A DNA stretch of 52,862 nt from a bacterium. GTDB lineage: Bacteria > Patescibacteriota > Minisyncoccia > Phycocordibacterales > Phycocordibacteraceae. Within the stretch, counting starts at the first letter, position 1; every line of letters begins with the position of its first letter. The stretch spans positions 1 to 52,862 of the forward strand of contig JAHFML010000003.1 of NCBI GenBank assembly GCA_023269085.1. The letters are read 5' to 3'. This document shows positions 1 to 52,862 of the stretch, piece after piece. The translations under genes were made by a program, and so were the position numbers. The notes below the pieces were generated by a model. The model did not search any database. It saw only the letters and a program-made list of their open reading frames with translations, and had not been told where the DNA came from.

Positions 1-59
1 TTAGGCATGGTGAGCATCAATTAGGGATTCGATTCTCTAATTGTATCGAAAACAAACAG

Positions 60-85
60 AAAACGCCGCAGATGCGGCGTTTTCT
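60..85. terminator. Rho-independent terminator-like hairpin
   Basis: aaaacgccgcagatgcggcgttttc: perfect stem with A/T flanks. Confidence 0.7.
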
Positions 86-133
86 GTATTGAAGTGTGCA
101 CACGGAATATCACTTAACTCATAAATAAAAAAC

Positions 134-394
134 ATGGAAGGAATGGAGACCGGGGAGTGGGAAAATAAAAAGAACACGATTGCGTATGACGCGGCATTTC
201 ATGCAGACCCAGAAAAGCAACATGACGAAGTCGAAGCTCTTCTTGAGAGACTCGGGCCAGATGGCGCGGTCGACGAGCTCAACGAGCGGCTCGCGAATAA
301 TCCCGAAGATGCTGAGGCACGCCGCATGGCGAATCTCTTGGCGAACAAGCTCGAAGAGCTCTTGAGCCAGCTCCGCGAGAAGACCCAACACTAA
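134..394 (+). CDS. hypothetical small acidic protein (86 aa)
   Basis: ORF followed directly by a terminator hairpin. Confidence 0.6.
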   Translation: MEGMETGEWENKKNTIAYDAAFHADPEKQHDEVEALLERLGPDGAVDELNERLANNPEDAEARRMANLLANKLEELLSQLREKTQH

Positions 395-411
395 TCCGAT
401 TCGACAAAGAC

Positions 412-442
412 AAAAAGCGCGGCGTACCTACGCCGCGCTTTT
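412..442. terminator. Terminator hairpin, near-identical to the one at 2223-2255
   Basis: aaaaagcgcggcgtacctacgccgcgctttttt. Confidence 0.75.
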
Positions 443-463
443 TTGAGAGAACTTCAATTATCT

Positions 464-1228
464 CTATCTTTCACTACTTGCCATATCCCACAGCATGAGG
501 AAAAACTGTTTATAGTTTTCTGCCACGACAGGCGACTTGATGACGTAGACGAGTGGGGGAGTGAGGAAGCTGAAGAAGAGCACCGTATCAGCACGGATCA
601 CCACATGCGTCTCGCCACTCGGGAATTTGGGCAATATGCGCGCCGTGAAGGACGTCTGCCCTTTGTAACGTTCGGTTTCGACACTCTTGCCGCCGATATA
701 GAGCACGCGCATCTTTTTTGCATCTTTGATGCTGGTATATTCGTCGAGCTCGGTGCCCATAACCTCCTCGAATCCGTGCTCATTGCCGCCAATAATATAT
801 TCTTCGCTCCCGGGCTCGGCGCGTTCGGCGTAGACCATCTCGTAGCGCTGTATCGCTAGTGCGCCTTGGAGGATCTCGAAATCTTGTTCATGCCCGACGA
901 CGCTGAAAGTATTAAGCTCACGCACCGTGTCTTCGGCCGCAAAAAGTCGTTTCTTCGCTATCTTTTCTATCTGGCTCGGGGCAACCGCCTTATATTTCTT
1001 CTGCTTGCCGTGCGCAACTGCCTCGATGAGGCCGAGGCCGATGAGCTTCGCGAGGCCGAGGTAGATATATTGCCGATGGAGGCTGGTGCCCACTGCTATC
1101 TTCGACCCGCCGACCTCGACGCCGCGTTCGAGCAGATAGGTATAGATGAGCGCCTCGTTCCCGCTCAAGCCGAACTCTTTAAGCATCTCGATGCCTCGCG
1201 CATGCTCATGTGTCTTTTTGATTGCCAT
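464..1228 (-). CDS. TrmB-like HTH transcriptional regulator
   Basis: MLKEFGLSGNEALIYTYLLERG...GGSKIAVGTSLHRQYIYLGLAKLIGLGLIE: winged-helix TrmB-like N-terminus. Confidence 0.65.
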   Translation of the reverse strand: MAIKKTHEHARGIEMLKEFGLSGNEALIYTYLLERGVEVGGSKIAVGTSLHRQYIYLGLAKLIGLGLIEAVAHGKQKKYKAVAPSQIEKIAKKRLFAAEDTVRELNTFSVVGHEQDFEILQGALAIQRYEMVYAERAEPGSEEYIIGGNEHGFEEVMGTELDEYTSIKDAKKMRVLYIGGKSVETERYKGQTSFTARILPKFPSGETHVVIRADTVLFFSFLTPPLVYVIKSPVVAENYKQFFLMLWDMASSER

Positions 1229-1404
1229 AAATATAATGACAGTATAGACGAATAGTCATATTTTGCAAGCACTTTTGCCATATAAAACTGACACACTAGT
1301 GATTGACACTATCGCCGTCTCGTGCTACGATATCTCTAGAAAGTGGTTCTTTAGAACCGAAGCGGAATCCTCCGCACCCCGTCTTACGGGAAACAGAATA
1401 GGAG

Positions 1405-1836
1405 ATGAACATGAGCACGACATACGATGTATACACCGGCTTTATCCCTGCTCGCTTCTGTGATGCACAGGTGATGAGAATGGCAAAAGAATTAGAAAAG
1501 AGTGGTGAAGCCAAGATTCTCATTGGGAGTGCTGGGTTCGAGGACTTCACAGGTGTCGAATTCAATGTAGCGGAATGGCTGAATTACGATACTGGCTATT
1601 ACGATACATTCACCTATTCTCTTCCCCCTAAAATGGGGCAGGAATGGCGTGAGGAGTGGCCATCAGTCGACGATCTGGTTCGCGATAACAAAATCTCTCT
1701 CGTCTTTCTATATCACATCGATTATGGAGATGACGGTCAAGATAGAGACGATGTGTCGGAGGACTGGGAATCCGTTCTCAAAGACTGCCCGACCCTTGTT
1801 TTGCGCGAATTTCTTGCGCAACGACAGGAAGGATAG
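1405..1836 (+). CDS. hypothetical protein (143 aa)
   Basis: ORF with aggag-like RBS; followed by hairpins. Confidence 0.55.
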   Translation: MNMSTTYDVYTGFIPARFCDAQVMRMAKELEKSGEAKILIGSAGFEDFTGVEFNVAEWLNYDTGYYDTFTYSLPPKMGQEWREEWPSVDDLVRDNKISLVFLYHIDYGDDGQDRDDVSEDWESVLKDCPTLVLREFLAQRQEG

Positions 1837-1852
1837 CCACCAACGGTTCGAC

Positions 1853-1884
1853 GGTTGGGAGGATTAAACATCCTCCCCTTTATA
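1853..1884. terminator. Stem-loop gggaggat-taaac-atcctccc followed by a T-rich stretch
   Basis: Inverted repeat read in sequence. Confidence 0.45.
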
Positions 1885-1943
1885 AAGTTTCTGAATCGTT
1901 CGGAGACTTTTAGAGATGATCTTTCACTCAAAGGAGAACTAAA

Positions 1944-2210
1944 ATGGCTATCTACATGGCTAGTATGTGGCGTAACGGTAAACGACAGTTCGTGATGGTT
2001 AACGGCCCGTCATTGGGAGATTTGCGAAAATCCTACGGGGCCGGCGATCTTGATGACACACAACATGCAGAAGTGCATATCATCCCACTTTCGCCGGAAC
2101 TTGAAGAAATGTACAAAGTACTCATGGCGATAGGTGGTGCTACGAATTGCACGCGTATCGAAGACTTGTTTGTCGAAATCTTCGCGAGTGGATACAGAGC
2201 GAGAGATTAG
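1944..2210 (+). CDS. hypothetical protein (88 aa)
   Basis: ORF preceded by aaaggagaac RBS and followed by a terminator. Confidence 0.6.
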   Translation: MAIYMASMWRNGKRQFVMVNGPSLGDLRKSYGAGDLDDTQHAEVHIIPLSPELEEMYKVLMAIGGATNCTRIEDLFVEIFASGYRARD

Positions 2211-2222
2211 ACGAAACACAAC

Positions 2223-2255
2223 AAAAAGCGCGGCGTACCTACGCCGCACTTTTTC
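2223..2255. terminator. Terminator hairpin (second copy of aaaaagcgcggcgtacctacgccgc)
   Basis: Near-identical to 412-442. Confidence 0.7.
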
Positions 2256-2533
2256 TATTGGTCGGGGATTTCTTTCCTAGTGTAGGTCTTATTGCGATAG
2301 GTGAAGCGGCACTTTTGAATATCCTCATCAATCTCTCGTTGTTCTTTTTTGGTCTTGAATTCGTTTCTTTCTACATAGCAATGTGCCCAAATGACCTGCT
2401 TACCTCTGCCGTGCTTTTTACCAAAATAAATCTCAGCCAGTCTATTGTTTATGGTAGCGAAGCACCATCCGTCGAAAGTGTACTCGGGTTCTGGGTAATC
2501 CGTTAGCACTTTCCCAGGGAGTTGATTTTTCAT
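2255..2533 (-). CDS. hypothetical protein (92 aa)
   Basis: ORF converging on the terminator. Confidence 0.5.
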   Translation of the reverse strand: MKNQLPGKVLTDYPEPEYTFDGWCFATINNRLAEIYFGKKHGRGKQVIWAHCYVERNEFKTKKEQREIDEDIQKCRFTYRNKTYTRKEIPDQ

Positions 2534-2540
2534 ACTTGAA

Positions 2541-3317
2541 TCAGTTTGTGATTGTTATAGAGACCGGGCAGTGGTCGGAGCCAAAGATGTCGGGGAGGAT
2601 ATCGGCCTTCTTGATGCGCGGCATGAGCTCGGAAGCGGCGAAGAAGTAGTCGAGGCGCCAGCCGACGTTGCGGTCGCGCGCGCGGGTCTGCATGTCCCAA
2701 TAGCTATAAGCCTCGTGGCGGGAGGGGAAGGCGTGGCGGTAGGTATCGACGAAGCCCGCGGCAACGACCTCGTCGAGCCATGCTCGCTCCTCGGGGAGGA
2801 AGCCGGTGTGGTCGGCGTTTTCTTTTGGGCGAGCGAGGTCTATTTCTTCATGGGCGGTGTTCACATCACCGCAGAAGATGACCGGCTTCGTGGCGCGGAG
2901 CTTCAGCGTGAAGGCGAGGAAGGCGTCATAGAACCGGAGCTTGTAGTCGAGGCGCTCGGGGCCACGCCCGCCGTTGGGGAAGTAGACGTTCAAGAGCCAG
3001 AAATCCTCATATTCTGCGCCGATAATGCGCCCTTCTTGATCAAATTCTTTAATCCCCATGCCATAAATAACGTTCCAAGGTTCGACCTTGGAGTAGAGTG
3101 CGACGCCGCTGTAGCCCTTCTTCACTTGGCACGAGGAGAAGAATGCGGAGTAGCCGGCAGGGGAGAGGATCGGTTCGGGGAGCTGGTCGGGCGAAGCCTT
3201 GGTCTCTTGGAGGCAGAAGATATCGGGCTTCGCCTCCTGCAAGAAGGCGCGCCAGTAGGCATAATCGTCCTTCGCGAGCGAGCGCAACCCATTCACATTC
3301 CACGAGACGAGTTTCAT
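2541..3317 (-). CDS. xth: exodeoxyribonuclease III (AP endonuclease)
   Basis: MKLVSWNVNGLRS, FCLQETKASPDQ, LNVYFPNG, CGDVNTAHEEIDL, WRLDYFFAS, SDHCPV motifs. Confidence 0.95.
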   Translation of the reverse strand: MKLVSWNVNGLRSLAKDDYAYWRAFLQEAKPDIFCLQETKASPDQLPEPILSPAGYSAFFSSCQVKKGYSGVALYSKVEPWNVIYGMGIKEFDQEGRIIGAEYEDFWLLNVYFPNGGRGPERLDYKLRFYDAFLAFTLKLRATKPVIFCGDVNTAHEEIDLARPKENADHTGFLPEERAWLDEVVAAGFVDTYRHAFPSRHEAYSYWDMQTRARDRNVGWRLDYFFAASELMPRIKKADILPDIFGSDHCPVSITITN

Positions 3318-3355
3318 ATCCGATATTCTATCAGGCATGGTATGCTTGGGCTATA

Positions 3356-3748
3356 ATGACCTTCGACGCGGCATCGCTCATCTTCTACTTCTCGATCGCA
3401 GGGACGCTCTTTGCCGGGTATCGCGCAGCGGTACGACTCACGACGAAGAAATGCGCCTTTGGCGAGGAATGTCCGTATGCGTTCGGGATCCCGGCCTGTG
3501 TCATCGGGTTCGTATTCTTCTTCATCATCTTGGGGTCAAGTGCAGGGGCTCGGTTCGGGTATCTCTCACTCGGGCTCGCAACAGCGGGCATCTTCTGGGG
3601 TGCGCTTATTGGCACGGCATTCTCGGGCGTCCTCTCGCTCAAAGAATTCCTCGCGGACATACGCGCGGCGCGGCCGCTCATCCTCTCCTCCTGCACCTAC
3701 GGATTCTTCGTTTTGGCGGGCATCCTCGCGCTCGCGGTGGTTGGGTAG
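3356..3748 (+). CDS. small integral membrane protein
   Basis: Several hydrophobic segments; start chosen at MTFDAASLIFYF. Confidence 0.55.
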   Translation: MTFDAASLIFYFSIAGTLFAGYRAAVRLTTKKCAFGEECPYAFGIPACVIGFVFFFIILGSSAGARFGYLSLGLATAGIFWGALIGTAFSGVLSLKEFLADIRAARPLILSSCTYGFFVLAGILALAVVG

Positions 3749-3778
3749 CCGCTGATTCTTCTTGTGCGCTTGCGATTT

Positions 3779-3798
3779 GTGTACACAATGTGTATACT
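3779..3798. promoter_or_regulatory. Palindromic operator-like site upstream of the antitoxin (GTGTACAC-aat-GTGTATAC)
   Basis: Near-perfect inverted repeat just upstream of the RelB-like start. Confidence 0.5.
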
Positions 3799-3804
3799 GC
3801 CGGT

Positions 3805-4083
3805 ATGGCAACGAAAACAGCTATCGTGAATGTGCGAACAAACCCCGCGACCAAGCTCGCGGCTCAGCGCGTCTTCGAGAAGATGGGGCTCGATCTCTCG
3901 ACCGGCGTGAACATGTACCTCGCGCGCGTGGTGCAGGATAAGGCGATGCCCTTCGTCCCGCGGACGGTGAACGGCTTCACTCCTGCGTATGAAGCGCGAA
4001 TCCTACGAGAAACCGCGCAGGCGGAGAAATATGGGAAGCGGTATACGGCCGATGAAGTGATGCGGGAATTTTTTGGCAAATGA
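3805..4083 (+). CDS. RelB/DinJ-family antitoxin
   Basis: MATKTAIVNVRTNPATKLAAQRVFEKMGLDLSTGVNMYLARVVQDKAMPF: DinJ-like ribbon-helix-helix. Confidence 0.85.
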   Translation: MATKTAIVNVRTNPATKLAAQRVFEKMGLDLSTGVNMYLARVVQDKAMPFVPRTVNGFTPAYEARILRETAQAEKYGKRYTADEVMREFFGK

Positions 4084-4364
4084 CGTATTTGATTAAACTC
4101 TCAAGTTCGAGCAAGCGGGCGCTCAAGAAGCTTGGTCGTTCAGGAACGTTTGACTCGACTGTATTTAATGAAGTTGTGCACATTCTCGAAAAAGGCATAG
4201 CATTCCCCGCGCGATACAAAGATCATCAGCTGCATGGCGAGCTCGCGCATCTGCGAGAGTGTCATCTCGGTTTCGATTTACTCCTTCTCTACGAACGAGC
4301 TGATATGTTGGGAGTGGTTGTCATTTCAGACATTGGCACGCACACGGAACTCTTTGGCGAGTAA
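4080..4364 (+). CDS. YafQ/RelE-family toxin
   Basis: ATGA overlap with the antitoxin; YKDHQLHGELAHLRECHLGFDLLLLYE... typical of YafQ. Confidence 0.85.
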   Translation: MTYLIKLSSSSKRALKKLGRSGTFDSTVFNEVVHILEKGIAFPARYKDHQLHGELAHLRECHLGFDLLLLYERADMLGVVVISDIGTHTELFGE

Positions 4365-4369
4365 ACAGT

Positions 4370-5287
4370 CTAGCCTCGATTCGAGTGATACTTCTTATGC
4401 ACCTCGCGGAGGTGGGCGTCGGTGATGTGGGTGTAGATCTGGGTCGTGTTGATCGAGGCATGGCCGAGAAGCTGTTGGACCGAGCGGATGTCGGCGCCAT
4501 TGGAGAGGAGGTCGGTGGCAAAGGCGTGGCGGAGGGTGTGCGGTGTGACGACCGAGGTGATGCCCGCGCGCGCGACATACGCCTTCAAGTGGCGCTGGAT
4601 GTCGCGCGGGGTGATGCGGTGCAAAAGCTTCGGTCGGCCGTCGACGAAGAGCGCCTCCTCCATATCGTCACGCGCCTTGAGATATTCTCGCACCGCCTCC
4701 TTGGCGGCGGGGGAGATGAAGACGACGCGCACCTTCTCGCCCTTGCCGCGCACCGAGAGCTCGTCGCGGGTGAGGTCGAGATCGCTGTCGAGCGAGCAGA
4801 GCTCAGAGACGCGGAGCCCGGTCGAGAAGAGCATCTCGAGGATAGCGGTGTCGCGCAGGTAGCACCGGCGCTTATGAGGATCCGCCTCCTTCGCGGCGGC
4901 ATCGCGGGGCGCCCGCATGAGCCGGTCGAGCTCGGCAGTCGTGAGGAGGTCAAGCTGGCGCTCGGGGAGCTTCGCGAGCTCGATCTTCTCGGGCGATATC
5001 GCCTCGATATCGCGCTTGCGGAGGAACTTGAGGAAGGCGCGAAGCGCGATCATGTAATAATTCTGCGTGCGGCGCTTCATAGAATCGCGTTTAGTGCCCG
5101 GCTGGCGGTTGAGCCAGAGGCGGAAGTCGCGCACATTCTGCTCAGTAATGTCGCCGACGCGCTGTATCTTCATCTGCTCGAAGTAGCGCGAGAGGTAGCG
5201 GTCATAATTCTCGATCGTCTTCACGGCGCGCCCGCGCTCGATCTCGATATATTCGAGGAATTGCCGCTTTGCCGCTCTCGCATCCAT
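4370..5287 (-). CDS. tyrosine recombinase, XerC/XerD-like
   Basis: STGLRVSELCSL, TPHTLRHAFATDLLSNGADIRSVQQLLGHASINTTQIYTH catalytic motifs. Confidence 0.92.
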   Translation of the reverse strand: MDARAAKRQFLEYIEIERGRAVKTIENYDRYLSRYFEQMKIQRVGDITEQNVRDFRLWLNRQPGTKRDSMKRRTQNYYMIALRAFLKFLRKRDIEAISPEKIELAKLPERQLDLLTTAELDRLMRAPRDAAAKEADPHKRRCYLRDTAILEMLFSTGLRVSELCSLDSDLDLTRDELSVRGKGEKVRVVFISPAAKEAVREYLKARDDMEEALFVDGRPKLLHRITPRDIQRHLKAYVARAGITSVVTPHTLRHAFATDLLSNGADIRSVQQLLGHASINTTQIYTHITDAHLREVHKKYHSNRG

Positions 5288-5320
5288 GGCAGAATTGTAG
5301 CACCAATAATGTGCGCACTT

Positions 5321-5410
5321 TTATATCCACTCGTCTTGCGGAATGCCGGATTGCTTGATGATTGAGGCGAGAGTCGTTGGATGAAGCGCTTTCGCGCCGT
5401 GATGAGGCAT
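5321..5410 (-). pseudogene. HicA-like toxin C-terminal remnant
   Basis: Reading frame MPHHGAKALHPTTLASIIKQSGIPQDEWI* resembles the HicA C-terminus; N-terminal part absent. Confidence 0.45.
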
Positions 5411-5413
5411 AGG

Positions 5414-5752
5414 TTAGGCGACTGCCAGATTGGCAACGCCGAATTTGTATATCTCAGAAGAAAGCGGTGGGAGAACTCCTCCACGGAGGCTCTTGTGTGC
5501 GGTCGCCCAACGAGCCTCATCTTCTTTGGCAGGTTTCTGATTCAAGACAGAGTTTACCTGCGTTGGACGGAATCTTTTGGAAAGTTTCTTCGCTGATTCA
5601 AGATATCCGAGCACGGCCTCCTGCAATTCAGATTCAACAACGCGCGGGTCGTCGCCGACAATCGTAATCTTGAATTCAAGAGCGGTGCCAATCCACTTCT
5701 TCGCATCCTTGAAGACCATCCAGCGGAATTGACCTTGTGAGGGAGTGTTCAT
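5414..5752 (-). CDS. HicB-like antitoxin / hypothetical protein
   Basis: WIGTALEFKITIVGDDPRVVESELQEAVLGYLESAK ... VLNQ; start chosen at MNTPSQGQ. Confidence 0.5.
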   Translation of the reverse strand: MNTPSQGQFRWMVFKDAKKWIGTALEFKITIVGDDPRVVESELQEAVLGYLESAKKLSKRFRPTQVNSVLNQKPAKEDEARWATAHKSLRGGVLPPLSSEIYKFGVANLAVA

Positions 5753-6000
5753 AAGGAGACTATACCGTGATTGAAGGGGAAAAACAAAAAAGCGCAACCG
5801 AATACGGTTGCGCTTTGCCACGATACCTAATCATTGTGGATATTCCTGTGCGAAAAAGTATGTGCTACTATAAGCTCATCCCATGAATGAGCAGAAAGAA
5901 ATAGAATCGTTGCGGTATTCGACACTATCAACATTAAACCCAGTCTTTTCAGAGCAAAAGATAGCATCTTGCTTAAACGAAGCGGCAACGGTGGCAGCAC

Positions 6001-6549
6001 TTGTCTTGGACAAAATATGATGAGGACAGGTTTGAAAAAGAAAAGGAGAAGATAGTAGAAGAAATTCATAGCAGTTCCAAATTTGAGTACACGGATGGAT
6101 TTAACGAATCCGCTTTTCTGTTGGCAAATCTCAATTCATATTTAGATGCGACTAAAGATGTGCGTGATGAGATGATAGAGAAGAATCTCGCAGTTTTTCA
6201 TCTCAAAGAGTCAATCAAGAATGCCAGGAATGGATTTGAAGAAATAATGAAAACCCCACACGAGCTATTTATAGATGTAGGGCTTCTTCGTAAAAAGGAA
6301 ATTATGGCTCTCCTTACGGATGTTAATGTCACTGAAATCTTCTCCGATAAGAGTTCCGAAGGAGTCTTACAAAAGATGCCGTGGAGATGGAAAGATGTAA
6401 ATGAAAAACGTAATGAAATGCAGTGGATTTACTTAAATCGATTATATAACCATTTTGCGCTAATGCGATTCTCCATGATATGGCCTATTGCCTCGATGCG
6501 CGCTACGGAACAGTTATCGACGGATGGAAGCTCGCCGTTCGACGAGTAA
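6001..6549 (+). CDS. AT-rich orphan ORF (182 aa), possibly frameshifted (alternative upstream start at 5883 in another frame)
   Basis: ORF from TTG; composition differs from flanks. Confidence 0.4.
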   Translation: MSWTKYDEDRFEKEKEKIVEEIHSSSKFEYTDGFNESAFLLANLNSYLDATKDVRDEMIEKNLAVFHLKESIKNARNGFEEIMKTPHELFIDVGLLRKKEIMALLTDVNVTEIFSDKSSEGVLQKMPWRWKDVNEKRNEMQWIYLNRLYNHFALMRFSMIWPIASMRATEQLSTDGSSPFDE

Positions 6550-6567
6550 CAACATAAACACGAGCGA

Positions 6568-7017
6568 TTGTATGCATTGCAGGGGAATACCGTGCAACAA
6601 GGGTGGGATGCTATCGTCGGGCCCGAAAAGATCAATGAGTTCAACTATGACTTACGCAAGAATGATGTCATTACGGAGGCGATACTCCCGTACGATTGGT
6701 TCGAGGACCATGTGCGCGACCTCGGGAACAAAGAAGGGCTCAAATGGGCGAAGGGTTTTATCGGGCGCGCCTACGCGACCTACGAGATAGACAAAGAATA
6801 TTTCCGCCATGCCGGGCAGATCTTCATCATCAAAGATTCGCTGTATCTCATGGCAATGAATGAGGCGTTGGTAGTCGAGATACGGAACTCCGAATTGCAG
6901 AAGATGATCAAGCAGATGTTCTCCTTCATCGAAGAGGGAGCCGAGAAGATCAACGTGAACGAAAGATTGCAGAAGATTATCGACCGACTTGAAAAGGGAA
7001 ACAGCCCTGATTCATAA
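6568..7017 (+). pseudogene. C-terminal part of a TrmB-like regulator
   Basis: YALQGNTVQQGWDAIVGPEKINEFNYDLRKND... resembles a regulator effector domain lacking its HTH. Confidence 0.4.
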
Positions 7018-7037
7018 AGGAAGTATACTATGGAGAC

Positions 7038-8021
7038 ATGACGACGAAGAAACCAAAAGAGATGGTCATCTATCAGGCGAAGAACGGCGCTATCGAGTTC
7101 CGCGGCGACTTGTCGCGCGAGACGCTCTGGGCGACACAGGCGCAGATTGCCGACGCTTTTGAAGTTGACGTTCGAACCGTGAACGAGCACGTCAAGAATA
7201 TCTTGAAAACGAATGAGCTCGCAGAGACGGCAACTGTCCGGAATTTCCGGATAGTTCAAACAGAAGGGAAACGCGAGATTGAGCGCGACTTGAAGCACTA
7301 CAACCTCGACATGATCCTCTCGGTCGGATACCGCGTGAACAGCAAGAAGGCAACCACATTCCGCCAGTGGGCGACGAAAACTTTGCGTGAGCACATCACG
7401 CGCGGCTACACCCTCAACCGGAAGCGCATCGCGCGCAACTATGACGCGTTCATGACGGCGGTCGCCGACATTCAGGCGCTCCTGCCTGCGCAGGTGGTGC
7501 TCGACCCGAAGGAGGTGCTCGAGATCGTGAAGGAATTCGCGAGCACCTGGGTCTCGCTCGACGCCTACGACAAAGAGTCGCTCACGATCATCGGCTCGAC
7601 CAAGCGAGCGGTGAAGCTCACGGGCGCAGAACTCTCGGCGGCTATCGAGAACTTCCGCGGTGAGCTCATGGTGAGAGGCGAGGCGACCGAGATATTTGCC
7701 CAAGAGCGAAGCGCGGGAAGTATCGAAGGCATTGTCGGGAATGTCATGCAGGCCTTCGGCGGGAAGCAGGTGTATCCGACGCTCGAAGAGAAGGCCGCGC
7801 ACTTGCTCTACTTCATGGTGAAGAATCACCCCTTCACCGACGGAAACAAGCGCTCGGGCGCGTTCGCTTTCGTCTGGTTCTTGCGCAAGACGAAGAGCAA
7901 GGGGAGCCGCAATGTGAACGCCGCGGCGCTCACCGCGCTCACGCTCCTCATCGCCGAGAGCGACCCGCACAAGAAGGAGCAGATGGTCGCACTCGTGACG
8001 CAGATGCTCGCGCGGCCGTAA
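7038..8021 (+). CDS. RhuM-like protein with C-terminal Fic/Doc-type domain
   Basis: N-term EFRGDLSRETLWATQAQIADAFEVDVRTVNEHVKNI (RhuM); C-term HPFTDGNKRSGAFAF (Fic/Doc motif). Confidence 0.85.
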   Translation: MTTKKPKEMVIYQAKNGAIEFRGDLSRETLWATQAQIADAFEVDVRTVNEHVKNILKTNELAETATVRNFRIVQTEGKREIERDLKHYNLDMILSVGYRVNSKKATTFRQWATKTLREHITRGYTLNRKRIARNYDAFMTAVADIQALLPAQVVLDPKEVLEIVKEFASTWVSLDAYDKESLTIIGSTKRAVKLTGAELSAAIENFRGELMVRGEATEIFAQERSAGSIEGIVGNVMQAFGGKQVYPTLEEKAAHLLYFMVKNHPFTDGNKRSGAFAFVWFLRKTKSKGSRNVNAAALTALTLLIAESDPHKKEQMVALVTQMLARP

Positions 8022-8093
8022 TCGGCCGCGGGTGGCGCGTGGATTACACAAAACTTGCATGTTTTGACAAGGCGTGGTAGGGTGGGGAAGTCT

Positions 8094-8360
8094 ATGCTTA
8101 CAACCAAGAAAAAGGCGACGGTTATCAAGACCGTCGCGATACATGATACGGACACCGGCTCGGCCGATGTGCAGGTCGCGTTGCTCAGCAAGCAGATCGA
8201 TGCGCTCGCGAAGCACCTGAAGGTGAACCCGAAGGACTTCCATTCTCGTCGCGGCCTCTTGCAGATGGTCGCCGATCGCCGGTCGCACTTGCGCTATCTC
8301 GAGACGAACAACAAGCGCCGCTACAACGCGCTTATCAAGAAGCTTGGGTTGAAGAAGTAA
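8094..8360 (+). CDS. rpsO: 30S ribosomal protein S15
   Basis: TGSADVQVALLSKQIDALAKHLKVNPKDFHSRRGLLQMVADRRSHLRYL. Confidence 0.95.
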   Translation: MLTTKKKATVIKTVAIHDTDTGSADVQVALLSKQIDALAKHLKVNPKDFHSRRGLLQMVADRRSHLRYLETNNKRRYNALIKKLGLKK

Positions 8361-8386
8361 CACGCGCCCCGCAGGGGCGCGTGTTA
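8361..8386. terminator. Hairpin cacgcgcccc-gca-ggggcgcgtg
   Basis: Perfect stem downstream of rpsO. Confidence 0.6.
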
Positions 8387-8433
8387 GTATAGATAAGGAT
8401 TTTATTATTTCGTTTTCATAAGCATTTATTTTT

Positions 8434-8949
8434 ATGGCAGTTATCAAGCATCCGGCCCAGCGTGTGGGCGTATTTATCGACACGCAAAACTTGTATCACA
8501 GCGCGAAGCATCTCTATAAGGCGCGGGTCAACTTCGGCGCTATTCTCGAAGAAGCCGTCGGCGGCCGCGTCCTCGTGCGCGCTATCGCGTATGTCATCTC
8601 GACCGAGAGCGGCGAAGAAAAGAATTTCTTCGAGGCGCTTACGAAGATGGGCATCGAGACTAAGGTGAAGGACTTGCAGATCTTCGCCGATGGCGCGAAG
8701 AAGGCCGACTGGGACGTGGGGCTCGCTATCGACGCGGTGAAGCTCGCGCCGAAGCTCGACACGGTCGTCATCGTCTCGGGCGACGGCGACTTCGTGCCGC
8801 TCATCGAGTATCTCGATATGCACGAAGGGTGCCAGGTCGAGGTTATCTCCTTCGGCAAGTCCTCATCGGCAAAGCTCAAAGAGGCCGCGCACGCCTTCAC
8901 CGACATGAGCGATGATCCGCACCGCTTTATCATCTCGGGACGAGGATAA
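8434..8949 (+). CDS. NYN-domain (LabA/DUF88-like) protein
   Basis: VGVFIDTQNLYHSAK...DVGLAIDAV...VVIVSGDGDFVPLIEYL. Confidence 0.88.
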   Translation: MAVIKHPAQRVGVFIDTQNLYHSAKHLYKARVNFGAILEEAVGGRVLVRAIAYVISTESGEEKNFFEALTKMGIETKVKDLQIFADGAKKADWDVGLAIDAVKLAPKLDTVVIVSGDGDFVPLIEYLDMHEGCQVEVISFGKSSSAKLKEAAHAFTDMSDDPHRFIISGRG

Positions 8950-8988
8950 TCGTTCGCGCGCCGGTGCGAGTGCGGTACTATAAGAGTG

Positions 8989-10173
8989 ATGAAGGATATC
9001 GCTCAAGCGGTGCTCGCACAGAACAATCAGCAAGCGAAGTATATTCGCACCTTTGACAGCGATGTGCAGACGCTCAAGGAAGGCGGGATGCCCGAACTCA
9101 CGCCTTTTCGCGAGCCAGAAGCCGCCGCGCCGGCAGAGATGGTGCCGGTCATGCCTATGGAATCGGTTGAGCCGACGTTCGAACCGATACTTATACAAAA
9201 AGAACCGGAACAACTAGCGACACCAGCAGAGGTTCCGGCCTTGCTCATCCCTCCAACGTCGCCTCTCCCGAGCGAGCCGACTCTGCCGCCCGTGCGCGAG
9301 CCAGAGCTCGCGCCAATCAAGACCTATGGCGGTGACTTCCAGGATCGGATGGACGATTTGCGCGCTTCACCGGTAACGGTCCTTGCGGCTGAACAAGATG
9401 CGCGGCCGGCGCCGTCTGCGGCGCCGGAGGATTTCACTCTCCCGCAAGAGAAGACGAATCCGTGGCCGATCGTTATCGGCGGCATCCTGCTTATCGCGGG
9501 CGGTGGCGCGGTGTTTGCGGCCTATTTGCATTACCGGGTCACATCAGCACCGGTCGTGGTGGCGCCGGGTATGTCAGCTCCGATATTCTTCGATGCTACC
9601 GAGCAGATGAGTGGTTCTGGAGCGAAACTTGCTCAGGCGATCGTGGCTTCGGTGGCGAAGCCATTGCCGAGAGGCACGGTGCGCCTGCTCTCGCTCGGCG
9701 AGAGCGCGACGACGAGCGTCTTCGCGTCGCTTGCGCTCCGCGCACCTGGTCTTCTTGCGCGCAATATCGATAAGGCGGGCGGCATGGCTGGTGTCGTGAG
9801 CGTGAGTACCGAACAAAGCCCATTTTTCATATTGATCGCCGACTCCTATAGCGCGACCTTCTCGGGGATGCTCTCTTGGGAGGTGCGGATGCCGAGCGAT
9901 ATGATGCTCATATTTCCTGCCTATGCGAATTCGCAGACCTCGACCTCGACGGTCGTGATGACGCCCGCTAAATTAGCAGGATCTGTCCCCGGACCGAAGC
10001 CAAGCTTCCGCGATGAGGTGATTGCGAATCATGATGTACGAGTGTACCGCGACGAAGTTGGCCGAAGCGTGCTCCTCTACGGGTATTGGAATGAGACAAC
10101 GCTCGTTATCGCTCGCGATCCTGCGGCGTTCGTCGCTCTGCTCGATCGTTTGGCGACATCGCATACGCGCTAG
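8989..10173 (+). CDS. Pro-rich, single-TM hypothetical protein
   Basis: Pro/Glu-rich N-terminus then NPWPIVIGGILLIAGGGAVFAAYLHY TM segment. Confidence 0.6.
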   Translation: MKDIAQAVLAQNNQQAKYIRTFDSDVQTLKEGGMPELTPFREPEAAAPAEMVPVMPMESVEPTFEPILIQKEPEQLATPAEVPALLIPPTSPLPSEPTLPPVREPELAPIKTYGGDFQDRMDDLRASPVTVLAAEQDARPAPSAAPEDFTLPQEKTNPWPIVIGGILLIAGGGAVFAAYLHYRVTSAPVVVAPGMSAPIFFDATEQMSGSGAKLAQAIVASVAKPLPRGTVRLLSLGESATTSVFASLALRAPGLLARNIDKAGGMAGVVSVSTEQSPFFILIADSYSATFSGMLSWEVRMPSDMMLIFPAYANSQTSTSTVVMTPAKLAGSVPGPKPSFRDEVIANHDVRVYRDEVGRSVLLYGYWNETTLVIARDPAAFVALLDRLATSHTR

Positions 10174-10196
10174 CGCGTATCTGCTATCATGCTCCT

Positions 10197-10544
10197 ATGA
10201 ACACAGAACAACAAAGACAAAAGCTCATCGAAGAAAGACAGAATCTCGAGTCCGAGATGGGGAAGATCGGCAGGAAGAATCCGTCTGTCCCGAACGATTG
10301 GGAGCCGACCGCAGGCGACGTCGGACAAGAAGCCGATCCGATCGATCAGGCAGAGCTCGTGACGGAGCTCGAGACCTCGTCGGCTATATTTACCGATCTT
10401 GAGGTGCGCTATGATCAGGTGCTCGCCGCGCTCGCGAAAATCGAGAAGGGGGCGTATGGCGTGTGCGAGACCTGCGGGAAGCCGGTTGAAGAAGCGCGGC
10501 TCGCGGTCGACCCGGCGGCACCGACCTGTATCGAGCATAAATAA
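10197..10544 (+). CDS. TraR/DksA-type zinc-finger protein
   Basis: C-terminal [28 protein letters not shown]. Confidence 0.85.
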
Positions 10545-10548
10545 TCAT

Positions 10549-12114
10549 ATGACCGCGCCCGCGCCGAAGTCAGCAGCGGAACGCGCGCAAGAATTACCAA
10601 AACACGGCTACGCGAAGACGCTTGCCGCCCAGCCGGTCGGCTCGCAAGCGGAGCTGGTCGTCGTCGAGGCCGACCTCACGCGCGGTCTCCACAACTTCGC
10701 CGTCGTCGGGCTCGCCGACAAGGCGGTCGATGAGGCGCGCGACAGGGTGAGCGCGGCGATACGCCACTCGGGCTACAAGCCGCCGAAGCAACAGAACAAG
10801 CGCATCGTCCTCTCACTCTCGCCGGCCGACTTGAAGAAGGAAGGCTCGCACTATGACCTCGCGCTCGCGGTCGCCTATCTCATCGCCGCGGGCGACCTCG
10901 AACCTCGCGTTGAGGGGATGCTCTTTATCGGCGAGCTCGCGCTCGACGGCGCGCTACGCGGCGTGCGCGGCGTCTTGCCGCAGGTTCTCGCCGCGAAACG
11001 ACACGGCGTGAAGTCGATTTTTGTACCACAAAAGAATGCTGAAGAAGCGTTGCTCGCTGAGGGCGTCGCTATCTATGCGCCCGCGACGCTCGCCGAGCTC
11101 ATGGCGCACCTGAAGGGCGAGAAGCCCTTGCCGCGGCTTGTGCGCGATCGGAAGATCCCGCCGCCGCCGCTCGCCCTCGATCTCGCAGAAGTGAAAGGGC
11201 AGGAGAGCGCGAAGCGCGCGCTCGAGATAGCGGCGGCCGGCCGGCATAATATCGTCTTCTACGGCCCGCCCGGCACCGGCAAGACGATGCTCGCTCGCGC
11301 GCTCGCGGGCATTCTCCCGCCCCTCACGAGCGACGAGATGCTTGAGGTGACGGCGATACATTCGACCGCAGGCTTGCTCGGGAATGGCGAAGCCGTGCAT
11401 TGGCCGCCCTTCAGAGCGCCGCACCACTCGGTCTCGCATGTGGCGATCGTTGGTGGGGGGACCTTCCCCAAGGCGGGTGAGGTGACGCTCGCGCACAAAG
11501 GCGTCCTCTTCCTTGATGAGTTCCCCGAGTTTGAATCAAGGGTACTCGAAGCGCTTCGCCAACCGCTCGAGGATAAAATAGTGACGGTCTCGCGGGCGCG
11601 AGCGACGATCACCTTCCCCGCCGACTGCATGATTGTCGCGGCGATGAATCCGGCGGACACGCTCTCGACAGACGCGCGGACGGCAGTCCGCGCGGCAGAG
11701 AAGCAAGCGCGTCGTATCTCACGACCGATTGTAGACCGACTCGATCTCTGGATCGAGGTACCGCTCGTCCCGCACGACACACTCGCGAAGCTCTCGACCG
11801 GCGAATCGTCGGTGAAGGTGCGCGAGCGCGTGGTCGCGGCGCGACTACGCGCCGCGAAACGCATCGGCAAGAGCGGAGCGACTAATGCGGCGCTTTCTGG
11901 TCGCGAGCTAGATGAGAAGGGTAATTTTAGTATCGCGGCACGAGAAGCGTTGACTGCCGCCGCCGTGCGCATGAATCTCTCGCCGCGCTCCTACCACCGC
12001 ACGATGCGCGTCGCGCGCACCATCGCCGACCTCGCTGGCGCCGACATCGTAACGCCCGCCTTCATCCACGAGGCGCTCCAGTACCGCCCTCGTGGCCTTT
12101 TCGGTTTTGAATAA
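10549..12114 (+). CDS. comM: YifB/ComM-family Mg-chelatase-like AAA ATPase
   Basis: [79 protein letters not shown]. Confidence 0.93.
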
Positions 12115-12159
12115 AACAAAATACAAACGCATGGCGAGAGTGTGAATGTCTGATATTCA

Positions 12160-12200
12160 CAGAAACAAATACAGCGCCGAAGGCGCCGTATTTGTTTCTG
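12160..12200. terminator. Long perfect hairpin downstream of comM
   Basis: cagaaacaaatacagcgccgaaggcgccgtatttgtttctg. Confidence 0.6.
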
Positions 12201-12204
12201 CCCA

Positions 12205-12300
12205 ATAACCGTGAAAAGGTATGTATTTTATACACTTTTTCACGGTTATATTGCTATAATAGTGAAAAGGTGCTAATATTCTTGTATATTTAACGGTTAT
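12205..12300 (+). promoter_or_regulatory. Fic-gene promoter with large operator
   Basis: Perfect 13-bp inverted repeat ATAACCGTGAAAA...TTTTCACGGTTAT (12205-12249), extended -10 TGCTATAAT, plus extra half-sites GTGAAAAGGT (12262) and AACGGTTAT (12292). Confidence 0.65.
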
Positions 12301-12303
12301 TAT

Positions 12304-13182
12304 ATGTCGCGGACACTTCAAGCATACAAGACGATTACGACCCTTCGGGAGCGATACAGCACACTTAAAATCGGACAGGAAAGCCTTCTCGCCGTACTCG
12401 CGGAAGCAGAGATTCCAGAGCAGGTTTACAACTCAAATGCTATTGAAAACTCAACGCTTACGCTCGAGGAGACCGAAAAGATTCTCATACAGATTGATCT
12501 TGACCGGTATATTTCCGAACGGGAGTTATTTGAAACAAAAAATCTCGCGCGCGTGATGGTGTATATCGGTCACACGGCACACGAAAAACCACTGACATTG
12601 GGAATAACCACGCTTCTCCATAAGATGCTTATTGCAAACATTCGGGATGATATCGCTGGGCGTTTTCGTGAAGAGAGCGAGTGGGTACGCGTGGGGAATT
12701 ACATTGCGGCGGATCCCAAGGATGTAGTACGCCTCGTGACTCGGGCGCTCTCGATGTACGAGAGTACGCCACAAGAGCACATCGTACGGCGAGTCGCGCG
12801 ATTCCACCTCACTTTTGAGCGTATACATCCGTTTGTGGACGGCAATGGTCGTATTGGGCGCGTTATCAACAATTATCTCCTCTTGCGCGACGGATATGTT
12901 CCGATCAACATCGCGTTCATCGATCGTGCGCTGTACTATGAAGCGTTCAAGGAGTTTGACAGAAATGGTCAAACAGACATCATGGAGGGTATCGTGGCAC
13001 GAGCCATCACTATGAGTTATCATAAACGACTCGCGTACCTAGAGCATCAGGAAATCATTTCAATTGCCGAGTATGCGCATCGTACGAAGACATCCCATCA
13101 AAATCTTCTCAATAAAGCCAAGCGTCAAACGATTCCTGCATTCCTCGAAAAGGGCACATGGAAAATTGGGATAGCACGATGA
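12304..13182 (+). CDS. Fic-family protein with N-terminal inhibitory motif and C-terminal wHTH-like region
   Basis: HPFVDGNGRIGR Fic motif; SNAIENS matches (S/T)xxxE(G/N). Confidence 0.92.
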   Translation: MSRTLQAYKTITTLRERYSTLKIGQESLLAVLAEAEIPEQVYNSNAIENSTLTLEETEKILIQIDLDRYISERELFETKNLARVMVYIGHTAHEKPLTLGITTLLHKMLIANIRDDIAGRFREESEWVRVGNYIAADPKDVVRLVTRALSMYESTPQEHIVRRVARFHLTFERIHPFVDGNGRIGRVINNYLLLRDGYVPINIAFIDRALYYEAFKEFDRNGQTDIMEGIVARAITMSYHKRLAYLEHQEIISIAEYAHRTKTSHQNLLNKAKRQTIPAFLEKGTWKIGIAR

Positions 13183-13213
13183 TACTGTGCATAACCCCCT
13201 TTACCAACCCATC

Positions 13214-13224
13214 GGGGGGGGGGG
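13214..13224 (+). repeat. Poly-G tract (11 G) upstream of family copy 1
   Basis: TTTACC-aacccatc-G11-c-TACTCT. Confidence 0.9.
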
Positions 13225-13265
13225 CTACTCTAAAGGCACAATCTTTATAAACATACCCACACACA

Positions 13266-13880
13266 ATGAAAGACCTCATCCGTTCTACAATCAAACTAAC
13301 AGCAGCATCCTCTCTAACCCTCCTAGCTTTCTATGCTATCAATGCTCAAGCACAATCAGCTTGGACTCCTCCCTCGTCAACACCACCAGCAGGCAATGTA
13401 GCAGGACCTCTCACAGTCTCTTCTACAGGTCAGAGCAAAGCAGGCAACCTTATGTTGAATACAGATGGTGCTCTTGCTAATGGTCTTATTGTTGCCGCTG
13501 GCAAGGTTGGTATAGGGACGCTGACTCCTACACAAGCATTGGATGTGAGTGGCAAGATCAGAATGGCAACACAGACCGCCACTGCAGATGCCGCGGATAT
13601 CGTCGCGACGAAGGGGTATGTGGACGGGAAGGTCCCAAATGGAGTTTGCCCAAGCGGTCAGTTTGTGACAGGAATTTCTAATGGAATTATTCAATGTGCT
13701 CCTTCTGGCGGAAACCAAATCGTAGGAGGGTGTGACCAAGCGACTATATTCGGATCGAACTGTTGGGGTGGTGCTGATGGTGGCAGATATGCGAATTGTC
13801 CAACAGGTTCAACTCCTCATATTATGGGCGGTAGTAGTAATGATGGCGCTATATTTACTTATTTCTATTGTACGCGATAG
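13266..13880 (+). CDS. Secreted protein, conserved-N/variable-C family, copy 1
   Basis: Signal peptide; SAWTPPSSTPPAGNVAGPLTVSSTGQSKAGNLMLNTDGALANGLIV...VGIGTLTP shared with three other loci. Confidence 0.8.
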   Translation: MKDLIRSTIKLTAASSLTLLAFYAINAQAQSAWTPPSSTPPAGNVAGPLTVSSTGQSKAGNLMLNTDGALANGLIVAAGKVGIGTLTPTQALDVSGKIRMATQTATADAADIVATKGYVDGKVPNGVCPSGQFVTGISNGIIQCAPSGGNQIVGGCDQATIFGSNCWGGADGGRYANCPTGSTPHIMGGSSNDGAIFTYFYCTR

Positions 13881-13949
13881 GAAGGGACGTGTAGATAATT
13901 TATACACATCACACCATGAAACCGAACAGCCCGTGATAAAAAATAGTTT

Positions 13950-13968
13950 ACATAGGACTGTCCTATGT
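13950..13968. promoter_or_regulatory. Palindrome ACATAGGAC-T-GTCCTATGT
   Basis: Perfect 9-bp arms in an AT-rich intergenic region. Confidence 0.4.
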
Positions 13969-14025
13969 TGTTGTAATAATGTCCTCATGAAAAGTCTAAG
14001 CCAGATTTTTATGTCCCACACCAGC

Positions 14026-14082
14026 ATTTATCCATGAAGCACTCCAGTATCGCCCGTGCGGCCTCTTCTGGTTTGAATAAAA
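14026..14082 (+). pseudogene. Remnant of a second comM 3' end
   Basis: Encodes [17 protein letters not shown], compare comM end [17 protein letters not shown]. Confidence 0.75.
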
Positions 14083-15192
14083 TTATTGCGCGGTGCAGTT
14101 GGTACTCCCGACGACACAGGCACGGAGCGGGTTGGCCGCGCCGCGGACTTCGAAGTGGAGATGCGCGCCGGTCGAGAGTCCTGTCGAGCCGACATAGCCG
14201 ATCACGTCGCCCGAAGAGACGCTCTGCCCCGATGAGACAGCCGTGCGCGTCATATGGCTGTAGAGCGTTTGCGAGCCGTTGTCGTGGGTGATGACGACAT
14301 AGTTGCCGTAGCCGCCGTCCCATGCGCCAGTGCCGCGCGATATGATGACGACACCATCAGCCGCGGCGTGAATCGGTGTGCCGCGCGGCGCCGCGAGATC
14401 AACGGCGTTCCAGCCATGCGTTCCTTGGGTGACGAGCGCACCTGGGATCGGGTCGACATAGTAGCCGGGGAATGAGGCGCCGCCGCCGCCGAGGTATGGC
14501 TCATAGATCTTGCCGGATCTTTTCTTGCTCGATGGCTTCGAGACAGGAGCTTTGGGCGTCACTTCGCCGCCAGGGATGATGATGCTCGTGCCCACCGCAA
14601 GCGCGCCCGCCGTGTCGAGGCCGTTGAACTGCGCAATTTCGCCCGCGTCGGCGTTGTATCTCTTCGCCAGCGATTTGAGCGTGTCGCCCTTCACGACGGT
14701 ATGCTCCGTTCCCGAGACAGGGAGAATAATAAGAGTGTCGCCCACATGAAAATCTTTTGCACTACTCATGTTGTTCGCCCAGATAATAGTGTTTGCGGAA
14801 ACGCCGAACATGTCCGCAATTTCAGAAAGGGTGTCGCCTCGACGCACGACATAGATTGAGATGTGGTCCGATTGCGTCGAGCTCGCGACATCGGCGATGG
14901 TGCCGGCTGGTCCGGTGTGAGCGAGCACGGCATTGTCGCTCGTGGTGAGCGTGTCGCCGATACCCTTGTTCGGGTTCGGGTCGATGTTGGTGGCGGCGGC
15001 GAGCAAGGGTGTTGCCGAACTCGGCATATGTAAAGCGCTCGCCGCATCGGCGTTTGTCGAGAACGGCCAGAATGCGTCTGCCTGGTTGGGTACAGAAATT
15101 GCTGCAACAATGAGCAAAGCAAGTACGGTAGAGAGAGATGGAAGTTTGAAAGTAATGGGAAACGAAGGAAGTCGGCGGGTCAGCAAGTACAA
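14083..15192 (-). CDS. M23-family peptidase with two LysM domains
   Basis: YVVRRGDTLSEIADMFGVSANTIIWANN and HTVVKGDTLKSLAKRYN; GYGNYVVITHDNGSQTLYSHM...STGLSTGAHLHFEVR. Confidence 0.93.
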   Translation of the reverse strand: MYLLTRRLPSFPITFKLPSLSTVLALLIVAAISVPNQADAFWPFSTNADAASALHMPSSATPLLAAATNIDPNPNKGIGDTLTTSDNAVLAHTGPAGTIADVASSTQSDHISIYVVRRGDTLSEIADMFGVSANTIIWANNMSSAKDFHVGDTLIILPVSGTEHTVVKGDTLKSLAKRYNADAGEIAQFNGLDTAGALAVGTSIIIPGGEVTPKAPVSKPSSKKRSGKIYEPYLGGGGASFPGYYVDPIPGALVTQGTHGWNAVDLAAPRGTPIHAAADGVVIISRGTGAWDGGYGNYVVITHDNGSQTLYSHMTRTAVSSGQSVSSGDVIGYVGSTGLSTGAHLHFEVRGAANPLRACVVGSTNCTAQ

Positions 15193-15338
15193 AAGTAGCC
15201 TAAATACGGCGTATATAGGCTACTTCTTGAAATCAGTCATGACAGTCGATACCACCGAGTATAGCCCCGTTAGATTGAGAGTCAACCGGCTCGCGAGATA
15301 GCTGTGGAGAACGCTTTTTGAGGTATATTTCAATAATT

Positions 15339-18338
15339 ATGTATCTCGATGGATTGAATGACGCGCAGAGAGAGGCGGTCCTCGCGAAGGACGGCCCGAT
15401 CTCGGTCCTTGCGGGTGCGGGGAGCGGGAAGACGCGCGTGCTCGCGACGCGGGTGTATCACCTGATCCGCGAGGGCGTACCGGCCGACACTATCCTCGCG
15501 GTCACCTTCACCAACAAGGCGGCACGCGAAATGCGCGAGCGGGTTAGGACACTGCTTGGCAACGATTCGGCCGTCCCCTTCGTCGCGACCTTCCACGGGC
15601 TCGGGCGCGAATTGCTCGAGAAATATGGCTCGGCTATTGGCGTGCCGCGCTTCTTCAGCGTCTATGACCGCGACGACTCGGAGCGAGCGATCGGTGCCGC
15701 GCTCAAGGCGCTCGACGTCTCGACCAAAGAGCTCTCGCCGCGCGCGGTCCTCGGGCGCATCTCGCGCGCCAAGGGCGAGGGGATGCGCGCGAGCCAATTC
15801 GCCGAGAAGTACGGGCGCACGAGCTTCGGCGGTCGAATCGTCGCCGAGGTGTGGGCGCGATACGAGAAGACGCTGAAGGAAGAGAAGGCGCTCGACTTCG
15901 ACGATCTCATCGCGCTCCCGGTGCGCCTGCTCGAAGAGCGCGCCGACGTGCGCGCAGTCGCGCAGTCGCGGTGGCGCTATATTCATATCGATGAGTACCA
16001 AGATACGAACGAGCTGCAAGGGCGTCTCGCGAACATACTTGCCGCGAAGCATCACAATTTATTTGTTGTTGGCGATATCGATCAGTGTCTTATTGCGGGT
16101 ACGCAGATCACCGTACCCGATGGATCAGAACGACCGATAGAGAAGATACGAAAAGGCGACCTGGTGCTCTCTAACTACGGAAGCGGTGATGTGCGACCGG
16201 CGCTGATTTCTCGCGTTTCTTCTCGTCGAGCAACGGGCGAGCTGATACGCATCACGACGAACCGTGGGCGAGAGATAACGAGTACGGAAGATCATATGCA
16301 CTTCGCCGGATATCGGCTCGGCATAACACCGCAACTGTATTTCACGTACCTCATGTTCAAGGATGGAAAGGGGTGGCGACTTGGCGTCTCGCAGACGTAT
16401 ACCAACGGACAGCGTGTTTCGATGGTCGGCTTCCAGCAGAGATGCAATCAAGAGCACGGTGATGCGGTGTGGGTTGTCGGTACGCACGACACGACTCAAG
16501 ATGCGCGCATTCTCGAATACCGCTTATCGCTCCGATATGCCCTGCCGACGCTACCGTTTGTCGCGCGGAAGGGGAGTACGGGCGGATATGTGCATGACCA
16601 AAAGGTGCTCGACAGTATATTTGCTTCGTTTGATACCGAGAAAGGGGCGGGGAAATTATTGAAAGAGTGTGGATTGTCGCGCGAGTATCCGCACCATCGG
16701 GCGCAGGCGACACGGAGCGACCGTCGTAATATCGTTGTAACGATGTGTGGCGAGCATCGAGGCAGGACGCCCATGCATAGGATTTCTCTCATGGGGAGCG
16801 ACGCCGAAGGGAAACGTCTGCTCCGTGCGGCGGGGTTCTCGGTGCGCCCTGCGAAGGCTGGTTCGCAGAGTTGGCGATTCGAGACGGCGAATAAAGACTA
16901 TGCGGCCGTTGTCGATATGATTGAACAACTACAGACGATTTTCCCCAAGGCGCACAGCGTGCGGATGGCGCGGCTGGGCGGGAAGAAGGCGAATCCGAAA
17001 GATGGAAACGCACTCCCCTTCATGCCGGCCGGAAGCGTAGAGAGGGGCATGGTCATGTTCGACCATGAGGGGGTATTCGATGTGGTGAAGAGTGTCGAAC
17101 GAATACCGTCGCAGGGCGTGCGAGTCTATGATCTTGATGTCGAACATACACACAACTTCATTGCGAATGGCATGACAACGCATAATTGCATCTATACCTG
17201 GCGGGGCGCGACTATTGAGAACCTGCTTACATTCGAAAAACAATATCCCGAAGCGCAGACGATTGTCCTCGAGCGTAATTATCGCTCGACCAAAACGCTC
17301 GTCGATGCGGCGAACGCGGTCATCGAGAAGAATAAAAATCGTAAGGAGAAGCGCTCAACGACCGAGCAAGGGAAGGGTGAGCCAATCGTCCTGCATCTCG
17401 CGACGAACGCCGAAGACGAAGCGCACTGGGTAGCGCAGAAGATTCGCGAGCTGATGATAGCCGGGAAGAAACCAGAAGAGATTGCGATCTTGTATCGCAC
17501 CAACTTCCAATCTCGCGCGCTTGAGGAGGGACTCTTGCGCGCGGGTGTGCCCTACAAGCTCCTCGGGACGAAATTCTTCGGTCGCAAAGAGGTGAAGGAC
17601 GCACTCGCGTGGATGCGGCTCGCGATGGACCCTGCGAGAGAACAGGACAAGATGCGCGCGGCGGCTGCGCCGCCGCGCGGCATCGGCGCAGTCACCCTCG
17701 GCAAGCTCGTTGCTGGCCAGCGCGCCGCTCTCCGCGCGAGCGACCTCGCGAAGGTCGAGCTTTTCGAACACATTATTAAAGAGCTCGCGCTCGCCGCCGA
17801 GACGCTCCCGCCCTCGGCATTCGTGAAGCTCGTCATCGAGAGAAGCGGCATGAAGCGGGCGATGCTCGACGAGGGGAGCGAGGAGGACAAAGAGCGATTC
17901 GAGAATGTCGAGGAGCTCGCCTCGGTAGCAGCAAGGCACGATGCTCTCGTTGGTAAAGAGGGCATTGCGCTCTTCCTTGCTGAAGCGGCTTTAGCGAGTG
18001 ATCAAGACGAGCTCGATCAAGGAGAGAAGAAGGGCGTGACGCTCATGACGGTCCATGCGGCCAAGGGGCTCGAGTTCGACACGGTCTTCGTGACGGGCAT
18101 GGAGGAAGGGCTCTTTCCCCACACCGCAATGGGGAACGATACGCATCGCGACGACGAAGAAGAACGGCGCCTCTTCTATGTCGCGATGACGCGCGCGAAG
18201 TCGCGCCTCTTCCTCACCCTCGCGCGCGTGCGCAAAATCTACGGCAGCGACTCGTATGCCGCGCCCTCCTCCTTCCTCGCCGACATCGACTCCTCGCTTC
18301 TCTTGTATGATGAGACTGATGGCTATGACATTTATTAA
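15339..18338 (+). CDS. UvrD/PcrA-type SF1 DNA helicase interrupted by an intein
   Basis: LNDAQREAVLAKDGPISVLAGAGSGKTRVLATRV; HIDEYQDTNELQ; GDIDQ|intein|CIYTWRGA; VTLMTVHAAKGLEFDTVFVTGMEEGLFPH. Confidence 0.95.
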   Translation: MYLDGLNDAQREAVLAKDGPISVLAGAGSGKTRVLATRVYHLIREGVPADTILAVTFTNKAAREMRERVRTLLGNDSAVPFVATFHGLGRELLEKYGSAIGVPRFFSVYDRDDSERAIGAALKALDVSTKELSPRAVLGRISRAKGEGMRASQFAEKYGRTSFGGRIVAEVWARYEKTLKEEKALDFDDLIALPVRLLEERADVRAVAQSRWRYIHIDEYQDTNELQGRLANILAAKHHNLFVVGDIDQCLIAGTQITVPDGSERPIEKIRKGDLVLSNYGSGDVRPALISRVSSRRATGELIRITTNRGREITSTEDHMHFAGYRLGITPQLYFTYLMFKDGKGWRLGVSQTYTNGQRVSMVGFQQRCNQEHGDAVWVVGTHDTTQDARILEYRLSLRYALPTLPFVARKGSTGGYVHDQKVLDSIFASFDTEKGAGKLLKECGLSREYPHHRAQATRSDRRNIVVTMCGEHRGRTPMHRISLMGSDAEGKRLLRAAGFSVRPAKAGSQSWRFETANKDYAAVVDMIEQLQTIFPKAHSVRMARLGGKKANPKDGNALPFMPAGSVERGMVMFDHEGVFDVVKSVERIPSQGVRVYDLDVEHTHNFIANGMTTHNCIYTWRGATIENLLTFEKQYPEAQTIVLERNYRSTKTLVDAANAVIEKNKNRKEKRSTTEQGKGEPIVLHLATNAEDEAHWVAQKIRELMIAGKKPEEIAILYRTNFQSRALEEGLLRAGVPYKLLGTKFFGRKEVKDALAWMRLAMDPAREQDKMRAAAAPPRGIGAVTLGKLVAGQRAALRASDLAKVELFEHIIKELALAAETLPPSAFVKLVIERSGMKRAMLDEGSEEDKERFENVEELASVAARHDALVGKEGIALFLAEAALASDQDELDQGEKKGVTLMTVHAAKGLEFDTVFVTGMEEGLFPHTAMGNDTHRDDEEERRLFYVAMTRAKSRLFLTLARVRKIYGSDSYAAPSSFLADIDSSLLLYDETDGYDIY
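16086..17186 (+). other. Intein (367 aa) in the helicase motif GDxDQ|C
   Basis: Starts CLIAGTQITVPDGSERPIEKIRKGDLVLS (block A), TSTEDHMHF (block B), ends VRVYDLDVEHTHNFIANGMTTHN before Cys+1. Confidence 0.92.
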
Positions 18339-19092
18339 AGCGAAGCAATCTCTTGGGCAGAATTTCTTGATGCACGCGCGGATAGCGGAGCGGATAGCGA
18401 AGACCGCGCCGCTACCGAGCGGCGCGGTGGTGCTCGAGATTGGGCCGGGGACGGGCATGCTCACACGCGAATTGTTGAAAATCGCGAAGAAGGTCATTGC
18501 GGTCGAGGCAGACGGCGAGCTTTTTGAAAAATTGCGAGCCGACTTCGCGGGTGAGATAGCGAGCGGGCAACTCGAACTCCATCATGCCGACATTCGCGCC
18601 TTCGACCTCGCGCCGCTCCCGCGCGGCTACGCGCTCGTCGCGAACATTCCCTATTATCTCACCGGCGAAATCTTCCGCATGTTTCTCGAAGCAGAAAATC
18701 AGCCGAGCTCGATGACGCTTTTGGTACAAAAAGAAGTTGCCGAGCGTATTGTTGGAAATCGCTCGAAGAAAGAGAGCATCCTCTCGCTCTCGGTGAAGGC
18801 GTATGGCACGCCGAAGCTCGAGTTCACCGTCCCGCGCGGCGCCTTCACTCCCGCGCCGAAGGTCGACTCGGCCGTGCTCACGATACGCGAAATTTCGCGA
18901 CGAAATTTCGCGACCCGCGCCGTCGAAGAGCGATTCTTCGCGCTCCTCCACGCCGGCTTCGCGCACAAGCGCAAGTTCGTTCGGAAGAATCTCGCCGAAG
19001 CCGGCCTCCCCGCGGGCGACATCCCCGAGAAGGCGCGCGCCGAAGACCTCCCGCTCGTCGTCTGGCTCGCTCTCGCTCAAGAAGAGAAGTAA
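18325..19092 (+). CDS. rsmA: 16S rRNA (adenine1518/1519-N6)-dimethyltransferase
   Basis: KQSLGQNFLMH, VLEIGPGTGMLTREL, LVANIPYYLTGEI. Confidence 0.95.
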   Translation: MTFIKAKQSLGQNFLMHARIAERIAKTAPLPSGAVVLEIGPGTGMLTRELLKIAKKVIAVEADGELFEKLRADFAGEIASGQLELHHADIRAFDLAPLPRGYALVANIPYYLTGEIFRMFLEAENQPSSMTLLVQKEVAERIVGNRSKKESILSLSVKAYGTPKLEFTVPRGAFTPAPKVDSAVLTIREISRRNFATRAVEERFFALLHAGFAHKRKFVRKNLAEAGLPAGDIPEKARAEDLPLVVWLALAQEEK

Positions 19093-19182
19093 TCCCCACC
19101 CCCTTGCTTTTTTTTGGCGTGTATGGTATAGGGATATCGGATGTGGCATCCTGCCGCATGCTCTTTGACCTAGGAGGTCACC

Positions 19183-19827
19183 ATGAAATCGCTCTATCGT
19201 ATTTCCGCGGTGGCCTTCACCGCACTTGTTCTCTCAGCCCTCACGGGCTGTGCCGGTATCGAGTACATCCCGGCGCTTATGGCAGCTAGTCCAACGGTAC
19301 CGATGGCCACATCACCAGATCCGAGCTTCGGGTCGGGCCTCATTGCGCTCGCCGATAAGGCGGCGGGATATCTGGCCAAGCTTGGGTCCGGCGGTGACAC
19401 CTCGGACGCACCCAAGTCGGAAACGTCGTCACAAACACCGACGCAGGTTGCAGAGGACGGACTCCGTCATTGCCCCGCTCCTCTGGCTACCGTTGCGATT
19501 ACGGCCGACAGTGAGTTGTACGAAGGGAACGGTCCCAAGGACAACTTCAGGAGACTGGCAGTCGAAACGGGTTGTATCTCGATAGGTTCTCCGTCGGGAT
19601 CCGTTCCAACTGTGTACGCGTCGGTTTCGGAGAACCAACCGATGTGGACAATGCGGTTGGAGTACACGGTTGAGTACTCAGCGACGATTGCCGGCCGTAC
19701 TGTGAACGCAACAGGCAAAGCCTCGGGATCTGGCTCGGCCTATGCTTCCTCTGCCAAGAGGGCCGCGGAACAAGCTTTCGCGCGTTTCGTGAACAAGTTG
19801 CAACAGAGTCCTGTCGCCAAGAGATGA
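19183..19827 (+). CDS. putative lipoprotein
   Basis: Signal peptide with lipobox LSALTGC; strong RBS ctaggaggtcacc. Confidence 0.7.
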   Translation: MKSLYRISAVAFTALVLSALTGCAGIEYIPALMAASPTVPMATSPDPSFGSGLIALADKAAGYLAKLGSGGDTSDAPKSETSSQTPTQVAEDGLRHCPAPLATVAITADSELYEGNGPKDNFRRLAVETGCISIGSPSGSVPTVYASVSENQPMWTMRLEYTVEYSATIAGRTVNATGKASGSGSAYASSAKRAAEQAFARFVNKLQQSPVAKR

Positions 19828-19840
19828 CCTTTTCCGTTTC

Positions 19841-19876
19841 TCAACCACCCCCAGCATTGCGTCTGGGGGTTTACTT
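19841..19876 (+). terminator. Terminator aaccacccccagcattgcgtctgggggtttactttt
   Basis: CCCCCAG/CTGGGGG stem then T-rich. Confidence 0.7.
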
Positions 19877-19936
19877 TTATACATGCTGTGCAAAACATAG
19901 TATTGGCAGTGGCGGGTGTTATACTTATCTATAAAT

Positions 19937-20983
19937 ATGAGCGGCGGCATCCACGAGAATTGGCGCGTCATCGTTGCGACGATACTATCCGTCGTCTTCA
20001 TCGTCGGCGCTTTTGTGCTTGCGCGCGGCGTCGAGTCGCCGCAGGTGGCGCAGGCCTCGACCGAGACCGAGATCTTGAAGGCGCTCGCGACGAAGGACGC
20101 CGACAAAGACGGTCTCTCTGACTGGGAGGAGTCGCTCTATGGCACCGACCCGCACACTGTCGACACCTTCCACCTCGGCATGACCGACGGCGAGGCGGTA
20201 CGTCGCGGCCTCATCGTCCCGAAGGCTATTACCGACGCGGCCATGGCGACCACGACAGCGAGCGGCGCGCTCGGCGACCCCTCGCTCCCGCCCGCGCCCG
20301 CAGACGGGAGCGTGACGGCAATGTTCGCCAAGAGCTTCTTCACCCTCTTCGCTATGGCGAAGGAGCAGAACGGTGGTGGCGATCTCTCAGAGGCCCAGAT
20401 GACCGACGTCATCAACAAGTCCATCAGCTCGGTATCCTCTTCTATCGCGCCGGCACCCGACTTCAAGAAGGCGGCAGAACTCTCTGTCGCTGGGGAGGGG
20501 CCAGACGCGCTCAAGAGCTTCGCGGCCGCGGCCGAGCTGGTCCTCTTCAAGAATAAGACCACCGCGACGACCAGCGAGCTCAACTACTTCAAATATGCGC
20601 TCATCGGTAATGATAAAGTCGCCTTCAAGCAGATGCTCTCTCTCGCGAAGGTCTATCGCGATTCGGCCGCAGGGCTCGCAGCTTTATCGGTACCTCGAGA
20701 AATGGCTTCGGCCGATCTCACGCTCATCAATGCACTCATGCACTTGAGCCAGTGCATCACGGATCTCACTCGCGTCGACAGCGACACAGTCGCGACTATT
20801 CTCGCGCTCCATGCCTACCCGAAGTACGCGACTAATCTCGGTGCGGCCTTTATTGCAGTACAAGATATCTACGCGACCGCGCGCATCATGCTCCCTGCGG
20901 GCACGCCGGGCGCTTCGTTTGTCGGCATGAATGCAAAGGTGACGGCTATCCGCGCGGCATCGTCGACCGCGGCCAAGAGATGA
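19937..20983 (+). CDS. membrane-anchored protein with calcium-binding-like repeat (DADKDGLSDWEESLYGTDP)
   Basis: N-terminal TM helix; TSP3-like DxDxDGLxDxxE motif. Confidence 0.65.
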   Translation: MSGGIHENWRVIVATILSVVFIVGAFVLARGVESPQVAQASTETEILKALATKDADKDGLSDWEESLYGTDPHTVDTFHLGMTDGEAVRRGLIVPKAITDAAMATTTASGALGDPSLPPAPADGSVTAMFAKSFFTLFAMAKEQNGGGDLSEAQMTDVINKSISSVSSSIAPAPDFKKAAELSVAGEGPDALKSFAAAAELVLFKNKTTATTSELNYFKYALIGNDKVAFKQMLSLAKVYRDSAAGLAALSVPREMASADLTLINALMHLSQCITDLTRVDSDTVATILALHAYPKYATNLGAAFIAVQDIYATARIMLPAGTPGASFVGMNAKVTAIRAASSTAAKR

Positions 20984-20984
20984 T

Positions 20985-22961
20985 ATGAGCACCCGCCTCT
21001 TCAAGCCCCTCGTCGCTACCCTGCTCATGGTTGCGTTCGTCGTGCCGGGAGTATTCTTCGTGGCACCACCAAAAGTACAGGCCGGCATTGCAGCAACACT
21101 TGTAGGTGATGCTACATGGCAAAGCTTCACATCAGCTACGAAAAATACGATTACCGCTATTGAGACCACCCTTACCGAGATAAACACGGCACTGATTGAA
21201 TACGCGACATTTGCACAATATATCAATACCTATATCCTTGAGCCGCTTGCATTCGTCATGTCAGGGAAGTTGATGAAAGCACTTACTGCCGCGACCATCG
21301 CCTTCGTTATCGGGAGGGCGAATGGCACCGGCATACCGCAGTTCGCAGTTGATGTGCAGAAGTCTATTCAGACCATCCAAGACAGTAAAGAGTTGAATAT
21401 CTTAAAGCAGATGCAAGACCCAAACTCGCCATGGTCGACCTCAATGCGGAAGTCCTTGAGTAAGGACTATCTGAAGAAGTCTTCGCTCAAAGGCTTCTGG
21501 GCGTCGAACATGTGCACGCTCGCGCAGTCTTCGCCCACCTATACGCCAAGGTACCTCGACGGCGACTGGCAGGCGGGCGGCATCGCCGCGTGGATATCAC
21601 TCACCACACAAGTGCAGAATAACCCCTATCTTACCTATCGGAGCATCAAGGAGCAGTCGAATAGCGTGCTCGGCCCCGGCGTCGGCGGCGCCTCGGGCGA
21701 GCGCCTCGCCGCGCTCGGCTGGGGGAGCGGCTATATGTCATGGTGCGGGAAAGTGGATACGTCGGCAGACAACGTCTCGAATGACACGGCGCATGCGTGT
21801 CTCACCGATTCTGGGGGCGATGGATATTTGGTGGGCACCGATTGTATAGCTTTCAATACGTCCTGTAGCGACTCGAATGGAAATCTTGGTAGAATGACGG
21901 CTAACGGGTGTAAGGCTAATGTAGAAGCTACTAATTTCGTCAATACGAAGGGTGTCAACCCGGGCGACCCATGTATCAATGAGGATGGTACATCTGGCGT
22001 TACTAAGACCCCCGGCTCGACTATCAAGGCGACTCTCGACAAAGTGCTTGGCGGCCAGCAAGACCAGGTCGTCCGCATGGGTAATATCGGTCCGCAGATT
22101 AATGGTATCCTCGGCAGCATCGCGACTATCATGAAGACGGTTCTATTCGCTCAACAGATCTTGGGCGGTAACGACGCTGATTCGTCAGGCGGCCTCCTCG
22201 GGGCTGGCTCAACGGCGCCGGGCCGCTCGACCTCACTGCTCGACGCGTATGCGAACTCCTCGACGCTTGGGGTCACGGGTGCTGGTGTCATGAAGAGTGC
22301 CGCAACGGCGCCTATCTCGGGCGATGAAATGACAAAGCGTATCACAAATTATCTCGCGTCATGGAATACGATAAAGATCAATGCGAATATCGCTGCCTCC
22401 TCGACCGTCGCGCTCTCGCAGTTCTGTGTCGCCGCGGCAAATACATCTGCGCTCAGTATATGGAACGCACAGCATGCGGAAACGACCTTCGGCCAGATCC
22501 CCGTAGCGACGCCTGCAGACCTCGCCGCCATTCACTCGCCCTTCATCGACGGAGCGCGAGATCAGGCGCAGGTGGCGCAGGACACCTATCTGAATCAGAT
22601 TTATCCAATCTTAAATCAGGTCAAGGTGGCATCCTCGACCGCCGCCACGGCGACGGCAATGGTGAAGAAGGTCCAGAGCGAGTTGGCCACGACGGGGAGT
22701 ACTGACCAGAGCGTCGCCGCAACGAATACGGCCTACCTCGCGGATGTCCAGACACTCAGCACGATGTCGCCGACTGATAGGGATGTGGTGACGGTGCAAT
22801 TCGACGCACAATCGACCGGCGCCGCACAGGCGAGCCCGGCAGAGTCGCTCACGGTCTCGGGCGGCACGACGATCGATCGGATGAACCTCATCACCGCGAA
22901 CGCGGCGGCGCTGAAGACCAGCGTCTGTACCGAGAAGCCAGTCTTGAACTTCGGCGGATAA
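20985..22961 (+). CDS. secreted/membrane protein, part of a T4SS-like cluster
   Basis: Signal peptide; immediately upstream of the TrbL/VirB6-like gene. Confidence 0.5.
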   Translation: MSTRLFKPLVATLLMVAFVVPGVFFVAPPKVQAGIAATLVGDATWQSFTSATKNTITAIETTLTEINTALIEYATFAQYINTYILEPLAFVMSGKLMKALTAATIAFVIGRANGTGIPQFAVDVQKSIQTIQDSKELNILKQMQDPNSPWSTSMRKSLSKDYLKKSSLKGFWASNMCTLAQSSPTYTPRYLDGDWQAGGIAAWISLTTQVQNNPYLTYRSIKEQSNSVLGPGVGGASGERLAALGWGSGYMSWCGKVDTSADNVSNDTAHACLTDSGGDGYLVGTDCIAFNTSCSDSNGNLGRMTANGCKANVEATNFVNTKGVNPGDPCINEDGTSGVTKTPGSTIKATLDKVLGGQQDQVVRMGNIGPQINGILGSIATIMKTVLFAQQILGGNDADSSGGLLGAGSTAPGRSTSLLDAYANSSTLGVTGAGVMKSAATAPISGDEMTKRITNYLASWNTIKINANIAASSTVALSQFCVAAANTSALSIWNAQHAETTFGQIPVATPADLAAIHSPFIDGARDQAQVAQDTYLNQIYPILNQVKVASSTAATATAMVKKVQSELATTGSTDQSVAATNTAYLADVQTLSTMSPTDRDVVTVQFDAQSTGAAQASPAESLTVSGGTTIDRMNLITANAAALKTSVCTEKPVLNFGG

Positions 22962-22965
22962 TGTT

Positions 22966-25335
22966 ATGAAAAAATTCCTTACCATAAGCATCTTCTCGCT
23001 TCTCGTCGCGCTCACCGCGCCGCATGCGGCGTTTGCCGACACAACTTCTTGTTTATTTGATACAGACTGCGGGGCTGGCGGTAAATGCGACACGAGTACG
23101 GGCTATTGTGCCACAGGGTCAACAGCTGGAGATACAATCGGTGCGTCGTGTAGTGACATGAACGGCAATAATGGGACGATGACATCGACCGGCTGTGTCG
23201 CGAACACTAAGGATCCGAGCTATGTAGCTTCGCCGGGCGCGAGCGCGGCCGCCGCGAAGATGCCGGGCGACCCTGTTAAACCAGACCCGAACGAGGGCTA
23301 CAACTCGGCCATGCAATACATCATGATGCTCTTCGCGTGGATCCTCGCTATCGCGGCGATCACGCTCGACTACACGGTCTACTATACCGTCATCGTCATG
23401 GGCGACTATGTGAGCAAGCTCTCAGCGGTCGGCACCACCTGGCGCATCCTCCGCGACATCAGCAATATCGCGCTCATATTCGGCTTCCTCGCGGTGGGCA
23501 TCACGACCATCCTCAAGGTCGACTGGTATGGCGGCGGCAAGAAGATGCTCCCGATGCTCTTCCTCGCGGCCATCTTTCTCAATTTCTCGCTCTTCTTCGC
23601 CGAGGCGGTCATCGATGTCGGCAATCTCTTCGCGACGCAATTCTATACGCAGATCAACGGCGGCGTTATACCCTCCGCAGCGAGTCTCGCTTCGACCAAC
23701 ACCGCCAACGAAGTTATTTCGAATAAAATAATGTCCCAGCTCGGGCTCCAGACGCTCTATGGCGATACGCGGAAGGAGAAGAGCGAACTCTTCAACGGGA
23801 CGTATCCCTCGCTCGTCGGCTTCATGGGCATCCTGCTCTTCATCGTCACTGCCTTCGTGATGTTCTCGCTCTCCTTCATCCTCATCGGTCGCTTCATCAC
23901 GCTCATATTCCTCATCATCTTGGCGCCAATCGGCTTCGCTGGCCTCGCGGTGCCGATGTTGCGAGATAGGGCGAGCCAGTGGTGGCATGCACTCTTCGCG
24001 CAGACGATCACCGCGCCTATCCTGCTCCTCATGCTCTATGTCGCGCTCGCGGTTATCACCGACGTGAACTTCATGACCGGCTTCGGTACGAATTCGGCGA
24101 ACACGATCGGCGCGTGGACGAGCCTTGCCGGCACCGTCCCCAAGGTAACGCACTTCGCGGGCGTGATGCTGCCCTTCTTGGTCGCGATGGGGCTCCTCAT
24201 GGCGATTACCATGCAAGCCAAGAACATGGGCGCGGTTGGCGCCGCCCTCGCGACCAAGACCGCCGGTAAGCTCACCTTCGGCGCAACGGCGTGGGGGATG
24301 CAGAAGACGGTTGGCTTCGGATCGCACTATGCCGCGCGGGCTATACGCACGAGCGGTATCGGTGGCACGAGGACAGGGCGGGTCTTGGCGAACACCTTTG
24401 ATAAGGGGGCGAAGGCGAGTTTCGACATTCGCGCGACCAAGGCGCTCAGTGGCTTGCCAGGTGGCGGGATCAATGCGGGCGAAGCGTCGAAGGGCGGCTA
24501 CGATGGTGCGCGTGAGGCAAATATCAAGAAGCACGAAGCATACGCAACATCGATCGACGAAGCATACAAGGAGCGCGGCCCGAAGGCGTGGAATGACCGT
24601 TTTAATAAGGATGTGAAAGATGAAAAGAAGAAGTTAGAAGAAGCAAAAGAGGCGCAAAGAAAAGCAGAGACGGCACATAATGAAGCTGTTGCAGCGTATG
24701 ACGAGGAGAAAAAGAAGCATGACGCTAATCATGATGCTCTCGCCGACGAGAAGAAAAAAGCTGAAGATAAAGAAAAACAGCACAAGGACAAGCTTGATCT
24801 TCTTGAAGAAGAAGAAAAGACGCGGATCAAATTCCAAACGAAAAATTCTCCAGAAGAACAGCGCCAGCTCGATACAGCTCGCCAAGAGCACAAGGCGAGT
24901 CAAGAGACTCTTGCTGCGGTGAGCGGAAATCTCGCAAGCGCCGCGAAAAGTCTCGGAGACGCACAAAAAGCAAAAGAAGGCACCGAGAAAGCGAAGAAAA
25001 CGACAGAAGAAGTACTAAAGGTCGTGGCACAAGCCCCAGAGGAGAGAGTAAAGAAAGAAAAGAATGCTAGAAAAGAGGCCTACGCGAGCAACATTGACAC
25101 CGGGTTCCTCGAGAACGCACCGATGTGGGGTGTGAACCTTGGGCTCTATGGCTCTGGTGGCTCGGTCGCGGCAAGAAAGATACTCGCTAGTATGAAAGAA
25201 AAGACCGACGCACAAAAAATTGAGGACATGATGAAGAAGCTCGGAAAAGCTGCAACAGAAGCAGAAACAAAAGCCAAAACAGAGAGCGCGCCAAAAGAAG
25301 AGAAGCCGGCAGAACACGCGCCGACCGTCGCCTGA
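22966..25335 (+). CDS. TrbL/VirB6-like polytopic membrane protein with C-terminal coiled coil
   Basis: Multiple TM segments (e.g. LIGRFITLIFLIILAPIGFAGLAVP) then a long Lys/Glu/Ala-rich coiled coil. Confidence 0.6.
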   Translation: MKKFLTISIFSLLVALTAPHAAFADTTSCLFDTDCGAGGKCDTSTGYCATGSTAGDTIGASCSDMNGNNGTMTSTGCVANTKDPSYVASPGASAAAAKMPGDPVKPDPNEGYNSAMQYIMMLFAWILAIAAITLDYTVYYTVIVMGDYVSKLSAVGTTWRILRDISNIALIFGFLAVGITTILKVDWYGGGKKMLPMLFLAAIFLNFSLFFAEAVIDVGNLFATQFYTQINGGVIPSAASLASTNTANEVISNKIMSQLGLQTLYGDTRKEKSELFNGTYPSLVGFMGILLFIVTAFVMFSLSFILIGRFITLIFLIILAPIGFAGLAVPMLRDRASQWWHALFAQTITAPILLLMLYVALAVITDVNFMTGFGTNSANTIGAWTSLAGTVPKVTHFAGVMLPFLVAMGLLMAITMQAKNMGAVGAALATKTAGKLTFGATAWGMQKTVGFGSHYAARAIRTSGIGGTRTGRVLANTFDKGAKASFDIRATKALSGLPGGGINAGEASKGGYDGAREANIKKHEAYATSIDEAYKERGPKAWNDRFNKDVKDEKKKLEEAKEAQRKAETAHNEAVAAYDEEKKKHDANHDALADEKKKAEDKEKQHKDKLDLLEEEEKTRIKFQTKNSPEEQRQLDTARQEHKASQETLAAVSGNLASAAKSLGDAQKAKEGTEKAKKTTEEVLKVVAQAPEERVKKEKNARKEAYASNIDTGFLENAPMWGVNLGLYGSGGSVAARKILASMKEKTDAQKIEDMMKKLGKAATEAETKAKTESAPKEEKPAEHAPTVA

Positions 25336-25355
25336 TTAGTACTAGGAAATAAAGT

Positions 25356-25913
25356 ATGGAACCAACTACCCAAAACGAACCGACCCTTGATGAGAGCCTC
25401 GCACAGGTGATGCAGACCTTGCCGCCAGTTATTCGAAAATATCTCGCAGAAGAGAGATACACGCCGATCGCAAGGGAGCTGATGGCGAAGTATCAACTCC
25501 GGCTCGATCAGGGCGGCATCCTTGAGCGCGAGATCATGCTCCTCCTCATGGGCATCGAGACGCCCGACGAATTCATGAAGGCGCTCGGCAACGAGGCGCA
25601 CTTGAGCGCCGATACCGTGAAGCGTGTCACGAACGACGTGAATGAGATGATCTTCATCCCGCTCCGCGCTAAGGAGGAGCGACAGGGCATGATGCCTGCT
25701 CCCGAGCCAGTCGCACCATCCCCGATCGTATCGGCTCCTACACCGCGCCCCACGATAACCATTAGTGGCGCTGAGCCGGCCCCCGCCCCCGAGATGCCTG
25801 CTCCTGAGCCGGAGGGAGTGCCTATGCTCGCTCCTGCCCCCGCACTCGTCATTTCCTATCAGCGCGACCCCTATCGCGAAGCGGTCGAAGACGAGCCGGT
25901 CGACGAGGTGTAG
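25356..25913 (+). CDS. hypothetical protein with Pro/Ala-rich C-terminus
   Basis: ORF in the same transcription direction as the cluster. Confidence 0.6.
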   Translation: MEPTTQNEPTLDESLAQVMQTLPPVIRKYLAEERYTPIARELMAKYQLRLDQGGILEREIMLLLMGIETPDEFMKALGNEAHLSADTVKRVTNDVNEMIFIPLRAKEERQGMMPAPEPVAPSPIVSAPTPRPTITISGAEPAPAPEMPAPEPEGVPMLAPAPALVISYQRDPYREAVEDEPVDEV

Positions 25914-25925
25914 AGCGCAAAAAAG

Positions 25926-25954
25926 TTGCGTTTATTGCGCCCTTCCTCTATAGT
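25926..25954 (+). promoter_or_regulatory. rpsL promoter: TTGCGT-17-TATAGT
   Basis: Good -35/-10 with 17-bp spacer. Confidence 0.55.
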
Positions 25955-25972
25955 GTCTTTGACCCACTCGCC

Positions 25973-25988
25973 TGCCTGCCGGCAGGCA
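25973..25988. repeat. Palindrome TGCCTGCCGGCAGGCA
   Basis: Perfect palindrome; extended copy at 48917-48936. Confidence 0.8.
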
Positions 25989-26007
25989 CGGGGTCTTCTT
26001 TTACTAC

Positions 26008-26415
26008 ATGTCCACCATCAATCAGCTCACCCGCAAGGGGCGTAAGGCGAAGCCGTCGAAGACGAGCGTGCCTGCGCTCGCGCGCGGCTTCAACGCGCTG
26101 CAGAACCGCCCGACCTTCTACGCATCGCCCTTCAAGCGCGGCGTCTGCACCAAGGTGACGACCAAGACCCCGAGAAAGCCGAACTCCGCTATCCGCAAGA
26201 TCGCTCGCGTCCGCCTTACCAACGGCATGGAGGTCACTGCCTACATCCCGGCCGAAGGGCACAACCTGCAGGAGCACTCGGTCGTCCTCCTGCGCGGCGG
26301 CCGCGTCAAGGATATCGGTGTGCAGTACACTATCGTGCGCGGCAAGCTCGACGCGACGGGCGTCGACAAGCGCCGGAAGAGCCGCTCGCGCTACGGTGCC
26401 AAGAAGCCTAAATAA
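26008..26415 (+). CDS. rpsL: 30S ribosomal protein S12
   Basis: [11 protein letters not shown]...[28 protein letters not shown]. Confidence 0.97.
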
Positions 26416-26423
26416 TTTTCATC

Positions 26424-26897
26424 ATGCGACGACCACTTAAAAAGCAGCGAACATGGCGACCGGACTTGAAGTACGGCTCGGAGACGCTTACCCGCTTCAT
26501 CAACGCCGTCATGTGGGACGGGAAGAAGGACACGGCCCGTGCGGTCGTCTATGAGGCGCTCGAGAGAATCGAGAAGGACGGTGCCGAGGGTGTGGGCGCG
26601 CTTGAGACCTTCGAGACGGCACTGCGCAATGCGTCGCCTCTCATGGAGGTCCGCTCGCGCCGCATCGGCGGTGCGAACTATCAGGTCCCGCGCGAAGTCC
26701 CGCAGAACCGCCGCTTGGCGCTCTCCTTCCGTTGGATCATCAACGCCGCTCGTAATGGCAAGGGCAAGCCGATGTCCGAGAAGCTCGCCACCGAGCTCCT
26801 CCTCGCCGCCAAGAACGAGGGTGCCGCGATCAAGAAGAAGGACGACATGCACCGCATGGCCGACTCGAACAAGGCCTTTGCCCATTTCGCGTGGTAA
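26424..26897 (+). CDS. rpsG: 30S ribosomal protein S7
   Basis: GSETLTRFINAVMWDGKKDTARAVVYEAL...VRSRRIGGANYQVPREV. Confidence 0.97.
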   Translation: MRRPLKKQRTWRPDLKYGSETLTRFINAVMWDGKKDTARAVVYEALERIEKDGAEGVGALETFETALRNASPLMEVRSRRIGGANYQVPREVPQNRRLALSFRWIINAARNGKGKPMSEKLATELLLAAKNEGAAIKKKDDMHRMADSNKAFAHFAW

Positions 26898-26956
26898 CTT
26901 TGCAATAGCAAAGTTATCTCGAGCGAAGTCGAGAGATTGGAGTTTTATGAAATCAA

Positions 26957-26986
26957 AAAGCCGGCGCATGCGCCGGCTTTTGTTAT
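26957..26986. terminator. Terminator aaaaagccggcgcatgcgccggctttt
   Basis: GC-rich perfect stem with T tail. Confidence 0.7.
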
Positions 26987-27000
26987 GGTGGGTGGAAAGG

Positions 27001-27357
27001 TCAAGTAACTTTGGCGTGCATGGCCAGTGCGCACCAGAGAACTTTCCCCAAGAGCCCCTCCTCTTCGAGGGAGTGTTCGTGAAGCTTTCCATCGACGAAT
27101 TCTTTGTCGCCGATAACTTGATAATCCATCGCTATCGGCCGTTTCCCATCTCTTTCAGATATAAGGACAGACAATGCGGCCTTCAATATGGCAATAGCAT
27201 CTTCCAAGCTCTCACGCGACCAATGAGCTGGGTCGGTTGTTTGGACAAAAAGGAAAAGTTGCCGGTCTGCTTCCTGTAGGAGCTGTTCCTTCTTCGGGTA
27301 TCTGCGCTGTAGTTCGCGCAGGGCGTCATAACCAAGATCTGTTCGAGCTCCATGCAT
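27001..27357 (-). CDS. hypothetical protein (118 aa) inserted between rpsG and fusA
   Basis: ORF opposite in strand to the str operon; start chosen at MHGARTDLG. Confidence 0.5.
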   Translation of the reverse strand: MHGARTDLGYDALRELQRRYPKKEQLLQEADRQLFLFVQTTDPAHWSRESLEDAIAILKAALSVLISERDGKRPIAMDYQVIGDKEFVDGKLHEHSLEEEGLLGKVLWCALAMHAKVT

Positions 27358-27535
27358 GGTGACTCCTCGTATAAAGAATGTTTCCGCTCGGATAGTACTC
27401 CTCTGCGCGGAGCTTTGCAATTCTGCTCGATTGGGCTATGCTGAAGGGAACGCCTCCTAGGCATGCTAAGCATGACTGGACGAGCGTCCGTAACCGGACG
27501 CTGTAGTCGGCGCTTTTTATTTTTATCCTTATTTT

Positions 27536-29683
<2,148 letters not shown>

Positions 29684-29695
29684 GAAAAAGAGTAA

Positions 29696-29733
29696 AGCAC
29701 GCGGCCGCCCCAAAGGGGCGGCCGCGTGCTTTC
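29696..29733. terminator. fusA terminator agcacgcggccgccccaaaggggcggccgcgtgcttt
   Basis: Long perfect stem; duplicated at 30832-30869. Confidence 0.8.
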
Positions 29734-29772
29734 TCATCGCCTATCCCCACCCTCCTCCTTTACCCCACCCTC

Positions 29773-29782
29773 GGGGGGGGGG
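29773..29782 (+). repeat. Poly-G tract (10 G) upstream of family copy 2
   Basis: TTTACC-ccaccctc-G10-TACGCT. Confidence 0.9.
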
Positions 29783-29820
29783 TACGCTACAGGTATATCC
29801 ACCGCGCATAACCCACACCC

Positions 29821-30546
29821 ATGAAAGAACTAACTCGTTCAACGCTCGTCACCATCGTCGCCTCTTCTCTCACCCTCCTCGCCTTCTACGCGATCAACGC
29901 TTCTGCACAATCAGCCTGGACTCCAGCTCCAGCTAACGCTCCCTCAGGCAACGTGGCAGGCCCCCTCACCACGGGCGCAACCGGTCAGAGCAAAGCCGGC
30001 AATCTCATGCTCAACACCGACGGCACCCTCGCCAACGGCCTCATCGTCGCGAATGGGAATGTGGGGATTGGGACAATAAACCCTGGTAGCAAGCTTGAGG
30101 TTGTTGATGGAACCCTTGAGGTTGTTGATGGAACCATCAGAAGTGATTTCGTTAATAATGCGCGTGGGAATACATTGACTCTTAACGGAGGGAAATCAAA
30201 TTTCCAAGTGTGGCATAATAGTGAGAAGTTTGTTAATTTGCTGAATACATCAGGGGATGGAAATGGTGCTGGATTTAAATTCCTTGATTACGACGGTAGT
30301 AGCGGCGGTGCATTGAACGTCGACACTTTGCCAGCGAGTATGGTCATAACGAATGCTGGTAAAGTCGGCATTGGGACGCCGAATCCAGCGGCTATGCTTG
30401 AGGTGAATGGAGAGTTCCGTCTCGGCGCCAATGCTAAAGCAGGAACGGTCTGTAACCTCGAAGGGAAAGTCTCTTTCGATTACAACTTGCATGCTCCCGT
30501 ATACTGCAACAATATCGGCGTGTGGACCGCTCTAGCCCATAATTAA
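29821..30546 (+). CDS. Secreted protein, conserved-N/variable-C family, copy 2
   Basis: Near-identical 5' module to copies 3 and 4; VGIGTxNPxxxLEVxG repeats. Confidence 0.85.
   Translation: MKELTRSTLVTIVASSLTLLAFYAINASAQSAWTPAPANAPSGNVAGPLTTGATGQSKAGNLMLNTDGTLANGLIVANGNVGIGTINPGSKLEVVDGTLEVVDGTIRSDFVNNARGNTLTLNGGKSNFQVWHNSEKFVNLLNTSGDGNGAGFKFLDYDGSSGGALNVDTLPASMVITNAGKVGIGTPNPAAMLEVNGEFRLGANAKAGTVCNLEGKVSFDYNLHAPVYCNNIGVWTALAHN
30094..30135 (+). repeat. Perfect tandem repeat 2 x 21 bp (cttgaggttgttgatggaacc)
   Basis: Encodes LEVVDGT LEVVDGT within copy 2. Confidence 0.95.
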
Positions 30547-30651
30547 CTGTTAGTGAAAGCACCCGCACAATCGGTGGTCGTGACGCGGAGCGCGCTGTGC
30601 ATACCTGGTTTGCACAAAACGCCCGGCAAGAGCTCGAAGACGATGAAATAG

Positions 30652-30819
30652 GTTGCTCGTGCTCTCGGTGAGAATGGCGTTGTCGACACAGAGTTTGCCG
30701 AGAAGCGGCTGGTAGAGATGGCGGGATACCGCAATCGTCTGGTCCACTTCTACGATGATATAACCGCGCGCGAGTTGTACCGTATCGTGGTGAATGATAT
30801 CATCGCGAGTAGGAAGTAA
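30652..30819 (+). pseudogene. HepT-like (DUF86) toxin C-terminal fragment fused to fusA-like 3' end
   Basis: LGENGVVDTEFAEKRLVEMAGYRNRLVHFYDDITARELYRIVVNDIIASRK*: RNxxVHxY HEPN motif. Confidence 0.7.
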
Positions 30820-30831
30820 GAAAAAGAGTAA

Positions 30832-30869
30832 AGCATGCGGCCGCCCCAAAGGGGCGGCCGCGTGCTTTC
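30832..30869. terminator. Duplicate of the fusA terminator
   Basis: One substitution relative to 29696-29733. Confidence 0.8.
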
Positions 30870-30908
30870 TCATCGCCTATCCCCACCCTCCTCCTTTACC
30901 TCCCCCTC

Positions 30909-30918
30909 GGGGGGGGGG
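30909..30918 (+). repeat. Poly-G tract (10 G) upstream of family copy 3
   Basis: TTTACC-tccccctc-G10-TACGCT. Confidence 0.9.
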
Positions 30919-30956
30919 TACGCTACAGGTATATCCACCGCGCATAACCCACACCC

Positions 30957-31646
30957 ATGAAAGAACTAACTCGTTCAACGCTCGTCACCATCGTCGCCTC
31001 TTCTCTCACCCTCCTCGCCTTCTACGCGATCAACGCACAAGCACAATCAGCCTGGACTCCAGCTCCAGCTAACGCTCCCTCAGGCAACGTGGCAGGCCCC
31101 CTCACCACGGGCGCAACCGGTCAGAGCAAAGCCGGCAACCTTATGCTCAACACCGATGGCACCCTCGCCAACGGTCTCATCGTTGCGAATGGGAATGTGG
31201 GGATTGGGACGCTTACTCCTAACACAACTAAAGGCACTAGCGGCTACCTTGACGCCAAAGACGTCTATCTCCGTGACGCCGGGAAGTGGGCGAGTGAGGT
31301 TGGGGGGGGCGGAAGTAGTGGTGCCGCGAAGGTATGGGCAAATTTTGAAGGCACTAATTGTAGTGGAGCCAACGGATGCATAATACGAGCACAGTATGGT
31401 GTGTCTAAGATTCTAAAGACTGGATCTGGAATCTACAGAGTCTATTTTACTACTCCGATGCCAGACACAAATTATGTAACAATTGGTGTTAACAACGGGC
31501 CAGGATGTCAGTGGTCTATTGGTGGTGTGGCTGCAGATTATTCTAATAAGACAGTGGATTCAGTAACTATTAGGACTCCTAATTATGATGCGTGTACTTT
31601 CAACACTATAGACCGATACGATGTTGAGTTCGTTATATTTAGATAG
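30957..31646 (+). CDS. Secreted protein, conserved-N/variable-C family, copy 3
   Basis: 5' module near-identical to copy 2 at constant 1136-bp offset; divergent 3' part. Confidence 0.85.
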   Translation: MKELTRSTLVTIVASSLTLLAFYAINAQAQSAWTPAPANAPSGNVAGPLTTGATGQSKAGNLMLNTDGTLANGLIVANGNVGIGTLTPNTTKGTSGYLDAKDVYLRDAGKWASEVGGGGSSGAAKVWANFEGTNCSGANGCIIRAQYGVSKILKTGSGIYRVYFTTPMPDTNYVTIGVNNGPGCQWSIGGVAADYSNKTVDSVTIRTPNYDACTFNTIDRYDVEFVIFR

Positions 31647-31676
31647 TCGCACTGTGCATACATGGTTTGCACCAGG

Positions 31677-32402
31677 TCATTTCTCCGGCTTCTCGTTGTA
31701 GCTTACTATGCGCCAGCCGCGGGTGGGGGAGAAGATGCGCCACGGATTGAATTCGCAGGTGGTGACGCCCGCGTTGTCTGAATAGTTGAAGAAGGAGAGC
31801 TTCACGAAGTCACCGGCGTGCAGGCGCTCGCGGTAGAGCATATAGGCTACGCACGCCTTGAGAAAAATGTGATGCGTCACGATGACGGTCCCGTTCTCGC
31901 CCTGAGCCGCGAGAAGGTCGACGCACTTCCGGGCGCGACTCTTCAATTCGTCGAAACTTTCTTCATCGGAGATACGGAAGTCGTCGGCGTGATATGCGAG
32001 ATCGATCTGACTCAAGATAGTGGTGACCTTCGGATCGCGAGAGCTCTTCCCGACGACGTCGGTCGGGTTGCGGCGCTCTACGAGCAGGTCTGAATATGAG
32101 ATCGGAGCATTGAGGTGAGTGCGCAAAATCTCTGATGTTTCCTTCGCACGCGGATAAGTGCTTGAGAGGATCATGTTGACCCTGAATGGGTGGAGGTAGC
32201 GTCCGACCTCTTCGGCTTGCGCGCGCCCCTTCTCTGAGAGCGCGCCTTCAGCTCCCTGGCGAATATGCTCGGCGTTCAGAAGCGTCTCGCCGTGCCGGAC
32301 GAAGTAGAATCGCCGCGGCCGCATGAGGAGGAGGATGAGAGCGACGATAAGGGGTATGCCAATAAATAATTCTCCAGTGATGAGCGAATCGGGCGAGTAC
32401 AT
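31677..32402 (-). CDS. histidine phosphatase (phosphoglycerate mutase-like) family protein
   Basis: RRFYFVRHGETLLNAEHIRQGAEGALSEKGRAQAEEVGRYL; N-terminal TM. Confidence 0.9.
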   Translation of the reverse strand: MYSPDSLITGELFIGIPLIVALILLLMRPRRFYFVRHGETLLNAEHIRQGAEGALSEKGRAQAEEVGRYLHPFRVNMILSSTYPRAKETSEILRTHLNAPISYSDLLVERRNPTDVVGKSSRDPKVTTILSQIDLAYHADDFRISDEESFDELKSRARKCVDLLAAQGENGTVIVTHHIFLKACVAYMLYRERLHAGDFVKLSFFNYSDNAGVTTCEFNPWRIFSPTRGWRIVSYNEKPEK

Positions 32403-32438
32403 GATGCTCCTAGTATACTCGAGTGGTATACTGCGTGC

Positions 32439-33950
32439 ATGCTATCGACAATACTATCGTTCTCGCGAGCTCGCGTGCTGTATGTGGTTATCGGCGCCGC
32501 GGCACTTTCTCTCGGGTGGTACTTCTTCTCGGGTGGCGGGAAGAGCGCGGGGACGACAATAACGATTGTCCCGAGTGACGTGAGCGAGCAAGTGCGCGTC
32601 TCGGGCACCGTGACCGCCGCGCAGAATGTCGACCTCGGCTTCGCAGCGAATGGGCGCATCGCATCGGTCAGGGCGATGGTTGGCGAACACCTCGGCGAGG
32701 GGGCGGTCATTGCTGAGATAGAGAACGGCGATCTCGCCGCGGCTGTTGCGCAGAAGGAGGCGACCCTCGCGGAGCGGCAAGCAGACCTCGCGGCACTCCT
32801 TGCCGGGACGCGACCCGAACAGATTACGGTCGCCTCGACCTCGGTTGCGAACGCGCAAACAGCGCTCCTGAACGCGCTGCAGAACGCCTACACGACGACG
32901 GATGATGCGGTGCATAACAAGGCGGATGTGCTCTTCACAAATCCGCGCACGAGCCCGCTACTCTCCTTCACCGTCACGAGCGCGGCAGTTAAGATTTCTA
33001 CAGAACAAGATCGCGCGAGTCTGGAGCCGGTGCTTATTGGTTGGGCGGCTCTCATAGCAAGACTCTCTTCTGCGGCATCCGCCGGCTCGGCGACGCTCGC
33101 GCAGAAGTATCTCGCACAGGTAACGGCGCTTCTCGCCGACGCGAACGCGGCGCTCAATAACGGCGTTTCTGACCAGACGACGACCACGGCGATGCTCGCG
33201 TCGTATGCGACCGCGCTCGCAACGGCGCGCGCGAACGTGAATGCCGCGACGACGGCGATCGTCGCGGCATCGAGCGCGCTCGCGGCCGCCGAGAAGAATC
33301 TCGCGCTCGAGCAAGCCGGCGCAACGCCGGACGCGCTCGCCGCATCGCGCGCGGCCGTCGCGGCCGCGGCTGCTGATGTCGCGAGCGCGCATGCCGCGCT
33401 CGCGAAGACCCTCGTCGTCGCGCCGTTCGACGGTATTATCACGCGCATGGACGCCAAGGTCGGCGAGGTCGTCGCGCCGACCGCATCAGAGATCAGCATG
33501 CAGAGCGACGGCGTCTTCGAGATTGAGACGTATGTCCCGGAGGTTGCGATATCGGGTATCGCTATCGGCAACCCGGCGACGACCACGCTTGATGCCTACG
33601 GCTCGTCAGTCGCCTTCAGATCGAAGGTTATCGCGACGGATCCTGCCGAGACGGTCAAAGACGGCGTGCCGACCTACAAGGTGACGCTCGCATTCTTCGC
33701 CGCCGATGCACGCATCCGGAGCGGCATGACGGCCAACGTGGTCATCGAGACGGGCATGCTCCATGATGCTATCGTCGTTCCGGTCGGCGCTATCACGACG
33801 AAGAGCGGCGAGACATCCGTGTCGGTCGTCATCCAAGGGAAGTCGATGCCGCGTTCGGTCTCAACCGGAGTATCGCCCTCCTTCGGGCAGGTCGAGATAC
33901 TCTCAGGTCTCGCGAAGGGTGACGTGATTCTGCTCACTCCCGCGCCCTAA
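32439..33950 (+). CDS. HlyD/MacA-like periplasmic adaptor subunit
   Basis: VRVSGTVTAAQNVDLGFAANGRIASVRAMVGEHLGEGAVIAEIEN; coiled coil; VVAPFDGIITRMDAKVGEVV. Confidence 0.88.
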   Translation: MLSTILSFSRARVLYVVIGAAALSLGWYFFSGGGKSAGTTITIVPSDVSEQVRVSGTVTAAQNVDLGFAANGRIASVRAMVGEHLGEGAVIAEIENGDLAAAVAQKEATLAERQADLAALLAGTRPEQITVASTSVANAQTALLNALQNAYTTTDDAVHNKADVLFTNPRTSPLLSFTVTSAAVKISTEQDRASLEPVLIGWAALIARLSSAASAGSATLAQKYLAQVTALLADANAALNNGVSDQTTTTAMLASYATALATARANVNAATTAIVAASSALAAAEKNLALEQAGATPDALAASRAAVAAAAADVASAHAALAKTLVVAPFDGIITRMDAKVGEVVAPTASEISMQSDGVFEIETYVPEVAISGIAIGNPATTTLDAYGSSVAFRSKVIATDPAETVKDGVPTYKVTLAFFAADARIRSGMTANVVIETGMLHDAIVVPVGAITTKSGETSVSVVIQGKSMPRSVSTGVSPSFGQVEILSGLAKGDVILLTPAP

Positions 33951-33955
33951 GCGGC

Positions 33956-35212
33956 ATGCTCTCTCTTCTCAACATCCGCGTCGGCTTCTATCTCGCGCTT
34001 CGGCAGATTCGTCGCGCGAGCCGTTGGACGACGACGCTCATCGTCTTCGTGATGCTCCTCACATTCCTTAATCTCGTCGTCGTGACGGGCGTCTTGGTCG
34101 GCATCATCCAAGGCATCTCGAACCAGTACCGCACGCAAGAGACGGGCGATGTCGTCGTCTCATCGCTCGATTCAAAAGATTTCATCGAGAACAGCCCGCA
34201 GATTATCGCGCTCGTGAAGAGTCTGCCCGGCGTCGCGCAGGTGAGCTCGCGCTACATCGCGGGCGGCACCATCGAAGCGAATTACTTCTCCCGCGATCAG
34301 AAAGAGAAGCCGAACGAGACGGGCGCGAGCGTCGACGGCATCAACGTTGCCGACGAGAACGCGTTCTCAAATCTTTCAACCCATGTCGCCGAAGGATCGT
34401 ATCTCTCTTCGAGCGACTATGACACGGTCCTGCTCGGCTCGCAGCTCATCGACCGCTACTCCTTCGGTAAGATGCCGGGGCTGACCCCGCTCAAGAATGT
34501 GTACCCCGGCACGAAGATTCGCCTTACGCTCGGGGGTCATACGCGCGAGGTGGTCGTGAAGGGTATTGTCTCGGTCCCCGCCAATTCGCCTCTCGCCGCG
34601 CGCGTCTTCATGCCGGAGGGCGAAGTGCGCGAGCTCATCGGCCGTGATGATTATGCGGTCAACGAGATCGCGACCCTGCTTCTGCCGGGGACCGATCCGA
34701 TCGCCTTCCGCGATCTGCTCTTGCGAAGCGGCGTCGGCGCGAACGCCAAGGTGCAGACCTTCGAGGACGCGACGCCGAACGGCGTCGCGGAGATTAAAGA
34801 TACGTTCGCCATGATCGGCAACGCCATCGGGTCGATCGGTCTCGTCGTCGCCGCTATCACGATCTTCATCGTCATCTTCATCAACGCGGTCACGCGGCGC
34901 AAGTTCATCGGCATCTTGAAGGGTATCGGCATCTCGGGCGAGGCGATCGAGATCTCTTACATCTTCCAGTCGATCTTCTATGCCGCCATCGGCTCGTCGC
35001 TCGGCCTCCTCTTCCTCTACGGATTCCTCGTCCCCTATATCGCCGTGCACCCGATCGTGCTCCCGATCAGCAACGCTATTATCGTCGCGCCGGTTGCGAG
35101 CACGCTCCTGCGCATCCTGCTCCTCGTCGTCGCGACCATCATCGCCGGTTACCTGCCCGCGCGCATGATCGTGCGGAAGAATACGCTCGACTCTATCCTC
35201 GGCCGCACCTAG
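33956..35212 (+). CDS. MacB/LolC-like ABC transporter permease
   Basis: N-terminal TM, periplasmic domain, three C-terminal TMs (FtsX-like). Confidence 0.88.
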   Translation: MLSLLNIRVGFYLALRQIRRASRWTTTLIVFVMLLTFLNLVVVTGVLVGIIQGISNQYRTQETGDVVVSSLDSKDFIENSPQIIALVKSLPGVAQVSSRYIAGGTIEANYFSRDQKEKPNETGASVDGINVADENAFSNLSTHVAEGSYLSSSDYDTVLLGSQLIDRYSFGKMPGLTPLKNVYPGTKIRLTLGGHTREVVVKGIVSVPANSPLAARVFMPEGEVRELIGRDDYAVNEIATLLLPGTDPIAFRDLLLRSGVGANAKVQTFEDATPNGVAEIKDTFAMIGNAIGSIGLVVAAITIFIVIFINAVTRRKFIGILKGIGISGEAIEISYIFQSIFYAAIGSSLGLLFLYGFLVPYIAVHPIVLPISNAIIVAPVASTLLRILLLVVATIIAGYLPARMIVRKNTLDSILGRT

Positions 35213-35216
35213 ACCT

Positions 35217-35924
35217 ATGATTACCGTCAAACAATTGATACGAAGTTTCAAAGATGGCTCTCGCGAGACGCGCGTGCTGAAGGGCATCGACCTCATCGTA
35301 AAGAATGGCGAGTTCGTCGCTATCATCGGCCGCTCGGGAGCGGGGAAGAGCACGCTCCTGTACCAGATGTCGCTCCTCGACGAGCCGAGCGCGGGCGACG
35401 TCATCGTCGACGGCCACTCGACGAATGAAATGTCGACCGACGAAGAAACGCAATTTCGCCTCTTCAACTTCGGCTATGTCTTCCAAGACTATGCGCTCCT
35501 GCCCGAGCTCACGGCGCTCGAGAATGTCGTCCTCCCGCTCATCATGCAAGGGATGCCAATAGCGGCGGCCGAAGAGAAGGCGACGGCCGCCCTGCGCCGC
35601 GTCGGTCTCGACGGCCGCCTCGACAATCTCCCGAGCCAGCTCTCGGGCGGCGAACAGCAACGCGTCTCGATCTCGCGCGCGATCGCGCACACGCCGCACG
35701 TCCTCTTCGCCGATGAGCCGACCGCGAATCTCGACAAAGAGTCGTCGGCGGTCGTGATGCAGCTCTTCGCCGAGCTCCACGCGGCAGGTCAGACTATCAT
35801 CATGGTGACGCACGAAGACGATTTCGCACGCTTCGCCGAGCGCATCGTGAAGATCGACGATGGTATGATTGTGTCTGACGAGCGCGTTACGATTCGAAAC
35901 AGACCGCTCGAGAGTGGCGTATAA
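35217..35924 (+). CDS. ABC transporter ATP-binding protein (LolD/MacB-like)
   Basis: IIGRSGAGKSTLLYQMSLLD, QLSGGEQQRVSISRAIAHTPHVLFADEPTANLD. Confidence 0.95.
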   Translation: MITVKQLIRSFKDGSRETRVLKGIDLIVKNGEFVAIIGRSGAGKSTLLYQMSLLDEPSAGDVIVDGHSTNEMSTDEETQFRLFNFGYVFQDYALLPELTALENVVLPLIMQGMPIAAAEEKATAALRRVGLDGRLDNLPSQLSGGEQQRVSISRAIAHTPHVLFADEPTANLDKESSAVVMQLFAELHAAGQTIIMVTHEDDFARFAERIVKIDDGMIVSDERVTIRNRPLESGV

Positions 35925-35943
35925 AGAGCCATAACAATAACTT

Positions 35944-36438
35944 ATGCACGGTATGAAAAAGCTTATGATCGGTGCGACGCTTCTCACCTCGCTCCTCGCG
36001 GCAGGCACCGCCTTCGCCCAGGCTCCTCTGCCGCCGCGCGGAGAGCCGAACGAGACCGGCGAAGCGAGAGGTAGGATGATGGTCAGGCCGGTCGGCGTGT
36101 TCGGTGCGGTCGCGAGCTCGACGCTTCGCGAACGAGAGATGATGAATCTCCCGTCTCGTGAGTATCGAGAAAATGCGACTTCGACGCGCGGCCGCAAGGT
36201 GAATCGTGTCGAGATCGACAAGAAGCGACCAGCTCTCGCGACCTCGACAGCCGCACTCTACCGATTGCGGCAAGAACAGGGAGAGAAGCCGGTTATGCGG
36301 CCGATAAGGACAGCCCCCCAGTTGCACGCAACAACGACAAGCGCGAACAGCGCGTCATCGACACCGCCGCGCCGCGGCTTCGTCGGCGGGATGATGGGCG
36401 GCATCGGCGGCTTCTTCCAACGCATGTTCAGGTTCTAG
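35944..36438 (+). CDS. secreted hypothetical protein
   Basis: Signal peptide MKKLMIGATLLTSLLAAGTAFAQA. Confidence 0.6.
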   Translation: MHGMKKLMIGATLLTSLLAAGTAFAQAPLPPRGEPNETGEARGRMMVRPVGVFGAVASSTLREREMMNLPSREYRENATSTRGRKVNRVEIDKKRPALATSTAALYRLRQEQGEKPVMRPIRTAPQLHATTTSANSASSTPPRRGFVGGMMGGIGGFFQRMFRF

Positions 36439-36460
36439 TTCCAACGCACCATAAGACGAA

Positions 36461-36495
36461 ACAAAAACAGCCCGCATGGGCTGTTTTTGTTGTTT
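36461..36495 (+). terminator. Terminator acaaaaacagcccgcatgggctgtttttgt
   Basis: Perfect stem with T tail. Confidence 0.75.
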
Positions 36496-36514
36496 GTGAT
36501 ATTCTGCTCTTATT

Positions 36515-36606
36515 GGAGACGTGGCTGAGTGGTCGAAAGCACCTCACTGCTAACGAGGCAGGGACGTTAAACTCCCTCGTGGGTTCAAATCCCACCGTCT
36601 CCGCCA
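36515..36606 (+). tRNA. tRNA-Ser(GCT), CCA encoded
   Basis: GGAGACG/CGTCTCC acceptor, anticodon loop CTGCTAA, long variable arm, GGTTCAAATCC T-arm, GCCA. Confidence 0.95.
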
Positions 36607-38100
36607 AAATTCAAAATCGGAATTGGAAGCCGAAATGGGGTCGCGCCGTAGGCGCGACACAAACGCATTCCCGCCAAAAATTCCTGAATCCAAAAGGTTT
36701 TTCCACGCTCCGCGTGGTTCAAAAAAGACGGTTCGATCCTTAATTTGAAAGTTCGAACCGACTTTTTGAAGTAAACGGATTTTTTCTCCGTTTACTTCCT
36801 CGTTTGCCAATTCCACATTGTATTTCAAAAACTTTTCGGTAAGTTCGAACCGATTATTCGCTTTTTGCTCAAAAGCCGATAATTTCTCTTTGAGAAGCTG
36901 TTTTTGATTAACTAGCGTGCTTTTAGCGCCCCGATATTCCTCTAGCGAAAGTGCGCTCTCTAAATAAGCATTCATCAGCTTCTCAATTTTAGAATCCAAA
37001 AGAGAAATTTCGGCTTTTGTGTTGTCTGCAAAAAGCGTAGACGACTGGATTTCTGATTGCCGATCTTTTGCGTTTTCGGCAATCATCCATTTAGCCCAAT
37101 CGTCTGGCAAAGAAACTTTTTTGATTTCCTTATTGATTTCGGAAGTGATGATTTCCTCGCGAGTATATTTTTGCGAACAAGGATTTTTCCGTTTGGTACA
37201 TCGCAAATAATTATGACCTTTCTGTGTCTCGGTAGTGATGAAGCAACCACACTCTCCGCAACGGAAAAATCCTCTGTACAAAAATGGTTTCAGTCCGCGA
37301 GATTTCGGCTTACTTTTTCGCATCATCACTTCCTGAACGGAATCAAAAAGTTTCTTTGAAATAATCGGTTCGTGCTTTCCCTCAAAAATCTCTCCGTTGT
37401 ACAACATCAATCCTGTATAGATAGGATTTTTGAGAAGTTTTTGATAATTCGACACCGCAAGTTCCTTTCCGCTTTTTCGCTTCAATCCAAGCCCATTAAA
37501 TTTGTCGCGGAGTTCCCGCAAAGTGAAGTTTCCGGTGGAATATGCCTCAAATGTTTTGCGAATAAGTGGAGCAAGTTCGGGGTCTGGCACAATACGCTTG
37601 TTTTTGTTCACATAGCCCAATGGCGACATTTGAGGCCATATACCTTCCTTCACTTTGTTTCTATGTCCACGCTTAATATTCTCCGACAAATTGTCCACAT
37701 AATACTTGGATTGCGAAAAGGCGATTGAGAGCATGAATTTGCCTTGCGGTGTCGGATCAAACCAAAAAGTTGGGAATTTCATTTCAGAAATTACACCAGT
37801 ATCAACGAGGTAGATGATCTTTCCTCCATCTACCGAGTTGCGAGCAAGTCTATCGGGATGCCACGCCAAAATACCAGTGGCTTCACCTTTTTCCATTCGC
37901 TCTATCATTTCATTAAACACGGGACGACCTGGTATTTTGGCGGTCTGCTTCTCGACAAAGACATCAACCACATCAAGCTGTTCTTTCAACGCTAACTCTT
38001 TTAATTCACTTAGTTGGTCAGCAATACTGCGGACTTGTCTGTCTTTGTCATCCGTAGACTTGCGAGTATATATGAAAAACTTTTTGGTTTGATTATTCAT
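36550..38100 (-). CDS. large serine recombinase (resolvase + recombinase + zinc ribbon)
   Basis: FIYTRKSTDDKDRQVRSIADQL, GILAWHPDRLARN, PLIRKTFEAYSTGNFTLRELRDKFN, FRCGECGCFITTE; C-terminus reads through the repeat into antisense tRNA-Ser. Confidence 0.92.
   Translation of the reverse strand: MNNQTKKFFIYTRKSTDDKDRQVRSIADQLSELKELALKEQLDVVDVFVEKQTAKIPGRPVFNEMIERMEKGEATGILAWHPDRLARNSVDGGKIIYLVDTGVISEMKFPTFWFDPTPQGKFMLSIAFSQSKYYVDNLSENIKRGHRNKVKEGIWPQMSPLGYVNKNKRIVPDPELAPLIRKTFEAYSTGNFTLRELRDKFNGLGLKRKSGKELAVSNYQKLLKNPIYTGLMLYNGEIFEGKHEPIISKKLFDSVQEVMMRKSKPKSRGLKPFLYRGFFRCGECGCFITTETQKGHNYLRCTKRKNPCSQKYTREEIITSEINKEIKKVSLPDDWAKWMIAENAKDRQSEIQSSTLFADNTKAEISLLDSKIEKLMNAYLESALSLEEYRGAKSTLVNQKQLLKEKLSAFEQKANNRFELTEKFLKYNVELANEEVNGEKIRLLQKVGSNFQIKDRTVFFEPRGAWKNLLDSGIFGGNAFVSRLRRDPISASNSDFEFWRRRWDLNPRGSLTSLPR
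36601..36721. repeat. Inverted repeat A, left arm (121 bp)
   Basis: Matches reverse complement of 38122-38242; starts at the tRNA 3' CCGCCA. Confidence 0.9.
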
Positions 38101-38121
38101 AGAATTGTATTGGCAAACGAG

Positions 38122-38242
38122 TGAACCACGCGGAGCGTGGAAAAACCTTTTGGATTCAGGAATTTTTGGCGGGAATGCGTTTGTGTCGCGCCTACGGCGC
38201 GACCCCATTTCGGCTTCCAATTCCGATTTTGAATTTTGGCGG
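38122..38242. repeat. Inverted repeat A, right arm
   Basis: Reverse complement of 36601-36721. Confidence 0.9.
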
Positions 38243-38441
38243 TGTGTATTGGACAAAGTTCGAATGTATTTCGGACAAAATCCGCAGGATTTTGACTAAT
38301 AATCTTTGCGCCTCGCACGCTCCCTTCGGTCGCAATCCCAAAACCAAAAATTTCCTTACTTTTCCTTCTTCGGCGGGGGGTGTGGGGGGAGCCGGCAAAA
38401 AATGGAAAGGAAAATTTTTGGTTTTGGTTCCGACGCTTCAT
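38236..38441. repeat. Inverted repeat B, left arm (about 206 bp)
   Basis: Matches reverse complement of about 44106-44312 with few differences. Confidence 0.9.
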
Positions 38442-38533
38442 AATCCAATTATTCACACTTGTATTATAACTTATCATTGAGTCAAAACACAAGAGAATGC
38501 TATAATATCCGTGTTGATAAGTTTTCATACAAT

Positions 38534-38743
38534 ATGGCAAAATCCACAGCACAAAAATTTGGCGAAAATATGAAAAAAATTCGCCTTGAAAAAAGCATGT
38601 CGCAAGGCGATATTTGCCGAGAGTTAGGTTTAGATAGAGCGTATATAAGCAATGTTGAGAACGGCAAACAAAACCTTACAATCAGTACAATGGAAAAGGT
38701 CGCCAAAGCGTTGGGAGTTAGCATAGATCAACTTTTAAAATAG
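38534..38743 (+). CDS. XRE-family HTH regulator (R-M controller-like)
   Basis: KFGENMKKIRLEKSMSQGDICRELGLDRAYISNVENGKQNLTISTMEKVAKALGV; extended -10 TGCTATAAT upstream. Confidence 0.88.
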   Translation: MAKSTAQKFGENMKKIRLEKSMSQGDICRELGLDRAYISNVENGKQNLTISTMEKVAKALGVSIDQLLK

Positions 38744-38745
38744 TT

Positions 38746-40419
38746 ATGAGCAAGCTTAAAGACATGCCAAATGTAGACCGCCCGCGAGAAAAATTTCTTG
38801 CGAAAGGTGCCGATGCTTTAACCAAAAGCGAACTTTTGGCGATTTTACTGGGAAGTGGAATAAAAGGCACAAATGTTAAAGAACTTTCGCAAAAAATTCT
38901 GCGAAAATTTGGGAATGGCTTTTTGCATGCAACCGTTGACGAGTTAGTACAAATTCCAGGAATCGGAAAGGCGAAAGCGTTGCAAATTGTTTCTGCGCTC
39001 GCCTTGGCTCGCAGAATACAGGAGGAGCAAAACAGTCCCGATAATCTTATTTTGTCCGCCAAAGACGCATTGTCATTGGTTTCGGACTTGAAAGACGCAA
39101 AAAGAGAAAACCTCGTCTGTTTGTACTTGAATGCACGAAATGCGTTACTTAAAAAAGAAATTGTTTCAGTCGGCACATTGGACAAGAGTTTGATACATCC
39201 GCGAGAAATTTTTGCACCAGGTCTTGAAGCACACGCAGCAGGGGTCATTCTTGTTCACAATCATCCGTCTGGGGATCCAAGCCCGAGCGAACAAGACAAA
39301 CAAGTTGCAAAAAGAATTATTGATGCAGGACAGTTAATGGGTATAAATGTTATAGATTTTCTTATCATCGCAAAAAACGGCTCCCATAGCGTTTTGGGAG
39401 AATTACAAAATACGGAACTAACTAATACGGAATATGTTGCAGAAGGTATTCAATCTTCACTTTTTGATTTAATGGTAGACGCAAACCAAGCATATTTTTA
39501 CGGCGTAAATAATAAGGTTCCAGAAAACAAAGGCAAAAAGGACGCTTTGAAGTTTATAGATCTTTTTGCTGGAATCGGTGGCTTTCATGTCGCCTTTCAT
39601 AATGCTGGCAGTGAGTGTGTTTTTGTCTCCGAATGGGACGAACCTGCACAACAAACCTATAAACATAACTTTTTCAAGCTATCGCCAGAGGTATTTCGCT
39701 CGGGAAATTTTGTCGGCGATATAACGAAAATCAAACCGAATGATATACCCGATTTTGATATTTTGACTGGAGGTTTTCCTTGTCAGCCATTCTCGCAAGC
39801 TGGCTTTAAAAAAGGATTTAACGAAACTCGTGGAACTTTATTTTTCGATATTGTTAAAATTTTAAAAGAAAAAAAGCCCCGTGCTTTTTTTCTGGAAAAT
39901 GTCCGCGGTTTATATAATCATGATAATGGTAAGACGTTTGAAACCATAAAAAGAGTCATAACGGAAGAACTGGGATATTCTTTCTTCCAAAAAATTGTAA
40001 AAGCTTCTGATTTTGGCTTACCGCAACACAGACCCCGCTTGTTTATGGTTGGATTCAGAGATAAATCCATTAACTTCAAATTTCCCGAACCTGTCAAAGA
40101 ACTCAAATATACAATGTCGGATATATTCGGCGGAAAATGCGATAAAGAGGTCGGCTTCACATTGCGTGTTGGTGGACGAGGGAGCAAGATAACTGACAGA
40201 AGAAATTGGGACGCATATCGAGTAAACGGAAAAATCGTACAACTTGGACCAAAGGAAGGGTTAAAAATGCAAGGGTTCCCAGATTGGTTTGAATTTCCGC
40301 AAGGCATTTCCAGCGTCCAGTCCATGAAGCAATTGGGTAATTCCGTCGCTATTCCCGCAATACAGGCTGTTGCTGAAAAAATAATTGAAACATTGAATGA
40401 ATATGATCAAAGAAAATAA
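38746..40419 (+). CDS. RadC (JAB/MPN) domain fused to DNA cytosine-5 methyltransferase
   Basis: N-term LTKSELLAILLGSGIKG...ILVHNHPSGDPSPSEQD (RadC); C-term FIDLFAGIGGFHVAF, GGFPCQPFSQAG, FFLENVRGL, QHRPRLFMVG, QLGNSVAIP (Dcm motifs); one uninterrupted 557-aa frame. Confidence 0.92.
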   Translation: MSKLKDMPNVDRPREKFLAKGADALTKSELLAILLGSGIKGTNVKELSQKILRKFGNGFLHATVDELVQIPGIGKAKALQIVSALALARRIQEEQNSPDNLILSAKDALSLVSDLKDAKRENLVCLYLNARNALLKKEIVSVGTLDKSLIHPREIFAPGLEAHAAGVILVHNHPSGDPSPSEQDKQVAKRIIDAGQLMGINVIDFLIIAKNGSHSVLGELQNTELTNTEYVAEGIQSSLFDLMVDANQAYFYGVNNKVPENKGKKDALKFIDLFAGIGGFHVAFHNAGSECVFVSEWDEPAQQTYKHNFFKLSPEVFRSGNFVGDITKIKPNDIPDFDILTGGFPCQPFSQAGFKKGFNETRGTLFFDIVKILKEKKPRAFFLENVRGLYNHDNGKTFETIKRVITEELGYSFFQKIVKASDFGLPQHRPRLFMVGFRDKSINFKFPEPVKELKYTMSDIFGGKCDKEVGFTLRVGGRGSKITDRRNWDAYRVNGKIVQLGPKEGLKMQGFPDWFEFPQGISSVQSMKQLGNSVAIPAIQAVAEKIIETLNEYDQRK

Positions 40420-41491
40420 CAAAGGAGAATGGTCGGAATTTTACGCTTTCCTTAAAATTCTTGAGGATAGAAAACTTTTTGCAGCGGACAAAAATCTTGA
40501 AATAATAGATGGAAAGTTTTTCGTATTTCACAAAATATTCAGAGACGAGAAAGACGAACCCGTTAAAATTTATGATCTTTCACAATCGGACACGCAAGTA
40601 ATAATCACCGACGAAGCAGGAAGAACCATTAAAGAGTTTGACTCCTCCGTTTTGAAAGAAAAGACATTGAAAATTTTTGAACGAATCAGAGATGAAAAAA
40701 GTCGATCATTCACAATTCCAGAAGCGTGCGAGCTCATGGAGGAATTGCTTTGCACAAAAGTAAAAGCAAGTAGTAGTGAAAAAGCTGATCTTGTTGCGAT
40801 TATCTATGATCGGATTTCTAAAACAGCACCGATGCTCGGATTCTCCATAAAATCTATGATCGGAGGAGCATCCACATTGCTTAATCCTGGTAAAACTACA
40901 AACTTTGTTTTTGAAATAAAAGGTTTTACAGGCAATGTGGATGAAGTGAATGCCATAGAAACAAATGCTCAAATTCGTGATCGTGTTAAAAAAATATCGG
41001 AACAAAACGGAGTTTTTGATTTTGTAGGGGTGTCCAATGAACAGTTTTCCTCGAACATGAAAATGATTGATACGGCATTGCCAGAGTTTATCGCATCAAT
41101 GCTTTTGGATTTTTTCTCAAACAGTCGGAAAACAGTTGCGGATCTGGCAGGTGCTCTTTCGGAAGATGCAAAAATAACCACAAAGTACGGACTATCTCTC
41201 ACAAACTACGAATATAAAATCAAAAACTTTTTGGACGCGGTCGCGCTTGGTATGGTGCCAAGCAAACCCTGGGACGGTTTTGCTAAAGCACATGGTGGGT
41301 ATATTGTCGTAAAAGAAAATGGCGATGTGGTTTGTTATCACTTATACAATCGTGATGAATTTCGAGCATATTTATACGAAAACACGAAGTTTGACGCGGC
41401 AAGCACAACTCGTTATGAATACGGCAAGCTATACGAGAAAAATGGAAAGCTGTTTTTTAACCTCAACCTGCAAATTAGATTTTTGAAATAG
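40397..41491 (+). CDS. HpaII-family type II restriction endonuclease (probable)
   Basis: NKGEWSEFYAFLKILEDRKLFAADKNLE start and YEYGKLYEKNGKLFFNLNLQIRF end typical of the HpaII family; overlaps the MTase gene. Confidence 0.75.
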   Translation: MNMIKENNKGEWSEFYAFLKILEDRKLFAADKNLEIIDGKFFVFHKIFRDEKDEPVKIYDLSQSDTQVIITDEAGRTIKEFDSSVLKEKTLKIFERIRDEKSRSFTIPEACELMEELLCTKVKASSSEKADLVAIIYDRISKTAPMLGFSIKSMIGGASTLLNPGKTTNFVFEIKGFTGNVDEVNAIETNAQIRDRVKKISEQNGVFDFVGVSNEQFSSNMKMIDTALPEFIASMLLDFFSNSRKTVADLAGALSEDAKITTKYGLSLTNYEYKIKNFLDAVALGMVPSKPWDGFAKAHGGYIVVKENGDVVCYHLYNRDEFRAYLYENTKFDAASTTRYEYGKLYEKNGKLFFNLNLQIRFLK

Positions 41492-41507
41492 AGAGAACAT
41501 TTAAACT

Positions 41508-42926
41508 ATGAAAAATAAATTTATAAAAAAGGATATTTCGATAAAAGGCTTGTCTCTTTGGGATGAAAATGCACGTTTCCCAGATAAATATTTTAGTAAG
41601 ACAGAGAAGGAGCTTATTGGTTATTTTGTATCCAAAAAGGATTTTAAGATAAATGAATTTTCTGAAGAAGTTGTAAAGGAGTTTGATTTGCCGCAACTAG
41701 AAAAATTGGTTGTATATGAGTTTAATGGCAAAAAAATAGTTTTGGAGGGCAACCGTCGTCTTGCGGTTTATAAACTTTTAAATGATCCAAAATTAACTGA
41801 CGATACGAAACTGCAAGGCAAGCTTACTGGTTTAAGATCGAAGATAAAAATTGACGATAATTTTAAGCTAGAGTGTTTGATTTCTAAAGACAAGGAGCAG
41901 GGTCTGCGGTATATAAACAGGAAACACTTGCGAGGCAATAACGAAGTTTCTTGGGGTGATAATGAGAGAGCTCATCATAATGCACGTGGAGGGAATGCAA
42001 ATCAAAAAGAACTCCTGAAAGTTGCAATTACTAAAGTCATCAAAGATCTTGAACTTCCAGAACAATTGAAGGAACAAGTATTGGGACATGGTTTTGTAAC
42101 TACCCTTTGGAGGTTAGTTGAACAAAAGCCAGCGTGGTCTGCCTTTGGATTTTCACTTGATAAAAGCGGAGAACTAAAAATCACAGACAAAGATTTTAAG
42201 GACAAGCTAAAAGTTATTATTTTTGATGTTCTGCAAAAGGGTAAGTATAACGGAAAGCTATTTTCGCGTTTAAATGTAAAAGACATCGAAGGTTATTTGG
42301 GAGGAATTACAAAAGAAGATTATAAAAGAGTTTCTGATGACATAAAGAAACAAACCAAGACAGATCTTTTTGGCAAGGAATCAACTATCATTGCTTCATC
42401 AGGAAACAATGGAAACCGAAGTAATCCAAAATCATCACTTCGTGATTATTTAATTCCAAAAACGTGTGTATTTCAAATTCACGAAACAAAGATCAATAAT
42501 ATTTACTGCGAACTTAAAAATGACCTTTTGATTGATGACTCGAAAAAGGCTGTGCCAAATGCCGTCGGGGTATTATTTAGGGTTTTCTTAGAAATATCCT
42601 TGGATCACTATGCAAAAATGAATAGTCATGGATTTAAAAAGACAGATACAATTAATCAAAAAATTTCTTGGGTCGTCAAAAGTTTAGAGGGCAAGAAATA
42701 TGATAAAAAGAAGTTTAACAATATAAACAAAGTTGGTTCTGCAACAGGCACAAAAAGTTATTTATCAATAGAAAATTTCCATGAATATGTTCATTCTGTA
42801 ACAACACAGCCAACATCGAGTGAATTGAAGGGAAAATGGGACAACCTGCAAGGATTTTTTGAAATCCTATGGGGAGATTTGAATAAAAAAGCAAAATCTA
42901 AAAAACAATATGCAAAAAAGAAATAG
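41508..42926 (+). CDS. ParB/Srx-like (EGNRR) N-terminal domain protein with HEPN-like C-terminus
   Basis: LWDENARFPDKYF...KLVVYEFNGKKIVLEGNRRLAVYKLL; C-term NFHEYVHSVTTQPTSSELKGKWDNLQGFFEILW. Confidence 0.65.
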   Translation: MKNKFIKKDISIKGLSLWDENARFPDKYFSKTEKELIGYFVSKKDFKINEFSEEVVKEFDLPQLEKLVVYEFNGKKIVLEGNRRLAVYKLLNDPKLTDDTKLQGKLTGLRSKIKIDDNFKLECLISKDKEQGLRYINRKHLRGNNEVSWGDNERAHHNARGGNANQKELLKVAITKVIKDLELPEQLKEQVLGHGFVTTLWRLVEQKPAWSAFGFSLDKSGELKITDKDFKDKLKVIIFDVLQKGKYNGKLFSRLNVKDIEGYLGGITKEDYKRVSDDIKKQTKTDLFGKESTIIASSGNNGNRSNPKSSLRDYLIPKTCVFQIHETKINNIYCELKNDLLIDDSKKAVPNAVGVLFRVFLEISLDHYAKMNSHGFKKTDTINQKISWVVKSLEGKKYDKKKFNNINKVGSATGTKSYLSIENFHEYVHSVTTQPTSSELKGKWDNLQGFFEILWGDLNKKAKSKKQYAKKK

Positions 42927-43776
42927 AAAAAAAATATCGGGTTTCTCTAGCCCCTTGCGTTATCCAGGCGGGAAAACTCGACTTGCCAATAAACTACTTG
43001 AGGCAATGGAGAAAAACTTTGACCAAAAAGAAAAAGTGGTTTTGGTGGAGCCATATGCTGGTGGAGCGGGGGCTTCACTTGCTCTGCTTTTTGCCAAAAA
43101 AGTTGAAAGAATTGTTATCAATGATCTTGATAAGGCTATTTTTACTTTCTGGAAAATAGCTGTGTCTGATACTGACTATTTAATAAATAAAATAAAACGA
43201 ACAGAAGTTACTATTGAGGAATGGAGAAGGCAAAAAGCAATATACATTTCAACAAAAGACGAACGAAAACTTGCATTTGCGACTCTGTTTTTAAATAGAA
43301 CAAACCGTTCTGGGATTATGAGAGGTGGACCAATAGGCGGATTTGATCAATCTGGAACATGGAAAGTGAATGCTCGATTTACTAAAAAAACAATCATTGA
43401 TCGTCTAGAAAAAGTAAAAGAATTCCGTAATAAAATTGAGGTAAGTAATCTGGACGGAGTAGCATTGTTAAAAAGATTGGAAAAACGCAATAGTGAGAAT
43501 CAATATTTTATATTTCTTGACCCGCCATATTTTCAAAAAGGACAATCTTTATACCTAAACCATTACAACAATGAGGATCATGAAAATCTGTCAGAATTCT
43601 TGAGAAAATCATCTTTCAAAAAATGGGTTATGACTTATGATGATGTGCCGTATATTAAAAACTTGTATGCAACAATGCGTACTAAGGGGTTTGCAATTCA
43701 GCATAATGCATACGAATCCAAAATAGGCAGAGAGGTTATGATTTTTCCAAAAGGGTTTACCCCTGTGAATATTTAA
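42910..43776 (+). CDS. D12-class (Dam-like) DNA N6-adenine methyltransferase
   Basis: PLRYPGGKTRLANKLL, VEPYAGGAGASLALL, FIFLDPPYFQKG. Confidence 0.93.
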   Translation: MQKRNRKKISGFSSPLRYPGGKTRLANKLLEAMEKNFDQKEKVVLVEPYAGGAGASLALLFAKKVERIVINDLDKAIFTFWKIAVSDTDYLINKIKRTEVTIEEWRRQKAIYISTKDERKLAFATLFLNRTNRSGIMRGGPIGGFDQSGTWKVNARFTKKTIIDRLEKVKEFRNKIEVSNLDGVALLKRLEKRNSENQYFIFLDPPYFQKGQSLYLNHYNNEDHENLSEFLRKSSFKKWVMTYDDVPYIKNLYATMRTKGFAIQHNAYESKIGREVMIFPKGFTPVNI

Positions 43777-44105
43777 GGGAGCCGTCCGCGTTAGCGGATG
43801 GGCTTTGTGCGCGCACTGGGAGGGTGGGGCAAGCACATATAAAATTGTTTGTGCCTCACACAATCCGCCTTTCAGAGTTACCACAGACTCAAACGAAGTC
43901 ACAGAGCGAACACGAAGCAACGCCGAGCAGGCATCGTGAGCGAATGCGAACGGCCTATGCGAGGTGGTGCGAAGTGTGAGCGGACTCTCGAATTACCACA
44001 AAACGCGGATATGGGAGCGCCTCGCACCGACGCGAATGACGGAAGAAAGGACGGACAAAATACTGCCACAATGCTAAAATATAAATACAAGTCCTTTCTG
44101 GAGGA

Positions 44106-44312
44106 ATGAAGCGTCGGAACCAAAACCAAAAATTTTCCCTTCCATTTTTTGCCGGCTCCCCCCACACCCCCCGCCGAAGAAGGAAAAGTAAGGAAATTTT
44201 TGGTTTTGGGATTGCGACCGAAGGGAGCGTGCGAGGCGCAAAGATTATTAGTCAAAATCCTGCGGATTTTGTCCGAAATACATTCGAACTTTGTCCAATA
44301 CACACCGCCAAT
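44106..44312. repeat. Inverted repeat B, right arm
   Basis: Reverse complement of 38236-38441. Confidence 0.9.
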
Positions 44313-44318
44313 ATATTT

Positions 44319-44981
44319 CTAGTGCGCCAAAGCGAGAGGAATAATCTGTGTCGCGCCCGCGGCGCGGAGCGCGTCGATGGCGGCTTGGAGCGTCGCGCCG
44401 GTGGTGAGGACGTCGTCGATGACGAAGTAGGTGCGGGCGGGGTCGAACGGATGCGCGGCGTCTTCTGCAACGCGAAAGGCGCCGCGCATGTTCTCTTCGC
44501 GTTCTCTCCGCGGGAGCGACACCTGCGAGGCGGTCTCGCGCGTGCGGACGAGCAGGGAAGGCTCAAGGGCGAATCCCTGAACATCGTGCAACGCCCCCCG
44601 TATTACTTCTTCGACCTGATTGAAGCCGCGCTCACGCCGTCGCGCCGCGCCGAGCGGTATCGGCACGATCGAGACAAGGTTCGACCTTAGCCCAGAATTC
44701 TCAAGGTCGAACCTTGTCTCGTCGAACTCGGCCTCGCGAAGATACTCGGCGAGCGCGAGCGCGAGGAGCGCCTGTGCGCGCGCCGAGCCGTGATACTTCG
44801 CTTCGTGTATCGCCGAACGCACGAGTGGCTCCTGGAAGGGGAGAAGAACGACCGTGCCCGGCCGCGTGCAGGGCGCGAGGCGCGGTGCAATGAGAGAGAG
44901 GAAGTCGTCATCAGAAATGGCACGAAGTGATTCTTCATCACTGCGCGGGGGGAAGAGCATGTCCATGAGGCGTCGCAACAT
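44319..44981 (-). CDS. comF: ComF-family phosphoribosyltransferase
   Basis: VSIVPIPLGAARRRERGFNQ; YFVIDDVLTTGATL PRPP motif. Confidence 0.9.
   Translation of the reverse strand: MLRRLMDMLFPPRSDEESLRAISDDDFLSLIAPRLAPCTRPGTVVLLPFQEPLVRSAIHEAKYHGSARAQALLALALAEYLREAEFDETRFDLENSGLRSNLVSIVPIPLGAARRRERGFNQVEEVIRGALHDVQGFALEPSLLVRTRETASQVSLPRREREENMRGAFRVAEDAAHPFDPARTYFVIDDVLTTGATLQAAIDALRAAGATQIIPLALAH
44670..44721. repeat. 19-bp perfect inverted repeat within comF coding sequence
   Basis: CGAGACAAGGTTCGACCTT - 14 nt - AAGGTCGAACCTTGTCTCG. Confidence 0.9.
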
Positions 44982-44995
44982 GGTACTATTTTCGC

Positions 44996-46078
44996 ATGTC
45001 GTTCTTCGATTCGCTATTTACGAAAAAAGAAGGAAGCGTGCTCGGCGTCGACATCGGGTCGTCGTCGCTCAAGGTCGTCCAGCTGCGCCGCGAGAAAGGG
45101 CAGGCCGTGCTTGAGACCTATGGCGAGCTCGCGCTCGGGCCGTATGCGGGCGTCCAAGTCGGACAGGCGACGAATCTCTCGGCAGAGCAGATCGCCGAGA
45201 CGCTCAAAGATCTCCTGCGCGAGGCGAAGGTGACGACGACCAACTGCGGCGTCTCGATTCCCTTCGCGCGGTCGCTCCTCTCTCTCGTGCGTCTGCCCTA
45301 TCGCAAGAGCCAGCAGGAACAGCAGACGATTATCGAGCTCGAAGCGCGCAAATATATACCCGTGCCAGTGAGCGAGGTCCAGCTCGACTGGTTCGTCGTG
45401 CCGAAGATGGAGCTCGGCGGGAGGGAAGATGAGAGAGAAAAGGATACCGTCGAGGTGCTGATCGTCGCGGTCCACAATGACGAGCTCGCGCTACTGCAGA
45501 GCGTCATGGCGGGCGCCAGTCTCGCGGCGACCTTCTACGAGATCGAGATCTTCAGCACTATTCGCGCGGTCGTCGATGAACCGGTCAAGCCGGTGATGAT
45601 CCTCGACCTCGGCGCCGCCTCGACGAAGGTCTACATCGTCGAACACGGCGTCGTCGCGCTCTCGCACTCGATCGGCACCGGCAGTCAAGACATCACGCGC
45701 GCGATTGCCGTCTCCTCGGACGTCTCACTCGCTCGCGCCGAAGCGCTCAAGAAGGAGCGCGGGCTCCTACGCGACAGCGTCTCGAGCAAGAATTCAGAAG
45801 TCATATTCTCGAACATCTTTTCCGAAGCGCGCCGTGCCATGGTGCAATATGAGACGCTTCATAAGCGGGCGGTCAGCTCTATCATGCTTACCGGCGGCGG
45901 CGGCGTGACCAAGGAGTTGAGCGCGTATGCGAAGCAGACATTCTCGATCGATGTGCGCGTAGCGAACCCGTTCGCGAAGACGGCCGCACCGGCCTTCATG
46001 CGCCCAGTGCTCGAAGAGATAGGGCCAGAGTTCGCCGTCGCCGTCGGCCTCGCCCTCCGCAAGCTTGAGGAAGAATGA
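44996..46078 (+). CDS. pilM: type IV pilus assembly protein PilM
   Basis: VLGVDIGSSSLKVVQLRREKG...; actin-like ATPase motifs DLGAASTKVYIVE, LTGGGG. Confidence 0.9.
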   Translation: MSFFDSLFTKKEGSVLGVDIGSSSLKVVQLRREKGQAVLETYGELALGPYAGVQVGQATNLSAEQIAETLKDLLREAKVTTTNCGVSIPFARSLLSLVRLPYRKSQQEQQTIIELEARKYIPVPVSEVQLDWFVVPKMELGGREDEREKDTVEVLIVAVHNDELALLQSVMAGASLAATFYEIEIFSTIRAVVDEPVKPVMILDLGAASTKVYIVEHGVVALSHSIGTGSQDITRAIAVSSDVSLARAEALKKERGLLRDSVSSKNSEVIFSNIFSEARRAMVQYETLHKRAVSSIMLTGGGGVTKELSAYAKQTFSIDVRVANPFAKTAAPAFMRPVLEEIGPEFAVAVGLALRKLEEE

Positions 46079-46104
46079 TAGCCGCAACATGCTAGAATGA
46101 CGCT

Positions 46105-46566
46105 ATGAAGAAGGAGATGGAAAAAACAACGAAACAAGAACCGACTATTTCGGATGTTATGAGAGTCGTGGGCGGTTTGACGGGGGAAGTAGGCAGTCTC
46201 ACGGGAAGAGTAGATAGTCTCACCGGCACCGTAGAGAATCTCACCGGGAAGGTAGACAGTCTTGCCGAATCTTTACAAGATCTGACCGAAGCTGTGCAGA
46301 CTGGCTTCGCTAGACACGAGGAGATACTTGTTGGACATGGAGAAGTGCTTGCTAAGCATGACCAACTTCTGAAAGCCTTGGTCGAAGGGCAGAACAACCT
46401 CACCGAACGAGTCGGCGATATTGATCGACGGCTCATCGCTACGCAGAATCGCGTTGAAGATATCGCGGACATGTTCGAGAGCACGACCGATGTTGTCGAC
46501 GAAAGCCGCGACCAGATCTTCGGTCATGAAGTGCGCATCACGCGGCTTGAAGGAGTAGCAGTATAA
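46105..46566 (+). CDS. coiled-coil protein with heptad repeats
   Basis: GGLTGEVGSLTGRVDSLTGTVENLTGKVDSLAESLQ; paralogous to the ORF at 48403. Confidence 0.7.
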   Translation: MKKEMEKTTKQEPTISDVMRVVGGLTGEVGSLTGRVDSLTGTVENLTGKVDSLAESLQDLTEAVQTGFARHEEILVGHGEVLAKHDQLLKALVEGQNNLTERVGDIDRRLIATQNRVEDIADMFESTTDVVDESRDQIFGHEVRITRLEGVAV

Positions 46567-46599
46567 GTTATACACAATGATTTCCTTTACTCTACCCTC

Positions 46600-46606
46600 G
46601 GGGGGG
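46600..46606 (+). repeat. Poly-G tract (7 G) upstream of family copy 4
   Basis: TTTACT-ctaccctc-G7-TACGCT. Confidence 0.9.
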
Positions 46607-46653
46607 TACGCTAGAGGAGTATCTCTTACTTCACTTCTAGCCACATTCTCGCT

Positions 46654-47550
46654 ATGCGCACGCTCCTCACCTCAACCCTCAAGATGTTCGTCGCCTCTTC
46701 TCTCACCCTCCTCGCCTTCTACGCGATCAACGCTTCTGCACAATCAGCCTGGACTCCAGCTCCAGCTAACGCTCCCTCAGGCAACGTGGCAGGCCCCCTC
46801 ACCACGGGCGCAACCGGTCAGAGCAAAGCCGGCAATCTCATGCTCAACACCGACGGCACCCTCGCCAACGGCCTCATCGTCGCGAATGGGAATGTGGGGA
46901 TTGGGGTGTTGAACCCGGATTATCTACTTGATATTAACGGTACCTTTGCGGCTAAGTATAATCTGGACATGAAATCAGGGATTTCTCAGATCGCATGGAA
47001 CAGAGACTCTCGTACCGGATCTATTTATGATTCAGCTCACCACGCATGGCAGCTTGGGCCAACGTCGGTGTCCAATGATGGGTTCAGCATAAAACACTTC
47101 AGCCCATCTGGTACTTACTCGGGAGGAGTCATATTTTCAGTAGATGACAACGTCGGTGTCGGGACACAAACACCGAACGTCTCGAAGGGGGCTGGCGGGT
47201 ATGTCGACGCCAAAGACGTCTATCTCCGTGACGCCGGGAAGTGGGCGAGTCAGGTTGGGGGAGGGAGTGGGAGTATCGTAGCAGGATGCACATCAAAAAG
47301 TCCGACGGGGATAGAGTCAACTTGGATAGATCCTAGTATTTATAATTTTTACAATTGTTTTGGAGGCGCATCTGGGAAGGTGAAGTCAAATGGTGGATGG
47401 GGGGGTGCTCCTCTTGTGACAGCGTCTATGACGTGTCCTACGGGTTCAACAGTTCAAGCGACAGGTCTCTTCCCTATAAGTTATCAAGCAGATGGTTATT
47501 CGAATCCTAGCAGCGGAGCTCTAACGGCGTTTCTCTGTCTGAAGAGTTAA
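46654..47550 (+). CDS. Secreted protein, conserved-N/variable-C family, copy 4
   Basis: 46690-46905 appears identical to 29857-30072 (copy 2). Confidence 0.85.
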   Translation: MRTLLTSTLKMFVASSLTLLAFYAINASAQSAWTPAPANAPSGNVAGPLTTGATGQSKAGNLMLNTDGTLANGLIVANGNVGIGVLNPDYLLDINGTFAAKYNLDMKSGISQIAWNRDSRTGSIYDSAHHAWQLGPTSVSNDGFSIKHFSPSGTYSGGVIFSVDDNVGVGTQTPNVSKGAGGYVDAKDVYLRDAGKWASQVGGGSGSIVAGCTSKSPTGIESTWIDPSIYNFYNCFGGASGKVKSNGGWGGAPLVTASMTCPTGSTVQATGLFPISYQADGYSNPSSGALTAFLCLKS

Positions 47551-47570
47551 TCCGTCAAGACGGATGTCGA

Positions 47571-48344
47571 TTACTGGTACTCCATTTTCAGGATACTTGT
47601 AAGTTCGGACACGGGGATGCGGAGCGTCTGCGGGCCGGCGGCATACGGCGCGACTGCATAGGGAGCGAAGAGGATGACGAAGTCGCGATTATCGAAGAAG
47701 AAGTTCGAGAAGTTCTTCTCGTCTGGCGTGGTGCCCGGGTTGATGAAGCTCTTTTTAAAATCGGCATCTTCGCCGATGACGCTGGGCAGTTTGGCGCGGC
47801 TTATTTCGGAGAGCTTCGCGAGATACTTCGAATCTGCGAAGAGGTCAGCGAGCGAGAGCTCTGTGCCCGTCGTGGTGTCGAAGGTGAAGGTACGGAAGTA
47901 CATATTCGGATGCGCGCCGAAGGTGTTCTCATAGAGGGTGAAGATGTAGGAGACGGTGCGCGGCGAGGAGGCAACGAGATATTTTATTTCCAACGCTTCT
48001 TTATGATCGGCGCTGAAGCCTATGGTCGCGATATCGTCCGGCGTGAGGTTGGCGAAGTTTCCATCAGTCTTGAACTGCGCGATAGTGTCGCCGACGAATT
48101 TTTTCATGCTCGCGACGGCGACGGCATCGGCCGAAGTGCTAATCCTTATAAGCGGCGTGCTCGTCGCATAATAAGCCGTGATGTCGTAGTACTTCGCGTG
48201 CTCGGTGTAGCCGCCCGCGGGCAAGCCGGAGGTGTCGATGACGACCGAGAGCGGCTTGGTCGATTTGAAAATGAAGAACCCGGCGAGACCGACAATGATG
48301 GCGACACCGACAACACTCCCGAGAGCGATAAGTACTTTTTTCAT
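47571..48344 (-). CDS. membrane-anchored protein, DUF3298/RsiV-like
   Basis: N-terminal TM; TFTFDTTTGTELSLADLFADSKYLAKLSEI; PYAVAPYAAGPQTLRIPVSEL. Confidence 0.75.
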   Translation of the reverse strand: MKKVLIALGSVVGVAIIVGLAGFFIFKSTKPLSVVIDTSGLPAGGYTEHAKYYDITAYYATSTPLIRISTSADAVAVASMKKFVGDTIAQFKTDGNFANLTPDDIATIGFSADHKEALEIKYLVASSPRTVSYIFTLYENTFGAHPNMYFRTFTFDTTTGTELSLADLFADSKYLAKLSEISRAKLPSVIGEDADFKKSFINPGTTPDEKNFSNFFFDNRDFVILFAPYAVAPYAAGPQTLRIPVSELTSILKMEYQ

Positions 48345-48402
48345 ATAGGGACAGTATAACAAAAGTCATCGTGCCCGAGAACGACATGGTATGCTATTCG
48401 GT

Positions 48403-48822
48403 ATGACTCCCGAGAAGAAATCAAAAGGAGAGAAGCAGTCAGCAACTGAAAAGTCGTTGAAGTCGATCGAAAAACACTTCTCCGTTATTGAAGAACAGAT
48501 TGAACACGGATTTACGCGGATGCACGCGCGCATGGACGATGAGTTTGAGCAAGTAAGTGCGCGATTTGAGAAGGTCGAGCGTGGCGTTCGCGCGCTTCAG
48601 ACCGGGCAGGACAACTTATACGAGCGGGTGGAGGAGATTCATCGCCGCACGGTAAATCTCGAACTTCGCGTCGAAGATGTTCGCGATACGCTTGCTGATA
48701 TTGTTGGGGCAGAAGAGAAGGACGCCGAGGCGACGATCAACCACGAGTTCCGCATCGCGCATCTCGAGCGCCTCGGCGGCATTATGAGCGCTCCGCCGCC
48801 CCACCTCGTGGGGCTCGAATAG
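48403..48822 (+). CDS. coiled-coil protein, paralog of 46105-46566
   Basis: TGQDNLYERVEEIHRRTVNLELRVEDVRD vs EGQNNLTERVGDIDRRLIATQNRVEDIAD. Confidence 0.65.
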   Translation: MTPEKKSKGEKQSATEKSLKSIEKHFSVIEEQIEHGFTRMHARMDDEFEQVSARFEKVERGVRALQTGQDNLYERVEEIHRRTVNLELRVEDVRDTLADIVGAEEKDAEATINHEFRIAHLERLGGIMSAPPPHLVGLE

Positions 48823-48916
48823 CTGGCACGCCACCTGCTTGTTGACGATTTAGAGCAGGTGCGGTATCTTGGCAGTATCCCGTAGTTCAGTCGGATTTTT
48901 GGCTTGCGCTTGTGCG

Positions 48917-48936
48917 CCTGCCTGCCGGCAGGCAGG
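48917..48936. repeat. Palindrome CCTGCCTGCCGGCAGGCAGG
   Basis: Perfect 20-bp palindrome in the rpsS leader. Confidence 0.85.
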
Positions 48937-48954
48937 GGTTTTTCATTACTTCCT

Positions 48955-49302
48955 ATGTCACGATCACTCAAGAAAGGACCCTTCGTGGACGCTAAGCTCC
49001 TGAAGAAGATCCTCGATAAGAAACCGGCTGAAGCCGGCGTGATTCGCACCTGGGCCCGCCGGAGCCAGATAAGCCCCGATATGCTCGGATTCACCTTCGG
49101 CATCCACAACGGCAAGAGCCATGTCGAGGTGACCGTGTCTGAGGACATGGTCGGACATCGCCTCGGCGAGTTCTCGCCGACGAAGAAGTTCGTCCGCCAT
49201 GGCGGCAAGATGCAGAAGGAGCTGGAGCAGAAGCGCCAGCAGGCCGAGATAACCGCCGCGAAGGCCGCCAAGGCGTCGCCCGCACCGGCGAAGAAGAAAT
49301 AA
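48955..49302 (+). CDS. rpsS: 30S ribosomal protein S19
   Basis: [15 protein letters not shown]...[45 protein letters not shown]. Confidence 0.97.
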
Positions 49303-49303
49303 T

Positions 49304-49633
49304 ATGTCCAGCGCAACTCTCAAGAGCCATAATCAGCCCGAGCGCAAGGTTCGCCTTGTGACCAACCTCGTGAAGGGTAAGTCGGTCACGGCCGCGCTCA
49401 CCGCGCTCGAGTTCCTCCCGCGTCGCGCCGCAGAGCCGGTCGCTAAGGTCATCAAGAGCGCCGCCGCGAACGCACAGCAGACAGGGAAGGAGGTCGCCGA
49501 CCTTGTCGTGAAGTCGATCATTGTCGAGAACGCCGGCATGACGAAGCGCTATCAGCCGCGCGCCTTCGGACGCGCGGCACCTATCCGCCGTCGCAAGAGT
49601 CGCATCATTGTTACCCTAGCGCCTAAAGCCTAG
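49304..49633 (+). CDS. rplV: 50S ribosomal protein L22
   Basis: RKVRLVTNLVKGKSVTAALTALEFLPRRAAEPVAKVIKSAAANA. Confidence 0.96.
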   Translation: MSSATLKSHNQPERKVRLVTNLVKGKSVTAALTALEFLPRRAAEPVAKVIKSAAANAQQTGKEVADLVVKSIIVENAGMTKRYQPRAFGRAAPIRRRKSRIIVTLAPKA

Positions 49634-49647
49634 CGCCTAAATCTTTT

Positions 49648-50373
49648 ATGACCCACATCGTCCATCCCTACGCTCATCGCCTCGGCATCATCCGCGACTG
49701 GAAGAGTCGTTGGTTCGCCGCTGACAAGGCGAGCTTCCGTGAGAATGTGAAGGTCGATGAGATGATCCGCCGCTTCCTCGCCAAGCGCTTGCGTGGTACC
49801 TACTCGAGCAAGGTTGAGATCGAACGCTCGGCCGCAGAGCTTCGCGTCGCCGTCTCGACCGCGCGCCCGGGCCTCGTCATCGGCCGTTCGGGCGAGAACT
49901 CGGTCAAGCTTCGCGCGGATCTCGCGAAGGTCGTGCGCGCGGCCGCGCCGGCTGACAAGCGCGCCTTGAAGCTCGATGTCGTCGAGATCCACCAGCCCGA
50001 GACCGACGCGGCCGTCGTTGCCGGCATGGTGATTGAGGGGCTCGAGAAGCGTATGCCTTTCCGCCGTGTGCTGAAGCAGACGATCGAGAAGGTCATCGCT
50101 GTCCGCGAGGTCGAGGGCGTGCGCATCGCCGTCTCGGGCCGCTTGGGCGGGGCCGAGATGAGCCGCAAGGAGGAGTTGAAGAAGGGTCGCATCCCGCTCC
50201 AGACCTTCCGCGCCGACATCGACTACGCGCACGACGAGGCGCACCTGCCCTATGGTGTCATCGGCGTGAAGGTGTGGATCTTCCGCGGTAATGTCTATCA
50301 GGACAAGCGCGCGTCGGTGCGGATGCCCGAGGCGGCACCGATGCGCCTGCCTATACGGCAGGTAGGCGGCTAA
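49648..50373 (+). CDS. rpsC: 30S ribosomal protein S3
   Basis: HPYAHRLGIIRDWKSRWFA...RPGLVIGRSGENSVKLRADL. Confidence 0.96.
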   Translation: MTHIVHPYAHRLGIIRDWKSRWFAADKASFRENVKVDEMIRRFLAKRLRGTYSSKVEIERSAAELRVAVSTARPGLVIGRSGENSVKLRADLAKVVRAAAPADKRALKLDVVEIHQPETDAAVVAGMVIEGLEKRMPFRRVLKQTIEKVIAVREVEGVRIAVSGRLGGAEMSRKEELKKGRIPLQTFRADIDYAHDEAHLPYGVIGVKVWIFRGNVYQDKRASVRMPEAAPMRLPIRQVGG

Positions 50374-50382
50374 TTTTGACAT

Positions 50383-50805
<423 letters not shown>

Positions 50806-50824
50806 TTGCTTTCTATTGAATACT

Positions 50825-51028
50825 ATGACAAAAAGAGAAGTAATGACGACCAAGACTGATGCCGAGCTCTCCCGGCTCCTCGCTGACACGCGTGAGGCGC
50901 TCCGCCTCGAGCGCTTCAGCGCCGCGGGCGCCCGGGCGAAGGACCCGAGCGCCGCGCGGAACATGCGCGCCACGGTCGCCCGCGTCCTCACCGAGAAGAC
51001 CGCTCGTGCTTCGGCATCTGCGAAATAA
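50825..51028 (+). CDS. rpmC: 50S ribosomal protein L29
   Basis: TDAELSRLLADTREALRLERFSAAGARAKDPSAARNMRATVARVLT in rplP-rpsQ context. Confidence 0.85.
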   Translation: MTKREVMTTKTDAELSRLLADTREALRLERFSAAGARAKDPSAARNMRATVARVLTEKTARASASAK

Positions 51029-51033
51029 ATCAT

Positions 51034-51309
51034 ATGGAACAAAAAATCACTCGCTCCCAATCATTCACCGGTACCGTCGTCAAGACGGCCATGCAAGAGA
51101 CGGCTACCGTCCGTGTCGATCGCTACGTCAAGGACGCGAAGTACAAGAAGTTCCTCGTCCGGTCGAAGAAGTATCTTGCGCACAACGCGGGGAATGTCGC
51201 CAAGGTCGGCGATAAGGTGACGATCGTTTCCTCGCGCCCGATCTCGAAGTTGAAGAGCTTCGTCATCGATGCGGCCAAGACCGTCGCCGCCGAGAGCGCC
51301 GCAGAATAA
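51034..51309 (+). CDS. rpsQ: 30S ribosomal protein S17
   Basis: SFTGTVVKTAMQETATVRVDRYVKDAKYKKFLVRSKKYLAHN. Confidence 0.95.
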   Translation: MEQKITRSQSFTGTVVKTAMQETATVRVDRYVKDAKYKKFLVRSKKYLAHNAGNVAKVGDKVTIVSSRPISKLKSFVIDAAKTVAAESAAE

Positions 51310-51312
51310 TAT

Positions 51313-51690
51313 ATGTTGCAGCCCCAATCCATCGTTTCAGTAGCAGACAACTCCGGCGGCAAGGTCGCGCGCGTCTTCAAGGTGCTCGGCGGGAGCAAGC
51401 GTCGCTATGCCGAGATCGGTGACACGGTCATCGTCTCTATCCAGAGCGCCGAGCCGCGCAAGGCGGTCAAAAAGAAGGACATCTTCCGCGCTATCGTCGT
51501 GCGGCAGGTGAAGCCCTTCGGCCGCAAGGACGGCTCGTATGTCCGCTTCGACGAGAACGCCATCGTGCTCATCGAGAAGCAGGGTAAGGAGATGGGGCCG
51601 AAGGGGAACCGCATCTTCGGGCCGGTCCCGCGTGAGCTCTCAGAGCTCGGCTGGCACTCGATCGTCTCGCTCGCACCAGAAGTCGTTTAA
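51313..51690 (+). CDS. rplN: 50S ribosomal protein L14
   Basis: [43 protein letters not shown]. Confidence 0.97.
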
Positions 51691-51700
51691 TCTATTTATC

Positions 51701-51919
51701 ATGCACGTAAAAAAAGGAGACAAAGTGAAGGTGATCGCAGGGAAGGACAAGGGCGTGTCCGGCCTCATCGTCCGCGCCCTGCCGAAGGAGGGTAAGGTCG
51801 TCGTCGAGGGCGTCGCTATCGCGAAGCGCCATGTGAAGGGGGTCGCGGGCAAGGTCGGCCACATCGCGGAGCGCCCCCGCCCGATTGACGCATCGAATGT
51901 CCAGAGAATCGAAAAATAA
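51701..51919 (+). CDS. rplX: 50S ribosomal protein L24
   Basis: [38 protein letters not shown]. Confidence 0.95.
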
Positions 51920-51920
51920 C

Positions 51921-52472
51921 ATGACCACTACCACCTCACTCACGAAGCAGAAACAGCAATCGGCCTACAAGGTGCTCGCCGAGACCTTTGGCTACACGAG
52001 CCCTATGCAGAGCCCGCGCATCATGAAGGTCATCGTCTCCTCGGGCGTCGGCAAGAAGCGCGACAAGAAGCAGATCGAATTCATCGCGAAGCATCTCGCG
52101 CTCATCACCGGCCAGAAGCCGAGCGAGCGCGGCGCGAAACAGTCGGTCGCCTCCTTCAAGGTGCGTGAGGGCGACATTGTCGGTCTCCAAGTGACATTGC
52201 GCGGCGCGCGCATGTTCGACTTCGTCGACAAGGTCATTCACATCGCTCTCCCGCGCACGCGCGACTTCCGCGGGCTCAAAGCCTCGGCTATCGACGAGAT
52301 GGGCAATCTCACTATCGGCATCAAGGAGAACACCATCTTCCCCGAGACGAGCGATGAAGACTTGAAGGATGTTTTCGGCCTTGCCATCACCATCGTCACG
52401 ACCGCGAAGTCGAAGGCCGAGGCCGAGGCATTCTTCCGCTATATCGGCATGCCTCTCATCGCGGCGAAGTAG
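51921..52472 (+). CDS. rplE: 50S ribosomal protein L5
   Basis: SPMQSPRIMKVIVSSGVGK...ITGQKPSERGAKQSVASFKVREGDIVGLQVTLRG. Confidence 0.96.
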   Translation: MTTTTSLTKQKQQSAYKVLAETFGYTSPMQSPRIMKVIVSSGVGKKRDKKQIEFIAKHLALITGQKPSERGAKQSVASFKVREGDIVGLQVTLRGARMFDFVDKVIHIALPRTRDFRGLKASAIDEMGNLTIGIKENTIFPETSDEDLKDVFGLAITIVTTAKSKAEAEAFFRYIGMPLIAAK

Positions 52473-52493
52473 TTTCGTTTTTGTAAAAACCAG

Positions 52494-52528
52494 AAAGCCC
52501 GCGGCGCCTTCGGCGCCGCGGGCTTTTC
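52494..52528 (+). terminator. Terminator aaagcccgcggcgccttcggcgccgcgggctttt
   Basis: Long perfect stem with T tail after rplE. Confidence 0.85.
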
Positions 52529-52575
52529 GTAGCATAAGCGTTGACGCTGTAGATACATAAGTATATACTTCCCGC

Positions 52576-52824
52576 ATGACCACGACGACGATACAGAAAT
52601 GGGGAAACAGTTGCGCCGTGCGGCTCCCGCACGAGATGCTGCGTCGGCTCGATTTGCAGGCAGGTCGCGAAGTAGAAATTCGAGAAGACAAACAAGGCGC
52701 ATTCTTCATCGTCCCTGCCACGCAGGAGTCTCACTCGCTCGCGAATATGATTGGCCGCATCACAAAGCATAACCAGCATGCGGCGGTTGACTGGAGTCGG
52801 CCGGTCGGGAGGGAGGTATGGTAG
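52576..52824 (+). CDS. MazE/AbrB-family antitoxin
   Basis: TTTTIQKWGNSCAVRLPHEMLRRLDLQAGREVEIRED. Confidence 0.9.
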   Translation: MTTTTIQKWGNSCAVRLPHEMLRRLDLQAGREVEIREDKQGAFFIVPATQESHSLANMIGRITKHNQHAAVDWSRPVGREVW

Positions 52825-52862
52825 CACGGCGCGCCTCTGTGCCCGATCGCGGCGACGTGGTG
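52818..52862 (+). CDS. MazF-like toxin, truncated by window end
   Basis: MVARRASVPDRGDVV... typical MazF N-terminus; overlaps MazE. Confidence 0.75.
   Translation, partial: MVARRASVPDRGDVV

Follow-up and report, generated by a model that had tools for sequence, protein, structure and literature searches.

A RadC-cytosine methyltransferase fusion in an HpaII-like restriction-modification operon and a wider association of RadC with restriction systems in Patescibacteria

A single gene in the window, the 52,862-nucleotide stretch of Patescibacteria DNA analyzed here, encodes a RadC family protein joined to a C5-cytosine methyltransferase. This fusion is a true gene and not an artifact. It is best explained as the modification enzyme of a type II HpaII-like restriction-modification (RM) system, to which the N-terminal RadC and a flexible linker would be an accessory. 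The parts of the fusion belong to known families, and the wider association of RadC with RM systems is the more novel claim. In the open-licence literature, we found no report of a RadC-methyltransferase fusion or of a RadC-RM linkage.

Results

The fusion occupies a single unbroken ATG-to-stop frame of 557 amino acids (positions 38746 to 40419, forward strand). The RadC part (amino acids 1 to 216; 38746 to 39393, forward strand) consists of the helical/HhH UPF0758_N part (Pfam, amino acids 5 to 78, 9.5e-24; 83.7 bits against a curated cut-off of 27.1) and the RadC JAB domain (amino acids 104 to 216, 5.3e-36; 123.6 bits against 22.1). A linker (amino acids 217 to 267; 39394 to 39546, forward strand) leads into an M.HpaII-like C5-cytosine methyltransferase part (39547 to 40416, forward strand), which is matched by DNA_methylase (PF00145) from amino acid 268 (4.5e-80) and adjoins an RE_HpaII gene. 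The NCBIfam profiles RadC family protein and dcm each scored over their cut-offs, and TIGR00608 scored 208.2 against a cut-off of 133.85. The frame contains the C5 catalytic motifs FAGIGG, GFPCQPFSQAG, ENVRG, and LGNSV, and the nearest solved sequence to the methyltransferase part is M.HhaI. The AlphaFold2 model, which is of modest confidence (14 sequences; mean pLDDT 75, pTM 0.56), has two separate folded domains and a linker predicted to be disordered, with pLDDT below 50 at amino acids 221 to 265. Foldseek searches with this model returned methyltransferases only, among the matches listed.

The initial annotation had proposed a one-frame RadC-methyltransferase fusion, naming sequencing error and stop/start reinitiation between the domains as threats to this reading and a domain-architecture search and structure prediction as checks. 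The proposal is borne out by the 557-amino-acid frame, its Pfam and NCBIfam domains, and homologous fusions in 10 further genomes. All of the sequence motifs it cited are present, the JAMM motif reading HNH-x7-S-x2-D. The full-length architecture recurs in other genomes at 80 to 82% identity, and the linker has no internal start codon that is conserved across the relatives. Both halves of the fusion are under purifying selection, with mostly silent substitutions; in RadC, amino-acid-changing distances were 0.06 to 0.23, while silent distances were large or saturated (for example, dN 0.076 and dS 1.28). The relatives, the selection, and the lack of a conserved internal start together rule out an assembly error or reinitiation between the domains. 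Within the host genome (710,721 bases), no second RadC and no other C5 methyltransferase were detected, so the fusion is without obvious backup.

The surrounding genes form an operon-like run on the forward strand. It opens with the gene for a small Cro/C1-type HTH protein of 69 amino acids (38534 to 38743; HTH_3), a candidate controller of the RM operon, which ends two bases before the fusion. A closely similar gene precedes the fusions at loci L042 and L072. Reading the sequence ahead of the HTH gene, we found a TATAAT-like box flanked by the halves of a perfect 9-bp inverted repeat, AACTTATCA...TGATAAGTT (38468 to 38523, forward strand), a candidate operator and promoter; at L042 and L072 the right half-site and the TATAAT box are conserved and the left half-site is imperfect. 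Overlapping the end of the fusion is the gene for an HpaII-family restriction endonuclease of 364 amino acids (40397 to 41491), matched by PF09561 over profile positions 1 to 359 (2.1e-108). The run closes with other defense cargo of the same island, an adjacent PD-Lambda-5 pair (41508 to 43776) made up of a component A homologue (41508 to 42926; PADLOC, 3.4e-66) and component B, a D12 adenine methyltransferase (42910 to 43776; PADLOC, 6.8e-102; PF02086). The system resembles HpaII-type II RM systems in that the methyltransferase gene adjoins and overlaps the endonuclease gene and the whole RE_HpaII profile is matched; a methyltransferase and RE_HpaII are likewise adjacent in a plasmid record. 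It differs from them in the N-terminal RadC and linker. Judged from the RE_HpaII family of the endonuclease alone, a CCGG specificity would be expected.

The mobile island location proposed in the initial annotation also held, since the fusion rides an island that is integrated at a tRNA-Ser and carries a serine recombinase. The tRNA-Ser (GCT; 36515 to 36606, forward strand; ARAGORN) has the core CTCCGCCA in its 3' end. The large serine recombinase (36550 to 38256, reverse strand; Resolvase, Recombinase, and Zn_ribbon_recom) probably has its true start downstream of the listed TTG. The same gene is found at L042, where the same recombinase island sits at a different tRNA-Ser (TGA), again with the core CTCCGCCA at the tRNA end. 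Inverted repeat arm A, adjoining the tRNA (36601 to 36721, forward strand), is 121 nt long and 100% complementary to 38122 to 38242, and arm B', at the island's right end (44106 to 44314, reverse strand), is 209 nt long and 99% complementary to 38233 to 38441. Repeat comparison located the inverted internal junction, in which the A' and B arms are joined at the core, at 38122 to 38441 (reverse strand). In both the window and L042, the joined ends of the island recur in inverted form between recombinase and cargo. Arm identity is 99 to 100% within a genome, whereas between the window and L042 it is 89% for the A arm and about 50% (gapped) for the B arm; arms that are near-identical within genomes and diverged between them suggest ongoing exchange between arms. 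The repeats are nested, with recombinase and cargo each bracketed by inverted arms (counterparts at L042 lie at 5664 to 5784, 7185 to 7574, and 13235 to 13512), and the cargo-arm spacing is 5664 and 5660 bases in the two genomes despite different cargo. The window also contains three paralogues (29821 to 30546, 30957 to 31646, and 46654 to 47550) with a near-identical N-terminal part, containing FYAINAxAQSAWTPAPANAPSGNVAGPLTTGATGQSKAGNLMLNTDG, and differing C-terminal parts.

Including that of the window, there are 11 distinct RadC-methyltransferase fusions in 11 genomes (L204, from the same genome as L002, was left out). Their methyltransferases are of four kinds, unrelated or distantly related to one another. 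The C5 type of the window, paired with R.HpaII, accounts for five fusions: the window, L042, L002, L070, and L071, the last cut by a contig end. The L002 fusion is full length and 80% identical to that of the window, with R.HpaII and Vsr downstream. A second C5 type, at L205, adjoins an NgoFVII-type protein and Vsr, and a third is found at L206. The remaining four (L043, L044, L072, and L207) have a D12 adenine methyltransferase and adjoining AlwI-type endonucleases. Candidate endonucleases follow the fusions at L205 (7912 to 9030), where only an NgoFVII C-terminal DNA-binding domain was matched, and at L206 (1856 to 3091; 411 amino acids), where no Pfam match was convincing.

The RadC halves of the fusions form one clade (100/100 support). 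Since RadC is monophyletic and the methyltransferases are of four kinds, RadC and the linker behave as a portable module. At L002 and L206 the RadCs are 86% identical and the C5 enzymes differ, the likeness stopping right after QASLFDLLVD; either the methyltransferase was swapped at the linker or one RadC was captured repeatedly. The module can also be lost. The methyltransferase of L003 is 90% identical to that of L002 and is its sister in the tree (100/99), nested inside the fusion clade, but it is without RadC, which it has apparently lost. It still adjoins its endonuclease, so RadC is probably unneeded for methylation as such.

The distribution of the fusion is patchy, as expected of mobile cargo: 2 of 92 genomes in the genus of the window carry it. 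None was found outside the phylum. The full architecture had no match in plasmid and phage records, no relative was found in viral contigs, and none of the longest RadC frames at the 80 viral RadC loci kept is fused to a methyltransferase. A contig scan, whose reach was limited to close relatives, yielded one other full-length fusion, and the one genome searched in the class of G022 yielded no additional one. Arthrobacter pAciIRM, at first a two-part match, proved to be a double C5 enzyme without RadC.

The active-site signature of RadC is retained. The JAMM motif E...HxH-x7-S-x2-D is found in the window as E138, H171, H173, S181, and D184; its residues are invariant in an alignment of eight fusions and intact in all 11. 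The D-H pair that follows the motif is D-F in all 11 fusions, a His-to-Phe change. The solo RadCs scored at this pair have D-H (56 proteins) or H-H (one), and none of those scored has the Phe variant; six solos were not scored. We read the D-F fusions as a derived RadC subgroup that still belongs to the RadC family, because the curated profiles that define the family match it. In comparison with RadC/UPF0758 proteins (NF000642, TIGR00608; structure 2QLC), the fusion has complete N-terminal and JAB parts and an intact JAMM motif, but it is joined to a methyltransferase and has Phe for the conserved His.

The fusion RadC descends from a lineage whose solo members precede methyltransferase genes of restriction systems. 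A methyltransferase was found within 4.5 kb at 24 of the 33 solo RadC loci nearest the fusions (contig ends truncate several of the nine loci that lack one), compared with 2 of 30 loci of the other lineage (Fisher, 8e-8) and 0 of 20 random windows (Fisher, 6e-8); these rates apply to relatives of the window, from which the survey genomes were drawn, and the two RadC sets were formed by similarity, a tree of 74 RadCs placing second-set locus L232 among the first set. The first 13 loci were the source of some of the methyltransferase queries; among the 20 loci fetched later, the count is still 13 of 20. In 23 of the 24 loci, the RadC gene comes first and on the same strand as the methyltransferase gene, within 34 bases of it in seven; the fusion preserves this order. 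These partners are type I HsdM, type III-like Mod, and IIG-like enzymes. RadC is best explained as an accessory of restriction systems. The initial annotation had taken the fusion to link RadC to DNA modification, and the RadC-RM linkage in the phylum backs that part; it had also supposed that RadC acts on invading DNA or supports island establishment, and we found nothing that supports either.

The linker is poorly conserved save for a block, Y-[VI]-[AS]-[DEN]-G-x-Q-x-x-L-F, that lies between the two folded domains in the stretch with pLDDT below 50. In the window, this block contains Q236-S-S-L-F240 (39451 to 39465, forward strand), a putative beta-clamp-binding motif. Its Q, L, and F never vary in 11 of 11 fusions, which share ancestry, so that the copies are not independent. 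The published beta-clamp consensus peptide is Q-L-x-L-F (PMC4549789), and the C-terminal region of the host DnaE carries QDSLFG. Similar peptides occur in methyltransferases. The L003 enzyme begins MSYQLSLLLQQ, on the clamp consensus, the L050 N terminus is MQTNLFDVL, and a methyltransferase of like kind on a phage contig carries LQDSLFNDF. At L084 (791 to 1981), a methyltransferase near a solo RadC begins with the clamp-type peptide MQYTLF.

Of 20 solo C5 enzymes, 3 have the strict motif in their N-terminal extension, where shuffling predicts 0.13, and the motif lies within 45 amino acids of either end in 2 of 26 RM methyltransferases near RadC, against 0 of 311 control proteins; the samples are small, and the first examples were already known when the strict pattern was set. 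The count for a loose pattern was weaker (p 0.007), and the chance of the motif occurring in one shuffled linker is about 1%. In the phylum, the N-terminal extension is slight or missing in most solo M.HpaII-like enzymes, and a tether is therefore not a general need. The linker motif points to a possible replication-coupled methylation.

Discussion

Our preferred reading, which we hold tentatively and at a little short of an even chance, is one of tethering: the fusion would keep the methyltransferase on the replication clamp, and new DNA would be marked ahead of the endonuclease. Docking onto the clamp (DnaN) would be through the linker peptide Q-x-[ST]-L-F, while the HhH DNA-binding region and the intact zinc-type active site of RadC may hold or process fork DNA. 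The methyltransferase would thereby be placed on freshly made DNA and could mark unmethylated sites ahead of cutting by the HpaII-type endonuclease. The outcome would be reduced self-restriction for a mobile island in a cell without another C5 methyltransferase. Like beta-clamp clients with Q-L-x-L-F peptides (PMC4549789), the fusion has a short, putatively clamp-binding peptide in a segment predicted to be accessible and flexible. This reading is weakened by L003, which suggests that RadC is dispensable, and by the loss in the fusions of a His conserved in solo RadCs.

The main rival casts RadC as a nucleic-acid-processing metalloenzyme mending the self-inflicted damage of restriction, such as nicks, breaks, and forks stalled at unmethylated sites. 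The fusion would then bring RadC to sites that are hemimethylated or cut, with clamp binding secondary or absent. The intact JAMM residues of all fusions agree with this, as does the position of RadC at the head of type I, type III, and IIG-like RM operons and not solely beside C5 enzymes. One published view takes RadC as a nucleic-acid-processing domain whose role is disputed (PMC5512222); however, nuclease activity of RadC is not reported in the literature found, and a structural comparison of a RadC-like domain gave metalloproteases and not nucleases (PMC11981726). The His-to-Phe change may also alter the active site, and L003 and other HpaII systems manage without RadC. We consider damage processing unlikely, though the leading alternative.

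Less probable still is that RadC aids establishment of the island in a new host by protecting or processing incoming single-stranded DNA while the fusion methylates the entering island. RadC is among the domains of the polyvalent proteins of conjugative elements (PMC5512222) and occurs with ArdB in moron modules of defense islands (PMC12458937), and the gene in the window does travel on a recombinase island seen at a second tRNA-Ser. On the other hand, no conjugation or single-strand gene was recognized among the island genes scanned, and the association tracks RM methyltransferases of many kinds, with no such pattern in the second RadC lineage, which is unlinked to RM.

That RadC is a JAMM-type peptidase in control of the RM system, one that might cleave the endonuclease or free the methyltransferase from the fusion, seems very improbable. 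The HxH-x7-S-x2-D motif is intact and a RadC-like domain is protease-like in structure, resembling JAMM proteases (PMC11981726), but RadC has been argued to lack the ubiquitin-tail groove (PMC5512222), and the linker has no conserved cleavage site apart from the Q-x-x-L-F block. A functionless chance fusion or a sequencing or assembly artifact, conceivable for one gene seen alone, has a likelihood close to nil, being refuted by ten further fusions, by the presence of four types of methyltransferase, by purifying selection, and by the constancy of the linker motif.

RadC is already known as a module of DNA-acting multidomain proteins, including RadC-like DinG and polyvalent proteins; the partners there are helicases, HhH, and ArdC-N, and the sections available to us do not mention methyltransferases (PMC11981726, PMC5512222). 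Clamp tethering by a bacterial RM methyltransferase was not found in the open-licence literature. In eukaryotes, DNMT1 is coupled to PCNA. If the linker of the fusion binds the clamp, it would be a bacterial counterpart of replication-coupled maintenance methylation. It would also explain how, in a very small genome, the methylation of a mobile RM system outpaces the cognate endonuclease.

RadC is a widespread protein. The repair role behind its name is disputed, and there is no agreement on its function. The fusion and the ordered operon linkage give RadC a concrete partner and an assay. A broader and rather doubtful extension is that RadC in Patescibacteria may be a general partner of RM methyltransferases, whatever their type. 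It would be a metal-dependent factor at the fork, with its gene at the head of the operon, and would tie modification to replication; the fusions would be its hard-wired form, bearing a clamp plug. If true, this would give RadC its first defined biological role.

Follow-up and report, generated by a model that had tools for sequence, protein, structure and literature searches.

How does one gene come to share a perfectly identical stretch with another when the codons that precede it and the domains that follow it are unlike? The question is raised by a gene near the end of the window, the stretch of 52,862 nucleotides analyzed here, which makes up positions 1-52862 of contig C9 in a genome of 710,721 bp (14 contigs). 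The DNA is that of a tiny, probably parasitic bacterium, Patescibacteria-like to judge by its small genome, its gene content and a single distant contig match.

An identical N-terminal block

The first-pass annotation described positions 46690-46905 as identical to 29857-30072, between 5' codons and 3' variable parts that differ. All 216 positions indeed agree, and the exact match reaches 218 bp (46688-46905 against 29855-30072, both on the forward strand; 100%). The block comprises codons 13-84 of a gene that we refer to as D46 (298 aa; 46654-47550, forward strand), and its partner lies in B29 (241 aa; 29821-30546, forward strand), directly 3' of fusA. Codons 1-12 of the two genes are unlike (MRTLLTSTLKMF versus MKELTRSTLVTI), and the sequences cannot be aligned after the residues NVGIG.

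The 72 shared codons show no difference at 59 synonymous and 157 non-synonymous sites (Nei-Gojobori, D46 versus B29), whereas the first 12 codons have 6.3 differences at 9.2 synonymous sites and 13.7 at 26.8 non-synonymous sites. The first 119-121 bp of the block are also identical in a third copy, G33 (C5:33541), and the remaining pairs with similar heads differ at 5-16 positions across the same stretch. A chance match is rejected, with four copies in the window and seven in the genome. Because synonymous divergence is zero inside the block and near saturation just before it, and because the edges are sharp, the comparison is best explained as was proposed earlier, by a recent gene conversion or a transfer of the N-terminal module as a cassette. 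The pattern supports recent recombination, which may have been a conversion or a crossover and may have run in either direction.

A dispersed family of seven genes

The four copies noted by the first-pass annotation are all present in the window, while the genome total is seven; a shared linker, the poly-G promoter-like elements and the connection to the reverse transcriptases (RTs) of diversity-generating retroelements (DGRs) had escaped it. The module is dispersed over two contigs, in genes A13, B29, C30, D46, E93 (C9:93322), F116 (C5:116568) and G33. C30 (229 aa; 30957-31646, forward strand) has a tail-fibre-like C-terminus, and A13 (204 aa; 13266-13880, forward strand) is the diverged member, the N-module of which shows 69% identity in DNA and 76% in protein.

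All seven proteins open with a Sec-type signal sequence (e.g. ...YAINASAQS) followed by a common stalk, which extends to NVGIG in six copies and stops short at codon 52 in G33. The linker GGYVDAKDVYLRDAGKWAS forms a second common module, present in five copies genome-wide. In D46, which consists of signal peptide, N-module, a first variable region, linker and variable C-terminus, the linker is encoded at 47206-47265, and this DNA is 96.7% identical to that of C30 at 31251-31309 (both forward strand).

The C-termini of the family are mostly unrelated to one another. We obtained matches to PHROG tail fibres for C30 (E 1.7e-10) and for the C-terminal half of B29 (E 8e-08), and E93 matches a phage tail spike (E 4.4e-07). 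No match above cut-off was found in Pfam or NCBIfam, and a search of the PDB returned nothing useful. From the signal sequences and these weak matches, which underlie the tail-fibre annotation, we infer that the proteins are secreted and tail-fibre-like. A contig search for the family identified one distant locus, in a Paceibacterota MAG. Between the tandem copies B29 and C30 (window 30560-30795) lies a fragment with a likeness to the C-terminal end of a HepT-like protein (MAGYRNRLVHFYDD...).

Mosaic structure and chromosome order

D46 is also identical to G33 over 209 bp (100%), from the end of a poly-G tract in its 5' region to codon 52. Its 5' part is therefore a composite of the 209-bp stretch of G33 and the 218-bp stretch of B29, with a 121-bp overlap common to all three genes. 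Since D46 carries no private substitution across the composite stretch, it is, judged by its sequence, a two-parent recombinant with the crossover within the 121-bp overlap.

Other members bear marks of rearrangement as well. A segment at 29660-30074 (forward strand) recurs in tandem at 30796-31210 (96.6%); this duplication, which involves B29 and C30, spans the 3' end of fusA, a terminator-like repeat, the promoter and the N-module. In F116 the likeness to the family begins 13 bp before the ATG. In relative G024, the overlap of contig end C6e with C3, like that with C5, amounts to exactly 127 bp of the module. Of 28 matches to the family in relatives, 10 are no more than 250 bp away from a contig end, against an expectation of 1.2. 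Homogenisation of the module is seen in relatives also.

The genes fusA and tuf, rplB and rpsS, and pilM and pilN are adjacent in canonical order. All three pairs are broken here (window 26008-29683 and 44996-49302; C9:88189-97792), with fibre genes at the breaks in the orders fusA-B29, rplB-E93-pilN and pilM-D46-rpsS, together with short other reading frames at some of them; the pil names are our reading of the sequences. In most of the relatives examined, rpsS is no farther than about 1.4 kb from rplB, and in none did pilN follow rplB. Either the fibre genes recombined with one another, or the assembly is mis-joined at these breaks.

Poly-G tracts in promoter-like elements

Six of the seven genes share an upstream layout of TTTAC(C/T), 8 nt, a run of G and TAC(G/T)CT; in A13 an additional C precedes the final element. 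By resemblance, the outer elements are putative -35 and -10 sequences. On the forward strand of the window the layout occupies 46586-46612 in D46 (TTTACT, a 15-nt spacer ending in G7 at 46600-46606, TACGCT), 29759-29788 in B29 (TTTACC, an 18-nt spacer with G10 at 29773-29782, TACGCT), 30895-30924 in C30 (TTTACC, an 18-nt spacer with G10 at 30909-30918, TACGCT) and 13200-13231 in A13 (TTTACC, a 20-nt spacer with G11 at 13214-13224, TACTCT). The G-run measures 11 nt in A13, 10 in B29 and C30, 7 in D46, 13 in E93 and 11 in G33, giving putative spacings of 20, 18, 18, 15, 21 and 19 nt, respectively; as MAG consensus values these tract lengths may be in error by a base or two. The G-tract is absent upstream of F116. 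The promoter-like element was not among the hits when the D46 region was scanned with a simple sigma-70 model.

Runs of at least nine G occur eight times in the 710,721 bp, five of them at fibre promoters and two at the 5' ends of DGR RTs. The eighth (9 G; C9:148559-148567, reverse strand) lies near a contig end with no obvious gene downstream. Between D46 and G33 the tract differs by four Gs (7 versus 11), while the next 209 bp are identical. This points either to a tract that changes much more quickly than the sequence around it or to a recombination edge at this place.

The pattern of G10 followed by TAC is found eight times in 39 same-genus genomes: at four of the genome's own fibre promoters, at three DGR RTs and in one contig-end element, which matches the fibre promoter. 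The reversed pattern does not occur in these 39 genomes. Relative G014 has a G9 tract at one fibre gene, and in G026 a G12 tract precedes TACGCTCAAGGAGTAT at a contig end. Members in G024 (L045, G024:C2) and G026 (L057, G026:C6) have (CT)8-12 in the signal-peptide region, just after an out-of-frame ATG. The putative fibre switch is lineage-specific, because most family members in other species of the genus are without a repeat.

Simple-sequence repeats at DGR RTs

We identified two complete DGRs on contig C9, at 70.6-73.3 kb and 107-109.4 kb (loci L076 and L077; 70600-73300 and 107000-109400). In these, 19 of 20 and 12 of 13 TR/VR mismatches fall at template adenines. The RTs match RVT_1 (E 3e-24 and 3e-25), and adjacent proteins match bAvd with E values of 8e-04 and 1e-09, neither of which reaches the curated cut-off of Pfam. 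Judging from the combination of an adenine-biased TR/VR pair, an RT and a bAvd-like protein, both loci are genuine DGRs. The fibre genes were considered as targets and rejected, as they share no 12-mer with the TR of either DGR.

In both DGRs a G-run sits where the divergent avd and RT genes meet. We sampled RTs by protein similarity, blind to repeats, and scored simple-sequence repeats just 5' of the conserved RT start. A repeat is present in 117 of the 135 RTs sampled from the order and the phylum: 17/24 in the same genus, 28/29 plus 54/60 (39/40 and 15/20) in the same order, and 18/22 in the phylum outside the order. None of eight phage DGR RTs has one, and runs of at least seven G are absent from 64,800 strand-bases of neighbouring sequence. 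The G-run is often replaced, in the same place, by (TTCG), (CTGA), (TTGG), (ATTG), (GT), (CT) or (GA). Slippage is favoured over a fixed site because these unrelated repeat units take the place of the G-run.

Where the repeat is a G-run, it is directly followed by TAnnnT in 33 of 92 cases, and the commonest RT start codon lies 13 nt past the run (24/92), as expected for a leaderless mRNA beginning just after a -10 element. Translation through the tract is unsupported as a general rule for DGR RTs, since 24 of the 92 have an in-frame stop between the G-run and the RT, and since each of the three frames is represented among the tract lengths. Taken together, the sequences favour a promoter-spacing switch at DGR RTs. 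In DGR2 of this genome an ATG precedes the tract. Only tracts of 9 or 12 Gs would put it in frame, and the assembled tract of 10 Gs does not; this element may therefore have a translational switch, as may G010. The RT matches of G658:C5, G533:C5, G709:C9, G711:C11 and G530:C12 are split near residue 185 within one open frame, which suggests a short insertion before the GLPLGNLTSQ motif.

Alternative explanations

The copies could be recent whole-gene duplicates with C-termini that diverged quickly under selection, with no conversion or cassette exchange. B29 and C30 do belong to a tandem duplication, which takes in the 3' end of fusA. For D46, however, the idea is already contradicted: this gene joins the head and 5' UTR of G33 to the body of B29 with no mismatch in either part, and its synonymous sites relative to B29 are near saturation in the head and identical in the body. 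Additionally, the C-termini are unalignable, which goes beyond mere divergence, and we regard whole-gene duplication as most improbable. It is decidedly unlikely, too, that the block or the mosaic arose from mis-joined repeats in a short-read MAG, even though the 218-bp exact repeat is longer than the usual k-mers and assemblies of relatives break at the N-module. The canonical rplB-rpsS order is broken at E93 and D46, and re-pairing these two would restore both rplB-rpsS and pilM-pilN; however, D46 and E93 share no exact match longer than 95 bp. Assembly collapse is rejected because two 5' heads and two 3' tails exist under either pairing and the G-tracts of the copies that share a head stay distinct (7 versus 11 G).

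The poly-G tract could also be a fixed cis-element, such as a protein-binding site, a G-quadruplex or a ribosome-binding element, rather than a slippage switch. Its near-constant position before the -10-like element and the predominance of G-runs would fit this idea, but tract lengths range from 7 to 14, and di- and tetranucleotide repeats of unrelated sequence occupy the same place in many genomes. With other repeat units able to substitute for the G-run, a fixed function is disfavoured and seems unlikely. Recombination among copies, combined with slippage at the tracts, is the reading that we develop below.

Neighbouring elements

A probable mobile element is located at window 36550-44314. 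It encodes a serine recombinase (36550-38256, reverse strand), a fusion of RadC-like and cytosine methyltransferase sequences (38746-40419) and a second DNA methyltransferase-like gene (42910-43776). Perfect inverted repeats of 121 bp (36601-36721 and 38122-38242) lie on either side of the serine recombinase region, and inverted repeats of 209 bp (38233-38441 and 44106-44314) on either side of the rest of the element; these repeats suggest invertible segments. Elsewhere in the window, a UvrD/PcrA-like helicase (15318-18338) contains an apparent intein (CLIAGTQITVPDG ... VEHTHNFIANGMTTHN) at its GDIDQ motif.

Proposed model

We consider it likely that a dispersed, mosaic family of fibre genes is maintained by recombination and switched gene by gene through its G-tracts, with the RTs of the DGRs switched likewise. 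The identical block is the common N-terminal cassette of dispersed, putatively secreted, tail-fibre-like proteins. Homologous recombination between copies, which the sequences demonstrate and which may proceed by conversion or crossover, would keep the signal-peptide and stalk module near-identical while joining it to other promoters and other C-terminal domains. If strand slippage added or removed Gs, the promoter spacing (15-21 nt in six copies) would shift, and each fibre gene may in this way be turned up or down independently. The outcome would be a stochastic, combinatorial repertoire of surface fibres, plausibly serving in host-cell attachment or phage evasion. A similar switch on the RTs of both DGRs would probably make targeted hypermutation phase-variable too, through a presumed effect on expression.

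Phase-variable expression of both the mosaic fibre family and the DGR mutator is what we infer from these sequences; promoter function, switching, the role and surface location of the fibres and a benefit to the cell are all part of that interpretation. We also lean towards a broader proposal, in which DGR RTs are under a simple-sequence-repeat switch across Patescibacteria-like genomes and a similar poly-G switch spread to the fibres of this lineage, giving two-level diversification.

If this is correct, chance would decide in each cell whether the targeted mutator and the individual fibres are on. Ultra-small, mostly uncultured bacteria that are thought to live attached to other cells would then own antigenic-variation machinery like that of classic pathogens, and would do so in genomes of less than 1 Mb. 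With a repeat switch at the RT start, only some of the cells would carry out targeted hypermutation. Such switching might help explain the inactive look of some DGR target regions in metagenomes; single-nucleotide variants have been detected at 70.1% of VR loci (Roux et al.; PMC8144416).

Comparison with known systems

A Patescibacteria-only clade of DGRs, clade 2, was described by Roux et al. 2021 (PMC8144416). The two DGRs identified here, candidate members of this clade, have an RT, a bAvd-like protein and an adenine-biased TR/VR pair as well; the fibre genes are targets of neither DGR. Searches of the open-access literature turned up neither repeats at the 5' end of DGR RTs nor phase variation in Patescibacteria, and two-level diversification is undescribed for this Patescibacteria-like group in the papers searched.

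In the shufflon, a constant N-terminus of PilV is combined with alternative tail-fibre-like C-termini. The fibre family likewise joins a constant N-terminus to alternative tail-fibre-like C-termini; unlike the shufflon, it consists of dispersed complete genes, with no inverted cassettes or invertase at the loci. A shufflon operating by inversion is rejected, as self-comparison yields direct copies of the modules only, and no recombinase was seen other than the serine enzyme encoded by the element at 36.5-44.3 kb.

Promoter homopolymers underlie phase variation of Bordetella fim. Poly-C promoter phase variation has been described for meningococcal opc (cited in PMC3960869). The fibre genes resemble both in carrying a promoter homopolymer, here between -35-like and -10-like elements, and differ in that the homopolymer is found on a paralogous fibre family and on DGR RTs and is known from sequence.

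In organization the family also resembles the opa genes of Neisseria, which number 3-4 in meningococci and up to 11 in gonococci, carry CTCTT repeats in the leader-coding region and recombine within strains (PMC3960869). Like opa, the fibre genes form a dispersed multigene family of putative surface proteins with a putative repeat switch at most loci and recombination between loci: there are seven loci on two contigs, six of the seven have the repeat, and D46 is a mosaic. The (CT)n in the signal-peptide region of relatives G024 and G026 is a further similarity. Identity with Opa is rejected, as the fibre proteins have no Pfam or NCBIfam match above cut-off. The protein is unrelated and the phylum is different; in this genome the putative switch consists of poly-G in the promoter-like element, and the C-termini are unrelated domains in contrast to the hypervariable loops of opa.
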